The position numbers were made by a program, and so were the translations under genes. Shown here piece by piece: positions 1 through 64,000 of a stretch of DNA of 64,000 nt (position 1 is its first letter; each line of letters begins with the position of its first letter). The notes beneath the pieces were generated by a model, which was given only the letters and a program-made list of their open reading frames with translations, ran no database searches and was not told the DNA's origin. Source of the DNA: Yponomeuta sedellus (Eukaryota; Arthropoda; Insecta; Lepidoptera; Yponomeutidae); the NCBI GenBank assembly GCA_934045075.1, contig OW203722.1:6195264-6259263 (forward strand), given 5' to 3'.

Positions 1-255
1 GATCCTGTGGTTGTTCAACTCAAAGCTATAAAATACACCAGTAAGGGCATATCTTACAAACTGCAATTCGATGAAGAATACCGTCTGTTACCACAAAGAC
101 CAAAAAATATAGACCTTGCTCACGCTGAATTTCCAAAATTACATTCTGCTCCTTTGTCAGTTACTGAGAGGAAGTTTAAAGATTTACAAGAGATTAAAAA
201 TGTGATCCCCAGGGATTGTTGGCCATATTACGAGTCTCTACCCCATCGTAATTAA
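1..255 (+). CDS. C-terminal part of an unidentified, possibly transposon-derived protein (5' end outside window)
   Basis: The reading frame is already open at base 1 and runs 84 codons to a TAA at 253-255, so this is the 3' end of a longer gene or last exon; the first ATG-like codon at 7 is not a credible start. The product is hydrophilic, with basic and proline-rich patches, and ends in a segment reading VIPRDCWPYYESLP. Tails of this kind occur on transposase-like proteins that are repeated in insect genomes, but I cannot name the family. Downstream the sequence is AT-rich, with AATAAA-like signals near 306 and 473. There is no intron evidence inside the window. It could equally be an ordinary host last exon. 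Confidence 0.4.
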   Translation, partial: DPVVVQLKAIKYTSKGISYKLQFDEEYRLLPQRPKNIDLAHAEFPKLHSAPLSVTERKFKDLQEIKNVIPRDCWPYYESLPHRN

Positions 256-2743
256 AAAAGTTACTTAAATTATATTGAAGTTAATTGTGTTCATATTCTT
301 TCATTAATAATAAAATTACTTAAAAAAATATTGTTTTATTTCTATGAGTAACACATTACCTTGTATTTACATAAATTCTATCAATTTAGTTACTGCATTT
401 CCATGTAAGTGAATTATTGAATTCTTTAATTTGCTTTTGCAGCTCAAATCTTTATTTATAACATGGCTATAAAATAAATAAACGAATAATGTGAAAAAAG
501 TTGTATTAAATTGTTCGCATCGCTTTTAAGAAAGTTTTTATCCTCTACTGTACAAAATACTTTTTTGCATTTAGAAGGTCCTGCACTGACGCCGACGATA
601 TATTCCTTTTTTTTTACTATTTTTTCGCATATCCTCGTCAAATATTAACCGATTTGGATAAATTTTATTTTGTTCGACTGGGTATATCATCCCATTAGTT
701 TCATTTTAATTTGGTGAAGATCTAATGAAGACTTTCAGATATGAAGAAAAGGCGTAATGAGGCCCATCCATTAGTAATAATGCTTATTATGTTTCAGAAA
801 ATATAGCGTAAAATTTGTCCCAGGGTAATCTGGTAATGTTCTAATGAAGACTCTGAGATGGAAATTGAGAACTTCAAATTTTAAGGCAATAAAATTAAGT
901 TATGTTTTGATGTAAGAAACACTTTGTTCATCAAATACTTTCATTCAGTATTCATTGACATTCTCTGTGTCTGTTCGACATTGTTACGACGTTGAACCTA
1001 GAAATCCGGAATTTAAGTTGAAATATGTAGTTTCCTAGGGTAGCAAACCCAAGAAAAATCAAGAGCCAGATGTAGAATAGACCAATAACACCTATAAGTG
1101 TAAGGTACCGTTGCACTTATTAAACCAGAATATAAGTCAAAATACACAATTTACTGTCGTGGTTATTATTCCCTTAGTAAAAAATATACTACATGCAATA
1201 GTTATTAAAGCCACATTGTCTGTTTAAAAAAAATTAAATATTAAAAGCATTAAAAAGTTAAAATTACTTTGCTGAATTCCGCCAAAAATCCCACAAGCAC
1301 CATGCGGTTAGCTAATGCACCGCCCTCCCTCCCACTTTCAAGAAAAAGTGGGAAAAAAGTGGGAAGACACTATTATGGATTTCCGCAAAGTAACGCCTGA
1401 TTCTATACAAAATATTAAAATAAAATCCGACTTCTGTACAAAATACGCAGCAGAGTCTACCTACTCTCCTTATTTTTTAATCCTATTCATCTTAAGGCTG
1501 TCTGGAAGAGATAGCTCTCAGCGATAAGACGGCCAATTCCACACTGTGTAAATTAGATATTTCAGCATTTCATGTAGGTTCAAAATGTATGGTGTGTACG
1601 GTCCTAAAGTAACCGGAATATACTACATAGGCTTTACAAGATACCGAGTAAGTCTACAAACTAGTAACTAGTCTATAATATAGTCTACAAACGTAAAAAA
1701 AGGAAGATTTCGTACTAATTCTATTGAAATTTAAATAAACTTTTAAGATTTGTAATAAGGAGGCGCAAGTAGTTCTACGGAATCCTATGATGCGCGTGGC
1801 CCGACACTCACTTGACCGAAGTTTGGGCGAAATATTTGATTAAATATATTTGATCTTACCAAATATGAACTGAAACATAAATTAACAGCATACTTAAACA
1901 CTCTTTCTTATGATCGAACATTTTTGAAATTGATGTGATAATAGCTCATTTTACTTCTCACCTTCCGTTAGACTTCCTAGTACAAACTTTTAACACACAT
2001 CACTGCCATAATGCACAAATATACACTCATCCTACCTTTTCACACACCCTCTGCTCAGTGGTTGAAACCCGAATCCAAGACTCCGGTCGTAGGGCTGAGC
2101 AGACACACACATGCACACACAGTTATATACACGTACATTTTATTATATAAGTTTTGCAAACATCTGTCATTTTTTATACTAACTTTTGTATACTTAACAC
2201 CTTATGCTGATGATGCGTCGAATATAATACCGTTCTTTTGTAGACCGGGAGGCCTGGAAACCTAAGATACAAATCTTTTGATCTAGTTTAGGCTCCAGTC
2301 TTTCCACAAATAGTGCATTCTGTTGTATTGTATTATTTATCCAATGTTATTTTGAATACGAATGTAATTTGTGGACAGAAAAATAAACTATTATCTTAGC
2401 TTATTTACAATCGAGCTACAATAATTCCAACTCCGAAGTAAGTAATATTAATATTATTTCATTTATATAAAATATCGTATCGTATAACTTTTAACTCCAA
2501 ACCGTATACCTTTTCAAGCATACCGGCGTACTAAATGGTAAGCACAGACTGGCAACACTATTAGTTTGACAAATTTAGTCTGTGTGAAGTAGACTTATCG
2601 TAATTCGTACCTACGACGATTTCTAATTTGTGACATACGTCGGTTAAAATAAAGTTTCAGTTATTAAACTCTTCTTCAAACCTCTCATTAGTGTACAAAG
2701 TGAAAATGAAGTGTTTGTGTATTAATTGAGCATCGAAATCGGC
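256..2743. other. AT-rich intergenic DNA with old repeat scraps
   Basis: No convincing gene. Two scraps stand out. Bases 1262-1340 (TTTGCTGAATTCCGCC onward) recur with few changes at 16647-16716. Bases 1488-1550 resemble the CR1-group 3' end found beside the LINE at 57 kb (a GGCCGCCAATT-like core). Short ORFs here are chance. Confidence 0.6.
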
Positions 2744-4322
2744 ATGAAACGTAAGGAACGAAGCCAATACCGAACGAATGAAAGTCGTGTCATCGAGACT
2801 TCTTTGTATGCAGGCTTTGGTGAGTGTAAAAGAAACATTGATGTGGTCCTTATCCTTATAACACCCCGTTGGATTCCAGCATGGTACTGGAAAATTTGTA
2901 TCACTATTTATCTCTGTAAATTACTGGTGTGCAATAAAGAATTTTCTATATATCTATGTAATAATCATAGCCACTGTTTCTTTGCTGTGGACATCAATCA
3001 TCCAGCCCGTTCTCGTTCACTGCGAGGCATAGGTCCTCCGCCATCCTCATCCAGCCACTGCAAACAATATGAATGTAGACAAAGGGTACTAGTACCACAA
3101 TGTAGTAATTTTCGTGCTTATTTACGAAGCTAAATATCACAATCCTATTAACTGTTAGAACTCATATAAGTTCCAGGTGTGATCACTTCATTGGATAAAC
3201 ATTGGATAAAGAAATCCTTCTTTAAAATGTGTGTATTATAGTCACAAATATAACTTCTTTCAGAGAACCGTCTTCATCTTCAGCATGGCAGGGGTCTCCA
3301 CTGATTGGGTCATTGACTTCCACTCCCAATGGAAGGCTCACGCTTGTGGAGGCAAAGAGCCAAGATTGCTACGAAACAATCTGCATTTATAAACAAAATT
3401 TGTTTACATGCTTACCTGTCTGGGATCCAGAAGTGAGTATTATGTTATGTTGAGGCCATGTATGTGTCTAAAGGCTGGTTCCTGAATTGAGAAATACACT
3501 CAGTAAATACTTTGCTGAGAAATTCTTAGAGACAGCACTACAGTTGAGTTTTGACTTAGCGAAATTCTCAATTCTATAAATACATAGCGAGCCCCAATGG
3601 GAATCGAACTGATGACCTCTGTTTTCATAGTTAGCCACTGGGACATCGACAATATATAGAAGCTATGTAGTTATTTATTAGGTATTTATGTTAGTAGGTT
3701 ATTACTTATGTATTGTATATGTATGTATTTATATTTCTTTGATGGTTTATGTAGTTTATTCATTTACTTATTAGAATTTATTAATATAATTTATATATTT
3801 ATTGGGTAGATATTTATCTTGATAGGATTTTGTTATCTGTGTAAGTGTGTAGTGTATGTTGTGCACATGCATAGACCTGTTTCACATCTCCACTCCGAAT
3901 CCCCAAGGTTTGTTGGAAGAAATCTCTCACAGAGATAAGCTCGCCTTTGTACATGTATTTTCTTAAATTTATTATTTATGTTTTAAAGTATAATAATAAT
4001 AGTGGTCAAACAATACCATACATAGCCTTATTGCTATAATTATGTGTACCATAGCAATAATGCTACATAGATAATGTCATGAAATTCATGCCTTGTAATC
4101 AAATATTGTTAGAAGTCAGGAATCCAAGTTATTGATAATAATATAAAATTATTTTGAATAATAAAATATTTATTTACAACACTGAGAAAACATGTGATAA
4201 ACACAATTTTAAGAAGAATCTTTTTTGGTTGTTATAATAAACTATGATTTGCACCTTAAGTCACATTTCTTTCTCCACAGCCTCTCCACAAGAACTTGCT
4301 ACAGTGCCACACCCTCGAATAA
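2744..4322 (+). CDS. Candidate three-exon small protein gene (speculative)
   Basis: Three open segments join in frame through consensus splice sites. Exon 1 is 2744-2819 (ATG start, donor GTGAGT). Exon 2 is 3284-3432 (acceptor after CATCTTCAG, donor GTGAGT). Exon 3 is 4281-4322 (acceptor after TTCTTTCTCCACAG, stop TAA). An AATAAA signal at 4489-4494 lies downstream. The joined product would be about 88 aa, basic at the N-terminus with several cysteines and tryptophans in exon 2. A second acceptor at about 3263 exists but breaks the frame. I do not recognise the protein. Exon 3 is so short that its open frame carries little weight, so a lncRNA or chance remains likely. Confidence 0.28.
3590..3655 (-). 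repeat. Degraded tRNA-derived SINE head
   Basis: Read on the minus strand this shows a B-box-like GGTTCGATTCC-type core (here with changes) followed by an A-box-like remnant. It resembles the tRNA heads of the SINE families elsewhere in this window but is too short to assign. Confidence 0.4.
3893..3965 (+). repeat. CR1-group LINE 3'-end fragment
   Basis: The pattern TTGGAAGAAAT..CTCTCACAGAGATAAG..CGCCTTTGTACAT matches the 3' UTR that follows ORF2 of the LINE at 57 kb (there TGGAAGAAATTGCTATCAGCAATAAGG..GCC). Diverged and without coding sequence. Confidence 0.45.
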
Positions 4323-4820
4323 GTCCCGGCGTCTGCGCTCAACACTCTGCACACAAGACGTTCTCGGCGTCAGCTTCCAAATTCTGAAAATTGAAGAATT
4401 CTAGTAGGGATTTGTTCAGAGGTTTCGAAACTGACAGTAGCTAGTCAGAGCAGGGTCACACTCATTTGCAGTTTTGGTGTTACTTTGAAATAAATCTTTT
4501 GATTTGATTGAAAGCCACTTCCTTTTTTTAATTTTAAACAATTTAGGTACTTATGTGAAATAATTTTGTATTGTTACTTCTATTTTTTTTATATTTGAGT
4601 GAGGTTGTAACCAATAAAACTTGTTTTTTAAATATGTGCTTTTTACAATAATTATCAAACCTTACCCAAATCTGTGAATTACTCCACTTCTCAGTCTTCT
4701 CTCAAATGTAAGTGGAGGCCGAGTGTGTGGCTTTGCCATAGATTGGCATTATGAGTAGAGTACGGTGTCCTGGCATGCATACACATAATGTTCAAATCTA
4801 AAACAGGCAATATACCATTA

Positions 4821-5045
4821 CAGTCTATTTATTCTTACTTGTCCAATTTAGTAAACAAGATTCTAACCTTACTAGACATTTTCTCGCAAATTCATGAACT
4901 ATGTTTATAAAATTGGCAGCGTGTTATCTAAAAGAGTGTTCCAAGTTACTTAATTTATGGAAATATGGCAGTTTTGGACTAAAAAGTTACAGTTTACGGG
5001 TAGAATCTTGTTTACTAAATTGGACAAGTAAGAATAAATAGACTG
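4821..5045. mobile_element. 225-bp MITE, 46-bp perfect TIRs, TA target duplication
   Basis: The first 46 bases (beginning CAGTCTATTTATTCTTACTT) are the exact reverse complement of the last 46. The element is flanked on both sides by TA, the duplication made by Tc1/mariner and pogo transposases, and the CAGT terminus is typical of that group. There is no coding capacity. It was mobilised in trans by an unknown transposase. Confidence 0.85.
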
Positions 5046-5389
5046 TACATGGATTGTTGTGTTTTATATAGCTACATGGAAACTAGCCAATACTTAGGTA
5101 CTTACAAATCCAACATGTGGGGAGTGGTACCCCTTTCTATTGAGAAACCGCTCTTCACGGAGTGCTGCACGAAGGATGCATGCCATGGCATCAATAAAGC
5201 CCCGCAGTCCATTAATTTCGAATTGTCTAGAATAAGAAAACAATAATTGAAAGTGAATTCAAGTTATTTAGTAACTTTTCTACGTTTATGCTTGAGCTTG
5301 TATAACTTTGATTTGATGAGATGCACTTCTCTTTACTCCAGTAGGTAATTTTTTTTAACAATACAATGATGTGTGGTACAGTGCCACTC

Positions 5390-5655
5390 AGGGCGGTGGT
5401 AGCGGAGCGGTGTAGAACGCCGGCCTCTCAATCGGGAGTTCGTGGGTTCAAACCCCGGCATGTACCAATGACTTTGTTTTCTAAGTTATGTACATTTGTG
5501 AAATTATAGTACCTAGCAATACTACTCGCCGACGGTGAAGGAAAACATCGTAAGGAAACTCTAGTGTCTGAAGTGTTAACGTACCTCAGCGCTTGCTACG
5601 TACAATGGCCCAACTATGAGACTAAGTGCGGAAATCTCAGGTCTAACTAACTAAC
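5390..5655 (+). repeat. tRNA-derived SINE, family A
   Basis: The head GGCGGTGGTAGCGGAGCGG and the B box GGTTCAAACCCCGG are pol III promoter elements. They are followed by a body (TGACTTTGTTTTCTAAG..AAGGAAAACATCGTAAGGAAACTC) shared with copies at 7.6, 21.6, 22.9 and 54 kb. This copy has a different 3' part from the 7.6-kb copy. Confidence 0.75.
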
Positions 5656-6604
5656 AGTGCCACTCACATGTTTCAGTGTCAAGTTACACATTTTTTACTT
5701 ATCTGTCCCGAAATTAGGTACATAATTACAAAATAGGTCTTTTGCATACCACAGAAATCTAGTAGGTAAGTACCTAAGTATTATGTTTTTATTCTAATAC
5801 CTTGACACTGTGAAGGACACTGCGGTTGGTGGGTAAAGTTGGCCCTACTAGGGCCTGATATAAGCCTGTCACAAGAAAAGACGGCGATGAATGTCCGTAG
5901 AAGAAAGATTATACCTAACTTACTAAAAAGTAATCCAAGAGACGACCACCTCAAACTATTTATATTGAACTCATGTAACATACCTTTTATAGGGGATATC
6001 CCGACTTGCCTCTGCTCCTGGGGTATCAATGGGATTAATTAGTCCGCCAAATGCCTCAACCCATGTTTGGAAACACGGAAGGTTTTTGTGAACTCTGATT
6101 GTTGGAACGATTGCCGAAACGCGTGAAACCGACGTCTATTTCGGCGCTCTTGTACTCTGCGCTTCGCCCTGTTGACTATTTGTGATAATCGCTATCATAA
6201 ACCGAGTGAAGAAGTATAAATTTTATTAAAAAAATACTTTTTAGCCTTCTTCGTCACAACTGCCAGTGAGCAATCATACCGAAAAAGCTACTGTTGTTCA
6301 AAGATACTAATATTGCAGCTGTCAGGTAGCTGTCATGCAGTTATATAGCTCAATGAAACGTCAAATAAGGAGTAGCATACGGATTTGACAGCCAGACTGT
6401 TACCAAGGAACTGTAATTTTGTAAGAGCATACGAAAGTGGCTCCATGTAGCTCTACGGTACCTGTCATGTCGTTCATTGGTCGTTAGATGGAACATTTGT
6501 GCTTAGTGGAATACCGCTAGCGTAAAACCTTGTAATTGGACTACCGATGAACTCCTTGAGAACTGTAATGTTGTTGAGTAGAATCGGGGCCCAGGTCTCT
6601 TTCT
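5656..6604. other. No gene or clear repeat seen
   Basis: Ordinary AT-rich sequence. The short ORFs (for example 5839-6042) lack gene-like features. Confidence 0.5.
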
Positions 6605-6795
6605 GTATCGCAGGAAGGTTAGGCGGAGGCCATACTCCGGCTTGGCACCCATCCAAGTCAGAATTGGTGGAGGATTGTAAGCGACGGGCCTTACTGTCTG
6701 AAGTTATCAAACCGCCCAGAAGGCCGTAACATGACAGCCGGCACCGAAGGCTTATCAAGCCTTGCGAAGCACGGTAGCGCTCGGAAAAAAAACTA
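6605..6795 (-). repeat. SINE-like repeat family C, partial
   Basis: It shares GTATCGCAGGAAGGTTAGGC, GGATTGTAAG and ACATGACAGCCGGCACC with copies at 10.65, 21.8, 47.4 and 48.8 kb. Orientation is set by the 21.8-kb copy, in which the tRNA-like head (CTCGTGGCCTAGTGGG) leads. The head is missing here. Confidence 0.65.
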
Positions 6796-7074
6796 TTGCT
6801 TAGAATAAGTAATGGTGCTAGTAAATAATTCAAAACTATTTTCTCGAAAACCAGCGGTTGATTAAAGTTAAACTTATTTTCTAAGTGACTGTTTCATTTA
6901 AATTACTTTTTAGCTCAAGCCAAAACAACGTAGCTACGAGTTAATACTGATGCCATTTGTTTTTTTACTACAATATGAAAGTCCATCGGCCTCGCCGCTA
7001 CGTACTTTGGCGAAACAATAAAGCTTAAACTAAATAATGAAGCTGGGAAAACATCGCAAGGAGGGTAAAAGTGC

Positions 7075-7590
7075 ATGTATTATTTTAATGAAAACTTTAG
7101 ACTTAGAGTGTATGTCTAACTGGCTATTTTAGCAAGATAAAAGATACATACCTATACCGAGAGTTTAGTTTTATTTGAAAAAACAACTTTTCTTTTTGAA
7201 AAGCATATCTATTCTATTAGAATAACTGTTAAACTGGGTATTTTAGCAAGATAAAAAATACATATACCGTATTATTTTATTGAAAACTTTAGACTTTGAC
7301 TATCTATCTAACTGGCTATTTCAGTAGTTTAAAAATACATACACCGAGTTTAATTTTAATTTGATTTACTAACTTTTCAATCTTTGACGCGTATCTATTT
7401 TATTTGAATAACTGTCTAAGTGGCTATTTTAACAACATAAAAATTCATAATTTAAGGAAAACTTTAGAGTTAGAAGATCTGCCAGCAAAAAAATACATAC
7501 ACGTATACCGAGTTTAATTTAAGTTTAATTTCTTTCCTAAGAACGTCGGTATTTATTGTATTAGAATATCTGTCTAACTGGCTATTTCAT
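7075..7590. repeat. Diverged tandem repeat with unit about 190 bp
   Basis: The phrase TCTAACTGGCTATTT, followed by an AT-rich stretch with ATACATA..ACCGAGTTTA, recurs at about 7113, 7232, 7308, 7413 and 7571. Two alternating half-units make roughly two and a half copies, much diverged. No coding capacity. Confidence 0.6.
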
Positions 7591-7610
7591 ACATACATAA
7601 TAATACAGAG

Positions 7611-7985
7611 CGGTGGTAGTCAGTGGGTAGAACCATGGACTGGCAAGCGAGAGCCCCAGGTTCGATCCCGAGTGCGGGCATGCACCAATGACTTTGTTTA
7701 ATTTCAAAGTTACGTACATTTGCGAATTTGTAGTCGCAATACCACACGCTAACGGTGAAGGAAAACATCGTGAGGAAACCCGCGGCTTGGTTGGCTCCGC
7801 ACGTATTGACTAGTCTTTCCTGTGGGCTAGGCTGACTAAGTTATCAGGATGGGCAAGCCTACACCATCTATAAAACCATGTCCCAGGCACTACAGCGTCG
7901 GCGTGGTTCCTTCACCCTGTGAGTGAGGATACCACTGGACGCTGTAAATCATCTCATTACGTAGATGCAAAAAGCCCAACCATCA
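7611..7985 (+). repeat. tRNA-derived SINE, family A, near full length
   Basis: The head GCGGTGGTAGTCAGTGGG and B box GGTTCGATCCCGAG are followed by a long body ending ..CCACTGGACGCTGTAAATC and a short tail. It is almost identical in layout to the copy at 22931-23325, which suggests recent activity of the family. Confidence 0.8.
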
Positions 7986-8444
7986 TCACATCATAGTCCA
8001 TTGAGAAACTACTGTACAATCTATGCAGCTTTCTAGATCGCAGTATGAATTCTACGCCATTTATTCACGTTTCAAGCTGATTGTTTAACGTTTAATAATA
8101 TAAGCATTCAATTACTACCGAAAACTACTTTATCATTTTAGTGGCGTCGCTTCGCATTCGCTAACAATAATCTGGATATTGTTCACGACAGACCATTAAT
8201 TTGTTATATTGTGAACGATTTTTTATTCAGTATCGGCATGTTTTATGCTAGGAATAAAGACTGATTAGATTACAACTCTTTATTATACAAACCAGAAAGT
8301 AAAATACATCAAAATGCTTACTTACATTATCTTAGTTTTATGTACATATTTGGCGGTCTTATCGCTATAGGAGATATCTTAGAGACAACCATAATTTGGA
8401 TAGAACTAAAAGGTAATAATAATAACTTCCACATAACACAATCA

Positions 8445-8625
8445 CGTGACCTGGTCCCAAACTAGGATACATTCTACTATGGCAAGCAGGCAAGGATATT
8501 ACAAACATGGAAATACACCCAGACTGAGGCCATTTGTACTAACTCAGTACCGCAGTCTTCAGTGGGAATTGAATCCACGACCTCTGTTTCAGAAGTCAAG
8601 CGCGTTAGCCGCTAAACCACCAGGC
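8445..8625 (-). repeat. tRNA-derived SINE, family G
   Basis: Read on the minus strand, a tRNA-like head with B box GGATTCAATTCCC is followed by a body matching the copies at 52.2 and 56.9 kb (ACATGTTTGTGAT-like, then CACTAGG..CCAG). The same family was the target of the viral insertion at 24.75/41.15 kb. Confidence 0.65.
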
Positions 8626-8679
8626 AGATTAACAGAGTATGTAGGTAGCGTTTTTATTATATTATTGCTAATCCTTCAT

Positions 8680-8997
8680 TGATTTGGAACGCAGTAAATT
8701 CTTACGAACAAACCTATAGCTACCTACTTACCACATACACGCAGTAGTTTTCAATTCAAATATTTCTCGATTCAGAAATGCGCAGTGGTAGCCTGTGCCT
8801 TCGGAATGTGCCTTGGGATCTTACCAGTGCAGTATCCCTTACGTATCCCTACATGCAGTCGACGTTCCGTTTCCCAAAATCGATTTGGAATTTCGAACAC
8901 CGTAAATTTAAACAAACCTATAGATCTACGCACAGTAGTTTTCCGTTAAAATAATCCCGATTCTGAATTCCGCGTGATAGCCTGTGCCTTCAAAATC
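8680..8997. repeat. Imperfect tandem duplication of a segment of about 115-130 bp
   Basis: Segments 8680-8810 and 8883-8995 share ACAAACCTATAG, CAGTAGTTTTC and TAGCCTGTGCCTTC in the same order and spacing. Non-coding. Confidence 0.5.
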
Positions 8998-9189
8998 CTG
9001 TAGGGAGAAAAACCGCCCTTTATCATTACGTATTTTCCTCTTTTTAGCAAGATACAGCAACTATGCAATCACAAACAAAAAGCATCGTCCATATTCGCTG
9101 AAAAAACTGTCTGAACTCAATACCTATAGAGTCTCTCAACTGAGCGTTGCTACCGAATCAAGATAAACGTATGTGCGTGATGTATTTTT

Positions 9190-9650
9190 GGCATCCCGAA
9201 CTGAATTTCTGACTGTATGTGGCTGGCCATAGTTTACACGTTCAGTCTGGTGTCAGTTCAGTCCGTTACTTGATCAAGCTCTGGTTGATGCCAGACTGAT
9301 AAGCGTCAAAATATTTGAATATCCGTCAGTCTTGTCTGGAAGTCCGATGTAGAATTCTGCCGTCAGTCTGACCTATCTATCTATCTATAATCAGCCCACA
9401 TCAACCCACTGCTGGGCATAGGCCTCCTTTTTACTGCGCCATTCCTCACGGTCCTGTGCCAATCTAATCCATCTCTCACCCGCAACCCTCACAATGTCTC
9501 GTCTGACGATTGTGTCGGTGGTCTGCCTACTAACCTACTAGTCTAACCAGACTGATGGAATTGACTGACGCCAGACTGGACGTGTTAGGTCAGTCTTATA
9601 CATTCCGGGCAGGCCAAATGCTGTGTGACATAATGTAAATACGGCTTCGG
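9190..9650. mobile_element. Old inverted-repeat element interrupted by an RTE LINE 3' end
   Basis: The flank at about 9225-9290 (CACGTTCAGTCTGGTGTCAG) is an imperfect reverse complement of about 9555-9610 (CTGACGCCAGACTGGACGTG), which makes a MITE-like hairpin. Between them, 9374-9535 reads on the minus strand as an RTE-type LINE tail (AGGAGGCCTATGCCCAGCAG) with a (TATC)n or (GATA)n microsatellite end. This is a nested insertion. Confidence 0.5.
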
Positions 9651-10189
9651 GTGGAAGCCTGTCGCTTGTGAAATTCGAATTTTTCAATTTCATATAATAT
9701 TCTGAACAATGGGTCGATTGTTTCATCGTTTTTTTGTCTCCCTTTATTTGTGTTATTTTACGGCCGATAAAAAGCACACACCGCTCCGTTGCGATATTCG
9801 GCGCCAAAAATATGCATCATTTATGCAACTACCACAATGGCAGCAATAAACTTGTGTCTGTGAATAATACACTGGTTTTTATTTTTAAATCATTACAATT
9901 TAACTGCGCAGTATAATTCTTATCTGCACTTTTGGAACTTGTTGTGAGTTTCTTTGTTCTGGAGAAATCTCCAGAACGGAGTGGACATTCATTTTTAATT
10001 GATAACTTTCATTTAAAAACCTACATATTTTTTTATAGTCTCATAGCTGACAACTGTAGAGTTCAATAGGGCTCTTCAGTCATTACAATCATTAAAACAG
10101 AAGTCAGAGGATAGATGTTATACAACGTAATCGTTAACGATTACTGATTAAATACTGTAACTATCTGCTTATTAAAATTCTGATTATAC

Positions 10190-10400
10190 TAGCTGTGCCC
10201 CGTGGTGCTACCTACGGTTCATCGATTTTCCAATGGGAATAAAATATTTTCCCGCAGCAAGACGTAACTTACGTATTTATCCGTAGTGTCAGGTAACTCC
10301 ATACCAAATTTTATTAAAATCGCCCCAGCCGTTAAGACGCGAAGAAGTAACAAACATAGACACTTACAATCTTTCGTCTATAGAATATTAGTGTGATAAT
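10190..10400. repeat. Short interspersed repeat beginning ACTAGCTGTGCCCCG
   Basis: It starts TATACTAGCTGTGCCC and ends CTATAGAATATTAGTGTGATA, with TACCAAATTTTATTAAAATCG and CCAGCCGTTAAGACGCGAAG inside. This layout is familiar from a very common lepidopteran repeat of uncertain class. A truncated relative may begin at 52067. Confidence 0.5.
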
Positions 10401-10639
10401 ACTTTATCATTGAAACTTGAAACCCTAGCCTAGCTGCGGGTCAACTCGACTGACACCTAAACAAAACGTAATGGTTTTCTTTAAAATAATTCAAACTTGA
10501 CTGGACGGCTGTGCCAGCCAGCTATTATGAAAAAGTATCGTTACAAAACATACATTTACTTATCATCATCTCCCCACCGTTACCCATTGCTAGGTATAAT
10601 GATGATATTATATCAACCCTTTATAATTATGCTGCAACT

Positions 10640-10985
10640 GTTGGGGCATGAATCACTTCCTGTATCGCAGGAAGGTTAGGCCATACTCCACCACGGGGGC
10701 CAAGTCCGGGTTCGTGGAGGATTGTAAGACAGTGGCGGGCCGTACCGTCAGAAGTTATCGAGCCATCTATAAGACCTCCGACATGGCTTAACGACTGACA
10801 TTACATGACAGCCGGCACCAACGGCGTAACGTGTTTGCGAAGCACGGAAGCGCTCGGAAAAAATGCCACTAGCGGTAGTCACGCGACGGTCACCCATCCA
10901 GTGCCTGACCGCACCTGTTGTTGCTTAACTCAAGTGATTGATTCCAATCACTCGGTTCCACTAGGCCACGAGCGCTTCGCGCTAC
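10640..10985 (-). repeat. SINE-like repeat family C, near full length
   Basis: It contains all family landmarks: TGTATCGCAGGAAGG, GACAGTGGCGGGCC, ATGACAGCCGGCACC, GCCACTAGCGGTAGTC and the tRNA-like head read in reverse (CACTAGGCCACGAGCGCT). It is the best minus-strand copy of this family in the window. Confidence 0.7.
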
Positions 10986-11224
10986 GAGCGAGCGCTGCTC
11001 GGTATAATCCTTTCCCCCAAATGCCATCTCTCACGATTCTTTGCCATCCGCATCTAATTTTGTAGATACTTATAGAAGGGTTTTTTTTTATCATAACCGT
11101 TATTTTGTACGTAAAATGTTGAGGTAAAGTAGATTTAAATTTACTGATATGAGACAATTTGCATTATTTAGAAGTTAAACACCAAATATCAAAAAAACCG
11201 AAGAGGGAACAAAAAAAAGAAATT

Positions 11225-11505
11225 GTATTGTTGAAAACCTCTAAATAGGTTTTCAACAATTCAATTTCTTTTCAAATTCCACCCATGCCGGGACTGGAAC
11301 CCGCGATCTCTAGCTACCCGTTCCCAACTAAGCTAATGGGCGTCTTACTGGCATTAGTGAAATTTCGAACCTCTTAACAATACTCTGTATTGCGCACAGG
11401 CAACAACATCTGGCTGAATTAATTTGCATCACTTGCAGCCTCTAAATACGTTTTTAAAATTGTCTATACCACGGGTAGTGCATTAAAAAAAAGAATATAA
11501 TTGAA
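11225..11505. repeat. tRNA-like foldback SINE, family F
   Basis: A minus-oriented tRNA-like head (B box GGTTCCAGTCCCGG in reverse) is flanked on both sides by the family tail in opposite orientations: CCTCTAAATAGGTTTTC at 11239 and GCCTCTAAATACGTTTTTAA at 11439. The copy is therefore partly inverted on itself, like the copy at 47.7-48.1 kb. Confidence 0.6.
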
Positions 11506-11783
11506 TTGTTGAGTTTAGCGGGTCCTGTTTTCTTTCTCCAATGTTCATCGATCATATTTTAAAAAACCATCCTTTCCTTAAATACTTTCATCTAAAGGAG
11601 ATGAAAGTACTCATTTTAAAAGTATAGGTCAAAAATATTTTCTCTCCGTAGGGCCGTGAAAAATTTATTCCCAGGGGCAGGGAACCTATTCCTGTTTCGC
11701 GCAAAGCGACGGCGTTGCCGTCACGTTTCAATTCATCCGCAAATCGAAGATTAACCTTTTAGTGGCCCTAACACACTCGGCTC

Positions 11784-11884
11784 GCTACGCTTTACGAGGC
11801 AACGCAGCGTTACGCAAGCACCGAGTGAGAGCCCGCGATACAGCGGGGCTTACTCTGTTACAATACTAGACTAACCCCCTCTTT
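11784..11884. repeat. Direct repeat of 12417-12520
   Basis: About 100 bp beginning TACGCTTTACGAGGCAACGC and including GCCCGCGATACAGCGGGGC are repeated nearly unchanged 630 bp downstream. No coding meaning is evident. Confidence 0.7.
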
Positions 11885-12145
11885 CTCGTAAGCTGTGTGG
11901 TGTCGGCCTAGAGAATAGCACCAACCCAATTCTTCCCGCGGGTGTCGTAAAAGGCGACTAAGGGACACAAACCGGGGGTTGGGCAGCAGCGCCCCCAGCA
12001 GTACAATTCCACCGAACTGCGATCCCCAACCCGCATGCCCAGCGTGGGGATTATAGGCATTACCCCTTATGATAGCACAACGTGGCGCTCTATAGGGGAG
12101 GGCTATGTCCAGCAGTGGACTAGTATAGCCTGACGACGACGACGA
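11885..12145 (+). repeat. RTE-related LINE/SINE 3' end with (GAC)n tail
   Basis: It ends GGGGAGGGCTATGTCCAGCA GTGGACTAGTATAGCC followed by a (GAC)n microsatellite, which is how RTE-type 3' ends look. The minus-strand copies at 22195-22445 and 54900-54990 share the same end. Confidence 0.6.
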
Positions 12146-13140
12146 TAGCAGCTGGCAGTTTGCCATAGTGCAGCTCAAAACAAAAGCAGCTGACGACTGT
12201 GAACACAACATTTACATATTATTGGGTAAGTCAGAAAATGAATACTTAACTACGGTAGGTATTGAAATACGAAAGTGACAGACAGAATCCCGGCCGTTAA
12301 TAATTTTATTTAGTCCTACATTCGAAGTATTTGCCACCATGGACGTATTTTCGTTCATAGTGGGAACCAAAATAATCTCTAGTTATCCAATTGATCGGAT
12401 CTTTCAAGACTACGTTTACGCTTTACGAGGCAACGCAGCGTTACGCAAGCACCGAGTGAGAGCCCGCGATACAGCGGGGCTTACTCTGTTACAAAACGAG
12501 ACTAACCCCCTGTTTCTCGTACTCTAACAGCCTCTTAATCCACTGTTAGCAGCTGGCAGTTTGCCAGACTGCAAACCAAAGCAAACAGCGTAATAGTCAG
12601 GCGGAACCAGGCGGAATGGCCAGGCGGAATATTGGCAGATGGACGAAGGCTGTGACAGAATGGCGGCCGTGGGAGGGGGAACGGTCGGTGGGCAGACCAG
12701 CAGCCAGATGGTCAGATGACCTAAGTAAAGTGGCCGGCAAACAGTGGATGAAACTAGCGCGAGACCGTGCTGGCTGGCGTGGAAATGAAGAGGCCTATAC
12801 CCAGCAGTGGGGTTTACCGGGCTGATGATGATGATGAAACCAAAGCAAATTAAAATAGCTGACAACTGATAACACAACATTTAAATATTGTTGGTGTACA
12901 AGAAACTGGAGGTCAATATGTTAGTATCATGTAATTTCATGACGCCGCTTTCTGAGTTGGGCATTTCAGATAATAAAAAACTTACTATCATAGACATTCA
13001 AAAACGAACGTGACAAGCAGAATTCTAAACCCAGCCGTTTATATTTTTATTTAGTGCTACATTTGACGAAGGCAAACACGTTTATGGTGGGAAATAAAAA
13101 CAACTCTAATTATCCGACTGATCGGATATTTGAACTAAAT
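12146..13140. repeat. Diverged tandem duplication of about 390 bp, second copy interrupted by a LINE insertion
   Basis: The block starting GCAGCTGGCAGTTTGCCA at 12148 recurs at 12549. Its middle (GAACACAACATTTA, 12200) recurs at 12868, and its end (CGACTGATCGGAT-like, 12380) recurs at 13113. The second copy is split by the RTE insertion at 12586-12836. Confidence 0.6.
12586..12836 (+). pseudogene. 5'-truncated RTE-type LINE (ORF2 C-terminus) with 13-bp target duplication
   Basis: The open segment 12616-12825 encodes the tail typical of lepidopteran endonuclease-reverse transcriptases: GRPAARWSDDL, then KLARDRAGWRGNEEA, then a final QQWG. It is followed by a (TGA)n tail. The insertion is bounded by the direct repeat AAACCAAAGCAAA at 12573-12585 and 12837-12849, so this is an intact record of one target-primed insertion. 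Only the last 70 or so codons are present; it cannot make an active protein. Confidence 0.8.
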
Positions 13141-13856
13141 TAAATCACTCTATATCGAGTTGTATAGGATTGAAGCTACACATTTTTTTTTATTTTTTTT
13201 TCATATAGGCACAACATAAAACTATATTTACTATACTTATTCTATCAGCGGGAGACCGTAAGAGGTATATCTGCACACATTACAAAATTCCACTTGAGCT
13301 TATTTAGATTACATTACCTATTTGTTCATTTTTGCAGCAACTCCATAGTAGGGGCTTGGTCCGACGTCAATTTTATATTCGTTTTATTGGCGCTGTCGAA
13401 TAAATTCGACGGAACGACACCATCGTCGTCGGATTGAACGAATTCCTACATTTCGCCGCGTCGCGATGCATGCAAGCGGGAACAGCTAACAGAGTCGAGT
13501 TTAGCAACAGTCTGGGATCGTTACGTCACATTTTCCGTATACGTACAATCGACATCGGCTCACCAGCTCACCTGCTGAGGTTAACCGTTACAATTTATAT
13601 GCACAATAAAACTGGACGCGTTCGAAATGTGGTGCTACCGTATGATGCTCAAAAAAGGTTGAGTCCATAAAGTTACGAACGAGAAGATTCTATGATGCAT
13701 CAATGAAGGTTTATATTGGCCATCAAAAAGAAAAAAATGAGTTACTTGGGTTGGGTTCTTTACTGCATTACAATGATTATATTCTTTTCAATGCACTAAG
13801 CATACAGCTTAGCAAACATACCCGTGAAACATACCCTAAAAGCAAACATACCCGCA

Positions 13857-14153
13857 ATGTTTCGTGTGCAATAAAGTATAATACCTCATACCTAAATTAA
13901 CATATACATGTTTCTTTTTTGTCATGTTTCGTAAATTGTCATGTTTCGTAAATTTTTCGTGTGCAATAACGTATAATATACGAGCGATAACCTACGACCT
14001 CAGCGATACTATTGGACTTCGATTGGACCTGCGATTGGAATCTACGTGTGGACTTCGTGTCGTGAAGACCTGCAGACCAGACCCAGCGTGAATAAATCCT
14101 AAGAAGTTGTCATTGGCGTTTTACATCCAAATCCAGAACCCTAGCCCGTAACA
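13857..14153 (+). mobile_element. LTR-like sequence followed by a primer-binding-site-like motif
   Basis: The segment starts TGTTTCGTGTGCAATAAAG, carries a GAATAAATCC polyadenylation-like signal near 14090 and ends CCCGTAACA. It is followed at once by TTTGGTGTCAGAAGT (14154-14168), which resembles the tRNA primer site placed after the 5' LTR of some insect LTR retrotransposons. No gag or pol follows, and the minisatellite begins instead. Solo-LTR remnant is the likeliest reading. Confidence 0.4.
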
Positions 14154-14255
14154 TTTGGTGTCAGAAGTACCTAAATTAACATATACATATTTCGTAAATG
14201 TTTCACGTGCAATAAAGTATAATACCTCATACCTAAATTAACATGTACATTTTAA

Positions 14256-14487
14256 AAACCTATTTAGGGGCTAAAACTTCCACCCATGCCGGGATTTGAA
14301 CCCGCGACCTCTGGCTATCCGTGCCAGCGCTCTTTCCAACTGAGCTAATAGGCGACTCCCCGGCATCAATGAAATTTCGAACCTCTTTACAATATTTTCT
14401 GTATTACGTACAATAAAAAAACCTATTTAGCCTCTAAATAGGTTTTTATAATTGTCCTTAGCACGGGTTAGTGCAATAAAAATAATA
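14256..14487. repeat. tRNA-like foldback SINE, family F, inside the minisatellite
   Basis: A minus-oriented head (GGTTCAAATCCCGG in reverse) is followed by the perfect palindrome around AACCTATTTAGCCTCTAAAT AGGTT and then by a plus-oriented tail (TTGTCCTTAGCACGGGTTAG). It interrupts the 78-bp array, so it is younger than at least part of the array. Confidence 0.65.
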
Positions 14488-15600
14488 TAATTAACATGTG
14501 CATGTATCGTTTTTGTCATGTTCCATAAATTTTTCGCGTGCAATAAAGTATAATACCTCATACCTAAATTAACATGAACATGTTTCATGTTTGTCATGTT
14601 TCGTAAATGTTTCGTGTGCAATAAAGTATAATACCTCATACCTAAATTAACATGAACATGTTTTGTAAATGTTTCACGTGCAATAAAGTATAATACCTCA
14701 TACCTAAATTAACATGTACATGTTTCATGTTTGTCATGTTTCGTGTACAATAAAGTATAATACCTCGTACCTAAATTAACATGTACATGTATCGTTTTTG
14801 TCATGTTTCGTAAATGTTTCGTGTGCAATAAAGTATAATACCTCATACCTAAATTAACATGAACATGTTTCATGTTTGTCATGTTTCGTAAATGTTTCGT
14901 GTGCAATAAAGTATCATACCTAAATTAACATGAACATGTTTCATGTTTGTCATGTTTCGTAAATGTTTCGTGTGCAATAAAGTATAATACCTCATACCTA
15001 AATTAACATGAACATGTTTCATGTTTGTCATGTTTTGTAAATGTTTCACGTGCAATAAAGTATAATACCTCATACCTAAATTAACATGTACATGTTTCAT
15101 GTTTCGTGTACAATAAAGTATAATACCTTGTACCTAAATTAACATGTACATGTATCGTTTTTGTCATGTTTCGTAAATGTTTCGTGTGCAATAAAGTATA
15201 ATACCTCATACCTAAATTAACATGAACATGTTTCATGTTTGTCATGTTTCGTAAATGTTTCGTGTGCAATAAAGTATCATACCTAAATTAAGATCAACAT
15301 GTTTCATGTTTGTCATGTTTCGTAAATTTTTCCCGTGCAATAAAGTATAATACCTCATACCTAAATTAACATGAACATGTTTCATGTTTGTCATGTTTCG
15401 TAAATGTTTCGTGTGCAATAAAGTATAATACCTCATACCTAAATTAACATGAACATGTTTCATGTTTGTCATGTTTCGTAAATGTTTCATGTGCAATAAA
15501 GTATAATACCTCATACCTAAATTAACATGTACATGTATCGTGTTTGTCATGTTTCGTAAATGTTTCATGTGCAATAAAGTATAATACCTCATACCTAAAG
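14488..15600. repeat. 78-bp minisatellite, about 15 copies
   Basis: The unit runs ACCTAAATTAACATGAACAT..TTGTCATGTTTCGTAAATG..GTGCAATAAAGTATAATACC. Most units are 78 bp, with some shorter deletion variants. Because 78 is a multiple of three, the minus strand stays open as a 26-residue repeat; this is an arithmetic by-product, as indels break the frame into several pieces. Related units occur in and after the LTR-like segment at 13857-14255, the probable source of the array. Confidence 0.9.
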
Positions 15601-16125
15601 TACCAACAATGTGATAAAATTTACATGCAAATGCAGGCTTAGTTTAACACTTAAGTTTAACAATTATAAAAAATCAGCAATGTAAAGCAATGTGAACAAA
15701 TGTTATTAATATTATTCAAAATTGTAATCTGTACAAAAATATTAATTTATTGTAATCAAAATTCGAAATTAATTTAATTAGAATATCGATTTACTAATTC
15801 AATATTTACTGAACACACAATTTTTTGAAAGTTGTATACTCCTGTAAGGGTGTTTCACACTGAATTTTACATTAGAATAAGTAGTTTTTAAATGAATTGT
15901 GAAAATACTGTTGGAGTAACTAATAAATAATAATAATAATAACACTTTGTAATCAAACGGTCAAATGCTGCTTATTACTATAATGTCTCGTTGTGTATAT
16001 ACCTAAGATAACATAATGTATCTTAAGCAGAGTAAATTTTATGTAATTTTTTTAAATATTTCGTGGCGAGTGGCAGTCGCTTGTCTCTGCCTACCCTTCT
16101 GGGATACAAGCGTGGGGTCATGTTT

Positions 16126-16146
16126 GTATGTATGTATGTATGTATG
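16126..16146. repeat. (GTAT)n microsatellite
   Basis: About five perfect GTAT units. Confidence 0.9.
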
Positions 16147-16422
16147 GAGTAAATTTTATGTGGCCGTTAAGTATTTCATCTACATTTGAAAATTTACTTT
16201 TCTTTTGAGTAATTAAAAAAATCTGTGAAGCAACATTTACAATAGAACGTGGCGTTGAATAAACAATAAGTACTCCAGATAGTCTGTATCGTTTGCCATC
16301 GACACTCTGCCAAGATATCTCAAAAGCTTGTTTCAACTTAACAAACTTACAAGTTACCGCTTGTGAAACAAAATGGTATCTGGGTGAGGGGAAGTACCTT
16401 CATAAAACAAATATACGAGTTA

Positions 16423-16561
16423 GGGCCGATTCGACCAAACTATTTATGCTTGGTATAAGTGGTAATCTTGGAATGAATCGAGAAATTCTCTCGATTAATT
16501 CTCGATTTATTCCAAGATTAGCACTTATACCAAGCATAAATAATTGGGGTCGAATCGGCCC
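16423..16561. mobile_element. 139-bp hairpin MITE, TA target duplication
   Basis: The element is one near-perfect hairpin. It begins GGGCCGATTCGACC and ends GGTCGAATCGGCCC, with the arms matching over about 65 bp except for a few changes. It is flanked by TA on both sides. The ORFs that cross it in both directions are products of the palindrome. Confidence 0.88.
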
Positions 16562-16765
16562 TAAGTATGAGAAGTTTAAAGAATGCACCACTTTTTTCAA
16601 TGAACCTCAACTAGCATTTACTTTCAACATTCATTAAAAAGTGAAAATTACTTTGCTTAATTCCGCCAAAAATCCCACAAGCACCATACGGTTAGTTATT
16701 GCACCGCCCTCCCTCCTTTTTTTTAAGCAGAAGCAAGACACGAACACACCACCACCTACACCAAT

Positions 16766-16829
16766 ACTTGTGTGAGAAAATACGCGACGCGTTTCGCCTC
16801 TAACACGAGGCATCCTCAGACTCACAAGT
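16766..16829 (-). ncRNA. Hammerhead-ribozyme-like motif, probably from a Penelope-like element
   Basis: Read on the minus strand, the order is: stem I strand ACTTGTGAG; core CTGAGGA (fits CUGANGA); stem II GCCTC-GTGTTA-GAGGC; GAAAC; a short stem III ACGC-GTC-GCGT; then A as the cleavage-site base; and the returning stem I strand CTCACACAAGT. Two imperfections are visible: one unpaired T between the core and stem II, and unpaired T residues at the base of stem I. Hammerheads of this minimal kind are known in Penelope-like retroelements. It may be a decayed, inactive copy. Confidence 0.42.
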
Positions 16830-16877
16830 GCAAGTGCAAGAGCCATTTGTCATTTTTCACGATCCTAACATACCTGT

Positions 16878-17544
16878 TTGACTTCTAGACTTCGGTTTAG
16901 GAGAGACGCTCATTTGTTACATACACGATCGAAAGACCCAAATATGTTGTGTGTACCTAAACATAGGCTAGCAGGTTTCCGAGGATGTTTCACCTATAGA
17001 AGCGCGAAAATATGGAATAATCTGCCTCCACCAATGGGACAGGTATTAATGACAGTCCAAACGTTTAAATTTGAATATAGAAAAATGTTATTAAAGCAAC
17101 AGAAGGAGTTTGGTCACCTACGATGCCCTAGACATTACATGGACACCTTACATAGCCACTAGCAACCTAATCGCTGAAATAACAAACTAAGTGTCTTATA
17201 GTGATACGGTTTGTGTTATAACTTAGCAACTTGTGTTTCCAAATATATTTATGCGCCACCAATGTCCTGTTTTGTCTCATGTAAAAGCTAAAAATATAAT
17301 TGATATATGATAGATAAGCACCAGTCAGTGGCATGGGGATAGCTGAAAATCAGCGCCCTCTGGAGTCTACTCCAGACGGCATCCAGCTGAGCTATGTCCA
17401 TTTTCGGGTTTAGTGAATAAATTTATGTAAACATTTCTCAACAGTAATTGTAAAGGCGTATTTAATATTTTAATATTTTTATGTAATTAATTGTGTGATT
17501 GTGTACAAACCCGAAATAAATTTTTCTTTATCTTTATCTTTAGT
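16878..17544 (+). pseudogene. 5'-truncated LINE: ORF2 C-terminus, 3' UTR and (CTTTAT)n tail
   Basis: Codons 16878-17162 encode the C-terminal tail seen in Jockey/CR1-group reverse transcriptases: a basic segment, then CFTYRSAKIWNNLPPP, then a FKFEYRKMLL helix. The same layout is visible at the end of the intact LINE ORF2 at 57 kb (VRAVRLWNELPVSI). The 3' UTR runs to a TTTATCTTTATCTTTA tail at about 17524-17544. The catalytic part is absent. Confidence 0.7.
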
Positions 17545-18384
17545 GGTTTGAATTTATGGTCAAATGCTAGTTAAGAAAGTTGGCGGAAGTTAGCCGTTAT
17601 TGTAATATGGAAACTAAATCAGAAATTACACTATCCTGTTGAAGGCTTATCAATATTAGTCTATTCATTTTGTGAATAAAAAATGTTATACTTTATCTAT
17701 CATCAAACGAACGGCAATGATAGAGTTATAAAAGTTTATCAAAGCATATTGTGGACGTAAAATAGCGCCCTGTACCCAGCAATTCGACCCTATTACCCAC
17801 AATTTGTTTAGGTAATGGAAACGTTCAAACTTAACCCATAAATAGTTGTACACTCCGACGTGAATAATTCAGCACAAATCGGTCGATTTCCGATAGAAAA
17901 TTTCGTTAAGGGACTTCGTGTAAATTATTTATGCCACGTAGCTAACACAAATGATCCCCTTTAGCTCTGAAAAATTTATTCGATCCGTATTAAACTTCTC
18001 CGCAAGGTCTCTTGAATAAACAAACGCTTATGCTGCCTCATTTCAAAGTAGCGCTCCTAGACCCGGTTGTAGAGAAACCTACTTTGAGACAAAACGATTG
18101 AGAGTCAAATTTGCGAGGTCTTTAAACTAGCTCTATCAAAGGCATTGCCGATGTTTATAGAGAGATGGAAATTTTTGTATCGGAATGTAGTTTACAATTT
18201 TTTCAATATCTCCTTACTTTTATAGATAAAACGGGCAATAATGTTTGTTGCATGAATAAAGGTTTCTTTAGTCTGTTTTCTATAACACGGCGTACGAGAT
18301 CTGTTTAAGCACTGTGCATCAGTTGAAAATAAGATTACTTATAATTATTACCAGGGATCCCTAAACTACACTAGGCCTTATATT
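17545..18384. other. No gene or recognised repeat
   Basis: AT-rich, apparently unique sequence, with no open frame of interest and no repeats shared with the rest of the window that I could see. Confidence 0.5.
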
Positions 18385-18478
18385 CTTTTTAATGCACTAA
18401 CCCGTGCTGTACGTAATACAGAGAGTATTGGTGCCGGTGCCGGTGAGTCGCCGATTAGCGCAGTTGGAAGAGCGTAAA
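18385..18478 (+). repeat. tRNA-like SINE, family F, fragment
   Basis: It carries TGCACTAACCCGTGCT fused directly to GTACGTAATACAGAGAGTAT and the start of the tRNA-like head (TAGCGCAGTTGGAAGAGC). It ends before the B box, so it is a rearranged fragment. Confidence 0.6.
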
Positions 18479-20150
18479 TTATGGAAACAAAAATAAAAAC
18501 CACTAAAGTTAACCTTTTTTCAAATTCAACTAACATAGATTTGACTCAGATTGGTATCAGAAGATATCAGTTAGTAAAGTATTGAGCGGGCTGGTGGCAT
18601 TGAGTCGCTGTATAAATGAAATGATTAATGAATTTTCAAATATTACTAGTATATCTTTGTAATTTCTATTGTTCTGTATAATAAAGTTTCTTTAATGTGA
18701 CCATTAAGGAAAGACATCCTATTATTATAAATAAATTCTTTATTGTACCTGTAAAGATTGTAAAATTGGTGGGCTTACTACTAAATAGTATTTTATTTTA
18801 GCCAACCAACAGGTGACGTGGAGAAGGTGGGGTGAGGTGATCAAACGGTGAGGTGATATTTTATTGTCAAATATCTTTTTTTAAATTAAACTATGTATTA
18901 CTGTTGAGATTAAAATTACCTAAGGACGTATTACTAAGTTTTTCACCTCCGCAAAATAGCTGTAATGATATTATGTTATGTAACGGATCTCACCAAAAAT
19001 AGAGCTTTAATTTGAAAAATATCATACTAGCTCTGTTCATTTAAGGGTCACCCTGTCTCCTGAATCCTGTCTTTAGAGTCTGGACATACTTTATCCAAAT
19101 CCGTCGACATCTATAATACAGATTCACAAACATAATGTGCACCCCTATAATAATACAGGGGTGCAATCTCGCGAGATTGAAGCTCAGGCGAGATCTTGCG
19201 AGTTTGTGAATGACAATACCGCAACATCTCGCCAATTTCAAAACCGAGATCACGCGATAACGAAATCGCATTCACTAAACTGTGATTTTCTCTATTCAGG
19301 CTTTTTCCTGGGCAACAAAACGACTTCTACCTAATCAAGTTGAGCAGAAGAAGAAAAATAACACCACATTAATTGGAACCGTTAAAAAGAGCCGTTCGGG
19401 TAGATAAAAAAACTTTTGTCAAGACGAAGGGAGGTCGGCGGGAATATCATCAAGGTAATTGAGGTGAGGCGCAGTCGCAAATGGCAACGATTAACTGCGG
19501 AGCTATTTTGCCAAGTTTAAATTGCACCACCGAACTTCCGCGATTGTTCGCCGAGCGAATGGGACATTGGGACGTGCATTGTGAACTTGGTGCCAACTTT
19601 TCTCCTGGCGCGGGCGATAATTCCTTGGCGGTAATTAAAATGCTGGAGATGAGCTTGATAGCGTCTAATATTGGTGCCGCGTGGTAATTGGAGAGGCACA
19701 GTGAAGGGACCTTCTTGAAACATTGTTGTTATACGAAAATTATAATTAATTATACGTGTAAGTTTACTTTATTGCACACACACATTTCACAGGACATTAC
19801 GTAAGACAAGACATGTTCTAATGTTCGCTTATCTCTGTAAGATATTTCTTCTAGGAAACCTTAGAAATTTACTTTGTAAAACATCGCCTGACTCGTAAAG
19901 CAACTAAAATCCGCTTGATTCATTGATTTAGAAATGTTTTAGTTAATATTGCTAAAGTCAGAGATTGTAAAAGCTATCTTCATGAATTATGTAGGTAAGC
20001 AAAGTCTTAGAAAAGGTACGAAAATATGAGAATATTCTTTATTGTAGATCAGAAAATTTCGCAATGTAGATACTTCGTGAAGAGTTGGTGATATGAGCTG
20101 TGGTGTATTGTGCTAAGAAAATGCTCTTGTGTAAAGGGTGCAATGTTGTG
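18479..20150. other. No gene; small palindromes and one CR1-group tail scrap
   Basis: A short hairpin sits near 19137-19165 (GTGCACCCCT..AGGGGTGCA). Bases 19762-19870 resemble a minus-strand CR1-group 3' end (TTTATTGCACACA..TTCTTCTAGGAAACC). Nothing coding is supported. Confidence 0.45.
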
Positions 20151-20154
20151 GTAG

Positions 20155-20262
20155 CTGCAGCGTCCGAATAGTCTCTTCAGCCGGCATTGTTTGAGCGTAG
20201 GTGTCACTGGACGCTGTATAAATCATGTCATTACTTAGCTGAAAAGGCCGAAGGCTAATTTA
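20155..20262 (+). repeat. SINE family A, 3' part only
   Basis: CACTGGACGCTGTATAAATC and the AAAAGGCC end match the 3' end of the 7.6- and 22.9-kb SINEs. The tRNA head is missing. Confidence 0.5.
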
Positions 20263-20507
20263 ATTTGCGGAACAAACGCTTGTTATTATACATTAATTAC
20301 ATTACTTTGATTATTATATAGGGAAAGGTTGAGGTTCTACAACTGATAATTACTCAAAATTTGATAATACACAGTTGATTTCACATTCTTGCACATGACA
20401 GTTAAAATAATCATATTTCACCAGGTATTCCGATATTACAATTAAATAAATTTCAATTAAATAGTTATATGTTGGAATATACCGAATAGAATGTCAAATT
20501 AATATTA

Positions 20508-21260
20508 GGGGTTAAAGTATGAAATTGCCGTTTTATTGCAATAGGTTCTTTGAATTGACATAGAATCTTCATGGTTTGAGGTTTTCGAATGAAACTTTTT
20601 TCAAATGGTTTCTATGATGTTATTTTTTTTAAAAATGGTGATACATTTGAATATCGACTTTCAATTGTTTTTGTTATTCAATTTAGACAAGAAAAATGGA
20701 TACTGCAAAAATTCGAGTGATTTTTGAATACGAGTTCCTACGCGGAACTAACGCGGCAGAAACAGCCCGCAATATCAATGCTGCGTTTGGAGAGGGGTCT
20801 ACTAATGAACGCACCGTGCGATTTTGGTTTAAACGCTTTCGTGATGGAAATTTCGACTTAAAGAACGAGCCAAGAGGAAGACCGCCCACACAGGTGAATA
20901 ACGATGAATTAAGAGAGATAGTGGAAGCCGATCCTAGTCAAACTACCCAGGAATTAGCGGCATGGTTTAACGGCATTAGTAGACCCAGCATTGATATTGC
21001 GGGCTGTTTCTGCCGCGTTAGTTCCGCGTCGGAACTCGTATTCAAAAATCACTCGAATTTTCGCAGTATCCATCTTTCTTGTCTAAATTGAATAACAAAA
21101 ACAATTGAAAGTCGATATTCAAATGTTTCACATTTTTTAAAAAAAGAACATCATAGAAACCATTTGAAAAACATTTCATTCGAAAACCTCAAACCATGAA
21201 GATTCTATGTCAATTCAAAGAACCTATTGCAATAAAACGGCAATTTCATACTTTAACCCC
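20508..21260. mobile_element. Foldback mariner element, 753 bp, with about 275-bp inverted arms and TA duplication
   Basis: The left arm 20508-20783 and right arm 20986-21260 are near-perfect reverse complements, beginning GGGGTTAAAGTATGAAATTG and ending with its complement. TA flanks both ends (20506-20507 and 21261-21262). Each arm contains the mariner terminal repeat, the 5' UTR and the first 30 or so codons of the transposase. The two arms thus read the same gene start on opposite strands around a 202-bp loop. This is not a normal mariner (about 1.3 kb with TIRs near 30 bp); it looks like an inverted duplication with loss of the catalytic half. Confidence 0.85.
20696..21091 (+). pseudogene. 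Mariner-type transposase, N-terminal DNA-binding part, truncated and fused to antisense
   Basis: The frame starts at the ATG at 20696 with MDTAKIRVIFEYEFLRGTNA and continues through a paired helix-turn-helix region. The pattern ERTVRFWFKRFRDGNFDLKN followed by RGRPPT is the hallmark linker of mariner transposases. After about 100 residues the frame runs into the inverted right arm and becomes meaningless sequence to a stop at 21091. The DDD catalytic domain (the remaining 240 or so residues) is absent. It could at most make a DNA-binding fragment. Confidence 0.8.
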
Positions 21261-21599
21261 TATTATTTCTTATGATAAGATTCGCTTTTAACGACGTTTT
21301 TTGTTGTATTGGCAAATTATTGAAGATTCGCTATTAAGCAAGTTATTTTTATTTTATTAGTAAAAACCAAGTATGAAATTGTATTAGATGGAATTTCGCA
21401 ATAACTCAAACCAAGAAAGGAGAAAGTATCAAATTAAGTAAATCGGACTTTATTCATTTCTCTGCGGTTCAAAATACAGAAGTTTCTATATAGATAGGTA
21501 CGTAAGTATACTCAGAATTGATTCGTGGTGAAAAGGACACAGGCTCAGCATAATTTCTGTTTTACAGATCTGCTTGGATATAATACACTACCATTTTAT

Positions 21600-21805
21600 A
21601 GATTACGCTGGCTTCTCAATCGAGAGATGTTGTGTTTGAATCCATGTATGTATCAATGTATCACTGACTTTGTTTTCTAAGATATGTAAATTTGAGAAGT
21701 TATAGTAGGAACACGACTCGCTAACTACCTATATATAGGAAGACATCATGAGGAAACCCTAGCGCCTCAAGTAGTAACATATCTTGCTACGTTTGCTGCG
21801 TACAA
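21600..21805 (+). repeat. SINE family A, degraded
   Basis: CTGGCTTCTCAATCGAGAG, TGTTTGAATCCATG (decayed B box), TGACTTTGTTTTCTAAG and CATCATGAGGAAACCC appear in family order. Confidence 0.6.
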
Positions 21806-21811
21806 TGACGT

Positions 21812-22180
21812 AACGACGATGCGCTCGTGGCCTAGTGGGACCGAGTGATTGGAATCAATCACTTGAGTTAAGCAACAACAGTGCGATCAGCTGCTGGATG
21901 CTTGACCATCCCGTGACTAGTGCTAGCGGCATTTTTTCTCAGCGATTCTAAGCTTCGCAAGGAACGTTAAGCCGTTGGTGCCGGCTGTCATGTAATGTCA
22001 GTCGTTAATCCATGTCAGAGGCCTTATGGGCAGCTTGATAACTTCTGACATTAAGGCCTGACTCTGACACTGTCTTACAATCTTCCACCAAGCCGGACTT
22101 TATGGAGTATGGCCTAACTATTCCACGATACAGGAAGAGACTCATGTTCCAGCAGTGGCGACATACCATGGGTTGATATC
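21812..22180 (+). repeat. SINE-like repeat family C, plus orientation
   Basis: It starts with the tRNA-like head GCTCGTGGCCTAGTGGGACC and continues through AATCACTTGAGTTAAGC, the decayed GCTAGCGGCATTTTTTC, GGTGCCGGCTGTCATGTAAT and GGAGTATGGCCTAAC. It directly abuts the family A remnant. Confidence 0.7.
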
Positions 22181-22189
22181 ATATCATCT

Positions 22190-22445
22190 TCTTCTTCTTC
22201 TTCAGGCTATATTAGTCCTCTGCTGGACATAGCCCTCCCCTAATGAGCGCCATAGCGCAATGTTGTGCCATCATTGGGGGTTAACGCCCATAATCCCCAC
22301 GCTGGGCATGCGGGTTGGGGATCGCAGTTTGGTGGAATTGTACTGCAGGGGGCGCTGCTGCCCACCCCCTGGTTTGTGTCCCTATGTCGCCGTTTACGAC
22401 ACCCGTGGGAAGAATTGCGGACGGTGCTATTCTCCAGGGCCCACC
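22190..22445 (-). repeat. RTE-related 3' end with (GAA)n tail
   Basis: The minus strand ends GGGCTATGTCCAGCAGAGGA CTAATATAGCC plus (GAA)n. It matches the plus copy at 11885-12145 over the shared block containing CCCCAACCCGCATGCCCAGC. Confidence 0.65.
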
Positions 22446-22930
22446 ACTGGCCCAACTATGAGACTGAGTGTGGAAATCACATGTGTAACTAACTTACTAC
22501 AAAGCTATATTCTAAATTGTATTTGAATACCCACGCCCACGCCCGCCAACAACTCAACCACACATTTTGCAGTTTAAGCAACAAAGTTTTACCTCCATGA
22601 AAGATACGAGCCCGGCCCAATTTTGAATATGGGAATTACATACCTCGTTAGTCCATAAATTCAAACTTTTTGAACAGGTTCGTAAGCACTAACTACAAGC
22701 TGAGCTAAAACTACGGGTTGTAGTTTTCACGTAGCTTGCCTTTCTAAAATGTGACTCGAATCAACGGCCACATAGGAGGGCGCAGCAGATTTTTCATAAA
22801 AAAGATTATTATTAAGATTATAATAAAAAGTATTATCATGGAGTAAGCCTTAAGCGTAGGGCGAGCAAGAGGGTAGGGTATAGGGAGTCTTCAAATGTCT
22901 TTTTTAGTATTTGTATGTACCTAGCATATA

Positions 22931-23325
22931 AGGGCGGTGGTAGCTCAGTGGGTAGAACCATAGACTGGCAAGCGAGAGCCCCAGATTCGATCCCGAGTGC
23001 GGGCATGTACCAATGACTTTGTTTAATTTCAAAGTTACGTACATTTGCGAATTTGCAGTCGCAATACCACACGCTAACGGTGAAGGAAAACATCGTGAGG
23101 AAACCCGCGGCTTGGTTGACTCCGCACGTATTGACTAGTCTTTCCTGTGGGCTAGGCCGACTAAGCTGTCAGGATGGTATAGGTGCTGGGCAAGCCTACA
23201 CCATCTATACAACTATGACCCAGGCACTACAGCGTCGGAGTGTTCCCTTCACCCATCTAGTGTGAGTGAAGATACCACTGGACGCTGTATAAATCATCTC
23301 ATTAAGTAGATGCAAAAAGGCCAAT
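22931..23325 (+). repeat. tRNA-derived SINE, family A, full length
   Basis: The best copy in the window: head GGGCGGTGGTAGCTCAGTGG, B box GATTCGATCCCGAG, body TGACTTTGTTTAATTTC.. and 3' end CCACTGGACGCTGTATAAAT. A sound pol III promoter is visible (A box TAGCTCAGTGG). Confidence 0.85.
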
Positions 23326-24027
23326 ATTATTATAGCATATAAGAAAACTTCAATTTGTAAAACAAAGAGCATCTGCCAACAAACTGTTATGCAGTTTGGT
23401 AGAAACCAACTTCTGTATTTTTGTTTGAATAAATGTCTTCAATCAATCAATATTAAAGGGACGGGACGAAGCCCACATGGAAGAGACGTGCAAGGACGCG
23501 TTTTCTATTCAACTTACATTCTATTCTATTCGTTTTCCAGGTCCCTTCTATGTGGTCTCTGGGTAATACGATTTTTATGTAGTCTATAAATGTGGTAGTT
23601 CAAGGTACAAGCCTTCTCTCAGAGAGAGACAGAGAGAGTACGGGCTCAATTACCATACGTGCCCACCGCAGATTGGCAATTTTAAACGCTGAGGTATTCG
23701 AACACTTCAGACAATCAGGTTTAATCACGATGTTTTCCTTCACGATTAGTGAGAAATCTAGTTTTAAAATCACACACAGCAAGGCTAGTTTAAATGCTAA
23801 CTGTGGTGCGGTCGACGAGTTTCACAGCTAATGCACATTGACTTTTCGAGCGCATAGCTAAGTGCTTAGTGCGAGTTTTTTGAACTACTCGATCGCGGTT
23901 AACGTAAACTCATATTTCTATGGCATCGAGGAAGCGCCACCTAGCGACAAGTATGGAAATTAAAATTGCTGAGTGCGAGTTGTAATGGTTTACGTTGAGA
24001 AGTGAACACGTTTACCAGCCAAAACAC
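23326..24027. other. No gene seen before the assembly gap
   Basis: Short ORFs only. A scrap around 23730-23755 (GATGTTTTCCTTCACGATTA) matches the SINE family A body on the minus strand. Confidence 0.45.
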
Positions 24028-24227
24028 NNNNNNNNNNNNNNNNNNNNNNNNNNNNNNNNNNNNNNNNNNNNNNNNNNNNNNNNNNNNNNNNNNNNNNNNN
24101 NNNNNNNNNNNNNNNNNNNNNNNNNNNNNNNNNNNNNNNNNNNNNNNNNNNNNNNNNNNNNNNNNNNNNNNNNNNNNNNNNNNNNNNNNNNNNNNNNNNN
24201 NNNNNNNNNNNNNNNNNNNNNNNNNNN
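24028..24227. other. Assembly gap: exactly 200 N
   Basis: A run of 200 N, probably a gap of arbitrary or estimated size. The ORFs crossing it are meaningless. It lies 523 bp left of the viral element and does not affect it. Confidence 1.
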
Positions 24228-24744
24228 CCCCCATTTTGTACGTGGCAGAATAGGCGCAAATCCTATGCGTGGAAAATAAAAAAAAATCTCAATCAATGGC
24301 GCCTTGGTGGCGGTAATCACCATTGTTACACACTAGTATCATGTACTATACTTGCTCTTCTTTTATGATTAGGACTCATGATAATTTTACAAAAATATAA
24401 ATGTCGAGAATGCATTAAAATACATTGAAACAGTATTTTAAATGCAAAGAAAGTCAGTTTGCCTCTATCCGTCGCGAAAGTGAGGTTATGAGGTGCGGAG
24501 CCTACTGATAACATTTCCATTTTAGTCATTGTTCCCCTTAGCTGTTTTTCGCGCACTTTTTTATTAGCTTTTTGGTACCACAATGAAAATAAAGAATGCA
24601 GAAGAAAACAAGACTTCGATTACAGTGGAGACTGCAGTATAACTTTACATATACGGCAGTCTCCACTTATTGCGGATAAATAAATACTAAAAAAAAAACA
24701 GAGGGGAAAAAGGTCAAGAATTTCATACAACACCATCAGTAGTT
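24228..24744. other. Host flank of the viral insertion, no gene
   Basis: A small hairpin at 24621-24668 (AGTGGAGACTGC..GCAGTCTCCACT). The last bases before 24745 (AGTT) continue the interrupted SINE. Confidence 0.5.
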
Positions 24745-24750
24745 CTGGTC
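24745..24750. repeat. Left target-site duplication CTGGTC of the viral element
   Basis: Identical to 41151-41156. Six-base duplications are characteristic of Polinton/Maverick integration by their retroviral-type integrase. Confidence 0.93.
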
Positions 24751-24873
24751 AGTAGGATGTTATTGGGCATTCTGGACCAGCTTCCATTCGTTTGAGCTCA
24801 CGACGCACCGCGCCGGTTGGCGCGGCTTGTCGTTCACTCAAACTCATTACATCTGTTCCAGAATACCCAATAA
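24751..24873. repeat. Left terminal inverted repeat of the viral element (also a hairpin)
   Basis: All 123 bases match the reverse complement of 41028-41150. Bases 24760-24873 alone form an imperfect hairpin: two 55-nt arms with 41 matches around a GGTT loop, with the perfect GC-rich centre CCGCGCC-GGTT-GGCGCGG. The hairpin could be a terminal-protein or replication signal; that role is inference. Confidence 0.95.
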
Positions 24874-25005
24874 TATTGATTGATTCTGAATTTTACTTGC
24901 GGCAGGAAATGAAATGATGTTAGTAACACAGATAAATACTGAAGTTTAATCGTGATGATCGCATTTCAGTAATGAGGACATCACTGGTAACATATTTCTC
25001 CAAAA

Positions 25006-25695
25006 ATGAAATTTGTTAAACAACCTACATCACTAAATCTTGAGAATATTGATGTAGGATCTGAAAAAAATACATATCGTCACGGAAAGCTTTTACCAAA
25101 CACCATCCGTTGTATAGTTTGCGGACCGTCTAACTGCGGAAAAACAAACTTAGTCCTTGGGTTACTTTTACATCCTAATGGTTTACATTTCCGTAACGTG
25201 TACGTTTATTCGAAAACGTTGTATCAACCAAAATACATATTTTTAGAGAAGGTAATGAATCTCGTTCCAGGAATACGTTATTATAAATATCGCGATAACA
25301 AAGAAGTCTTAAATCCAAGCTTAGCGTCTCAAAATTCTGTCATTATTTTCGACGATGTTGCCTGTGAAAATCAAAATAACATTCGTGATTACTTTGCCAT
25401 GGGTAGACATAAAAATATAGACTGTTTTTATTTGAACCAAACTTATAGCAAAGTCCCAAAACAACTGGTTCGCGACAATGCAAATCTACTCATCATATTC
25501 AAACAGGATGATATTAACTTACGTCATATTTATGATGAACATGTGAACACTGATATGCCTTGGCATCAATTTCGCGAACTTTGTTCACAAGTTTGGAAAG
25601 ATACATTTAGCTATTTAGTGATTAATAAAGACTGTCAAAGAAATAACGGATGCTACAGAATGAAATTCGACACCTTTATTACTTTCGACGAGTGA
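25006..25695 (+). CDS. Viral genome-packaging ATPase (FtsK-HerA / A32-like)
   Basis: The 229-aa product powers DNA packaging into the capsid. Walker A reads GPSNCGKT at residues 40-47 and Walker B VIIFDDVA at 112-119. A FYLNQTYSKVPKQLV segment at about 141-155 holds the polar sensor-type residues common to this family. Length suits adintovirus and Polinton ATPases (about 200-260 aa). The gene is the first after the left TIR, 132 bp inside it, with AAAATG context at the start and a TGA stop. A gap of 81 bp separates it from the next gene. The ATG at 25006 is the only one giving the full N-terminal strand before Walker A. No frameshift is seen. Confidence 0.92.
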   Translation: MKFVKQPTSLNLENIDVGSEKNTYRHGKLLPNTIRCIVCGPSNCGKTNLVLGLLLHPNGLHFRNVYVYSKTLYQPKYIFLEKVMNLVPGIRYYKYRDNKEVLNPSLASQNSVIIFDDVACENQNNIRDYFAMGRHKNIDCFYLNQTYSKVPKQLVRDNANLLIIFKQDDINLRHIYDEHVNTDMPWHQFRELCSQVWKDTFSYLVINKDCQRNNGCYRMKFDTFITFDE

Positions 25696-25776
25696 GATAC
25701 ATAAATGCCGTTTTTTTTAAATCAGAAGCCACTTTCTTATCTTCTTTATATGCGAGTAGTTGTAAAATAAGAAAAA

Positions 25777-26721
25777 ATGTGTGATGAAAAATCAATTAAA
25801 CAACAAATAATTAAGTCTGCTGAGGCTGTTAAAAAGAAGGTTCAAAACATGAAAAATACTAAAATGGATTCTGAGTTGGCATTAGAAACTATGTTCAAAC
25901 CAGTAACAGATCCACTTAAACAGCTAACGAGAACCCCGTATCAAGAACAGTTAAGTAATGAAGATGTTGATTCGCTTGAACATTTAGCACGACAGTCTAC
26001 ACCTACGAAGAAACGAAAATTTTCTGAAATTAGCTCTTCAAGGGAATCACTCCAAGAGGTATCGAATGCTAGTAACAGCGATGATAACATAAGTGACTCT
26101 GAACTGAATCAAAGTCTTAGAAATAACATGAGTGACATATTTTTTGAAACAAATTCGGATGGTGCTTCAACACCAAATGCAAAGTCTTTATCGTCATGGT
26201 CTTTATCATCAGAAGTATTCAAAGATGTACCTTATGGAATTAGATTGGAAAATGGAAAACCTATGATAGGATCAGCACCGCTCTCCATAACTAATGATGC
26301 ATTTGAAATAGCAGGTCATTCGTATGTCAAAACTAATGGACTCAGTGAATTACTTTACAAAAAAAATCCTGATCTAAACATTATCACTGAAGATGATAAA
26401 AGGAATTATAAATTTATACTAATAAGCACAAACGCTCATCGACGTAAATATGATCCCAATCAACCAATCAATAGCAACAGAGGATTTAAGTATTTACAAA
26501 TTGTAAAACCCTTATTATGTTCCGCCAATGTTTCCAAAGGAAAGGGTTTATCATTGCTTAAAAAAGTTGATAACAAAGTAGATTACATTTTTTGGAATGA
26601 TCCAAACGAATTAGTTGAAACATTGAAATTATTAATAGCTTCGAAAGATGCCGGTAATACTGGCTTAGATGATGAAATTGTATCAGTTTTAACAGAACTG
26701 AAAAAACGTGGTGTGATATAA
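25777..26721 (+). CDS. Conserved adintovirus/Polinton protein of unknown function (314 aa)
   Basis: The N-terminal half (1-145) is polar and probably disordered, with a KKRK nuclear-import-like cluster at 78-81 and serine-rich acidic stretches. A folded region follows at about 150-240 (YGIRLENGKPMIGSAPL, then GLSELLYKKNPDL, then YKFILISTNAHRRKY). The C-terminal 30 residues include GNTGLDDEIVSVLTELKKRG. I recall this arrangement from a family of arthropod proteins tied to Polinton-like viruses (listed, I believe, as DUF8207); that name should be checked. Its place between ATPase and integrase is constant in such elements. A virion or DNA-binding role is possible but unproven. An AATAAA lies just after the stop. 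Confidence 0.75.
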   Translation: MCDEKSIKQQIIKSAEAVKKKVQNMKNTKMDSELALETMFKPVTDPLKQLTRTPYQEQLSNEDVDSLEHLARQSTPTKKRKFSEISSSRESLQEVSNASNSDDNISDSELNQSLRNNMSDIFFETNSDGASTPNAKSLSSWSLSSEVFKDVPYGIRLENGKPMIGSAPLSITNDAFEIAGHSYVKTNGLSELLYKKNPDLNIITEDDKRNYKFILISTNAHRRKYDPNQPINSNRGFKYLQIVKPLLCSANVSKGKGLSLLKKVDNKVDYIFWNDPNELVETLKLLIASKDAGNTGLDDEIVSVLTELKKRGVI

Positions 26722-26789
26722 AATGAATAAATACTTATGTAATCTATATTTTATTTTATTTCTACTCTAACCTTCACACTATTTACAAG

Positions 26790-27152
26790 ATGAATATAGA
26801 TAAATTTGGACATCATGTTCATAAAAGACTGCGTGTGTCAGATCCATTAAATTTGGTTCCTATAAACACAGGGCTAAGTAAAAATGAGTCAGGAGTTTAC
26901 GACTTAAAACAATGTATATTGAGAGGATTACCGTTAGCTGTAGCAGCAGATGAAGCTGTTAGCAAGGAGTATGTAGAAAAAAACAATAAATTATATTGTA
27001 AAAAACAAGATTTCATTAATGAACTTAAAAGTATAAAAACTCAAATACAACTGCTACAGAAACAGTTAGATGAGAAGTGTTCAAAGGTAGAAGCGAGTAA
27101 TATTATTAAAGATCATATAGTAGCACTCAGAGACTCATCGAAACCAGCATGA
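26790..27152 (+). CDS. Small coiled-coil viral protein, fibre-like (120 aa)
   Basis: The N-terminus NIDKFGHHVHKRLR is a short basic conserved-looking peptide. Residues about 38-62 (LKQCILRGLPLAVAADEAVS followed by KEYVE) resemble the shaft/collar motif LPxPxxxxDAVxKxYVD of phage and adenovirus-type fibre proteins. Residues 70-110 form a predicted coiled coil rich in K, Q, L and E. A trimeric fibre or spike attached to the penton would fit, but this is inference from pattern only. The stop overlaps the integrase start by four bases (ATGA at 27149-27152), suggesting coupled expression. Confidence 0.7.
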   Translation: MNIDKFGHHVHKRLRVSDPLNLVPINTGLSKNESGVYDLKQCILRGLPLAVAADEAVSKEYVEKNNKLYCKKQDFINELKSIKTQIQLLQKQLDEKCSKVEASNIIKDHIVALRDSSKPA

Positions 27153-28081
27153 GCAAACAATCTGTTGTAAATGAAATCCATAAAGCAGCTAGAAGAAATT
27201 TCCCACGTCGTTCTGTTATTTTAAAAGGGATTGATGATTTATGGCAAGCCGATTTGATTGATATGCAAAACTATCAGAAGGTTAACAAAGGATTCAAATT
27301 TATTTTAGTAGTCATCGATGCTTTTTCTAAATACGCATGGATCGCTCCATTAAAGAATAAAACAAAAACTGAGGTGTCTCTAGCGTTTGATAAGGTTTTA
27401 CAAGAAGGCCGATCACCTGCTAATTTACAAACCGACAAGGGTACCGAATTTCACAATGACGTTTTTCAGAAGCTTACGAACCGATGGAAAATAAATCATT
27501 ATTCAACTTATTCAACAAAAAAAGCGTCTATAGTAGAAAGATTAATAAGAACTTTGAAGAGCAAGTTGTTTAAACATTTTAGCTTGTTTGGAAATTATAA
27601 GTGGATTGGAGAACCTTTATGTGATATAGTTAAGAGCTATAATAATACTATGCATCGCACTACAAAACATATGCCGTCTGAAATAAACAAGTTAAATGAA
27701 TCACTCGTTGCATGTAATATAAACAAATCACAACCTTCCTTACCTGCAAAGAAAATTAAATTTCGTGTTGGAGACTTTGTCCGTATCAGCAAGCACAAAG
27801 GAGATTTTCAAAAAGGATATACACCAAACTGGTCTACCGAATTATTCACTGTTGTAAAAGTAATAAAATCTATACCCACAACATATTACATACGAGATCA
27901 ACATTGTATACCAATAAAAGGTTGTTTTTACGAACACGAACTGCAAAAAACTAGCTGTCCCAATATTTATTTAGTTGAGAAGGTAATTAAAAAAAAGGGA
28001 AACAAATATCTTGTTAAATGGCTCGGCTTAGGTCAAGAGGAAAATAGTTGGATTAATAAAAGTGCTATAATAAAGCATTGA
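27149..28081 (+). CDS. Retroviral-type (rve) integrase with C-terminal chromodomain
   Basis: The 310-aa enzyme would insert the linear viral DNA into the host genome. The RNase H-fold core shows the catalytic triad D35 (LWQADLID), D96 (LQTDKGTEF) and E130 (ASIVERLIRT), with 60 and 33 residues between. Residues about 225-270 form an SH3-like strand region (FRVGDFVRISKHKGDF). The last 40 residues are a chromodomain (YLVEKVIKKKGNKYLVKW followed by the SW dipeptide), which in related elements binds histone marks and steers target choice. No N-terminal HHCC zinc motif is visible. All catalytic residues are intact, consistent with the clean TSD and TIRs around the element. Confidence 0.95.
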   Translation: MSKQSVVNEIHKAARRNFPRRSVILKGIDDLWQADLIDMQNYQKVNKGFKFILVVIDAFSKYAWIAPLKNKTKTEVSLAFDKVLQEGRSPANLQTDKGTEFHNDVFQKLTNRWKINHYSTYSTKKASIVERLIRTLKSKLFKHFSLFGNYKWIGEPLCDIVKSYNNTMHRTTKHMPSEINKLNESLVACNINKSQPSLPAKKIKFRVGDFVRISKHKGDFQKGYTPNWSTELFTVVKVIKSIPTTYYIRDQHCIPIKGCFYEHELQKTSCPNIYLVEKVIKKKGNKYLVKWLGLGQEENSWINKSAIIKH

Positions 28082-28130
28082 AGTATATTACTACAGATTA
28101 GTTAACTTATTTTTCATTACATCGTTAGTT

Positions 28131-28859
28131 ATGAAAGGGAAAGGACTTCTCAATACTTTAATCAATAATTTACCAATAGAGTTACACTTACCAGGCTACA
28201 ACTACTGCGGTCCAGGTACTCGATTACAAGAACGTTTGCAAAGAGGCGATAAAGGCATAAACCCTTTGGACAGCGCTTGTATGCTGCACGACATAGCTTA
28301 TTCAAAGTATTCAAGTTTAGAAGATCGGCATAAGGCTGACTTAGAGCTAAGAAAGATGGCAAAGCAACGATTAAAATCAGAAGATGCTAGCAGAGGTGAA
28401 AAAGTTGCATCATGGTTGGTGAATAAAGTAATGAAAGCAAAAATTAAATCGGGTGCTGGAATTAAATCATTCAAAACTTCTATGGCTAAATTAAAATCGC
28501 ATCTGAAAAAAAAGAAACCTAAAAATATTCAAGATGCTATTCAGTTTGCATACTTAGCAGCAAAAAAAATATTTCATAAGAAAAATAATATGAAGCTGCC
28601 AAGAATTATTCCCATCCCTAAAACTGGAGGAATACTTCCACTCATTCCTATTTTTGCTGGTCTATCAGCATTGGGTTCTTTAGCTGGAGGTATTGGTGGA
28701 ATAGCAAAAGCAGTTAATGATTACAAGTCAGCCCAAAAAAATCTTTCTGAATCCGTGCGTCACAATAAAATGATGGAATCGATCTCCTTAGGCAAAGGTT
28801 TATACATCAAACCATACAAGACAGGTAAGGGATTGTGCGTACATTCTTCAAAAAACTAG
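28131..28859 (+). CDS. Minor capsid protein with phospholipase A2 domain (parvovirus VP1-like)
   Basis: Residues 19-80 form a group-XII/parvoviral-type PLA2 domain: the calcium loop NYCGPG at 24-29 and the catalytic dyad HD at 53-54 within ACMLHDIAYSKY. In parvoviruses this enzyme opens endosomal membranes during entry. A lysine-rich middle (110-155) precedes a glycine-rich hydrophobic segment at 157-196 (LPLIPIFAGLSALGSLAGG) like membrane-active or core proteins of adenovirus-type virions. LAGG at 184-187 fits the adenain cleavage rule. GKGL occurs three times (3-6, 221-224, 232-235). It overlaps the protease gene by 25 bp. The domain assignment is firm; the entry role is by analogy. Confidence 0.9.
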   Translation: MKGKGLLNTLINNLPIELHLPGYNYCGPGTRLQERLQRGDKGINPLDSACMLHDIAYSKYSSLEDRHKADLELRKMAKQRLKSEDASRGEKVASWLVNKVMKAKIKSGAGIKSFKTSMAKLKSHLKKKKPKNIQDAIQFAYLAAKKIFHKKNNMKLPRIIPIPKTGGILPLIPIFAGLSALGSLAGGIGGIAKAVNDYKSAQKNLSESVRHNKMMESISLGKGLYIKPYKTGKGLCVHSSKN

Positions 28860-29230
28860 TTAAAAGGTTACCCAGACGAGCACTGAGTAATATAGATTTA
28901 ATATATTATACTCGGGACATCCCATACTTTCGAGGTGTCTATATGAGAGACACTTTACCAAGCAAATCAAATAACATCGAGTGCGCTATCCTGAATCTAG
29001 ATAATTCAATAAATCCGGGAACTCACTGGGTAGCCTACATTAAGATAAATAATTACAGCGTGTACTTTGATAGTTATGGTTTAAAACCACCTGTAGAATT
29101 AATCAAGTACTTAACAAAAAACACTAACGTTTATTATAGTTATATGAACTATCAACAAAACAACACCTATAATTGCGGTCATTTATGCATAAAATTTTTA
29201 AAAACATTCTGGTTGAAACATTTATATTAA
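28835..29230 (+). CDS. Adenain-like cysteine protease (C5/Ulp1 fold), virion maturation protease
   Basis: The 131-aa product shows the adenain order of catalytic residues: H64 (GTHWVAYI), D79 (VYFDSYG), Q108 and C114 (NTYNCGHLC), with five residues between Q and C as in adenovirus protease. It is shorter than human adenovirus protease (about 204 aa) but typical for Polinton and adintovirus homologues. It would cleave capsid precursors such as the neighbouring PLA2 protein. The start overlaps the PLA2 ORF by 25 bp in another frame, so initiation is probably by leaky scanning or splicing. An unusually basic N-terminus precedes the folded part. Confidence 0.93.
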   Translation: MRTFFKKLVKRLPRRALSNIDLIYYTRDIPYFRGVYMRDTLPSKSNNIECAILNLDNSINPGTHWVAYIKINNYSVYFDSYGLKPPVELIKYLTKNTNVYYSYMNYQQNNTYNCGHLCIKFLKTFWLKHLY

Positions 29231-29261
29231 GAAATCATAAACTATTCTCACCATTATTACG

Positions 29262-29933
29262 ATGTCATTCACGCTATCAATAACCGGTTGTAAACCAGCT
29301 TTGTCAACATTTTATTCGCCGGCTCTGCAGCTTGATGGTGAATATGAATGTGGGCTGATCTTTTTTTCGACGTTTAATTCGATTCCTAACATAGAATGCT
29401 ACAACAACAAATTTCATTATGGCGACAACGAAATGATTGAAATACCCGAAGGATCATACGAGCTATTAGATATAAATGACTTTTTAAAAACAAATTTAGT
29501 AGACTGTACGTTTAATTTGATATGTAACAATAACACTTTGAGCACAAAAATAATTTGTTCAAAAGATATTCATTTTGAGAAATCCGGTTCAATCGGAAGG
29601 ATATTGGGTTTTGGAAATCAGACTCTTAAAGCTAATATATTACATGAGTCTCTCTTCCCTGTAAACATTCTACCAACAACCATCGTTCGAATAGAATGTG
29701 ATATCGTGAGCGGATCGTACATAAATGGGAAGCCTAGCCATATAATTTACGAATTTGCACCTAATGTACCGCCAGGGTACAGGATTATAGAAATCCCAAA
29801 AAATTTGATATATTTCCCAGTAAATCAAAATACAGTTAGCGAGATTAATATAAGGATTTTGGATGCAAATAACAACCTTATAAATCTACGACAAGAAGAA
29901 CTACAGTTATATTTACACCTAAGACGAAAATGA
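29262..29933 (+). CDS. Penton-like minor capsid protein (single jelly roll)
   Basis: The 223 residues are rich in beta-strand patterns with few charged helices. Features I associate with adintovirus/Polinton pentons include SIGRILGFGNQTL at about 109-121, a SGSYINGKPSHIIYEF stretch at about 150-165 followed by VPPGYRIIEIP, and the C-terminal QEELQLYLHLRRK. The gene lies directly upstream of the hexon gene, the conserved order in this virus group. It would form the fivefold-vertex capsomer. The assignment rests on pattern and synteny; no catalytic motif exists to test it. Its stop is overlapped by the ATG of a 48-aa ORF. Confidence 0.82.
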   Translation: MSFTLSITGCKPALSTFYSPALQLDGEYECGLIFFSTFNSIPNIECYNNKFHYGDNEMIEIPEGSYELLDINDFLKTNLVDCTFNLICNNNTLSTKIICSKDIHFEKSGSIGRILGFGNQTLKANILHESLFPVNILPTTIVRIECDIVSGSYINGKPSHIIYEFAPNVPPGYRIIEIPKNLIYFPVNQNTVSEINIRILDANNNLINLRQEELQLYLHLRRK

Positions 29934-30076
29934 TAGATTTCATAAATAAAACATTGGTACCCGAAACCAAAGATCTCAGTACAACACATCCACCGCAACA
30001 GAAACCACCTGCTAAAAAGAAAAAACTGACTAAGGAAAATAAACAATTTCTCAGATACTTAAAAGTCATAAAATGA
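29930..30076 (+). CDS. 48-aa basic micro-ORF nested between penton and hexon genes
   Basis: The ORF starts with an ATG whose last two bases begin the penton stop (ATGA at 29930-29933) and ends with a TGA that overlaps the hexon start in the same way (ATGA at 30073-30076). The 48-residue product is proline-rich, then very basic (PPAKKKKLTKENK at 26-38), with a hydrophobic end. Four-base overlaps on both sides, filling the entire space between two capsid genes, argue strongly for a real gene. A basic virion-core or protamine-like peptide, as in adenovirus, is possible; that function is inference. Confidence 0.7.
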   Translation: MIDFINKTLVPETKDLSTTHPPQQKPPAKKKKLTKENKQFLRYLKVIK

Positions 30077-31287
30077 ATATCTTAAATATCTTGGATTCTT
30101 TCGCCTACGACAACAGCATTGAAAGCTACCAAATCCATTCGTATAAGCCCTACATTAATAGTTTTAACAAAAACGATGAAATACGCATTCCCATCAATCA
30201 ACAAGACTTATACGTCTTACCGTCACAGAGTACACTATACATCGAAGGTTCTATCACAGTGCACCGTCCAAATGGCGATAAAAAAGAGAGAGTGAGTAAT
30301 ATTGAGTTGGTGAATAATGCAGCGCTTTTTCTTTTCCAAGACATTCGATATGAACTAAATGGCGTAGAAATTGATAGGATAAAAAATGCTGGGATCACAA
30401 CTACTATTAAATCATTGCTCTCGATGAATGAAAATGAATCAAAAATGTCACGGCTATGGGGGTGGGACATTGATGGAATAAAAAATACTACTGGTAATTT
30501 TTCCGCCTGTATCCCATTGAATAAAGTTTTAGGTTTCGCTGAAGATTATAATAAAATAATAATGAACTGTAAACATGAGCTGGTTCTTTTGCGTAGTAAT
30601 ACAAACCTTAATTCTATTAAATTAACCACTAATGAAGTGTTAGATGACATAACCATTAACAAAATTGTATGGAGAGTACCGCATATAAAAGTATCTGATC
30701 GTGAAAGAGTTAACTTGCTGAGATGTTTGGAGAAAGATAGACCTATCAGTTTAGCATTTAGGAATTGGGATCTCTATGAATACCCTCTTTTACCACAGAC
30801 TACAAAACATACTTGGTCTATAAAAACCACATCTCAATTAGAGAAACCACGTTATGTGATTATTGGTTTACAAACTAATCGGAAAAGTTTAGGTATGAAA
30901 GACATGTCTCACTTTGATCATTGTTATGTACGTGATGTCAAGGTTTTTTTAAATTCAACTTACTTTCCATATGAAAGTCTCAATATTAAGTTTACTGAAG
31001 AAAGGTATATGATATTATATGAGCAGTACGCTAGATTCCAACAGTCTTACTATGGACGTCGGTGTGAGCCGTTGTTAAATCTGAAGGATTTCAAAGATAA
31101 AGCACCATTATTTGTAATAGATTGCTGCAGGCAAAATGAGACCCTGAAGACAGGTCCCATTGATGTTAGAGTAGAAATAGAGAGTGATTTAGAAATACCA
31201 GATCAAACTTCTGCTTACTGCCTCATACTAAACGATTGTGTAATCGAATATAAACCACTTTCTAACATCGTTAAAAAAATAACATGA
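30073..31287 (+). CDS. Hexon-like major capsid protein (double jelly roll)
   Basis: The 404-aa product is the expected length for the double-jelly-roll major capsid protein of adintoviruses and Polintons. It shows strand-rich stretches with conserved-looking landmarks: EIRIPINQQDLYVLPSQSTL near residue 40, LFLFQDIRYELNGVEIDR near 95 and MSRLWGWD near 125. There are further strands, including YFPYESLNIKF near 300 and SYYGRRCEPLLNLKDF near 330. Gene order (penton, small basic ORF, hexon) supports the call. Trimers would build the icosahedral shell. The frame is intact. It overlaps the following gene by four bases (ATGA at 31284-31287). Confidence 0.88.
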   Translation: MNILNILDSFAYDNSIESYQIHSYKPYINSFNKNDEIRIPINQQDLYVLPSQSTLYIEGSITVHRPNGDKKERVSNIELVNNAALFLFQDIRYELNGVEIDRIKNAGITTTIKSLLSMNENESKMSRLWGWDIDGIKNTTGNFSACIPLNKVLGFAEDYNKIIMNCKHELVLLRSNTNLNSIKLTTNEVLDDITINKIVWRVPHIKVSDRERVNLLRCLEKDRPISLAFRNWDLYEYPLLPQTTKHTWSIKTTSQLEKPRYVIIGLQTNRKSLGMKDMSHFDHCYVRDVKVFLNSTYFPYESLNIKFTEERYMILYEQYARFQQSYYGRRCEPLLNLKDFKDKAPLFVIDCCRQNETLKTGPIDVRVEIESDLEIPDQTSAYCLILNDCVIEYKPLSNIVKKIT

Positions 31288-31772
31288 ATTCTGAACATAT
31301 TTTTGTAGATTTACAAGGATTTAGAGATTATAAAAATAATTTTATTATTAAAGAGTTTGCTCTCGCTACTAAAGAATTTACTATGGTCTACTTGGTAAAA
31401 CCTCCTTATCCATTTTCTACTTTATCAGATAGCGAAAAAAAGCAAGTTGTTTGGTTGGAAAAGAATAGAGGAATTTATTGGCGTGAAGGTTTTATTGACT
31501 ACCGCGAATTTCATAGGTTAATTTATAGTTTATTGAGGAATAAGAAAATTTTTGTAAAAGGTTTAGAAAAAATCATGTGGGTAAATAAACTTTGTGGTGA
31601 TTGTTGTGTTATTAATATCGAGGAAAATCAATGTCCTAATATAAAATACCTGCATGATAAATATAGTGTATGCAATTTTACGTGTTTTTCTCACCACAAA
31701 CAATGTGCGTTGAAAAATGTACTATGTGTCAAGAAATGGTTTTATGAAAATAATGTTATAGAATTTATTTAG
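31284..31772 (+). CDS. Uncharacterised viral protein, 162 aa, cysteine-rich C-terminus
   Basis: The N-terminus FVDLQGFRDYKNNFIIKEFA followed by LATKEF has the look of the first strands of an RNase H/DEDD exonuclease-like fold (an acidic D in strand 1). I remember similar insect proteins linked to Polinton-like elements, without a known role. A KNRGIYWREGFI segment follows, then IFVKGLEKIMWV, then eight cysteines between about residues 104 and 147 and a HHKQC, possibly zinc-binding. It is the last rightward gene, overlapping the hexon stop by four bases, followed by AATAAA at about 31815. Only one of the acidic residues of an active exonuclease is plain, so an inactive fold is possible. Confidence 0.7.
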   Translation: MNSEHIFVDLQGFRDYKNNFIIKEFALATKEFTMVYLVKPPYPFSTLSDSEKKQVVWLEKNRGIYWREGFIDYREFHRLIYSLLRNKKIFVKGLEKIMWVNKLCGDCCVINIEENQCPNIKYLHDKYSVCNFTCFSHHKQCALKNVLCVKKWFYENNVIEFI

Positions 31773-31880
31773 AATAAGCAAGTATTTATGTAACTTTTTT
31801 ATTGAAAGTAAGAAATAAATGTAAATGTATTTAAAAAAGAAAACATGTTTTATTTAATTAATTTTTAATTTAAAACGAAA
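31773..31880. terminator. Convergent polyadenylation region of the viral left and right gene blocks
   Basis: A plus-strand AATAAA near 31815 and a minus-strand AATAAA (TTTATT on +, near 31850) lie between the two converging transcription blocks. Confidence 0.6.
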
Positions 31881-32351
31881 TTAATAACTATTGCACATAT
31901 TTTTAGAAATGTTCTTAACTACGTTTTCCACCATGTCCATTATTTCGTCTACAGGATCTATCACAACATATTGGGCACTTAACACCGCACTTTCACTGTT
32001 TGTGTCCTTACACTCATTTAAGTCGAATACTTCTATTTTTATCAACCGATTTCCTCTTCTTGCCGCCTTGCTAACCACATATGATGTAGACGTGGAGTCC
32101 TTTGCAACCCGTTTCCTTGAAGTCTTACTTTTCCGCTTCCCCACGTCTGATGGAGCCGGGTTTCGTATTTCTTCGACATCACTATCGAACCCACTCAAAA
32201 TATTTTGCGCGTAGTAGTAAGGGTCAGTCGGATCAGTCTCGCCTAAAATCTGAAAAAAACAAAAAAAAAAATTATTAAAAATATTCAAACCTATTTCAAA
32301 CTGTGTAATATAAATTGGATGGAAAAAAATAATGCTTACCGAAATCGACAT
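31881..32351 (-). CDS. Small viral nuclear-type protein A, probably two exons
   Basis: A short first exon (32340-32351: ATG plus three codons) is followed by GTAAGC. A 90-nt intron ends in a long T tract and TTTCAG, and the main exon runs 32249-31881. Spliced length is 126 aa. The intron happens to be open (30 codons), so an unspliced 156-aa form is also possible. The product has an acidic start, an SDVEE motif, a strongly basic KRKSKTSRKR patch (nuclear import-like) and a C-terminal helix. I do not recognise a family. Its layout resembles the product of the gene at 36922-38528, suggesting a paralogous pair. A regulatory or DNA-binding role is inference. Confidence 0.65.
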   Translation of the reverse strand: MSISVSIIFFHPIYITQFEIGLNIFNNFFFCFFQILGETDPTDPYYYAQNILSGFDSDVEEIRNPAPSDVGKRKSKTSRKRVAKDSTSTSYVVSKAARRGNRLIKIEVFDLNECKDTNSESAVLSAQYVVIDPVDEIMDMVENVVKNISKNMCNSY

Positions 32352-33298
32352 GTTTTCACGTCTGCTGATCTTCTAGTTGGCTCGAACGATGCAGTAACAA
32401 TAAATTACTGAACCACCAAATATAAAATGGATTTGTAGATGAGTGTAACTTACCTATTCATACGTTTCGATCGCTCTAGAAAATTAATCCTGTCTCTTTT
32501 AATACATATAAGAGTGAGCGAGCTCGAATTCGTAGTCAGCATTATCAATATCGAATGTGTTTGAATCAAGTATGTCATTGCTGACTAAGTAAATAGTAGT
32601 CATTGAACCCTTGCGCGCTATGCAACATCGATGCGCCTCCCTTGCTGTTTGCAACATCGCTAACACCTTGACTTGACCTACTTTTGACTGTCTCGTCGGT
32701 CTAGTGATGATAGCGTTTGATTACTATTGCAGAGGTCGTGGGCTCGATTCCCACAGGGAGCTGTCATACTTTCAGTAGACACGAAATCAAAACTTCATTG
32801 AATATAGTTTAGCTCTCCTCATCCCACCGCGCTCAAGACTATGTCTATAGCAAAAATTTCTGAGATATGTAGGAACTAACAATACTTACATATTCTTTTG
32901 TTTTTGTAACATTAGGTAACAATGTTAGGTCATGGAAATAAAAGAAGCTGGTAGTATAACCCAATTTATTCACCCAAAACTATACTTATTAGCTTATAGT
33001 ACATAACACTTTTATAACTAAGTACCTATCTATTTTAATTCATTACATTATTAGTTCACTTAAATAAATACGCTATTCTTAACATACCTAAAGAGCTTTA
33101 GCTTTAACTTGAAGAGCATAAGAACGAAAACATAATATTAAGCTTATTCCACACTAGCTCTATCGCGGCGGTTACCGCAGCCGCAATCCATACACATAGC
33201 ATCTAAGACTGAAACAGATCTATGAAATACATCATATCACGATATTTTGATTACATATTTTTAAATTTTATCCCATTGTCAATTTTACTATCTTATTT
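32352..33298. other. Viral intergenic region with a tRNA-like SINE remnant
   Basis: It probably holds the leftward promoter of protein A and the 3' end of the polymerase transcript. Bases 32695-32765 form a tRNA-like sequence (B box GGCTCGATTCCCA preceded by an A-box-like TCTAGTGATG), a SINE head inserted in or captured by the virus. No ORF is supported. Confidence 0.5.
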
Positions 33299-36200
33299 TC
33301 ATAATATTGAGGTATGGCCCCACGCTTTAGTTGAGATTTGATCCCGATGAATCAAACGTTTATCATCATTTCTCGATAGAGCTATTTTGTTGACACTTTG
33401 CGTAAATATTTCATGTTTTATCGATTTAAACAAGATATTTCTCTTGCGCAGCACATTACCTTCAAACAAGGTCTGCTCATAATTACTAAAGTTAAGACCG
33501 CGAATAACGCTCATTTTTACTCCTTTGGCCTTTTTGACAGTTTTTTCTAAAGTTTTGAAACAGTACAGTTTTGATCGTAATCCTACAAATTCTGTAATAA
33601 TTTCACCACCCATTTCATCCTTAAATAGCCCAGGAATCTTTTTGTTTTTTAATGGAATTTGATGTATATTATTACTATCGTAATTACTCGTATCAAAGTA
33701 AGGTAGTAAACGGTATTTCAAATCTAGGAAGAAGTCCTCTGTGGACAAATGATAGATGAAGCTATCCGTATCAGTATAGCACATCTCAACATATTTCCCA
33801 TACATAGGTTTAATAATTGAATAATGAAAGTCATACATGTGGCTTTTGGATAACTCAAGAACAGTAAACCCAATGTAGATAGGTTTATCTAAAACCACAC
33901 GTTCTGGTTTCATTTGGATGGCAACCAAATTTTCGGAAAAAACTGAAGCACTGTGAAAGTTTGGACGGGCTATCAATTTTTCTGCCGATGTGCATTTTTT
34001 CGTTTTGTTTTGACTATCGCTCCATTGATTTACCAAATAGACGTTTACTCTGTGTTCAGTATTTTCTATAGTCTTTCCAAATATGCTGTTGTTCAAGAGT
34101 TTGAAAAAGTCTTGTTCGAAAGTTGATTGGGCTTGTTGCCTCAGTTTTGTATTAAGTTCAATGTATTGTTTGAGATAAGCACTTTGACGAAAAGTAATGA
34201 CTCTATGGATTTTTCTTAGTATTAATCCATGTTTCAAGCATGTTTTAAGATGCACATAATGAATAACATATCGATATTTATCGTATAGGTTAGGGATTAA
34301 TTTCGAACTCTTTCCACCGGGTGGTATGCATCGCTCAGGACAAAATGGGAAATCATTGTGATAGTCGTGTAGGTGTGTGGGATAAATAATATCCACTTCA
34401 AGAATATAACCAAAAGATGCATTATCAGGAACTGATGTGATATCAATGGTATTCACTTCAGACTGTTCCAAAAATCTGAAATCTGACAAAGGTAATACTT
34501 GAGACATGCTGAAGCCGTATAAATTGTTAGCATCAATATACGTTATGAAGGACTCGGGACGTGATGGGTCGTACTCAGACATGTATTTATTGTTTGCTTT
34601 CGCATGTCGCTTGGAACACATACATACACCACCCCGTATTCCATCCTGAATCATCCGAATAATCGCTAAGTCGCTAAGCAATTCTAATCTGACCTTAGTT
34701 TTCAAAAGCATCGCATCAAATGATAAGCTGGGTGCTGTGAGGTAGAATGCCGGGTCTAATTGATAATATCGTTTACATGTTTTGCGGAAATGTTCAAAAA
34801 TATCGGCTAGTAGCAAGACATCTGTTTTAACGTATAGATCAGTGTATTCACCTAAGTTACGAATGGAGAAAGTTGACCATACTGACTTGGCATGTTCATA
34901 ATCTTGATCAGAAATTTCTTCACCACTGATAGTATTATAAAAAGCAGATTTGGGTGGGAGGGAATTTTCTTCGTAGCATTTCCAATGTGACATATAGTCA
35001 TATGGATAAACACCTTTGCGAGTGAGTAATTTGAGTTCAGTGTCATTTGCAAAAAATGATTTCAACAACGAGAATTCCTCCACCTTCATTGTTTTCGTGA
35101 GTTTTTCTAAACTGGTACCTAAAAATTTAAATGAATCGATAAATCGAAGTTGGATACCTTCATCTTTCGATAATGGTATATACTTCGTGAAAGAAATATA
35201 GTTTTCTTTTGTTTTAGGTATTATTCTAATCGGACCAGGCGCCTCGCCTAGTTCTTTGATAAATAAATGGCAATCGTAGCCTGACAAATTGTGGAAAACA
35301 ACTGGAACAAAATTTGGTAGTTTAAATTGTAAATTACAATGCTTGTGAGCTGCCCCCCGATAGTGACCAGTGATGTGACAGTGGTCTCGAACCTTGTCAA
35401 ATATTAAAAGATTATCACAAATATGACAGCGGACAGCATTTTCAAAATTTTGTGAATCATTATCCGTGAATATAATTTTAATATTAGCTTTTAAAATAGT
35501 GTGTATTTGCTTCATGTCTCGATACAACCATTCTACAAATTTTGATACACAGTCTGATCCCCGATAGCTGACGTAGCGATTATACTTGGCATCCACTGTA
35601 CAAACAATATAGTAACCAAACGCTGAGGGCACATGTTGTTGTAGCAGGCTAGTGCTCGCAATGTTAGGGTCTGCTTCACACCCCAGATGACGTTGAAGCA
35701 TAGTCTCAAAATCAGCATAAATGATAAAGGGTATGTTTTGTTTTCGTTCGTAATTCTTAAATTGAAGAACCGACCCTTGGTTAGGAAGAGCTGTAGCAAT
35801 ACCACCACATGCATGAATGACTAGTTCATTAGATGTTTTAAAAAATAACAGACATGATGAGCAAAAATGCAGTTGCTGATGGTGTTTAGATATTTGGCTT
35901 CTAACCAGACGGGGAAGGTTTTTGATCAAACAAAAGTGAGAGCCCTCATCATTCTCGAGAAATAGCAGATGAACGATATTTTTCGCAGTGGAAGACTCTG
36001 ATCTGTATAGTGGACCTACAACAGTTTTTTTGCCTTGTAAGCCATACACAAAAATAGCGATATCTGGATTATTTTTTTCAAACACCGGGATGTCAGAAAA
36101 AGTTACTGGATATGATAAGCCTTGAGTGTTAAAAATATCGCGAAAATCGGGATAAGACGAGACACGATCGGGGTGGCTCTTTGAAGGGAATAGAGCAGCT

Positions 36201-36805
36201 GTAACACACCAAAGAAAACAATAAGGATCATCATTTTTTATATTCAAACATGCTTTTTTGTTTTTTATAAATTTTGGTAAATCTATAAACGATGACCCAC
36301 TCAATGGTTGATATTTATTTACATTGATTTCCAAATGAGAGTTACTCAAAAATGTCCAACCGCTATCTCGCTCTTGAAACTCTTCAAGCTTTTTTTTCAA
36401 TGTATTTATGATTTCTGAAAAAATGGAATTGAAGTTGTGGTTCATGTGTATGGTAATGTTTTTCGTGCCAAACGATTTTAGTTCTTGCAAATCGTTTTTG
36501 TACATAAGGAAAAATGAAAAAAGCTCAACATTGACTTTTATGCAAACGTGTTTTTTCAATGAAATATCAATCAGAGATTTTAATTTATTATGGATAGACT
36601 CGAAAAAGGTTTCAATTGAGTGCTGACCATCACCGTTAGCCTGTATCTTATAAGTTGCAATACGATTACGGAATGCAGAGGTCAGAACCTCAACATCTTC
36701 TGACAAATGATGAGTTGCGACTTTGCTTTTGTGGTCAGTGCTGCGCATATGACCCACCCAACTTTTTGGGTTGACAAGAGTTTTGCAAGTAATGCAATAA
36801 GGCAT
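33299..36805 (-). CDS. Protein-primed family B DNA polymerase, 1168 aa, intact
   Basis: It replicates the linear viral genome. Order of parts: an N-terminal C2H2-type zinc finger (C4, C7, H19, H25); a Cys-His domain at about 185-300 of the kind found in Maverick polymerases (YCFLWCVTAALF..HFCLIKNL); a second zinc finger (CSSC..H) at 315-331; exonuclease motif I YADFE (D365, E367); a HNH/endonuclease-VII-like knuckle CHIC..DHCHITGHYRG..HC (460-490); Exo II NLSGYDCH (506-513); Exo III YVKTD (658-662); polymerase motif A DANNLYG (758-764), motif B KLLNNSIFGK (902-911) and motif C YTDTD (1010-1014). All catalytic aspartates are present. It lies on the opposite strand to the capsid genes. Confidence 0.97.
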   Translation of the reverse strand: MPYCITCKTLVNPKSWVGHMRSTDHKSKVATHHLSEDVEVLTSAFRNRIATYKIQANGDGQHSIETFFESIHNKLKSLIDISLKKHVCIKVNVELFSFFLMYKNDLQELKSFGTKNITIHMNHNFNSIFSEIINTLKKKLEEFQERDSGWTFLSNSHLEINVNKYQPLSGSSFIDLPKFIKNKKACLNIKNDDPYCFLWCVTAALFPSKSHPDRVSSYPDFRDIFNTQGLSYPVTFSDIPVFEKNNPDIAIFVYGLQGKKTVVGPLYRSESSTAKNIVHLLFLENDEGSHFCLIKNLPRLVRSQISKHHQQLHFCSSCLLFFKTSNELVIHACGGIATALPNQGSVLQFKNYERKQNIPFIIYADFETMLQRHLGCEADPNIASTSLLQQHVPSAFGYYIVCTVDAKYNRYVSYRGSDCVSKFVEWLYRDMKQIHTILKANIKIIFTDNDSQNFENAVRCHICDNLLIFDKVRDHCHITGHYRGAAHKHCNLQFKLPNFVPVVFHNLSGYDCHLFIKELGEAPGPIRIIPKTKENYISFTKYIPLSKDEGIQLRFIDSFKFLGTSLEKLTKTMKVEEFSLLKSFFANDTELKLLTRKGVYPYDYMSHWKCYEENSLPPKSAFYNTISGEEISDQDYEHAKSVWSTFSIRNLGEYTDLYVKTDVLLLADIFEHFRKTCKRYYQLDPAFYLTAPSLSFDAMLLKTKVRLELLSDLAIIRMIQDGIRGGVCMCSKRHAKANNKYMSEYDPSRPESFITYIDANNLYGFSMSQVLPLSDFRFLEQSEVNTIDITSVPDNASFGYILEVDIIYPTHLHDYHNDFPFCPERCIPPGGKSSKLIPNLYDKYRYVIHYVHLKTCLKHGLILRKIHRVITFRQSAYLKQYIELNTKLRQQAQSTFEQDFFKLLNNSIFGKTIENTEHRVNVYLVNQWSDSQNKTKKCTSAEKLIARPNFHSASVFSENLVAIQMKPERVVLDKPIYIGFTVLELSKSHMYDFHYSIIKPMYGKYVEMCYTDTDSFIYHLSTEDFFLDLKYRLLPYFDTSNYDSNNIHQIPLKNKKIPGLFKDEMGGEIITEFVGLRSKLYCFKTLEKTVKKAKGVKMSVIRGLNFSNYEQTLFEGNVLRKRNILFKSIKHEIFTQSVNKIALSRNDDKRLIHRDQISTKAWGHTSIL

Positions 36806-36921
36806 TGTAAATAAAAAGTAGTAAGATTGACCAGGAAACAGATAATTAAAATTTAGGTTTTAGACACAAAAATAAATAGGTAAGTAGCAAAATAATATGT
36901 TTATTATAAATTAAAGGAATT

Positions 36922-38528
36922 TTATTTTATATTTATCTTATCACTAAAAAAACTCGCCTCACTATTATCATACAGTGAATAAACTTGTTTAATAAATTTC
37001 TGTAATACGTCCCAGTGCGGTGTGTCCGTATCAGTCTGCAATTTTATTACCATCAACGCTTTTTTCCACCTCTCTTGAACGTTGGTACTTGCAGCATCGG
37101 TAGTGTTGTAGACCTTCAATTCTATATAGAATTCTCCTTCCGTCGTTGCTGTCCGACGAACGTGACCATTGGCGACCCGCGTCACTAGACTCGACCCCAG
37201 TTGGTGCTGCTCGGGAGTCGCTTTAGCGACCTTCTCTGCGTCTCGCAAAATCCCGAAAAGATCTCCCACCGTCTTTTTCTTTAAGGTGCTTGCAGACCTG
37301 TAAAAGTGAACAATATATTTTAAAACATAAGTACCTTCATAAACTTATACCTATATTCCGATTGGGTAGGCTATCTATAGGAGATACACATACATTGAAC
37401 GAGTATGAAGTGGATGATAGTTTAATATGAAGGGTACATATCTACTTTTGATCTATCCCATATATGTCATTCTTAATAAGCAAATATCCCAAGTGATTCT
37501 TAATAAGCATATCTTACATGGAAAACAAAAATACTACGCGAAGCGGGTATCGAACCCACGACTAGTAAGATGCAAAGTAAACAGTCGACAGCATGTTAAC
37601 CTTTACGAGTACATGCCTGCAATGTAATCAACGATTCAATGACTCAGCGGTGTGCTAGAGTCAAATGACGCGACAACGTAACAACGAATAATATAACGAG
37701 ACTAATTCTATTCCAGTAAACTTTTCCCTGGATGTAAACATTTACCGTAACGATCAATGTTAAGCCGGGTCCGCTGCGCCATGTTACGCGTGTTACAAAA
37801 AATGTAACACGTTATTAAAACAAAAATGGGGAGTGGTATTAACACTTTACGTGTTACGTAACGTAACGTTATATAACAAGTACCTAACGTGTTATACCAT
37901 GTCCCACTTTTATTATATTTAAGTGTTACGTTTTTTGTAACACGCGTAACATGGTGCAGCGGCCCCGGCTTTAGGCTATAGAAAATAAGGTTTAAGGGTC
38001 AAACCTATGGTTTGAATTATTAAGACGAATAAACAACTTTTAGTTATGAAACAAACAAATAAACAGTTGTTATCTCTTTCAATGTTCCAAGATTTTCATC
38101 AACAGCTTGATTACATCGAGGGAATCGTCATTTGAAACGATGTGTAAAGTGTACAATCATTTATAATAAACTATAGATGTATTGTATTCTTACCTAACTG
38201 TCTCCTCAACGTAGCTCGATGCTTTGCGTTTGGAGCTGGTTGGAGTCTTTTGCTTCTTACTCGACTGCACAGCAATAGGTACACCAGAGAATTCAAACTC
38301 GGAGTCAGACCTGAAATAATAATAACATAGTTTTATACCAGTCTTATACATTTAACCTAAACGATTTATACACCGTATTGTAATTACTATACTAGATAAA
38401 TGTAGTGACTGGAACATATTTTTTAGACATAGTTCGGGACATAGTTTTCATATAGGGACTAATACGGTTTAGTCAGTGGAACACGTAAAAAAAAAAATTA
38501 GGATGTAAATAAATATACTTACTAACAT
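36922..38528 (-). CDS. Small viral nuclear-type protein B, multi-exon
   Basis: The last exon is 37297-36922 (acceptor after TTTTACAG; stop followed by a minus-strand AATAAA at about 36904). The upstream exon is 38310-38194 (acceptor after TTATTTCAG, donor GTAAGAAT). The two join in frame. The start is less clear: an ATG-TTA followed by GTAAGT at 38528-38523 is the likely first exon, but joining it to the acceptor at 38310 gives a stop. An acceptor 13 bases further in (exon from 38297) keeps the frame. The product is acidic (SDSEFEF), then basic (SSKRKASS), then a strand-helix C-terminus. The order resembles protein A. The intron contains host mobile elements. Confidence 0.6.
37535..37615 (-). 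repeat. tRNA-like SINE remnant inside the viral intron
   Basis: On the minus strand the B box GGGTTCGATACCCG sits about where a tRNA T-arm would, with a decayed A box upstream. It lies in the intron of the protein B gene. Confidence 0.5.
37763..37970. mobile_element. 208-bp hairpin MITE with TTA duplication (PIF/Harbinger-type), inside the viral intron
   Basis: The ends AGCCGGGTCCGCTGC and its complement match over about 50 bp with few changes. TTA flanks both sides (37760-37762, 37971-37973), the duplication typical of PIF/Harbinger. It carries repeated GTTACG/CGTAAC words. It has no ORF. Confidence 0.85.
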
Positions 38529-40060
38529 TTTGATACCGATGGAGTGACTGGTAGCGAGGAAGTCGTAGATAATTACACCACACGGAGACTGTACTGAACA
38601 GCGTTATCACGTTATCGGAAGTGATGAGAATTTTAGATAAATCAGGGTGTTATAGGTTTATATCCTAAATGTGTATGTTGTTTTTTTATTACAAGTACTG
38701 TAATGAAGTAAATGCGAAAATCGCCTTTATTTATAGGTGTATGAATATAGGTGATTGTTGATAAAAGTAATACATATTACTTTTTAGTATCGAACACCCA
38801 AAATTTTTGCTTTGCCTTCAAAAGTAGGTACTTAACCAAATCATCTTGACCGGTAGCAAGGTCAAGCCTATATATTATTCTCATAATGTCAGCACTATTT
38901 AATAGCTCAAGTTAATGTGGCTGGTTGCCATTGCAACATAATGTGACCAATATATCGATTATTGTAGGTAAGATGTTTCGCAATCAGAAGCTTGCAACGG
39001 ATCCAATAACGTTAACGTAGCAAATTCGTAGGTTTCATACCTAGGTAGGAGTAAATAGTCCTAGATACACATGTTGCAATTTACTTTAGATTTTCTTGAT
39101 CTTAATCAGATAATGTTCGAATTGGGTGAATATTTCACTATAGCAGAAGAAAATAAACTGTTATTTCCAGTTACCAGAAATCGGATGATGAGCTAAATAG
39201 GAAATTATAATTAATTCCTCTAGCTTATCCATAGAAAACATCGTATGATATCGATGAAATTACTATATAAATGTATTTCAGGATAAATAATACTTATCTA
39301 GGTATTCTTTATAAAGCATTTGGTAGACTCCACAATATTATGTGAAAGTCAAACATTAGGTATTAATGATACCTACAGCTAAATATTTTGATGCAACGAG
39401 TTTTTTCCGTGTGGATCTTAGACTAGAGTATAGCTAGTATAGTCAACCTTTGGTTATCTCTTATGTAGGTGATACATTAAAATATTATGACCCCTCTAAA
39501 TTCTTTATTTATGGGTTATGTAAAATTTACTGTATTTATTTTACTGTATGTTACAGATAAATTTAGATAGAAAATGAACGAGAACTGATGTTAGAAAACT
39601 GTTGAAAAAATATAAAACTATCTGCATAGGTTCAGTTACGTATAATGGGATGAGAATAATATCTTCAAGTTTCAATTAAAAAAAGACAAAATGCTGTCGG
39701 TCGTATTTACAAAATCATGATTTCTTAAAATACTTTAACATCAAGTCTTAAAAAAATAATAACATGGAAAATGCTTTATTACCGGAATACCTTTAAGGAA
39801 TGTTCAAAGGAACCAACTTTTATAAATAAAACTGTACTTTTTGACAACATATTTTTTCTTACACCGTGTATACTTCGTATCAAATTTATAACTCCTGCGT
39901 CAACAGCTAAAGGTTGACAATCCCTGCCAGCCACCTATCATATTCGCATTCGCGTTAACTAAAGTGACACGTTAGTAGGAAATAGATTTCCATTAATGAA
40001 AGTATACTTTTATGTGTCAGTGATATTATCATTAATTCACGATTTTACTTAAGTATACCC
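38529..40060. other. Viral non-coding right arm
   Basis: About 1.5 kb between the presumed protein B start and the terminal repeat array. Very AT-rich, with no ORF above chance. It may hold the leftward promoter of protein B. Confidence 0.5.
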
Positions 40061-40129
40061 AAGGATTCAAGTAACTGTAGAAGTACATTTTTCCTACTGT
40101 GCAATGTTTTGTGTTTTCCGTAGTGAACG

Positions 40130-40700
40130 ATAAACAGGAGACTTCAATCTGATCACTAACATTTTTGTGGGAAAAGTAAGGTATTCTTTGTGCCGACCAT
40201 AAAATATGCCTAAAATACAAGTATTTCCTGGTTCTGCCAATCACCCAGTATTTGTGTCACATGAAAAGGATCACAAAATTTTGTTGTGTTGGAATCACCT
40301 TTTTTACAATGGGAGACGTCAATCTGACCATAAAATACAGTTAAGACGAAAATGTTTTGTGTCACTGTTGCGCAAGAAGGTTCATCACATGAAGTCAATC
40401 TGATCACAAAGTAATTTGTGGTGCTGAATCTTTCTAACAGTGGGAGCCGTCAATCTGACCACAAAATATGATTAAGTTGAAATTGTACTTTTATGTTATT
40501 GTATGAAGGGCCATCACGGGAAGTCAATCTGATAACAAAATTTGTGGTGTTGTACCTTGTTCATGTGGGAGACGTCAATCTGACTACAAAACAAACTGGG
40601 TTGAAAAAGCAAAGTTTTGTGTCACTGTTATGAAAAGTAGACACCAGTGGTGTTAAACTCATTCAGTGGGAGAAGCCAATCTGGTCACAAAACTATGACT
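40130..40700. repeat. Tandem array of about 125-bp units near the right viral end
   Basis: Two short boxes alternate. One is GACGTCAATCTGACCACAAA (40315, 40447, 40570) and the other GAAGTCAATCTGATCACAAA (40391, 40519, 40671), with an earlier diverged pair near 40138 and 40265. A pair plus linkers makes a unit of 123-132 bp, about four and a half copies. The boxes are better conserved than the linkers, which suggests selection for protein-binding sites, perhaps replication or enhancer elements. Confidence 0.85.
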
Positions 40701-41027
40701 GGGTAAATACAAGTATCACTTGGAATATTTCATGTCATTGTCTTAATGAGGAAACCTAACCGATACCGCAAATAATGTGTGCTGTTTTATCTAGTATATT
40801 ACGAAACTGCACAAAACATAGCTAGTGGGTAAATACAATTCAGTTGAGCTTGGGGATCCTTTATTTAATTCAACTCAGTGACTATGCGGACCTATCTCCA
40901 CCAAGATGATGGTGAGTTGCATTCACTCAAGCTTCCTAGTGTCATTCGTTTTCATTGATGGAATTTATCATAAACTGTGTAGGTTGCTCGTAAAATTATT
41001 GAAACTATAAATTAGAATCACTCGATG

Positions 41028-41150
41028 TTATTGGGTATTCTGGAACAGATGTAATGAGTTTGAGTGAACGACAAGCCGCGCCAACCGGCGCGGTGCGTCG
41101 TGAGCTCAAACGAATGGAAGCTGGTCCAGAATGCCCAATAACATCCTACT
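41028..41150. repeat. Right terminal inverted repeat of the viral element (also a hairpin)
   Basis: Exact reverse complement of 24751-24873. The outer end reads ..AACATCCTACT. Inside position 41028 the two ends diverge at once. Confidence 0.95.
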
Positions 41151-41156
41151 CTGGTC
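41151..41156. repeat. Right target-site duplication CTGGTC
   Basis: Matches 24745-24750. Confidence 0.93.
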
Positions 41157-41280
41157 CCAAACTAGTACACTCTGTAGTACTATAACCAGGCAGGGATACC
41201 ACAAATATAGGAACATACCAAGACTGAACCCATTTGTACAAATGTACGGCAGCCCCCAAGGAAGAACTGAGACTTATTTT
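41157..41280 (-). repeat. Remainder of the SINE (family G) split by the viral element
   Basis: CCCAAACTAGTACACT.. continues the SINE body whose 3' end lies at 24735-24750. The same order (CTGGTCCCAAACTAGGATACA) is seen uninterrupted at 8450-8471, which shows the pre-insertion sequence. Confidence 0.75.
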
Positions 41281-42369
41281 ATACACGCCAGTACGTTCCA
41301 ACACACGTCTAAGTATGATGCAAAGTATTATACATGTCTTTCGTCACAATTTGTGTATTACGGAAACGACACCCTTCAATTCACCGTACACTCCCTATTT
41401 GCTTAACATTATAACCACATCTTGACGTGTAAACATATTTAATACACCACGTTCCCCTAGCTCATGAGACTTCAATAAATCTACTCGACAAAAAACCTCC
41501 TACCGCTTTCCACACCCCTACTCCGTAGACGTAGAGCTTAGAATCGATTATTTGAACTACATTTGGAAGCAAGCTGGTGTTCCGTGACCTTCCAAGGAAG
41601 CTCTCTTTTGGAGGTAAATGTAAATTTACTTACATGCATCTTGGTATTAGCCCCAATATCGGTGCAGGAAAGTGAGCGATATATCGGAAAGATTTCGAAC
41701 AATTTAACGTCTCGTTTGAAGAAATATAGGTGATATTTAATACGTTTTTGTATTAGCTCGACTATAATGTAGCCGATAAAGTGAGAGACTATGTCGGCAA
41801 CATGTCACAGAGTAAGGAATACAGATTTGAAATACTAGCACTTCTTCTTAAAGGTAGTGTTTTGAAATTTGACAAGTTTATGGCATATGGATAACAATGC
41901 AATAATTTGTATTATTGTTAGTATAATTTATCTGATTGACCCTGGAGTGGATAGTGAAAATCTTTAACTTTCTTTACTCCGTCTGTTTTAAGTCTATCAA
42001 TAGCTCTTGTAAAACCAACTTTAACAGCAGCAAACACATGTAGTTAAGATCTTGTTCAAATTACAATAAAGTATAAACTCAATCAATCAATCAACCCGAA
42101 TTGGATCACTACCAGACATAAACTTCTTTTGAAAGACCAGGGCTTACCACTTACTATGATCCTAAAAAACTTCTTTTGTCGTTACCATCACCAGACCACC
42201 ACTAGTATCTATCGCTTCTTAGCCTTTAGATCCCTCTCTCACCACGCCATCCTCTACGTGGTTTCTCGCCATTCGCATTCGCAGGCATCCCCTGCTGTCC
42301 TGACCGCGCTGTGATCATTGGGCGGTTTGTCTACCTACTTACTGACCTGGTCCACCTACCTTCGGTATT
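41281..42369. other. No gene or clear repeat seen
   Basis: Mixed AT-rich sequence with short chance ORFs only. Confidence 0.45.
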
Positions 42370-42625
42370 ACACCCACCATCAGTTCAGACCCTATATTCG
42401 GTCCCCAATATTGGTAACCCTCGTCCCACATTGATAGCGGTATATGGTACTCTATCCACTAGTGAGCATGGCTCGCTCCATAACTATGCGTGATACTTCA
42501 ACCCGGTGCATATTCTGCTCCTTGAGCGACCATATTTGGGCCCCATACGTGAGGAAGGGCAGAACACACTGGTTACAAATCTTGGTCTTCAGAATTCGCT
42601 TCGTCAAAATTCATTAGTCGCTGCA
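42370..42625 (-). pseudogene. RTE-type LINE ORF2 fragment
   Basis: The minus strand encodes TKRILKTKICNQCVLPFLTY followed by GAQIWSL, then a RIVMERAML-like stretch. This is the segment after the reverse-transcriptase core in lepidopteran RTE-type elements. It is interrupted by a stop soon after the MERAML part. Heavily decayed and not expressed as such. Confidence 0.65.
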
Positions 42626-43427
42626 TGAAGTACACCCAACGGTTTTGGGTACTTTTTAATTTTTTTTCGCTGACGCTATTTGGTCGAGGTATTGAGTATA
42701 AAGTTAGTAGTCTCTACTTAATATTCAATGGTAAGACCGTTCGGAAAAGGACCCATAACCCAAATAGGACCGAATAGGAGTTACCGATCCTCGCACACAC
42801 CTTCCCTCGATAAATTTAATTAGTGAATGCAATACATAACCATACTCAATGATTCCACTTTACCAGTTTTTAATACTAAAACGCACCGATTTGCGACCGT
42901 ACCAGAAAGAGTATTCGATTCCGATGTTGTTAAGTGTCTTAGCAATTGGCAACGTTGAAGTAATCCTCTTTAATTAGTAATTAATGTCTACATGGTACGT
43001 TGATTGTTTATAGATCAAGTGTAAAATTGGTTGTGGTTTATAGTCAGAGATCCTGTGTGGCTATACCACAACCCAGGTTATACCACCAACCTGGGTCTGT
43101 TTCATATATTCTGAGTGAGTTGATTCTTGTCTTATGATTATATACAAACTAGTTCATCCTGCAAATGTTATTTTGACAAAATATACATTGGCCTACGCTC
43201 TAATCTAAAAAACATAATCGGTTCTTTTTTTTGAGATTATGTCATAATGCTGTTTGGAAGGAGTTCGATAACTAATACTGTAATTTCCTATATTAGTTTA
43301 TGTTATCTTAACTGAATCATGTTCTTAACTGAAATGAACCTCGTGGTTCCCCAGCCAATAAACTGAGTCTATTCAGTAATTTGATGGCCCCTCATTTTAC
43401 TTATACAAGATCTAAACCTAAAACGGC

Positions 43428-43435
43428 TATAAATA
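43428..43435 (+). promoter_or_regulatory. TATA box TATAAATA of the five-exon secreted-protein gene
   Basis: It lies 46-53 bp upstream of the first in-frame ATG (43481), so a transcription start about 25-30 bp downstream leaves a short 5' UTR. The context GGCTATAAATAG is a classic insect TATA box. Confidence 0.65.
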
Positions 43436-43480
43436 GATTGTCTTAAAGTTTTACGGATTTTTTATTGCGTTTTCTATTTT

Positions 43481-46400
43481 ATGATGTACAAAATGAAACT
43501 TAGACAATCATGTTTGTTTATTGTCATTGTTTCTTTATTTGCAGCCTGTAATTGCAAGGTACGTATTTCCTAACTACAATGCGTAGGTTCCGTATCTCTT
43601 GGTAGAGCCACTTTTTATCATGTAGCCTATTTACTCGTACGTCCTATTTCAGGGAGCAGGCCTCTTAGGAAGATAGTATTGACCTAATTACCACAAATGA
43701 CCATCGCAGACAGGTGAAGGGCAAGAGTGGTAGTCACGATGTTTGCTTTTATCGTTAGAGAGATATAGTGCTACTACAACTTCAAAAATGCATATAACAT
43801 AGATAACAATGGCATGTACTGCCAGGATTCGAACTCATTACCTTCGATATGTAAAGCCGACGTTCTACCGCTGCATTACCAGAGTAGGGCCTCTGAGTCA
43901 AAAAGATCCAGAGTCAGCAGATTTTGGTTCCTCTTAGAAATTCTTCTTAAATGTCTTCAAAGTGTAAATCTGACATTTTTCTGCAAAACCAACCGTAAGC
44001 CACCCAGTAATTTATTTACGTTTTCAAAACTACACTAATATACATAAAATCATCTCTGTTTCCTGAAGGCAGAGGTAGTGGTATTGACTCTTTCTAAAAC
44101 GTATATAGTTTTATTTTCATATATCTACTAGAATCTGCCGATAAAACTTTTACAAGCCTGCACTCTTTATATTCATATTACGGGCACCTTTGTAAAAGAA
44201 TTTAACATGGTTAATGATATTTTATACGCAATTACTGGGTAAATTTATACTAACAAACATTTCACTTCAAAAACTTAAGTTGTTGATATTTGTCATTAAA
44301 ATTTTGGAAAGTCACTAAAATAAATATTTTTTTTAACTCGGTACCTAAAAGTTTTATTCAGCAATAAAGAATTATGAATGGACTTATGATAGTTAAAATT
44401 AATCATTTTTACAGACGGGGCGTGTTAAGAAAACATTATGCTTGGTTGGTCCGGGTAATGAACTGTGCGTGGGAACTTTTGTAGAGGTAAGTTCAAATTC
44501 ATGCTAAATTTGATTGCAACCTAGGTGTATCGAGTAGGACATGAACAGAAGTACAGTCACGAGCCTGCATGCACTTCAGTACCTTATCTAAGTCAATGTA
44601 TTTAACTTCTCATAAATCAGGCTAGAAGATGTTAATGTTCTAAGGTGTTTACATGTTGACTGTACATACGATTGTCAAAATTGCTGTGATTTTGTTTCAA
44701 GTGTAATATTTATCCCATGAATAGAGTCCACAACCGAGCATAGGCTTCTTTCCTGTCACAAAAAAAATCTCTTTCCCTTGCCAATCTCATCCACTATTCT
44801 CCGACGCTTTAGTTATTACATCGATCTACAATGTCCCAGGCTTGTCTACCGATCCTTTACGCAAACTTTGGTCACAACTCTGGGACCGTGTTTATCCACC
44901 GATTGCTCTTCACCTGACCATAATACTTTGCCCTTTGTCACTTGAGTGTTAACTTCTTCATTTTTAGTATTTTGCCGAAGCAGGTAGTGGTTCACACCGA
45001 CAGAGCAATGCCAATTTACAAATTGTTTTCCTTACTAAATTGACAACTTTTTGCTTCTTATATTTTCAGGCAGAAGGAGATACTGAAGCCCTAATTCCAG
45101 TTGCCGGAGAAATCGTAAGTATGATATAAGTAACTGAAACCAATCGACAGCAGCTACAATCGACTTTTACAGAATTGACAAACAGACAATAAACAATGTA
45201 CTAAAATGTCGTTTTCACCATTCGCGTAGGAAGCCCCAAAATAATTTTTTTTCTATACAGAACCAAATAGTATTGATTTAGTCATATCTTAAGTTGACTA
45301 TTTACCTAATTGTTTTATTTTGTCAGGAATCTGCTAAACTGAATGCAGGTGGCAAAGAAAACTCAGGCCTTGTTGTTGACAGCAATCATAGTGATGAGGT
45401 AAAAACCCATATACTTGTATTATAAATGCAAAAATTACACAACTTTCATGCCTAAGCCTCTGAACAGGTTTTGATGAAGTCACAATTAAATAGATTATAT
45501 GCTAAAGTTTTATCTGGATTTTGTTGCCAAATTATACAACCCAAAGACAACTTGTCGCTTTAAAACTTAATCGAATTGCACGCAAACAAAGTCAACAACG
45601 CTTTACCGTTGACTTTTAACGTTGCATTTCTATTCGTATATCGTTGCACACGACACAGGAAAATAGAATAATCGCCTACCTCTAAGGTAACAAGATAAGA
45701 CTAAATTGAGGTTATTTATCTTAAAAAGTGTTGTCTAAATATCCAGAGTCGTTTTCAGATACGTGTTTGCAAATAAACTGTCCTTCTTTAGGAGCCGGTT
45801 ATACTGTTTGTGAAAAAAACTGACTTTTTCGCATCATAAAATTTCTGTTGGTGCCTGGAACCTTCGCTCTTCATTCTAGATTATTTCTCAGTATAAAAAT
45901 TTCAGCTAACTGGTGAGTAAAATGTGTCTATACCCTAAAGCATACCGTGTGAGACTTTAGTTTTGAGAAAAGATCTAATCCAGTCACGAGTAGAGATAAT
46001 AAGTAATGTCGATTAAGGACAAACAGAAGATTCATGTAGGCACTGCTGCACAGCGGTTCCTTATTCTATAATGGTAAATGAAGGTGTTCGGTTCCCACCC
46101 GATTCCTTCACAAAAATAGAATCGAGTGCAAGCCCTAGTAGTGTGCCTTGGAGAAGACCTATATCGGATGAAGTCGAGGGTGGTGATAATTCTACTTAAA
46201 TACTCTTAAAGATTTTATTACATCTGATAGGCGAGCCCACTGTAAGATTTATATCAATGTCATAACATTGTTGGGCTAGTCATAAAGGTAAAAAAAACCT
46301 ATGGTCTATGGGGTGCAAAGGATCTTGAATGGAGAACTTAGCGTAGGGCACCCACCAACTTGCTAGACCAATTATTGGCAATGGCTATAGCAAGATGGCC

Positions 46401-47131
46401 AAGAACTGAAGGAAGTGAAAACCCTGTACCCAGAAGTGGACGAGTATTGGCTGTTTGATAACATTGTTTTTTTATTGACTTTAACAGTTAAGATATTTTT
46501 AACAATATTGTTTATTAGTAATCAATATTGTTGACTTTATATAAAATAATTGGTTTGCCTATTTCGGAACGTAGCTTCATAATTAACTTTTGTATTTTTT
46601 ACCGAGAGTAGTAAACTAACCGTAAATGCTTTCTAAAAGACACCTATCACCTCAGTCATCCGGGACCACGGCACCGGAAAAAGTGCCGAAACGTTGGAAA
46701 ATTGTAAAAAATTTAATAAACGAGCATAAATCCGTATAAAAACAGTTTTAATTGAATAAAACCAGTTCTCTTCTTCAACCCATAGCCACCCAATGCTGAG
46801 TGTAGGTCTCTTCTAATGCACGCCATTTATTTCGGTCTTGGGCTTTTCGAATCCAGTCCTTTCCTGCCACCTTGACCAGGTCGTCAGTCCATCTTGTTGG
46901 TTGCCTGCCCACACTTCTGCGCCCCTCTCTAGGCCTCCAAACCAGTACTTGATTAGATAAACATTAAATTAATTTTATACCAGGCTCAGCTCAGAAGGTT
47001 AAGACGTACGGCGCATAGATAAACTTCCTTGCGAAATTTCTATCAGTCAGTTCAATGTAAAATCAAATTTTGTAATTAACTGTTCCTTTTTTTTATTTCA
47101 GCTTGCAAATCTTAGAGAATACTGGATTTGA
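43481..47131 (+). CDS. Five-exon gene for a small secreted protein (unrecognised family)
   Basis: Exons: 43481-43558, 44415-44486, 45070-45114, 45327-45398 and 47102-47131. All four introns are GT-AG and phase 0, with strong donors (GTACGT, GTAAGT, GTAAGT, GTAAAA) and pyrimidine-rich acceptors. In-frame ATGs at 43481, 43484 and 43493 precede a signal peptide with core CLFIVIVSLFAAC, so the protein is 94-98 aa before cleavage. The mature part holds two close cysteines (LCLVGPGNELCVG), then an acidic, glycine- and serine-rich stretch, and ends LREYWI. A TATA box lies upstream and ATTAAA follows the stop near 47170. It could be a secreted peptide or silk, cuticle or reproductive component; I do not know the family. 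Confidence 0.72.
43720..43890 (-). repeat. SINE family A, degraded, in intron 1
   Basis: In reverse: head with B box (GAGTTCGAATCCTGG) and body CGATAAAAGCAAACATCGTG. Intronic, orientation opposite to the gene. Confidence 0.55.
44725..44860 (-). repeat. RTE-type LINE 3' end in intron 2
   Basis: Minus-strand phrases AAGAAGCCTATGCTCGG and ATTGTAGATCG follow the order of RTE tails. Diverged. Confidence 0.45.
46345..46460 (+). repeat. RTE-type LINE 3' end in intron 4
   Basis: GGGCACCCACCAACTTGCTAGACC..AAGATGGCCAAGAACTGAAG G..CCCAGAAGTGGAC preserves the GRP..W-DD..RD..-W order of the RTE tail at the nucleotide level, now decayed. Confidence 0.5.
46640..46745 (+). repeat. Penelope-like terminal fragment (decayed hammerhead-type stem)
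   Basis: GGCACCGGAAAAAGTGCCGAAACG has the stem-loop plus GAAAC of a hammerhead, but the CUGANGA core is not intact. The context resembles termini of Penelope-like elements as I remember them. Confidence 0.35.
46785..46960 (-). repeat. RTE-type LINE ORF2 C-terminus and 3' end
   Basis: The minus strand carries the GRP..RW.DDL..VAG..W..KAQDR..W tail (seen in the plus strand as TTGGTTGCCTGCCCACAC..GTCGTCAGTCCATC) with a (GAAGAA)n-like end. Intronic in the five-exon gene. Confidence 0.6.
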
Positions 47132-47387
47132 TGACAAAATGAATTTCAAAATTAGAAATAGTTTTTTATTAAAATTCCCTTTCTAAGTAATCTGTTAACA
47201 ATTTAATTTCATTTAACATTTGTGACGACAAAATTGAAAAACATACGTTTGGAACACAATTATCTGTGTTATCGTACATCATTCAACACATTTGAAAATG
47301 TTCAATTAATTCCTTAGTTTGTCAATTGTTTAGATGGGACCTATATAAAATGTAGTCGTTGTAGTCTCGGCTTTCATGGTGCCACGT

Positions 47388-47686
47388 TATCAACCCTTGT
47401 ATGTCCCCACTACTGGGGCACCGGTATCTTCCTGCATCGCAGGAAGGTTAGGCCATACTCCACCATGGGGGCTAAGTCCAGGTTGGTAAAAGATTGTAAG
47501 ACAGTGGCGGGCCTTACTGTCAGAAGTTATCAAGTCGCCCTCTGATATAGCTTAACGACTGCCATTATACGACAGCCGACAGCAACGTACCTTTCAAAGC
47601 ACGGAAGCGCTCGGAAAAATGCCACTAGCGGTAGTCACAGGACGGTCACCCATCCTGTACCTGACCGCGCCTATTGTTGCTTAACT
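47388..47686 (-). repeat. SINE-like family C, split by a family F insertion
   Basis: Family landmarks CATCGCAGGAAGGTTAGGC through GCGGTAGTCACAGGACGG are present. The missing head continues at 48108-48142 beyond the foldback insertion. Confidence 0.75.
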
Positions 47687-47699
47687 CAAGTGATTGATT

Positions 47700-48094
47700 A
47701 TACTATTCTTATTTTTTTAATGCACTAACCCGTGCTAAGAAAAATTTTAAAAACCTATTTAGAGGCTAAAATTCCACCCATGTCGGGATTTGAACCCGCG
47801 ACCTCTAGCTATCCGTGCCAGCGCTCTTTCCAACTGAGCTAATGGGTGACTCACCGGCATCAGTGAAATTTCGAACCTCTTTACACTATTCTCTGTATTA
47901 CGTACAGGCAATTTACTTAAGCCAGATGTCGCTGCCTGTACGTAATACAGAGAATAGTGTAAAGAGGTTTGAAATTTCACTGATGCCGGTGAGTCGCCCA
48001 TTAGCTCAGTTGGAAAGAGCGCTGGCACGGATAGCCAGAGGTCGCGGGTTCGAATCCCGGCATGGGTGGAATTTTTAGCCTCTAAATAGGTTTT
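47700..48094. mobile_element. Foldback tRNA-like SINE (family F) with 13-bp target duplication
   Basis: Two copies of the same tRNA-like unit face away from each other: left arm 47751-47910 on the minus strand and right arm 47933-48094 on the plus strand, about 160 bp each, nearly identical, with a 22-nt spacer. Each contains an A box (TTAGCTCAGTTGG) and B box (GGTTCGAATCCCGG) with a near-cloverleaf. The direct repeat CAAGTGATTGATT at 47687-47699 and 48095-48107 brackets the whole unit, showing it inserted as one piece into the family C repeat. Confidence 0.85.
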
Positions 48095-48107
48095 CAAGTG
48101 ATTGATT

Positions 48108-48142
48108 CCAATCACTCGGTTCGCCAAGGCCACGAGCGCTTC
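48108..48142 (-). repeat. Head of the split family C repeat
   Basis: CCAATCACTCGG..GGCCACGAGCGCTT completes the copy at 47388-47686. Confidence 0.7.
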
Positions 48143-48834
48143 CCTTGATGGTGCCTCCCTTGATGGATAATAGCTGACTTTGCTTGTGGCATTGGCTCCC
48201 AAAAGCAAATAAAAGGGAAATACGTTACACGTTCAGCGACACTGAGCAGTAGCGTTAATTAAGAATCACTATGCATGATTGTATCTTAATAACATTTGGG
48301 GGACCCTCATCAAAACTCCACTGTAACAATATAAAAGAAGATATTTTTCTACGGAATAATTCGCGCTACAACTTTCTTCTCAGCAACACTGGATTTTTTA
48401 GCTACAAATTATCACTGACCACACGAATATAACAAAGTAATAGGTTGGTAGTTACAAATAAAAATAATTCAAATGTCGTAAGTTGTGTATATTAGATAGT
48501 AGCATGACACCCTTAGGTTTCATCGGACCTTTTTTTTAAAAATAAATCATACATAGTTAAACTCACAACTGGACTCCGAAGACGAAGGCAGTTAAGTACC
48601 TATCTGATGATTATGCACCCATTAGTAAATGTGTACCTGAGGTAGGTAAACCGTCATTGTGAGTTTAATTTGTGAACTGTTCAGCTGATGGTAACTCCAA
48701 GACGCCAGCCATACGGAAGCCGCAGCGCGGCGCCACAAATCTAAGCACGTAGTAGGCTAGCTGGGTAAGCTGCGGTTACTGGTAGTCCATCGGTGCATTC
48801 CTGAAACACCCTGTGGTATAATCAATTTTAATAT
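48143..48834. other. No gene or recognised repeat
   Basis: Nothing supportable seen. Confidence 0.4.
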
Positions 48835-49005
48835 ATTCGATATCAACCCTCGTATGTCCTCACTGCTGGAACACGGGTCTCTTCAGAGGCCGTATTTCAC
48901 CATGGGGGCCAAATCCTGGTTGGTGGGGGCTTGCAAGACTAGTGGCTGGTCTTACTGTGAAAAGTTTTGAAGCCGCCCTAAGGCCTCTGTTTTGGCTAAA
49001 CGACT
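48835..49005 (-). repeat. SINE-like family C, partial and diverged
   Basis: TATCAACCCTCGTATGTCC, CACCATGGGGGCCAAATCC and a GGCTAAACGACT end match the 47.4-kb copy. Confidence 0.55.
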
Positions 49006-49384
49006 TTAATATATTGCATATTAGTTAAATGTTTTAAAAAATAAGCTTCAAACATAAAAATATGCTGAGCTTTAAAATAACAACTTTTTTTGGCATGTTT
49101 TACCATCTTCGTTTGCTGGTTATATATTCATTAAGTCTAAGAGAAACCTTTATTTTTGACCTACTAATCCTCTATTTTTCACGTTATTCTGTTTTAAATT
49201 GCTACGGGATTCGTAGAATTAACAATACTTTGTGTTCCTCAGCAGAGGCAATGGCAGCTCAAGAATAAGATCAAAATAAAACGTAGTCCTTTCAAAATTA
49301 TTAATTAACATAGTTTTAATTCCCAATCTCATACTTAGAACTTAAGCAAAGAACCTGGATTAACAAACAGGTCATTTTTTGCAC

Positions 49385-49605
49385 GATCATTTTTTGGACA
49401 GGACACGTAATCCGTATGGACACAGGCAGGGGGACCAAAATCGTCACTGACTTCCACGCGACGGGTATCGCAAACGTACCCAACCCAAACGGAGATGGCG
49501 GAACGACCTTATGACCTCCCGATCTTTTAGCGGACTGGCAGGAGGTGGTGATGAATAAAAATAAGTAGAAAGCGAAAGAGGAGGCCTTTGCCCAACAATG
49601 GGACA
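49385..49605 (+). pseudogene. RTE-type LINE ORF2 C-terminus and 3' end
   Basis: The plus strand reads WTGHVIRMDTG, then TKIVTDF, a stop, and then KAKEEAFAQQWD. That is the RTE tail order (W-GHV-R..W...V-EW..EEAF..QW). Stops break it, so it is a dead copy. Confidence 0.6.
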
Positions 49606-52179
49606 CAATCGAAACTACATAAAAACAAAATGTAGCCCGTTTCTGGTACGATCAGCAATGTTAACGGATCTTGTTGTAGGAGCGTGTGTAATTGTGCAAT
49701 GCTTAAGGGATTATGCACCATAAAGGATGTATTGACCTTCCTTAGGTACTTCAGTTTTTGTAGAGCACCCAAAGGCCTTTGAGCTTGTTTGGAGCAGACC
49801 GACCAGTGCCGGCGTGTGACCTGACAGATTATTGCGGTTGCGTGCGGGCGCACCAAATGATCTTAGGGGCTGCTCCACTAAATCTTTCCACATTCACGTA
49901 GCCGTCAAATGACCTTTCACATTCTTGGGATTCTCGACCGACTTTTTAATAATATCTAAAGGATACTAACAAAGTCCGCAGTTTGGAAATGGAAAGTCAG
50001 TAAATCTTTTTTTAATAACACTTAGTTGAATCTTTGGCCCAGACTACCATTATTTGATTACGGGAAAAAATGGTCTGGGAAAAATTAAAGGGAAAAGACT
50101 TTGAGAGGAGAAAGTAACCAGTTCTAGGCATTAATAGTCTATTTTGTTACATGACAAATAAAAACAATACGTGACGACGTGACGAAGCTCGTACGTATTA
50201 TTCTATGAATGTTCTGTACGTTATTCTATTACATTTGTGAATTTTAAAATTTACCTACTTGCTAAAGATTAAGAAGAAGAAACTTCAACAAAGTGATTGA
50301 GGCATTTACAGACACAAATACCTAAAACTGTCAGATCGTGATGGGCACACGTGTAGCCCAAATTCTCTTTCTCTGTCTCTATATATCTCTTTCTATTCAA
50401 AAGTAGGACTGTTGGCAGCAGTGAGCCTAAACAGCGTAACTTACCTACAAACAGCATATCTAAAAGCAACCGCGGAATCAGCGTAACCATACCGTAATCA
50501 AACGCAAATAGTAATTAAAAAGCGAAAGTAAATTTGCCCAAGATTCAGATCGCCATCAGCACCCCTAAAATTGAATTAATTAACTAAGGCGAGCGAATAA
50601 GCAGATTAACTTTCATATTTCAAGGTTCACTAAAGTAACCCACCGAATTTAATAATGAAAGGCTAAAGTCGTGTCTGTTGCCGAAGCAGGGTTGGTCAAA
50701 GCTATTTGAAATAAAAGGTGTGACCAAGTGTCAGTCACACTTGACCACAGAGGGTTCCGTATAATCATAAGTATAATGTCTCAAAACAATTAGGGGAAAA
50801 AGATTTTAAAATGGAATAAAACTTGACACATTTTCGATGTTAGCTTGAGCAATTACCGCCCGGGACAACTGTGAGATCTGCGCGCTGGCGTGCTCCAAGC
50901 TAACTCTACCCCACACTTTCCCAAAACCACATCGAAATTTATCATGTGCGGTGCTGCCGCTGCGCTATGTCATTTACCTGGACATCTGTAGACATGGAGA
51001 CGACCATTGAAACGTGTCTTGAGTCGTTGAGATAGAGCATAGGCATCCAGTATCGAAGTTGCCAATTAGCTTGGCTTTGGGCGAAAATGCACGGGTTGGC
51101 GTGCTCTTAAAATGGTTTCCCGTTTCCTTATTTTTACTATCTGGTCGAAAATTTATACAGAAGTAGCCGTCCTTAGATTATCCTGAAGTCTCTTGTCCTT
51201 GATCTTGCATAGTTGTGGCTATTTTCTACAGTTTATTAAGTATACATCTCCTGTGAAATGCACCGCAACGCGCACTTCGTAGTATAGTTTTGGGTTATGT
51301 AGCCATTTACTGAAAATTAGCGTTCCAGGGTCACCCCTTCAGCTCAATGCTGGGTCAGCTGCCTTATGTGGCGACTTAAGTACATTAGAGAATACATTCC
51401 TTAATATTTTTTTGGCTGCTGTGTTTTAAGTTTACATTACATTGATTCTGTAGTTCGTATCATGTGTCTCGTAACGTTGTTGTAGTAAGTTTTTTTCTTC
51501 CTCCTTTTAAAAGCTGGGATAAATAACTTGCAGTTCGTTGACAGCAACTTTTGCAATATAAAACTTGTTGGGGTGTCTCCTCAACTAGATACCTAGTTGT
51601 CTAAAGGTTAACAGAACGGACGTAGAGACGTTGCAGACAGGGCAATACATTGTAGAAAGGACAATAGGGTCCCGTCTTCACTCTTCGCGTACAGACCCCT
51701 AAAATGGAAAATATAATAGACAGCCATGAACCCACGATCGCTGGCTCGCGGTGCCGCAAGAGGCTTTGCTGATATTGGGATTAATGATTTTTACCTCCTT
51801 CTTATTGGTTTTATCAGGTATTAAGCAAGGAAGGATAATACGTGACTTCATAATCTAAAACCTTCTGTCAGAGAGAGATAGCATGGGCCCTATCGCCACG
51901 GGTGCCCATAGTGTACTGTATTAGTATGTACCTTAGATACATACAGATACCTCATGTGAGTGTAATGGTTAGTTGTTATATTCACATTTTTAAAGAAATA
52001 AAGTTTTCAGTGTTTTACTACGTATAATGTAAACTCTATATTAAACGTTGGATATTTTTAAAATAAAACTAGTTGACCCCGCGTGATTTGAGGTGATTTT
52101 GCCGTAATAATATATATTTTTTAATTATTTATTCAATGCAGTCATGAACAATTGAAAAAGATACAGTTACTTAACTAAT
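49606..52179. other. Gene-free stretch
   Basis: About 2.6 kb with chance ORFs only. A GC-richer segment at 50850-51070 has no repeat or gene I recognise. A block at 51865-51930 (CTTCTGTCAGAGAGAGATAG..GTGCCCA) resembles 23607-23665. Confidence 0.4.
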
Positions 52180-52385
52180 GACGGCCTCTGTGGCGCAGTG
52201 GTAGCGCATCTGCCTGCCATGCAAGAGGTCACGGGTTCGATCCCCGGCTGGGAAAAAAAACCCCAGGTCTTTGATGTTTACATGTTTGTGATGTCGTTGT
52301 TTCTGGTTCCCACGACACAGGATATCCTAGTGTGGGGCCAGAAGCAATGTATGTGCCTGTATGTAAATGTTATGTTATCTTAATT
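52180..52385 (+). repeat. tRNA-Gly-derived SINE, family G
   Basis: The head CTCTGTGGCGCAGTGGTAGC..CTGCCATGCAAG..GGGTTCGATCCCCGG reproduces tRNA-Gly(GCC) including the GCC anticodon position. The body TTTGATGTTTACATGTTTGT..GGTTCCCACGACACAGG follows. The acceptor end is not conserved, so this is a SINE and not a tRNA gene. Confidence 0.8.
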
Positions 52386-53079
52386 AAACATGGAACCTGT
52401 AAGGGATTACCTTATGATCTTTTTTTAGACCTACCTTAGGCGAAGCCGTCTCGGAGGAGTTCGATAATAAATAACAGAATTTTTTATATTGCATTACTGA
52501 GCCAAAATTAAAATGAACAAAAATTACTACAGCCCAAAATGTATGACATACAATATTTTAATACCAAATATTGGCACTGTATCAAAGTAAATCTCAATAA
52601 ACTAAAGTGAGCCCTAGCCCTACAGGTGCAAGGAGTGTTTTACCACAAACAAATTGATTGTCCAAGGCTTTGACTTAACAATATACCTAGACGCACTGAA
52701 TGGAGATACTCCAGTGGGATCAGTCAAACAATTCACGATTCTATCTTCATTAATATAAGGTTTAGTTTTTCGTGCACAGCGGCTATTTACGGACATGCGA
52801 TTGGACATTACGTGACCTCAAAATGCAATCGCTAGAGCGTAAGAGATAATGGAATCAATGGTCATTAAAACAATGGCCATTGTAGAGTTTAAATGCTGGA
52901 TGGCTATCAGAAAGCTACGTTTCAATTTAAACATTTGATTGTGAAAATAGTAAATGACTTAAGGGTTTCCCGTTTCACTAGTGCCGTCAATGGAAAAATT
53001 ATAGCAATAAAATAATCGTTTTTTAAAAAGATTCTATTTAAAAAAAAGTATATTTATTTACTTACACGTACCACTATAT

Positions 53080-53165
53080 TATTATCTATAAAGGTTATCT
53101 GGAAGAGATTGCAATTAACTATAAGACCGCCAATTGTATAACATTACTTAGATTTGAGAAATGAT
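53080..53165 (+). repeat. CR1-group LINE 3'-end fragment
   Basis: GGTTATCTGGAAGAGATTGC followed by ACTATAAGACCGCCAATTGTA matches the 3' UTR next to the LINE at 57 kb. Confidence 0.55.
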
Positions 53166-53194
53166 GGTTATATCCTTTTTTCTAGTTGTGCAAT

Positions 53195-53330
53195 AAACCT
53201 CTTTACAATACTCTGTATTACGTACACGTAATACAGAGAGTATTGTAAAGAGGTTCGAAAATTCACTGATGCCGGTTAGTCGCCCACTAGCTTAGTTGAA
53301 AGAGGGCTCGCACGGTTAGCCAGAGATCTA
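53195..53330. repeat. Family F fragment with palindromic centre
   Basis: CCTCTTTACAATACTCTGTATTACGTAC is followed at once by its reverse complement, then by a plus-oriented decayed tRNA-like head (TAGCTTAGTTGAAAGAGGGC). It is another inverted arrangement of this family. Confidence 0.65.
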
Positions 53331-53994
53331 TATTCCTATATCTCAATTATGTAAGATGAGGGAACTTATTTCATTAGTTAGCTCACTGGATAGTGAGCTG
53401 ACCAATGAAAAAAAATCACAGTTTTTAGAGATTGTACTTGCAAAAAATGGTCTAAGCAATCTCTCAGTGACGATATCAACCAACTTCAAATAACCTATAG
53501 AATAATAGCATATAAGCTAAGACCGGCTGTTATTGGTATTAATGGCTGGTTAACGGTTCTTTACCTTATGTTCGTGTGTCTGTGGGTCCTAAAATCACTG
53601 TTAACATAAATGAAAAATTAAAAATCACTATTAACATGATTAAAATAATTATTAACATGGTTTAGATTTAACATTGTACATTGAAATTCAGTAAATAGAA
53701 TGTTATTCGTTAAGCCGAAATAAAATTGATTTGATCGAGAGATTATACTGGCACTTTTTCGAAATTCGATCTGTCAAAAAAGGTTTTTGCCTCGTTCGCG
53801 CTAGTGTTACTCCCTGGAGCCCCTTAATAGTGACTTTCGGGACCTACGACTGAGAGCCATTAATGCTAAAAATGGCCGTTTCGGGGTCCCATAGGTCTTC
53901 GATCGTGATTTCTAAATATTACTGGTACCACGATTGGGAGTGTAAAAAAACACCTTTGCAACATTGGCATTTTGTATCTACGGAATGAAATAAT
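53331..53994. other. No gene seen
   Basis: AT-rich sequence without supportable features. Confidence 0.4.
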
Positions 53995-53997
53995 TTA

Positions 53998-54290
53998 TAC
54001 CGCGTCCAGTAGCATCTCATCTAGATGGGTGAAGAGACCACTCAAATGCTGTAGTGCCTGGGACATGGTTTTATAGATGGTGTAGGCTTGCCCAGTACCT
54101 ATACCATCCTGACAGCTTAGTCAGTCTAACCCACAGGAAAGACTAGTCAATACGTGCGGAGCCAATCAAGCCGCGGGTTTCCTCACGATGTTTTCCTTCT
54201 CCGTTAGCGTGTGGTATTGCGACAACAAATTCGCAAATGTACGTAACAGCGGTGGTAGCTCAGTGGGTAGAACAATGGACTCGCAATGAC
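53998..54290. repeat. SINE family A, inverted rearrangement
   Basis: The body is in minus orientation (CACGATGTTTTCCTTCTCCG..ATTCGCAAATGTACGT) up to about 54247. It then joins directly to a plus-oriented tRNA head (AGCGGTGGTAGCTCAGTGGG), which stops before the B box. Confidence 0.7.
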
Positions 54291-54894
54291 CAATGACCTT
54301 TGCAAACATAATCTGAAAAAGCAGCTATAAAATTCCTGGGACGGTCAATTTTAACGAAAATTCAAGTGAATGAGAAATGAGCAAAAATTACGAAACCTAA
54401 CTGAAATCCCACATCCATTACCGCTTTGTTTACAGCTAAGAGCCCCATGCAATATAAACAATAGCTCGGTACTGCGTATTTACTGTCCCCTGAAGGGTCT
54501 CTTAATAAGTCCCCGACTTATTAAGCAAAGTACCTGTCTGTCCTGTTAAAATCGCGGAAGTCATTATTTCGTTCCTCGAATACAAAGACATGAAACGTAG
54601 ATGAATATCTACGTATTTTTTTCCGTAGATAATTTTGCCGAGGCATTGTTTTCGTCCAATGGTAGAAACAGGCGGCGGGCGTAAACTTTTTGACGATGGT
54701 CTCTCTTTGGTGAGCACCAAATTATTTTAAATCAAAGCAGAGTCAGTGAATATCACAGGAAAGATACTGTCAATAAAGCAGCTGATTTACTTAAGTTTTC
54801 CTCATAATATTCTCGTTTTCGATCAACGACGAAACTAATAGGATAAATATAGATAGTATAGGTGCTGGACAAGCCCATCCCCTCTTAAATGATA

Positions 54895-54995
54895 TCTTCT
54901 CTTCTTCTTCAGGCTATATTATGAAGTCCGGTGCTGGACATAGCCCTCCCCTAAATAAGCGCCATAGCGCCTTGTGTTTAGCTTGCCGCATCCAG
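54895..54995 (-). repeat. RTE-related 3' end
   Basis: TTCTTCTTCAGGCTATATTA..GTGCTGGACATAGCCCTCCC matches the 22.2-kb copy. Confidence 0.6.
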
Positions 54996-55234
54996 CAACT
55001 GCCGCCAGAATTAAACGATATATTAGGCGTTAACTGTGTGAGTGCTCACTTCACTTATCTAGGGCAGGAGTACTCATGTAGAGTTTACCAGACGCTGAAA
55101 ATAACACTTTTTTTAGGTAGTTATCTAACATCGAGTCAAAGGAAAATATTTTGTCTGGCATCTGGAATAACTCGCATGTAAAAATTAATATTTAATTATT
55201 TAAAAAAATATTAAATTCAGTAGAGCAGGATTTC

Positions 55235-55400
55235 GGAGCTATTAAAAAGGGGAGGCCCTCCACCAGATGGCCTGACGACCTGGTTATGGTGTTGGGGAGT
55301 CGCTGGATGCGGACGGCAGAAGACTGTAAGCCTTGGAAAACTAAGAGGGAGTGCTATGTCCTGCAATAGGCGTTAAAAGGCTGGTGATGATGATGAAATT
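55235..55400 (+). repeat. RTE-type LINE 3' end with (TGA)n tail
   Basis: GGAGGCCCTCCACCAGATGG CCTGACGACCTGG is the GRP-x-RW-DDL segment at nucleotide level. The end GCTATGTCCTGCAATAGGCG and GATGATGATGAA close it. Confidence 0.65.
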
Positions 55401-56482
55401 TAGTAGCTACGCTCTCAATCAAAAGGCATAATGGGTAACCCAAAATATCAATTAGTAGTCAAGACATAAAGCACTCGTAAGAGTACCCGAATAACCCCGC
55501 AAAAGTTAAAATAAAGTGAAGTCCTCAAAAACTTTAGAATTTTGCCCAGCTTTTGGATTCACTATTTCTTGTGGTGCAATGGTATCTTGTGGATTCTACA
55601 GAAAATCGTAAGTAAATTTAGTAAACTATGGGGAAGTGAAACATAATAATTAAGTTAACCTAATAAAAAGTCGCAATTAGACTTTAATGTATAACTGTAT
55701 GAGAATCGCGTCGTTAAAAAAAACTTCAGCGTCTAGAACTTCAGAAAGTGTCTTCGTATAAGAAATTATCTTCTCTATGAATGTCATAAAAAAACTAAGT
55801 CACTTTTCAAAATATCAGTAGTAAAATTATCTACGGACCAACCACAGTGTATTTCTTGTCTAGACTATACATATTTTTGGAATGCATAAAAGAGAAGAAT
55901 TGGCAATCCCCACACATAACAAAAACAGAAGAACATATTGGAAACGAATGTACGGAGTATATAAACAATATTTTAACTAGGAGGATTCCGCTTGATAATA
56001 CAAGCTACTTTTACTATTGGGATATCTATAATTATGTAAAAAACAATACGATCTTTAAAAACAAAACTTATAGGAACAGCTGAGCAGCTATTGTGATTGT
56101 ATGCCCGTAGTAACAGCAATGCGTTATTACGAATAGAAGCTCTGTAAGGAGAATATGTATTACCTGTATCAGTCTCAATGTAAACAATTTGGGCCAAGAA
56201 ACTGATAAACGCGATTTTGTCCAATAGAATCATATTAGAAAAAAGACAGCTAATAGTCCTTTTCATTGTGTAGCATAGTCAATCGTAATGTGACCGAATA
56301 CAGAGTTTGCATTGTGGTGGTACGTCATCGGTCGACTTTAACGGAGTGCGATTTATTTGCCAACAAACTGCCACGCAGTTTGGCAGATGCTTTATAAAAT
56401 TTAAAACTCTGCGATAAAAACGTAAGTCAATAAATAGTGACCGTTTTTTAACATAACATTTAGATACAGGCACATACAAATT
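55401..56482. other. No supportable gene
   Basis: One ORF of 78 codons (55847-56083) has no splice context or recognisable content. The remainder is AT-rich. Confidence 0.4.
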
Positions 56483-56835
56483 TGTCCTTAGCACGGGTTA
56501 GTGCATTAAAAATAAAAATAGTATAATCATGTGGGTACAGTGATATCGTTCCGATGTAAAAACTTAACTGCAAAGTAGGTAGTCGGGGTTGTAAGTGATG
56601 CAATTTGCTTAAGCCAGATGTCGCTGCCTGTACGTAATACAGATAATAGTGTAAAGAGGTTCGAAATTTCACTGATGCCGGTGAGTCGCCCATTGGCTCG
56701 ATTGGTAGAGCGCTGGCACGGATAGCCAGAGGTTGCGGTTCGAATCCCAGCATGGGTGAAATCTTTAGCCTCTATTTAAGGTTTTTAAAGTTGTCCTTAG
56801 CACGGGTTAGTGTATTAAAAATAAAAATAGTAAAA
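56483..56835 (+). repeat. tRNA-like SINE, family F, plus orientation
   Basis: AATTTGCTTAAGCCAGATGT begins the unit (56599). The head CCCATTGGCTCGATTGGTAG and a B box that has lost one base follow. The tail GCACGGGTTAGTG ends the unit and also precedes it at 56490. Confidence 0.7.
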
Positions 56836-56837
56836 CA

Positions 56838-57012
56838 TACATTGCTACCGGCCCCACACTAGGATACACTGTGTCGAGGGAACCAGAAACAACGACATCA
56901 CAAACATGTAAACATCCAAGACCTGGGGTTTTTTTAGTCCCCAGCCGGGATTCAACCCGGGACCACTTGCATGGTAGGCTGATGCACTACCGCTGCGCCA
57001 CAGAGGTCGTCA
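56838..57012 (-). repeat. tRNA-Gly-derived SINE, family G
   Basis: Reverse orientation of the 52.2-kb copy, ending with the head GACGACCTCTGTGGCGCAGC. Close to full length, and it abuts the 3' end of the LINE. Confidence 0.8.
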
Positions 57013-57355
57013 AAGATGCTTTATAGTAATAAGATAAGATAAGATAAGAATATTCTTTATTGTACACACCAGAAAATAATTACAGAGACAACAGTTACAA
57101 AAGAAGAGGTACAATTGGCGGCCTTATTGCTGATAGCAATTTCTTCCAGGCAACCTTAAATCGGAAAGATTGCTGAAGGAGAAATTGAGACGGGTAGTTG
57201 GTGCTTATCGAATATTTATATACATACGTATATTTAATAAAATAAACTTACATAGATAAATACTATTATAAACATACATAAACAATAAGTTATAATAGCA
57301 AGCATGATGGGAAAAATAAATGGGATTTATCTACAGACAAAAAGAGAATAAGAAA

Positions 57356-60304
57356 TTATTTGGAAAGAAAGAATTCTACTACTTTAGATTTGAATATAGC
57401 AGGAGATGGGGAGCGCCTTATAGAAACCGGCAGCTCATTCCACAGCCGGACCGCTCTTACCGTAAATGAGCTGGCAACGAACTTTGTCGTATGGCTAGGT
57501 GTTTTCAGCGTCAAATTCTGGTCTGAACGTAGTGGCCGGCCGTGGTCACTGAGATAACTAAAACGCTCTTTGAGATAAAGGGGAGTAGCTGGATTGAACA
57601 GTACAGAGTACAGCAGGAAAAGAATGTGAGCATTCCTACGGAGGCGGATGGAAAGCCACTTGAGCTTAGCGCGATATTCAGAAATGTGGTCATATTTGCG
57701 TAAACCAAATATAAACCTTATGGCGAAGTTTTGGAGGCGCTCAAGTTTATTAAGTTGCTCCTCGGTCAAATCTAGATAACTGGCATCAGCATAGTCGAGG
57801 ATAGGGAGCAACAGAGATTGCGCAAGCGCAATCTTGGTTGCAGTTGGCAGGAAATTCCGTAACCTTCTCAAAGAAGCCGCCGAAGCGAATATTTTCCGAC
57901 TCACTTCGGCCAGCTGCGGTGCCCAGGATAAATACCTGTCCATAATAATCCCCAAGTTCTTCACCTTCTCACTGTATGGTATTGTTACACCTTCAAATTG
58001 AATTCGAGGTAGCTGTTCCCAGTCAACTCTAGACAACATTCTAGGACTGCCAATCACAATAACTTGCGTCTTGGTAGGATTAACGTGTAAGCCATGAGAT
58101 CTGCTCCAATCCAGAATGCGTTTGAGATCAGCGTTAGAATTAGTAATAGCCAAAGGCAGACTCTCTACGGGAGAACGCGCGTAAATCTGAAGATCATCTG
58201 CGTAAAGGTGGTAGGAAGAAGTAAGCGTTGCAGAAATATTGTTGATGAAAATGGCGAAAAGAAGTGGAGACAACACGCCACCTTGCGGGACACCGGCTGT
58301 AGTATCACACCACGCAGAAAAGGAATCGTCGATACGTATACGTTGCCGGCGTCCATGCAAGTAACTTTGAAACCAGCCGATTGCCGACGGAGATATGTTG
58401 AGAGAGCATAGTATTTCCAACAATACGTCATGGTCCACCGCGTTGAACGCATTGCTGAAGTCCAGCAAAGTGAGCACGGTGACCTCGCCGTCCTCCATAC
58501 CCAGCCTAATATCCTCGGTAATTTTGACCAGTGCAGTTACTGTGCTATGCCCAGGACGAAAACCAGATTGGAAGGGATTAAGGAGTCTATTTTTGTTAAG
58601 AAAAAAGCTAAGTTGATGATGGATGAGGCGCTCAAGGACTTTTGAAAGGAAAGGAAGGATAGATATAGGACGATAGTCGGAAAAGGATGAAGGGTTAGGT
58701 CTTTTAGGCAGTGGAGTGATTTGTGCTTCCTTCCAAGCTTCCGGGAACACTCTAGTTGCAGCGGACTTGTTGAGCACACCGGCGATTACCGGAGCAAGAA
58801 TGTCTAAAAGAGGAATTATCATCCTCCGACTAATTCCATCGGTACCAACAGCGCTGGAAGTAATGGAAACTATGCTCTTCTCAACATCACGATCGGAGAA
58901 TTGACTTAGACAAAAGGATGAATAGTCGGGAGTTGGAAGTGCTGAAAGAGAACTCAGTGTATCGGCTTTAATAGCTTCATCGAAATTAGAAGCAGAAAAG
59001 AAATGGTGATTGAGAGAGTTGACATCAAGGTCATTAGGAATTCTGTCTGGCCGCGATTTCCCAACTCCAAGAGACTTAAGAAATTTCCAGACTTTAGCTG
59101 GGTCACCGTTTTCTACCGACTTGTGAATATGGCGTCGTTGTGCGTCCCTACACACCCTGTTGCAGTGATTTCTAAATTTCAAAAAGCGTTCGCGGTTGTA
59201 AGCTGTTGGTCTAATCTTATAATTATATTTGGCTATCGTTTTCTGATGCATAGCTGTTCGAATATCATCTGTAAGCCAAGGTGCTGGCAGATGACGAACT
59301 TTTACAGACCTAACTGGTGCATGAATGTCATAAAGTTCAGTGAGAAGGGTGTTAAAAATGGTGATTTGCTCATCGACGGTATCCGCCCTAGACACCACAG
59401 ACCAGTCGGTACTCAGCGCATCCTCTCTGAGTCGGTCCAGATCCATACCAGCAAAATTCCGCTGCAGAAGTATCCTCGGTTTTGCTTTAGGGGGACGAAT
59501 TTTATAAGAGAGAAAGATCAAATCATGATATGAAAAGGCATCAGCGGGAAATTGTCCGTGCGCAGCAACATGTCGGGAAGAGGAGACTATTATTAGATCC
59601 AGGAGCGAGGGGGTACAATTCGGAAAGTGATGAGTAGCATCAAGAGGGAGCGTAACCATGTTGCTGGCTTGGAGCAGAGAAAGAAGCGAAGAAGAACGAT
59701 GGTCATTCTTGAGAAGACAGGCATTAAAGTCGCCCATTATGATGGAATGATCATAAGACGGTGTAACATTTTCTAGAAGACTTTCAAAAGAAGAAAAGAA
59801 ATTAAAACGCAAAGAGGGACAGTAGTAAACACCGAGCAAGACCTTCCTGTGTGATAGGAGGACCTCTATGAAAAGGTGTTCTCCCGCATTTAGAGGTGGA
59901 GGCTGAGCTGACGTGCTAACAACAGAAAAAGGAATATGGGCTCGTAGATATATAGCCACACCACCTCCGCCACCACCAGTACGGTCATTGCGGATCAAGT
60001 GAAAGCCAGGGAGAGAGTAAGAAGTGGAAGGGAGACAGGGCTTAAGCCAGGACTCAGAAATAAGGACAGCATGTAGGTTTTTTATATTAAAAGTTGCCAG
60101 CAGATCAGGGAAGTGTGCAGGAATGCTCTGTGCGTTAATGTGAACGACGTTAAAGTTATGAGGTGAATCAGAAAATTGGGAGTCGAGACTGTCTGAAAGA
60201 GAGGGAATACTATGAAAACTGTCAACACTGCCGTTCAATCCATCCAAAGAAGAAGAAAAGGATAGGTAATTGCTGCAGTCATTATCAGACATAGATAAAT
60301 ACAA
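57356..60304 (-). CDS. LINE ORF2: apurinic-type endonuclease plus reverse transcriptase (982 aa)
   Basis: The protein nicks target DNA and reverse-transcribes the element. The endonuclease (about 50-270) shows HINAQS (55-60), ISESWL (82-87), RNDRTGGGGGGVAIY (105-119), MGDFNACL (190-197) and a FSYHDLI motif near 257-263. The RT (about 525-760) has DYRPISIL (543-550), GFRPGHST (581-588), the catalytic LLDFSNAF (613-620), GVPQGGVLSP (671-680) and YADD (701-704). The C-terminal WNELP motif closes it. No stop interrupts it, so it may be active or recently inserted. Overlapping plus-strand ORFs are shadows. Confidence 0.93.
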   Translation of the reverse strand: MYLSMSDNDCSNYLSFSSSLDGLNGSVDSFHSIPSLSDSLDSQFSDSPHNFNVVHINAQSIPAHFPDLLATFNIKNLHAVLISESWLKPCLPSTSYSLPGFHLIRNDRTGGGGGGVAIYLRAHIPFSVVSTSAQPPPLNAGEHLFIEVLLSHRKVLLGVYYCPSLRFNFFSSFESLLENVTPSYDHSIIMGDFNACLLKNDHRSSSLLSLLQASNMVTLPLDATHHFPNCTPSLLDLIIVSSSRHVAAHGQFPADAFSYHDLIFLSYKIRPPKAKPRILLQRNFAGMDLDRLREDALSTDWSVVSRADTVDEQITIFNTLLTELYDIHAPVRSVKVRHLPAPWLTDDIRTAMHQKTIAKYNYKIRPTAYNRERFLKFRNHCNRVCRDAQRRHIHKSVENGDPAKVWKFLKSLGVGKSRPDRIPNDLDVNSLNHHFFSASNFDEAIKADTLSSLSALPTPDYSSFCLSQFSDRDVEKSIVSITSSAVGTDGISRRMIIPLLDILAPVIAGVLNKSAATRVFPEAWKEAQITPLPKRPNPSSFSDYRPISILPFLSKVLERLIHHQLSFFLNKNRLLNPFQSGFRPGHSTVTALVKITEDIRLGMEDGEVTVLTLLDFSNAFNAVDHDVLLEILCSLNISPSAIGWFQSYLHGRRQRIRIDDSFSAWCDTTAGVPQGGVLSPLLFAIFINNISATLTSSYHLYADDLQIYARSPVESLPLAITNSNADLKRILDWSRSHGLHVNPTKTQVIVIGSPRMLSRVDWEQLPRIQFEGVTIPYSEKVKNLGIIMDRYLSWAPQLAEVSRKIFASAASLRRLRNFLPTATKIALAQSLLLPILDYADASYLDLTEEQLNKLERLQNFAIRFIFGLRKYDHISEYRAKLKWLSIRLRRNAHILFLLYSVLFNPATPLYLKERFSYLSDHGRPLRSDQNLTLKTPSHTTKFVASSFTVRAVRLWNELPVSIRRSPSPAIFKSKVVEFFLSK

Positions 60305-60698
60305 TGTAGGTAATAAATTATACCTAAATAAAATAAATAATATGTATGTGCTAGACTAAAATATGTACAGATAGAGCATCCAGCCACCCGCCAGCTGTAC
60401 AGATCAAACTTAAGAACAAAAAAAGAAAAATAAACAAGCAAAATGAGATTTTTTCTCTTTTACCCACTGGCAACATTTCAATTGAGAAACGAAACGCAAA
60501 CTATAGCAAAAAAAAAAAAAAAAATGATATGTCACCTGTCACTCAAACAAAGCAACAAAAAAACATCAAATGAAACATCTTGAATTGAATAAAAGTGATC
60601 GAAGTGGGTAAAAGCTGAAATATATAGAAATTGACACAGATTGATTACGTATGTGCACACAACTAAAAGTAAACTAGAAATGAAAGTTACACTTAATT

Positions 60699-61430
60699 CT
60701 ACTTTGGAGCTACAGCTTTACGTTTGGGCCGACTGACGCTCGCCTTAGCAGGGATTTGCTTGGCGGGGACTTTCGCTGAACCCTTGTCCGTCACAGCGAG
60801 CTTTTGAACATCCGCCAACGTGTGCACTTTATGTCGCACTCCGTCCGGCGCCAGAATATGAATGGTACCTTCCCTGGTCCAACACTTAGAGATACCAAAA
60901 CGCTGCCGCGCGTCCATAAAAGCTTCGTGCCGGCTCCTTGTTAAGAACTCCGACAGAGTAGTATGGGAACCTTTGAGCTTTGTTTTAGAAAACCAGACTT
61001 CTTCCCGTGCCTTCATAGAGTGGAACTTTACCAGGACCGGTCTCGCCCTACTTGCACTAGGGCGCCCCATCCTCTGCGACCGACTTATGTCATCTGCGTT
61101 GATGCTAATGGAGTGTTTTCCGAGGACCTCCACCACTGCAGTCAATGTGTCTTCCTTCTCGGCCTCTGGAAGTCCATGTATTAACAACATTTTCCTTCGG
61201 CTTCTCATCTCCATGTTGTCCAAATCACGAGCTAACATGTCAACTTGCCGTTGGAGAGTAGTGAGTGCAAGAACCACAAATGTGCGGAACGAGCTAAACT
61301 CTAACTGAACACTGGAGGTTGAAGATGGGCTTGCTGGGTCAGATCCCTTGTCTAGAACGTCTTGAAACGATGCCATCTTGGAAGCAAACAAGTTGGATAG
61401 CTCAGTGATGGATTGTTTGATGTTATCCAT
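60699..61430 (-). CDS. LINE ORF1: coiled-coil RNA-binding protein (243 aa)
   Basis: Likely RNA chaperone of the retrotransposon particle. A heptad-rich region at about 45-80 (FVVLALTTLQRQVDMLARDL) suggests trimerisation. It is followed by an RRM-like fold: KMLLIHGLPEAEKED at about 80-94, then SRSQRMGRPSA, then PVLVKFHSMKAREEVW near 130-146. A CTD-like part at 150-210 follows, then a lysine-rich tail. There is no CCHC zinc knuckle, unlike Jockey ORF1, which favours the CR1/L1-like type. It lies 394 bp upstream of ORF2 on the same strand. The frame is intact. Confidence 0.8.
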   Translation of the reverse strand: MDNIKQSITELSNLFASKMASFQDVLDKGSDPASPSSTSSVQLEFSSFRTFVVLALTTLQRQVDMLARDLDNMEMRSRRKMLLIHGLPEAEKEDTLTAVVEVLGKHSISINADDISRSQRMGRPSASRARPVLVKFHSMKAREEVWFSKTKLKGSHTTLSEFLTRSRHEAFMDARQRFGISKCWTREGTIHILAPDGVRHKVHTLADVQKLAVTDKGSAKVPAKQIPAKASVSRPKRKAVAPK

Positions 61431-61623
61431 AGTGCACAGTAGAAATATCGCTGATGTGTAGAATCTTGTGTTGAATTTAGTGTGTGACAGCTGGCAGGTA
61501 TTTATCTCACTATTTAGTCATTTATCATTAGGATATTTAATGTTTGTCAATTTTAATTACTTAATTAAACTTTAGCCAATTATGAGTTGACTTAATTATC
61601 CGACTACCCGCAACAGAAAAAAA

Positions 61624-61660
61624 ATGCTATTGCTTAGTAATTTACTAAGCAATAGCATTA
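61624..61660. repeat. Perfect palindrome at the LINE 5' junction
   Basis: Arms AATGCTATTGCTTAGTA and TACTAAGCAATAGCATT are separated by ATT. One arm lies in the LINE and the other in the flank if the 5' end is at 61634. Confidence 0.85.
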
Positions 61661-62034
61661 CCATGTAATTCCATTCCAGAAAAAAGTCAGGTATCTCTCT
61701 CGAAAGATATCTGAACTGACTTTTCCATAATTAATGGACTGGTTATACCGTTGGAATGTCATTGCAATAGCAAAACGCTATTTCTCGGTAAACTACGACA
61801 AAGCATCAAATAACAGCCATTGTCGTAACTATTATTTGAAAAATATATTTATTTCAGTAGCGAATTCCTGGCTCCAAATCTCTATTGGGGCATCTGAAGC
61901 AACCCCCAGAAATTTAAATAAAATTAAATTCAAGCACCGTTAAGTTTACCTTACTAATGATTTGAAGTTACTAAATTTAAAGAATTTGAACTAGTCAAAT
62001 TACAATGATCTATTTCTCCTTCGGCAAATTTTCC
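61661..62034. other. Gene-free, with a second hairpin
   Basis: 61682-61724 forms an imperfect hairpin (AAAAGTCAG..CTGACTTTT). Nothing else is supported. Confidence 0.5.
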
Positions 62035-62160
62035 GATTTTAGGTTGCCTGGAAGAAATTGCTATTAGCAATAAGGCCGCCAATTGTATCTTATCTTCTGT
62101 ATCTGCTGTTTCCGTATCAATTTTCCGGTATACAATAAAGAATATTCTTATCTTAACTTA
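62035..62160 (+). repeat. CR1-group LINE 3' end, same family as the 57-kb element
   Basis: TGGAAGAAATTGCTATTAGC AATAAGGCCGCCAATTGTA, then ACAATAAAGAATATTCTTATCTTA, is nearly the same as the 3' UTR of the intact LINE, in the opposite orientation. Truncated upstream. Confidence 0.75.
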
Positions 62161-62599
62161 CAATGAAAAAACCACTACCGTACTAATTTTACTCTAGTCT
62201 ACTATATGAATTTAAGATACTCCCGCCCTCTCCGCCCGCAGCTACTTTCGTACAGAAGCAGACTTTCTGTAGCCACCAACTGCTTCAACATTCGCGCGCC
62301 AACATGCAGCCACAGCGTTGCGGTGGGGACATTAATCGGTGGCCGCCATTTTGGGTAAATGGCCCACGTGGCCAATACGACCGGAAAACGCAGTTTATGC
62401 GGCCACAAACACATTTCTTGTCACGCGCTCCGCCTGGGCTATTAATAATAAAGAAATATTTTTACAAAGAGTTTTGATTTATTTCTCCCGTTAGGGACTG
62501 TTTTGTTTTTGTTTTTGGTTCTAGCGTCCGTAGATCTTGCCACACGTGACAGATCTATATAGTTCTTTTTTGAACTAAACCTTTCGTAAGCACAACACA

Positions 62600-62828
62600 T
62601 TGTAGACTTTTAGTCCGGATTTACTTACGGGTGTTGTTATATCGAAAAAGTCCGACCAGGTTTTGCTCAGATTCGCAGAGCTTAATCATGGTGAGCAGAG
62701 ACGGAGCTCGCGTCGTCGCCAGTGTGAGACGAGCAACCGATGAATCGCTCTGCGAATCGGAGCGAAACCAGGTCGGACTTTTCCGATATAACCACACCCG
62801 TAAGTAAATCCGGACTAAAAGTCTACAA
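62600..62828. mobile_element. Hairpin MITE of about 229 bp
   Basis: TTGTAGACTTTTAGTCCGGA at the left and its complement at the right match over about 80 bp with a few differences. The unique centre is GAGACGGAGCTCGCGTCGTC. The target duplication is not clear (possibly AT). Confidence 0.78.
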
Positions 62829-63479
62829 TATATAGTTCTTTTTGTTCGTTTTGCGGTTGTTTTAGGGTTCTACACCTAAAGGGTAAAAGTGGGACCCTAT
62901 TCCTAAGACTCCACTGTGCGTCTGTCTGTAGCCAGTCTGTATTACATTAACCGTGATAGTTGAAGTGTTGAAGCAGTTGAAGCTTTCACAGGTGAAAACT
63001 AAAATGTTACGGTTGATCTGCTGACTCAAAACTGTACCTCAGAAGGAAGAAACAGAAACTTCATACAGACACCTTGTGTATCGATATGTACAACCAAATA
63101 TAAAGTGAAGTTTTCTAAAAAAGGATAGCGCGATTACGTCTTAATTAATATAAAATACGTACGATCAAAAACGGTCGTTGAAGGTGTAATAAATAAACAT
63201 AATCTGCGTCTGTGACATAACCAAACTATCCATCCACCAACCAACCTAAAACATTTAAGAATGTTACCTATTACAGTTCTGATTTGTTACTGTTTCCATC
63301 ATACATGTAAAAAATATGTAGAGGATGTATGAATGTAATACCTACGCCGGTTAAGGTAAGATTTGGTGAATCTTTTTTACTCTTTACGTAAGCAATACAA
63401 GCTTTTATTAAATTCCAAATAATAAAAAACTTAACATAATGCTCTCCCGGAGTCCCGGACTACAATTCAATATTAAAAT
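62829..63479. other. No gene seen
   Basis: Gene-free stretch without a recognised repeat. Confidence 0.4.
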
Positions 63480-63600
63480 AAGATAAGAAAATTATTTGCT
63501 GTATACCAGAAAAAAAACAATGATACAGTACAATTGGCGGCCTTACTGCTTCGAGCAATTTGGTCCAGACAACCGACGATGGAGAGTTGATGACGGAAAA
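63480..63600 (-). repeat. CR1-group LINE 3' end, same family
   Basis: AAGATAAGAAAATTATTTGC TGTATACCAG, then TACAATTGGCGGCCTTACTG: the tail and 3' UTR of the family on the minus strand. Truncated. Confidence 0.7.
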
Positions 63601-64000
63601 GTGAGACCGGTACTTGGTGCAAATATGAATATCGATATACATACTTTAATATCTTTACGTAAACCAATATTAATTAGATAGGTATCGATATTATTTACTC
63701 TAACGTAGTCGGAACCACAGTTTACGGTTTATTTATCGAATATTACTAATGAGTACGAAGTCATATAAACGTTGGCAATTGCGAGTAACCTCATAAACGT
63801 ATTCACCCGAAAATCAATTTCAAAGCAGCGACATTTTGGTATACCTGTTAGCTGACTAGACTGCAGGCGAGAGCTCGATGTGGTCAGTAGCCACGGCAAA
63901 AAGTTTCGAGACACCACAGACGTATTTGAAACAGAAGTTGCTAATCTGCCCTTACAAAATTTGCCTGCATACACACACACATTAATAATGTTTCATTTTC
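63601..64000. other. No gene seen to window end
   Basis: Short overlapping ORFs on both strands with no recognisable content. Confidence 0.4.

What the first reader, a model, noticed from the sequence alone, without database searches (positions are those of the whole stretch)
24751..41150. Complete, apparently intact endogenous adintovirus with exact ends
Perfect 123-bp TIRs, a 6-bp target duplication and uninterrupted PolB, integrase, ATPase, protease, penton and hexon genes in one 16.4-kb unit. Seen directly: ends, TSD and catalytic motifs. Known: Polinton/adintovirus gene set. Inferred: capable of, or very recently capable of, virion formation and integration.
Basis: partly seen in the sequence, partly recalled or inferred. 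Interest (0 to 1): 0.95.

Follow-up and report, generated by a model that had tools for sequence, protein, structure and literature searches.

The report
Moth adintovirus with frameshifted capsid protease
A virus-like element (an adintovirus) sits end to end in what is likely a moth or butterfly chromosome, and it is predicted to make its maturation protease by a ribosome slip at the end of the gene before it, a trick best known from retroviruses.

Summary
The unit at 24751-41150 is real: perfect 123-bp inverted repeats, 6-bp target duplication CTGGTC, no N inside, and open frames for packaging ATPase, chromodomain integrase, phospholipase-A2 (PLA2) protein, adenain-like protease, double-jelly-roll hexon and PolB. 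It is a new member of a described kind: its layout matches Sf Maverick 2 of Spodoptera frugiperda except for one extra small frame, and its hexon is 70% identical to that of Spodoptera moth adintovirus 1. The 'penton' matched no family here; virion formation is untested.

The new point is the protease. Its frame has no ATG before the conserved part begins and overlaps the PLA2 frame in the -1 register. PLA2 ends A_AAA_AAC TAG, a canonical slippery heptamer. In the 120 listed PLA2 homologues (of 2666) the protein ends in Lys-Asn or within two residues of it, although preceding residues vary, and the residue before Lys is never one lacking an A-ending codon. I infer a PLA2-protease fusion made by -1 frameshifting. 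Against it: no downstream stimulatory structure found, and no relative's DNA readable at the junction.

Each inverted repeat also folds into one long hairpin (z -8.15).

The parts
24745..24750 (.). left copy of 6-bp target duplication CTGGTC
24751..24873 (+). left terminal inverted repeat, 123 bp perfect; a single hairpin of about 120 nt (24757-24876) spans it
25006..25695 (+). packaging ATPase (A32-like), Walker A and B motifs
25777..26721 (+). ORF2, 314 aa, no family match above cut-off
26790..27152 (+). 120-aa ORF, no family match above cut-off; overlaps the integrase frame by ATGA; not among the named Sf Maverick ORFs
27149..28081 (+). rve integrase with C-terminal chromodomain
28131..28859 (+). 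PLA2-domain protein (parvovirus VP1-like phospholipase; called CAP in Sf Maverick)
28850..28856 (+). predicted slippery heptamer A_AAA_AAC, followed at once by the PLA2 stop TAG
28829..29230 (+). open frame of the adenain-like protease, -1 register to PLA2, no ATG before its codon 37 (counted from GTG 28835)
29262..29933 (+). candidate penton, identity not confirmed (position of Sf Maverick ORF6)
30073..31287 (+). hexon, double-jelly-roll major capsid protein, 404 aa
31284..31772 (+). 162-aa ORF, no family match; overlaps the hexon frame by ATGA; position of Sf Maverick ORF8
31881..32351 (-). 156-aa frame of doubtful status
33299..36805 (-). type B DNA polymerase (PolB), 1168 aa
36922..37269 (-). 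115-aa frame (GTG start), no family match
37762..37971 (.). fold-back sequence, 78-nt arms 85% complementary, in the gene-poor right arm; MITE-like by shape (inference)
41028..41150 (-). right terminal inverted repeat, identical to the left
41151..41156 (.). right copy of CTGGTC

Best explanation
This is an end-to-end integrated adintovirus (Polinton/Maverick of the Sf Maverick 2 layout), bounded by perfect 123-bp inverted repeats and a 6-bp target duplication, that is predicted to make its maturation protease as a C-terminal extension of the phospholipase-A2 protein through a -1 ribosomal frameshift. Shown: ends, duplication, gene set, the overlapping -1 register of the protease frame, the slippery heptamer, and conservation at protein level of what it encodes. 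Inferred: the host is a moth or butterfly; the integrase inserted the element; PolB replicates it by protein priming; most ribosomes stop at TAG and release the PLA2 protein; a minority slip and add the protease, giving a fusion of about 366 residues. Such a fusion would carry the protease into the particle in a fixed low proportion, as gag-pro does in retroviruses. The hairpin form of each repeat is shown by folding; a role in replication is inferred.
For: Ends and duplication. Families. Relatives: hexon 82-83% to unnamed contigs, 70% to Spodoptera moth adintovirus 1. Same order and strands as Sf Maverick 2, bar one extra 120-aa frame. Frameshift: PLA2 ends TCA AAA AAC TAG and the -1 frame runs into the protease. 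Of the 120 listed homologues of 2666, 116 end exactly in KN and 4 have one or two residues after KN. The residue before K is never N, C, D, F, H, M, W or Y (0 of 120; 23 of 120 and 32 of 120 at the two positions upstream of it; 22% overall). On a tree, 0 of 36 changes at that position go to those residues, against 35 of 104 at the two neighbours (Fisher p 8e-6, changes taken as independent). Another KN in the same protein that also lies on an in-frame A_AAA_AAT is kept in only 49 of 120. The adenain alignment starts at residue 30, before the first ATG at codon 37. Hairpin repeats: z -8.15, 0 of 200 shuffles.
Against: No stimulatory structure downstream: z -0.91, -1.66 and -1.13, and no H-type pseudoknot of the shapes searched, while shuffles averaged -2.5. 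In-frame slippery-like heptamers occur in 11 of the 12 frames scanned, so the heptamer alone proves nothing, and AAAAAACTAG is not rarer than chance in the window (2 found, 0.63 expected). Dipeptide conservation alone is not diagnostic: a KK at 145, also on an in-frame heptamer, is kept in 109 of 120. The evidence from relatives is protein only; Ser, Pro and Thr make up 109 of 120 at the position before K, so a protein-level cause is possible. The distant IMG/VR relative L001 (32%) does not end in KN. No transcript, ribosome or peptide data.
Confidence: 0.72

Rival explanations
1. The protease is translated on its own from a non-AUG codon (GTG or another) in the overlap, by leaky scanning or reinitiation after the PLA2 stop; the overlap is conserved because it codes in two frames.
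For: The frame is open from 28829 and a GTG stands at 28835. Two other overlaps in the element are ATGA stop/start pairs that suggest reinitiation.
Against: PLA2 residues 236-240, which lie in the same overlap, vary and include gaps, while K and N do not; dual coding of the whole overlap would hold them too.
Confidence: 0.12
2. PLA2 and protease are joined by splicing out a short intron that starts at CAG|GTAAGG (28824/28825) and ends at AG 28859 (35 nt) or AG 28880 (56 nt), both keeping the protease frame.
For: A good donor-like sequence and two in-frame acceptors are visible.
Against: The donor lies on Gly232-Lys233, and Lys233 is kept in only 37 of 120 homologues; 35 nt is very short for an intron (recalled).
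Confidence: 0.05
3. An ordinary genomic Maverick, silent or already defective; KN is conserved for a protein reason and the short protease frame is damaged or mis-started in this copy.
For: No transcription evidence; a fold-back sequence sits in the right arm; a conserved C-terminal dipeptide could serve the protein.
Against: The hexon aligns to relatives over its full length. Sf Maverick PRO is about as short (120 of 133 residues aligned between its two lineages), so the short frame is shared. The no-A-codon test.
Confidence: 0.08

Closest known systems
Sf Maverick 2 of Spodoptera frugiperda (Geisler-type Sf-RVN study, PMC5803895; section 11 part 1 and passages seen)
   Same: Eight small tandem ORFs in the order ATP, ORF2, INT, CAP (PLA2), PRO, ORF6, ORF7 (404 aa), ORF8, then PolB on the opposite strand; its CAP protein (P0341) also ends in KN
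   Different: Here an extra 120-aa frame precedes the integrase, the ORF6 position holds 223 aa (148 in their table), exact repeats and a duplication are seen, and a gene-poor right arm with a fold-back is present; the terms 'inverted repeat' and 'start codon' do not occur in that paper's main text, and its two uses of 'frameshift' shown concern other elements
Spodoptera moth adintovirus 1 (Eupolintoviridae)
   Same: Hexon 70% identical over its whole length
   Different: Only the hexon record was seen; its genome was not available here
Predicted frameshifts in adintoviruses (Buck group, PMC11071296; section 16 whole, other passages)
   Same: Suggests slippery sites in some adintovirus Penton ORFs and a similar relation for Hexon-Adenain fusions
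   Different: The passages seen do not mention a PLA2-protease frameshift or conservation across a clade
Retroviral gag-pro frameshift (recalled)
   Same: A_AAA_AAC heptamer before the stop of a structural gene, protease in the -1 frame
   Different: Here a DNA virus with an adenain-like cysteine protease, and no stimulatory structure found
Bidnaviruses and parvoviruses (PMC4061559, passages seen)
   Same: Polinton-type PolB and terminal repeats in bidnaviruses; PLA2 and hairpin ends in parvoviruses
   Different: Bidnavirus repeats are said there not to form hairpins; this element combines PolB, PLA2 and hairpin repeats in one 16.4-kb unit

Membership tests
Adintovirus (definition in PMC11071296 section 16) | Hexon recognisable by sequence to adintovirus hexons | tested here: met
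   70% over 100% of the query to Spodoptera moth adintovirus 1
Adintovirus | rve integrase with C-terminal chromodomain | tested here: met
   rve 3.2e-10 and Chromo 1.3e-6, both above cut-off
Adintovirus | PolB with N-terminal OTU-like domain | tested here: inconclusive
   PolB core met on a piece; no OTU family hit; only Cys and His motifs at residues 193-196 and 288-291 found by eye
Polinton/Maverick | 15-20 kb unit with inverted repeats, 6-bp duplication, PolB, integrase, ATPase, cysteine protease | tested here: met
   the protease rests on a below-cut-off hit, motifs and gene order; the 6-bp duplication as a family trait is recalled
Polintovirus capsid set | Double-jelly-roll major and single-jelly-roll minor capsid protein | tested here: inconclusive
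   Major met (PF21738); minor (penton) not shown
-1 programmed ribosomal frameshift | X_XXY_YYZ heptamer in phase before the zero-frame stop, with a downstream -1 frame | tested here: met
   A_AAA_AAC at 28850-28856, TAG next, protease in the -1 frame
-1 programmed ribosomal frameshift | Conservation of the site across relatives | tested here: inconclusive
   Protein-level support in 120 of 120 listed homologues; DNA of relatives not available
-1 programmed ribosomal frameshift | Downstream stimulatory structure | tested here: not met
   z -0.91 to -1.66; no pseudoknot of the searched shapes; so the report says 'predicted' throughout
-1 programmed ribosomal frameshift | Trans-frame protein observed | not testable with these tools
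   No proteomic or ribosome data at hand

The most novel reading that the evidence does not exclude
Adintoviruses of moths and butterflies as a clade make a PLA2-protease fusion by -1 frameshifting at a conserved A_AAA_AAY next to the stop: a DNA-virus counterpart of retroviral gag-pro that sets how much protease enters the particle. With its hairpin inverted repeats, this one element unites parvovirus-like (PLA2, hairpin ends), retrovirus-like (integrase, gag-pro-style frameshift) and adenovirus-like (hexon, PolB, adenain) solutions.
Probability: 0.68. Interest if true: 0.72.

Novelty: new member of a known kind. Interest (0 to 1): 0.55.

Why it matters
As an element it adds one end-to-end copy, with exact ends, to a known lepidopteran family. 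The frameshift, if real, would explain how these viruses express a protease that is listed as a stand-alone ORF although, in this copy, it has no ATG in the right place. It would give a quick genomic signature (Lys-Asn-stop plus a -1 protease frame) for intact copies. A frameshift-set ratio of structural protein to protease would then be shared by retroviruses and an unrelated DNA virus lineage. It can be tested at once on the existing Sf Maverick records and Sf cell data.

Tried and rejected
Splicing of PLA2 to protease: set aside as the main reading because the donor codon is not conserved. Upstream non-AUG initiation: kept as a rival. A plain chance heptamer: the heptamer itself is common, so I rely on conservation only. 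The genome-contig scan gave one piece, L002, whose PLA2-like frame is cut short, with no readable junction. The phage collection gave no match. The right arm is similar to nothing else in the window except the repeats and itself. Promoter, terminator and AATAAA scans told nothing useful. No dating was attempted, for want of a second copy and a rate. That the PLA2-protease frameshift was not seen in print rests on paper searches and on the passages read only. The founding adintovirus paper (Starrett 2021, PMC8502044) is not held and I saw nothing of it, so a mention there cannot be excluded.
Full report
Observation. Beyond the 123 bp the repeat fades (18 of 25 in positions 126-150) and then stops. 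The unit is 16,400 bp.

Gene content. On the + strand: packaging ATPase, ORF2, a 120-aa ORF, integrase with chromodomain, PLA2 protein, protease frame, candidate penton, hexon and a 162-aa ORF. On the - strand: a 156-aa frame of doubtful status, PolB, and a 115-aa frame. Pfam supports ATPase, integrase, chromodomain, PLA2 and double jelly roll above cut-off. PolB is supported on a piece (4.7e-11), although the whole-protein scan missed it. The protease is only suggestive by profile (0.002, under the cut-off). It aligns to adenain 1avp around the His and Cys motifs at a weak E-value (0.17), where two antibody chains and others score better; so its name rests on motifs and gene order. The candidate penton has no independent support. 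The hexon alignment found no solved relative by sequence.

What it is. The hexon has 2155 homologues, of which the best 120 were listed. The nearest are 82-83% identical, in unnamed contigs. All 9 listed rows that name an organism or virus belong to Lepidoptera (my reading of the names), among them Spodoptera moth adintovirus 1 at 70%. A non-LTR retrotransposon in the right flank (57356-60355) has 269 matches among the 7986 candidates scored; among the best 120, 30 of 30 rows naming an organism are Lepidoptera, the best of them Plutella at 68%. The host is therefore likely a moth or butterfly; both lines rest on mobile DNA. The gene order and strands equal Sf Maverick 2 apart from the extra 120-aa frame (section 11 part 1 of PMC5803895).

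The protease problem. The frame opens after TAA at 28826-28828, and the first ATG is codon 37 of the listed frame. The alignment to adenain starts at residue 30, so starting at that ATG would cut into the conserved part. From its GTG the frame overlaps PLA2 by 25 nt in the -1 register. PLA2 ends TCA AAA AAC TAG. Read as A AAA AAC this is a canonical slippery heptamer in the right phase, and the -1 frame continues into the protease.

Conservation test. Of 2666 PLA2 homologues, the 120 best were available, 66-85% identical to the query. KN is the last dipeptide in 116, and the other 4 have one or two residues after it. The five residues before it vary and include gaps. If the base before AAA must be A, the preceding residue cannot be N, C, D, F, H, M, W or Y: 0 of 120 are, against 23 of 120 and 32 of 120 at the two positions upstream, and 22% over the whole proteins. 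Fitch parsimony on a FastTree tree gives 36 changes at that position, 0 to these residues, against 35 of 104 at the two neighbours (Fisher 8e-6, which treats changes as independent). Other KN pairs in the same protein are kept in 49, 54 and 0 of 120; but KK pairs in conserved stretches are kept in 95 and 109 of 120, the latter on an in-frame heptamer too, so the weight lies on the contrast with the variable neighbours and on the no-A-codon test. I read this as selection on the nucleotides of the heptamer. Limits: protein data only; Ser, Pro and Thr make up 109 of 120 at the position; no downstream structure; slippery-like heptamers in 11 of 12 frames; the distant L001 lacks the feature.

Ends. 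Each inverted repeat folds as one hairpin of about 120 nt with a GGTT tip. Of 497 random 130-mers of the window one folds as well, and it overlaps the right repeat itself. Both repeats carry the same hairpin mismatches, so the imperfect pairing is inherited and not later decay. Its role is unknown; origin recognition or handling of a single-stranded intermediate is inference. PMC4061559 (passages) says bidnavirus repeats do not form hairpins, unlike parvoviruses. Whether related elements share the hairpin could not be tested.

Right arm. From 37.3 to 41.0 kb the longest stop-to-stop frame is 96 codons. A 210-bp fold-back (z -12.86) and a degenerate repeat at 40269-40629 lie there. The element is thus open in its named genes but not necessarily a minimal viral genome; Drosophila-associated adintoviruses are 13.3-14.6 kb (PMC8363768 passages).

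Verdict. A new member of a known kind with well-defined ends, plus a predicted frameshift, conserved across the 120 listed relatives at protein level and not met in my paper searches, that would tie the protease to the PLA2 protein.

Noticed in passing
57356-61517: A non-LTR retrotransposon with a 999-aa open reverse transcriptase/endonuclease frame and a 272-aa frame upstream of it, possibly a young copy.
   Followed up: partly
27149-27152 and 31284-31287: Two ATGA stop/start overlaps (120-aa ORF to integrase, hexon to 162-aa ORF), suggestive of termination-reinitiation.
   Followed up: no
20687-21091: Mariner (Mos1-type) transposase N-terminal fragment, HTH_48 E 2.5e-19.
   Followed up: no
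14489-15599: Tandem array with a unit of about 78 bp.
   Followed up: no
14279-14355, 47774-47848, 47994-48070, 52185-52254, 56936-57008: tRNA-Ser and tRNA-Gly calls by ARAGORN, perhaps heads of tRNA-derived SINEs.
   Followed up: no
L002: A contig titled as an Oscillospiraceae MAG carries Polinton-like frames (PLA2-like and integrase-like), so it is probably eukaryotic or viral DNA binned with a bacterium.
   Followed up: partly
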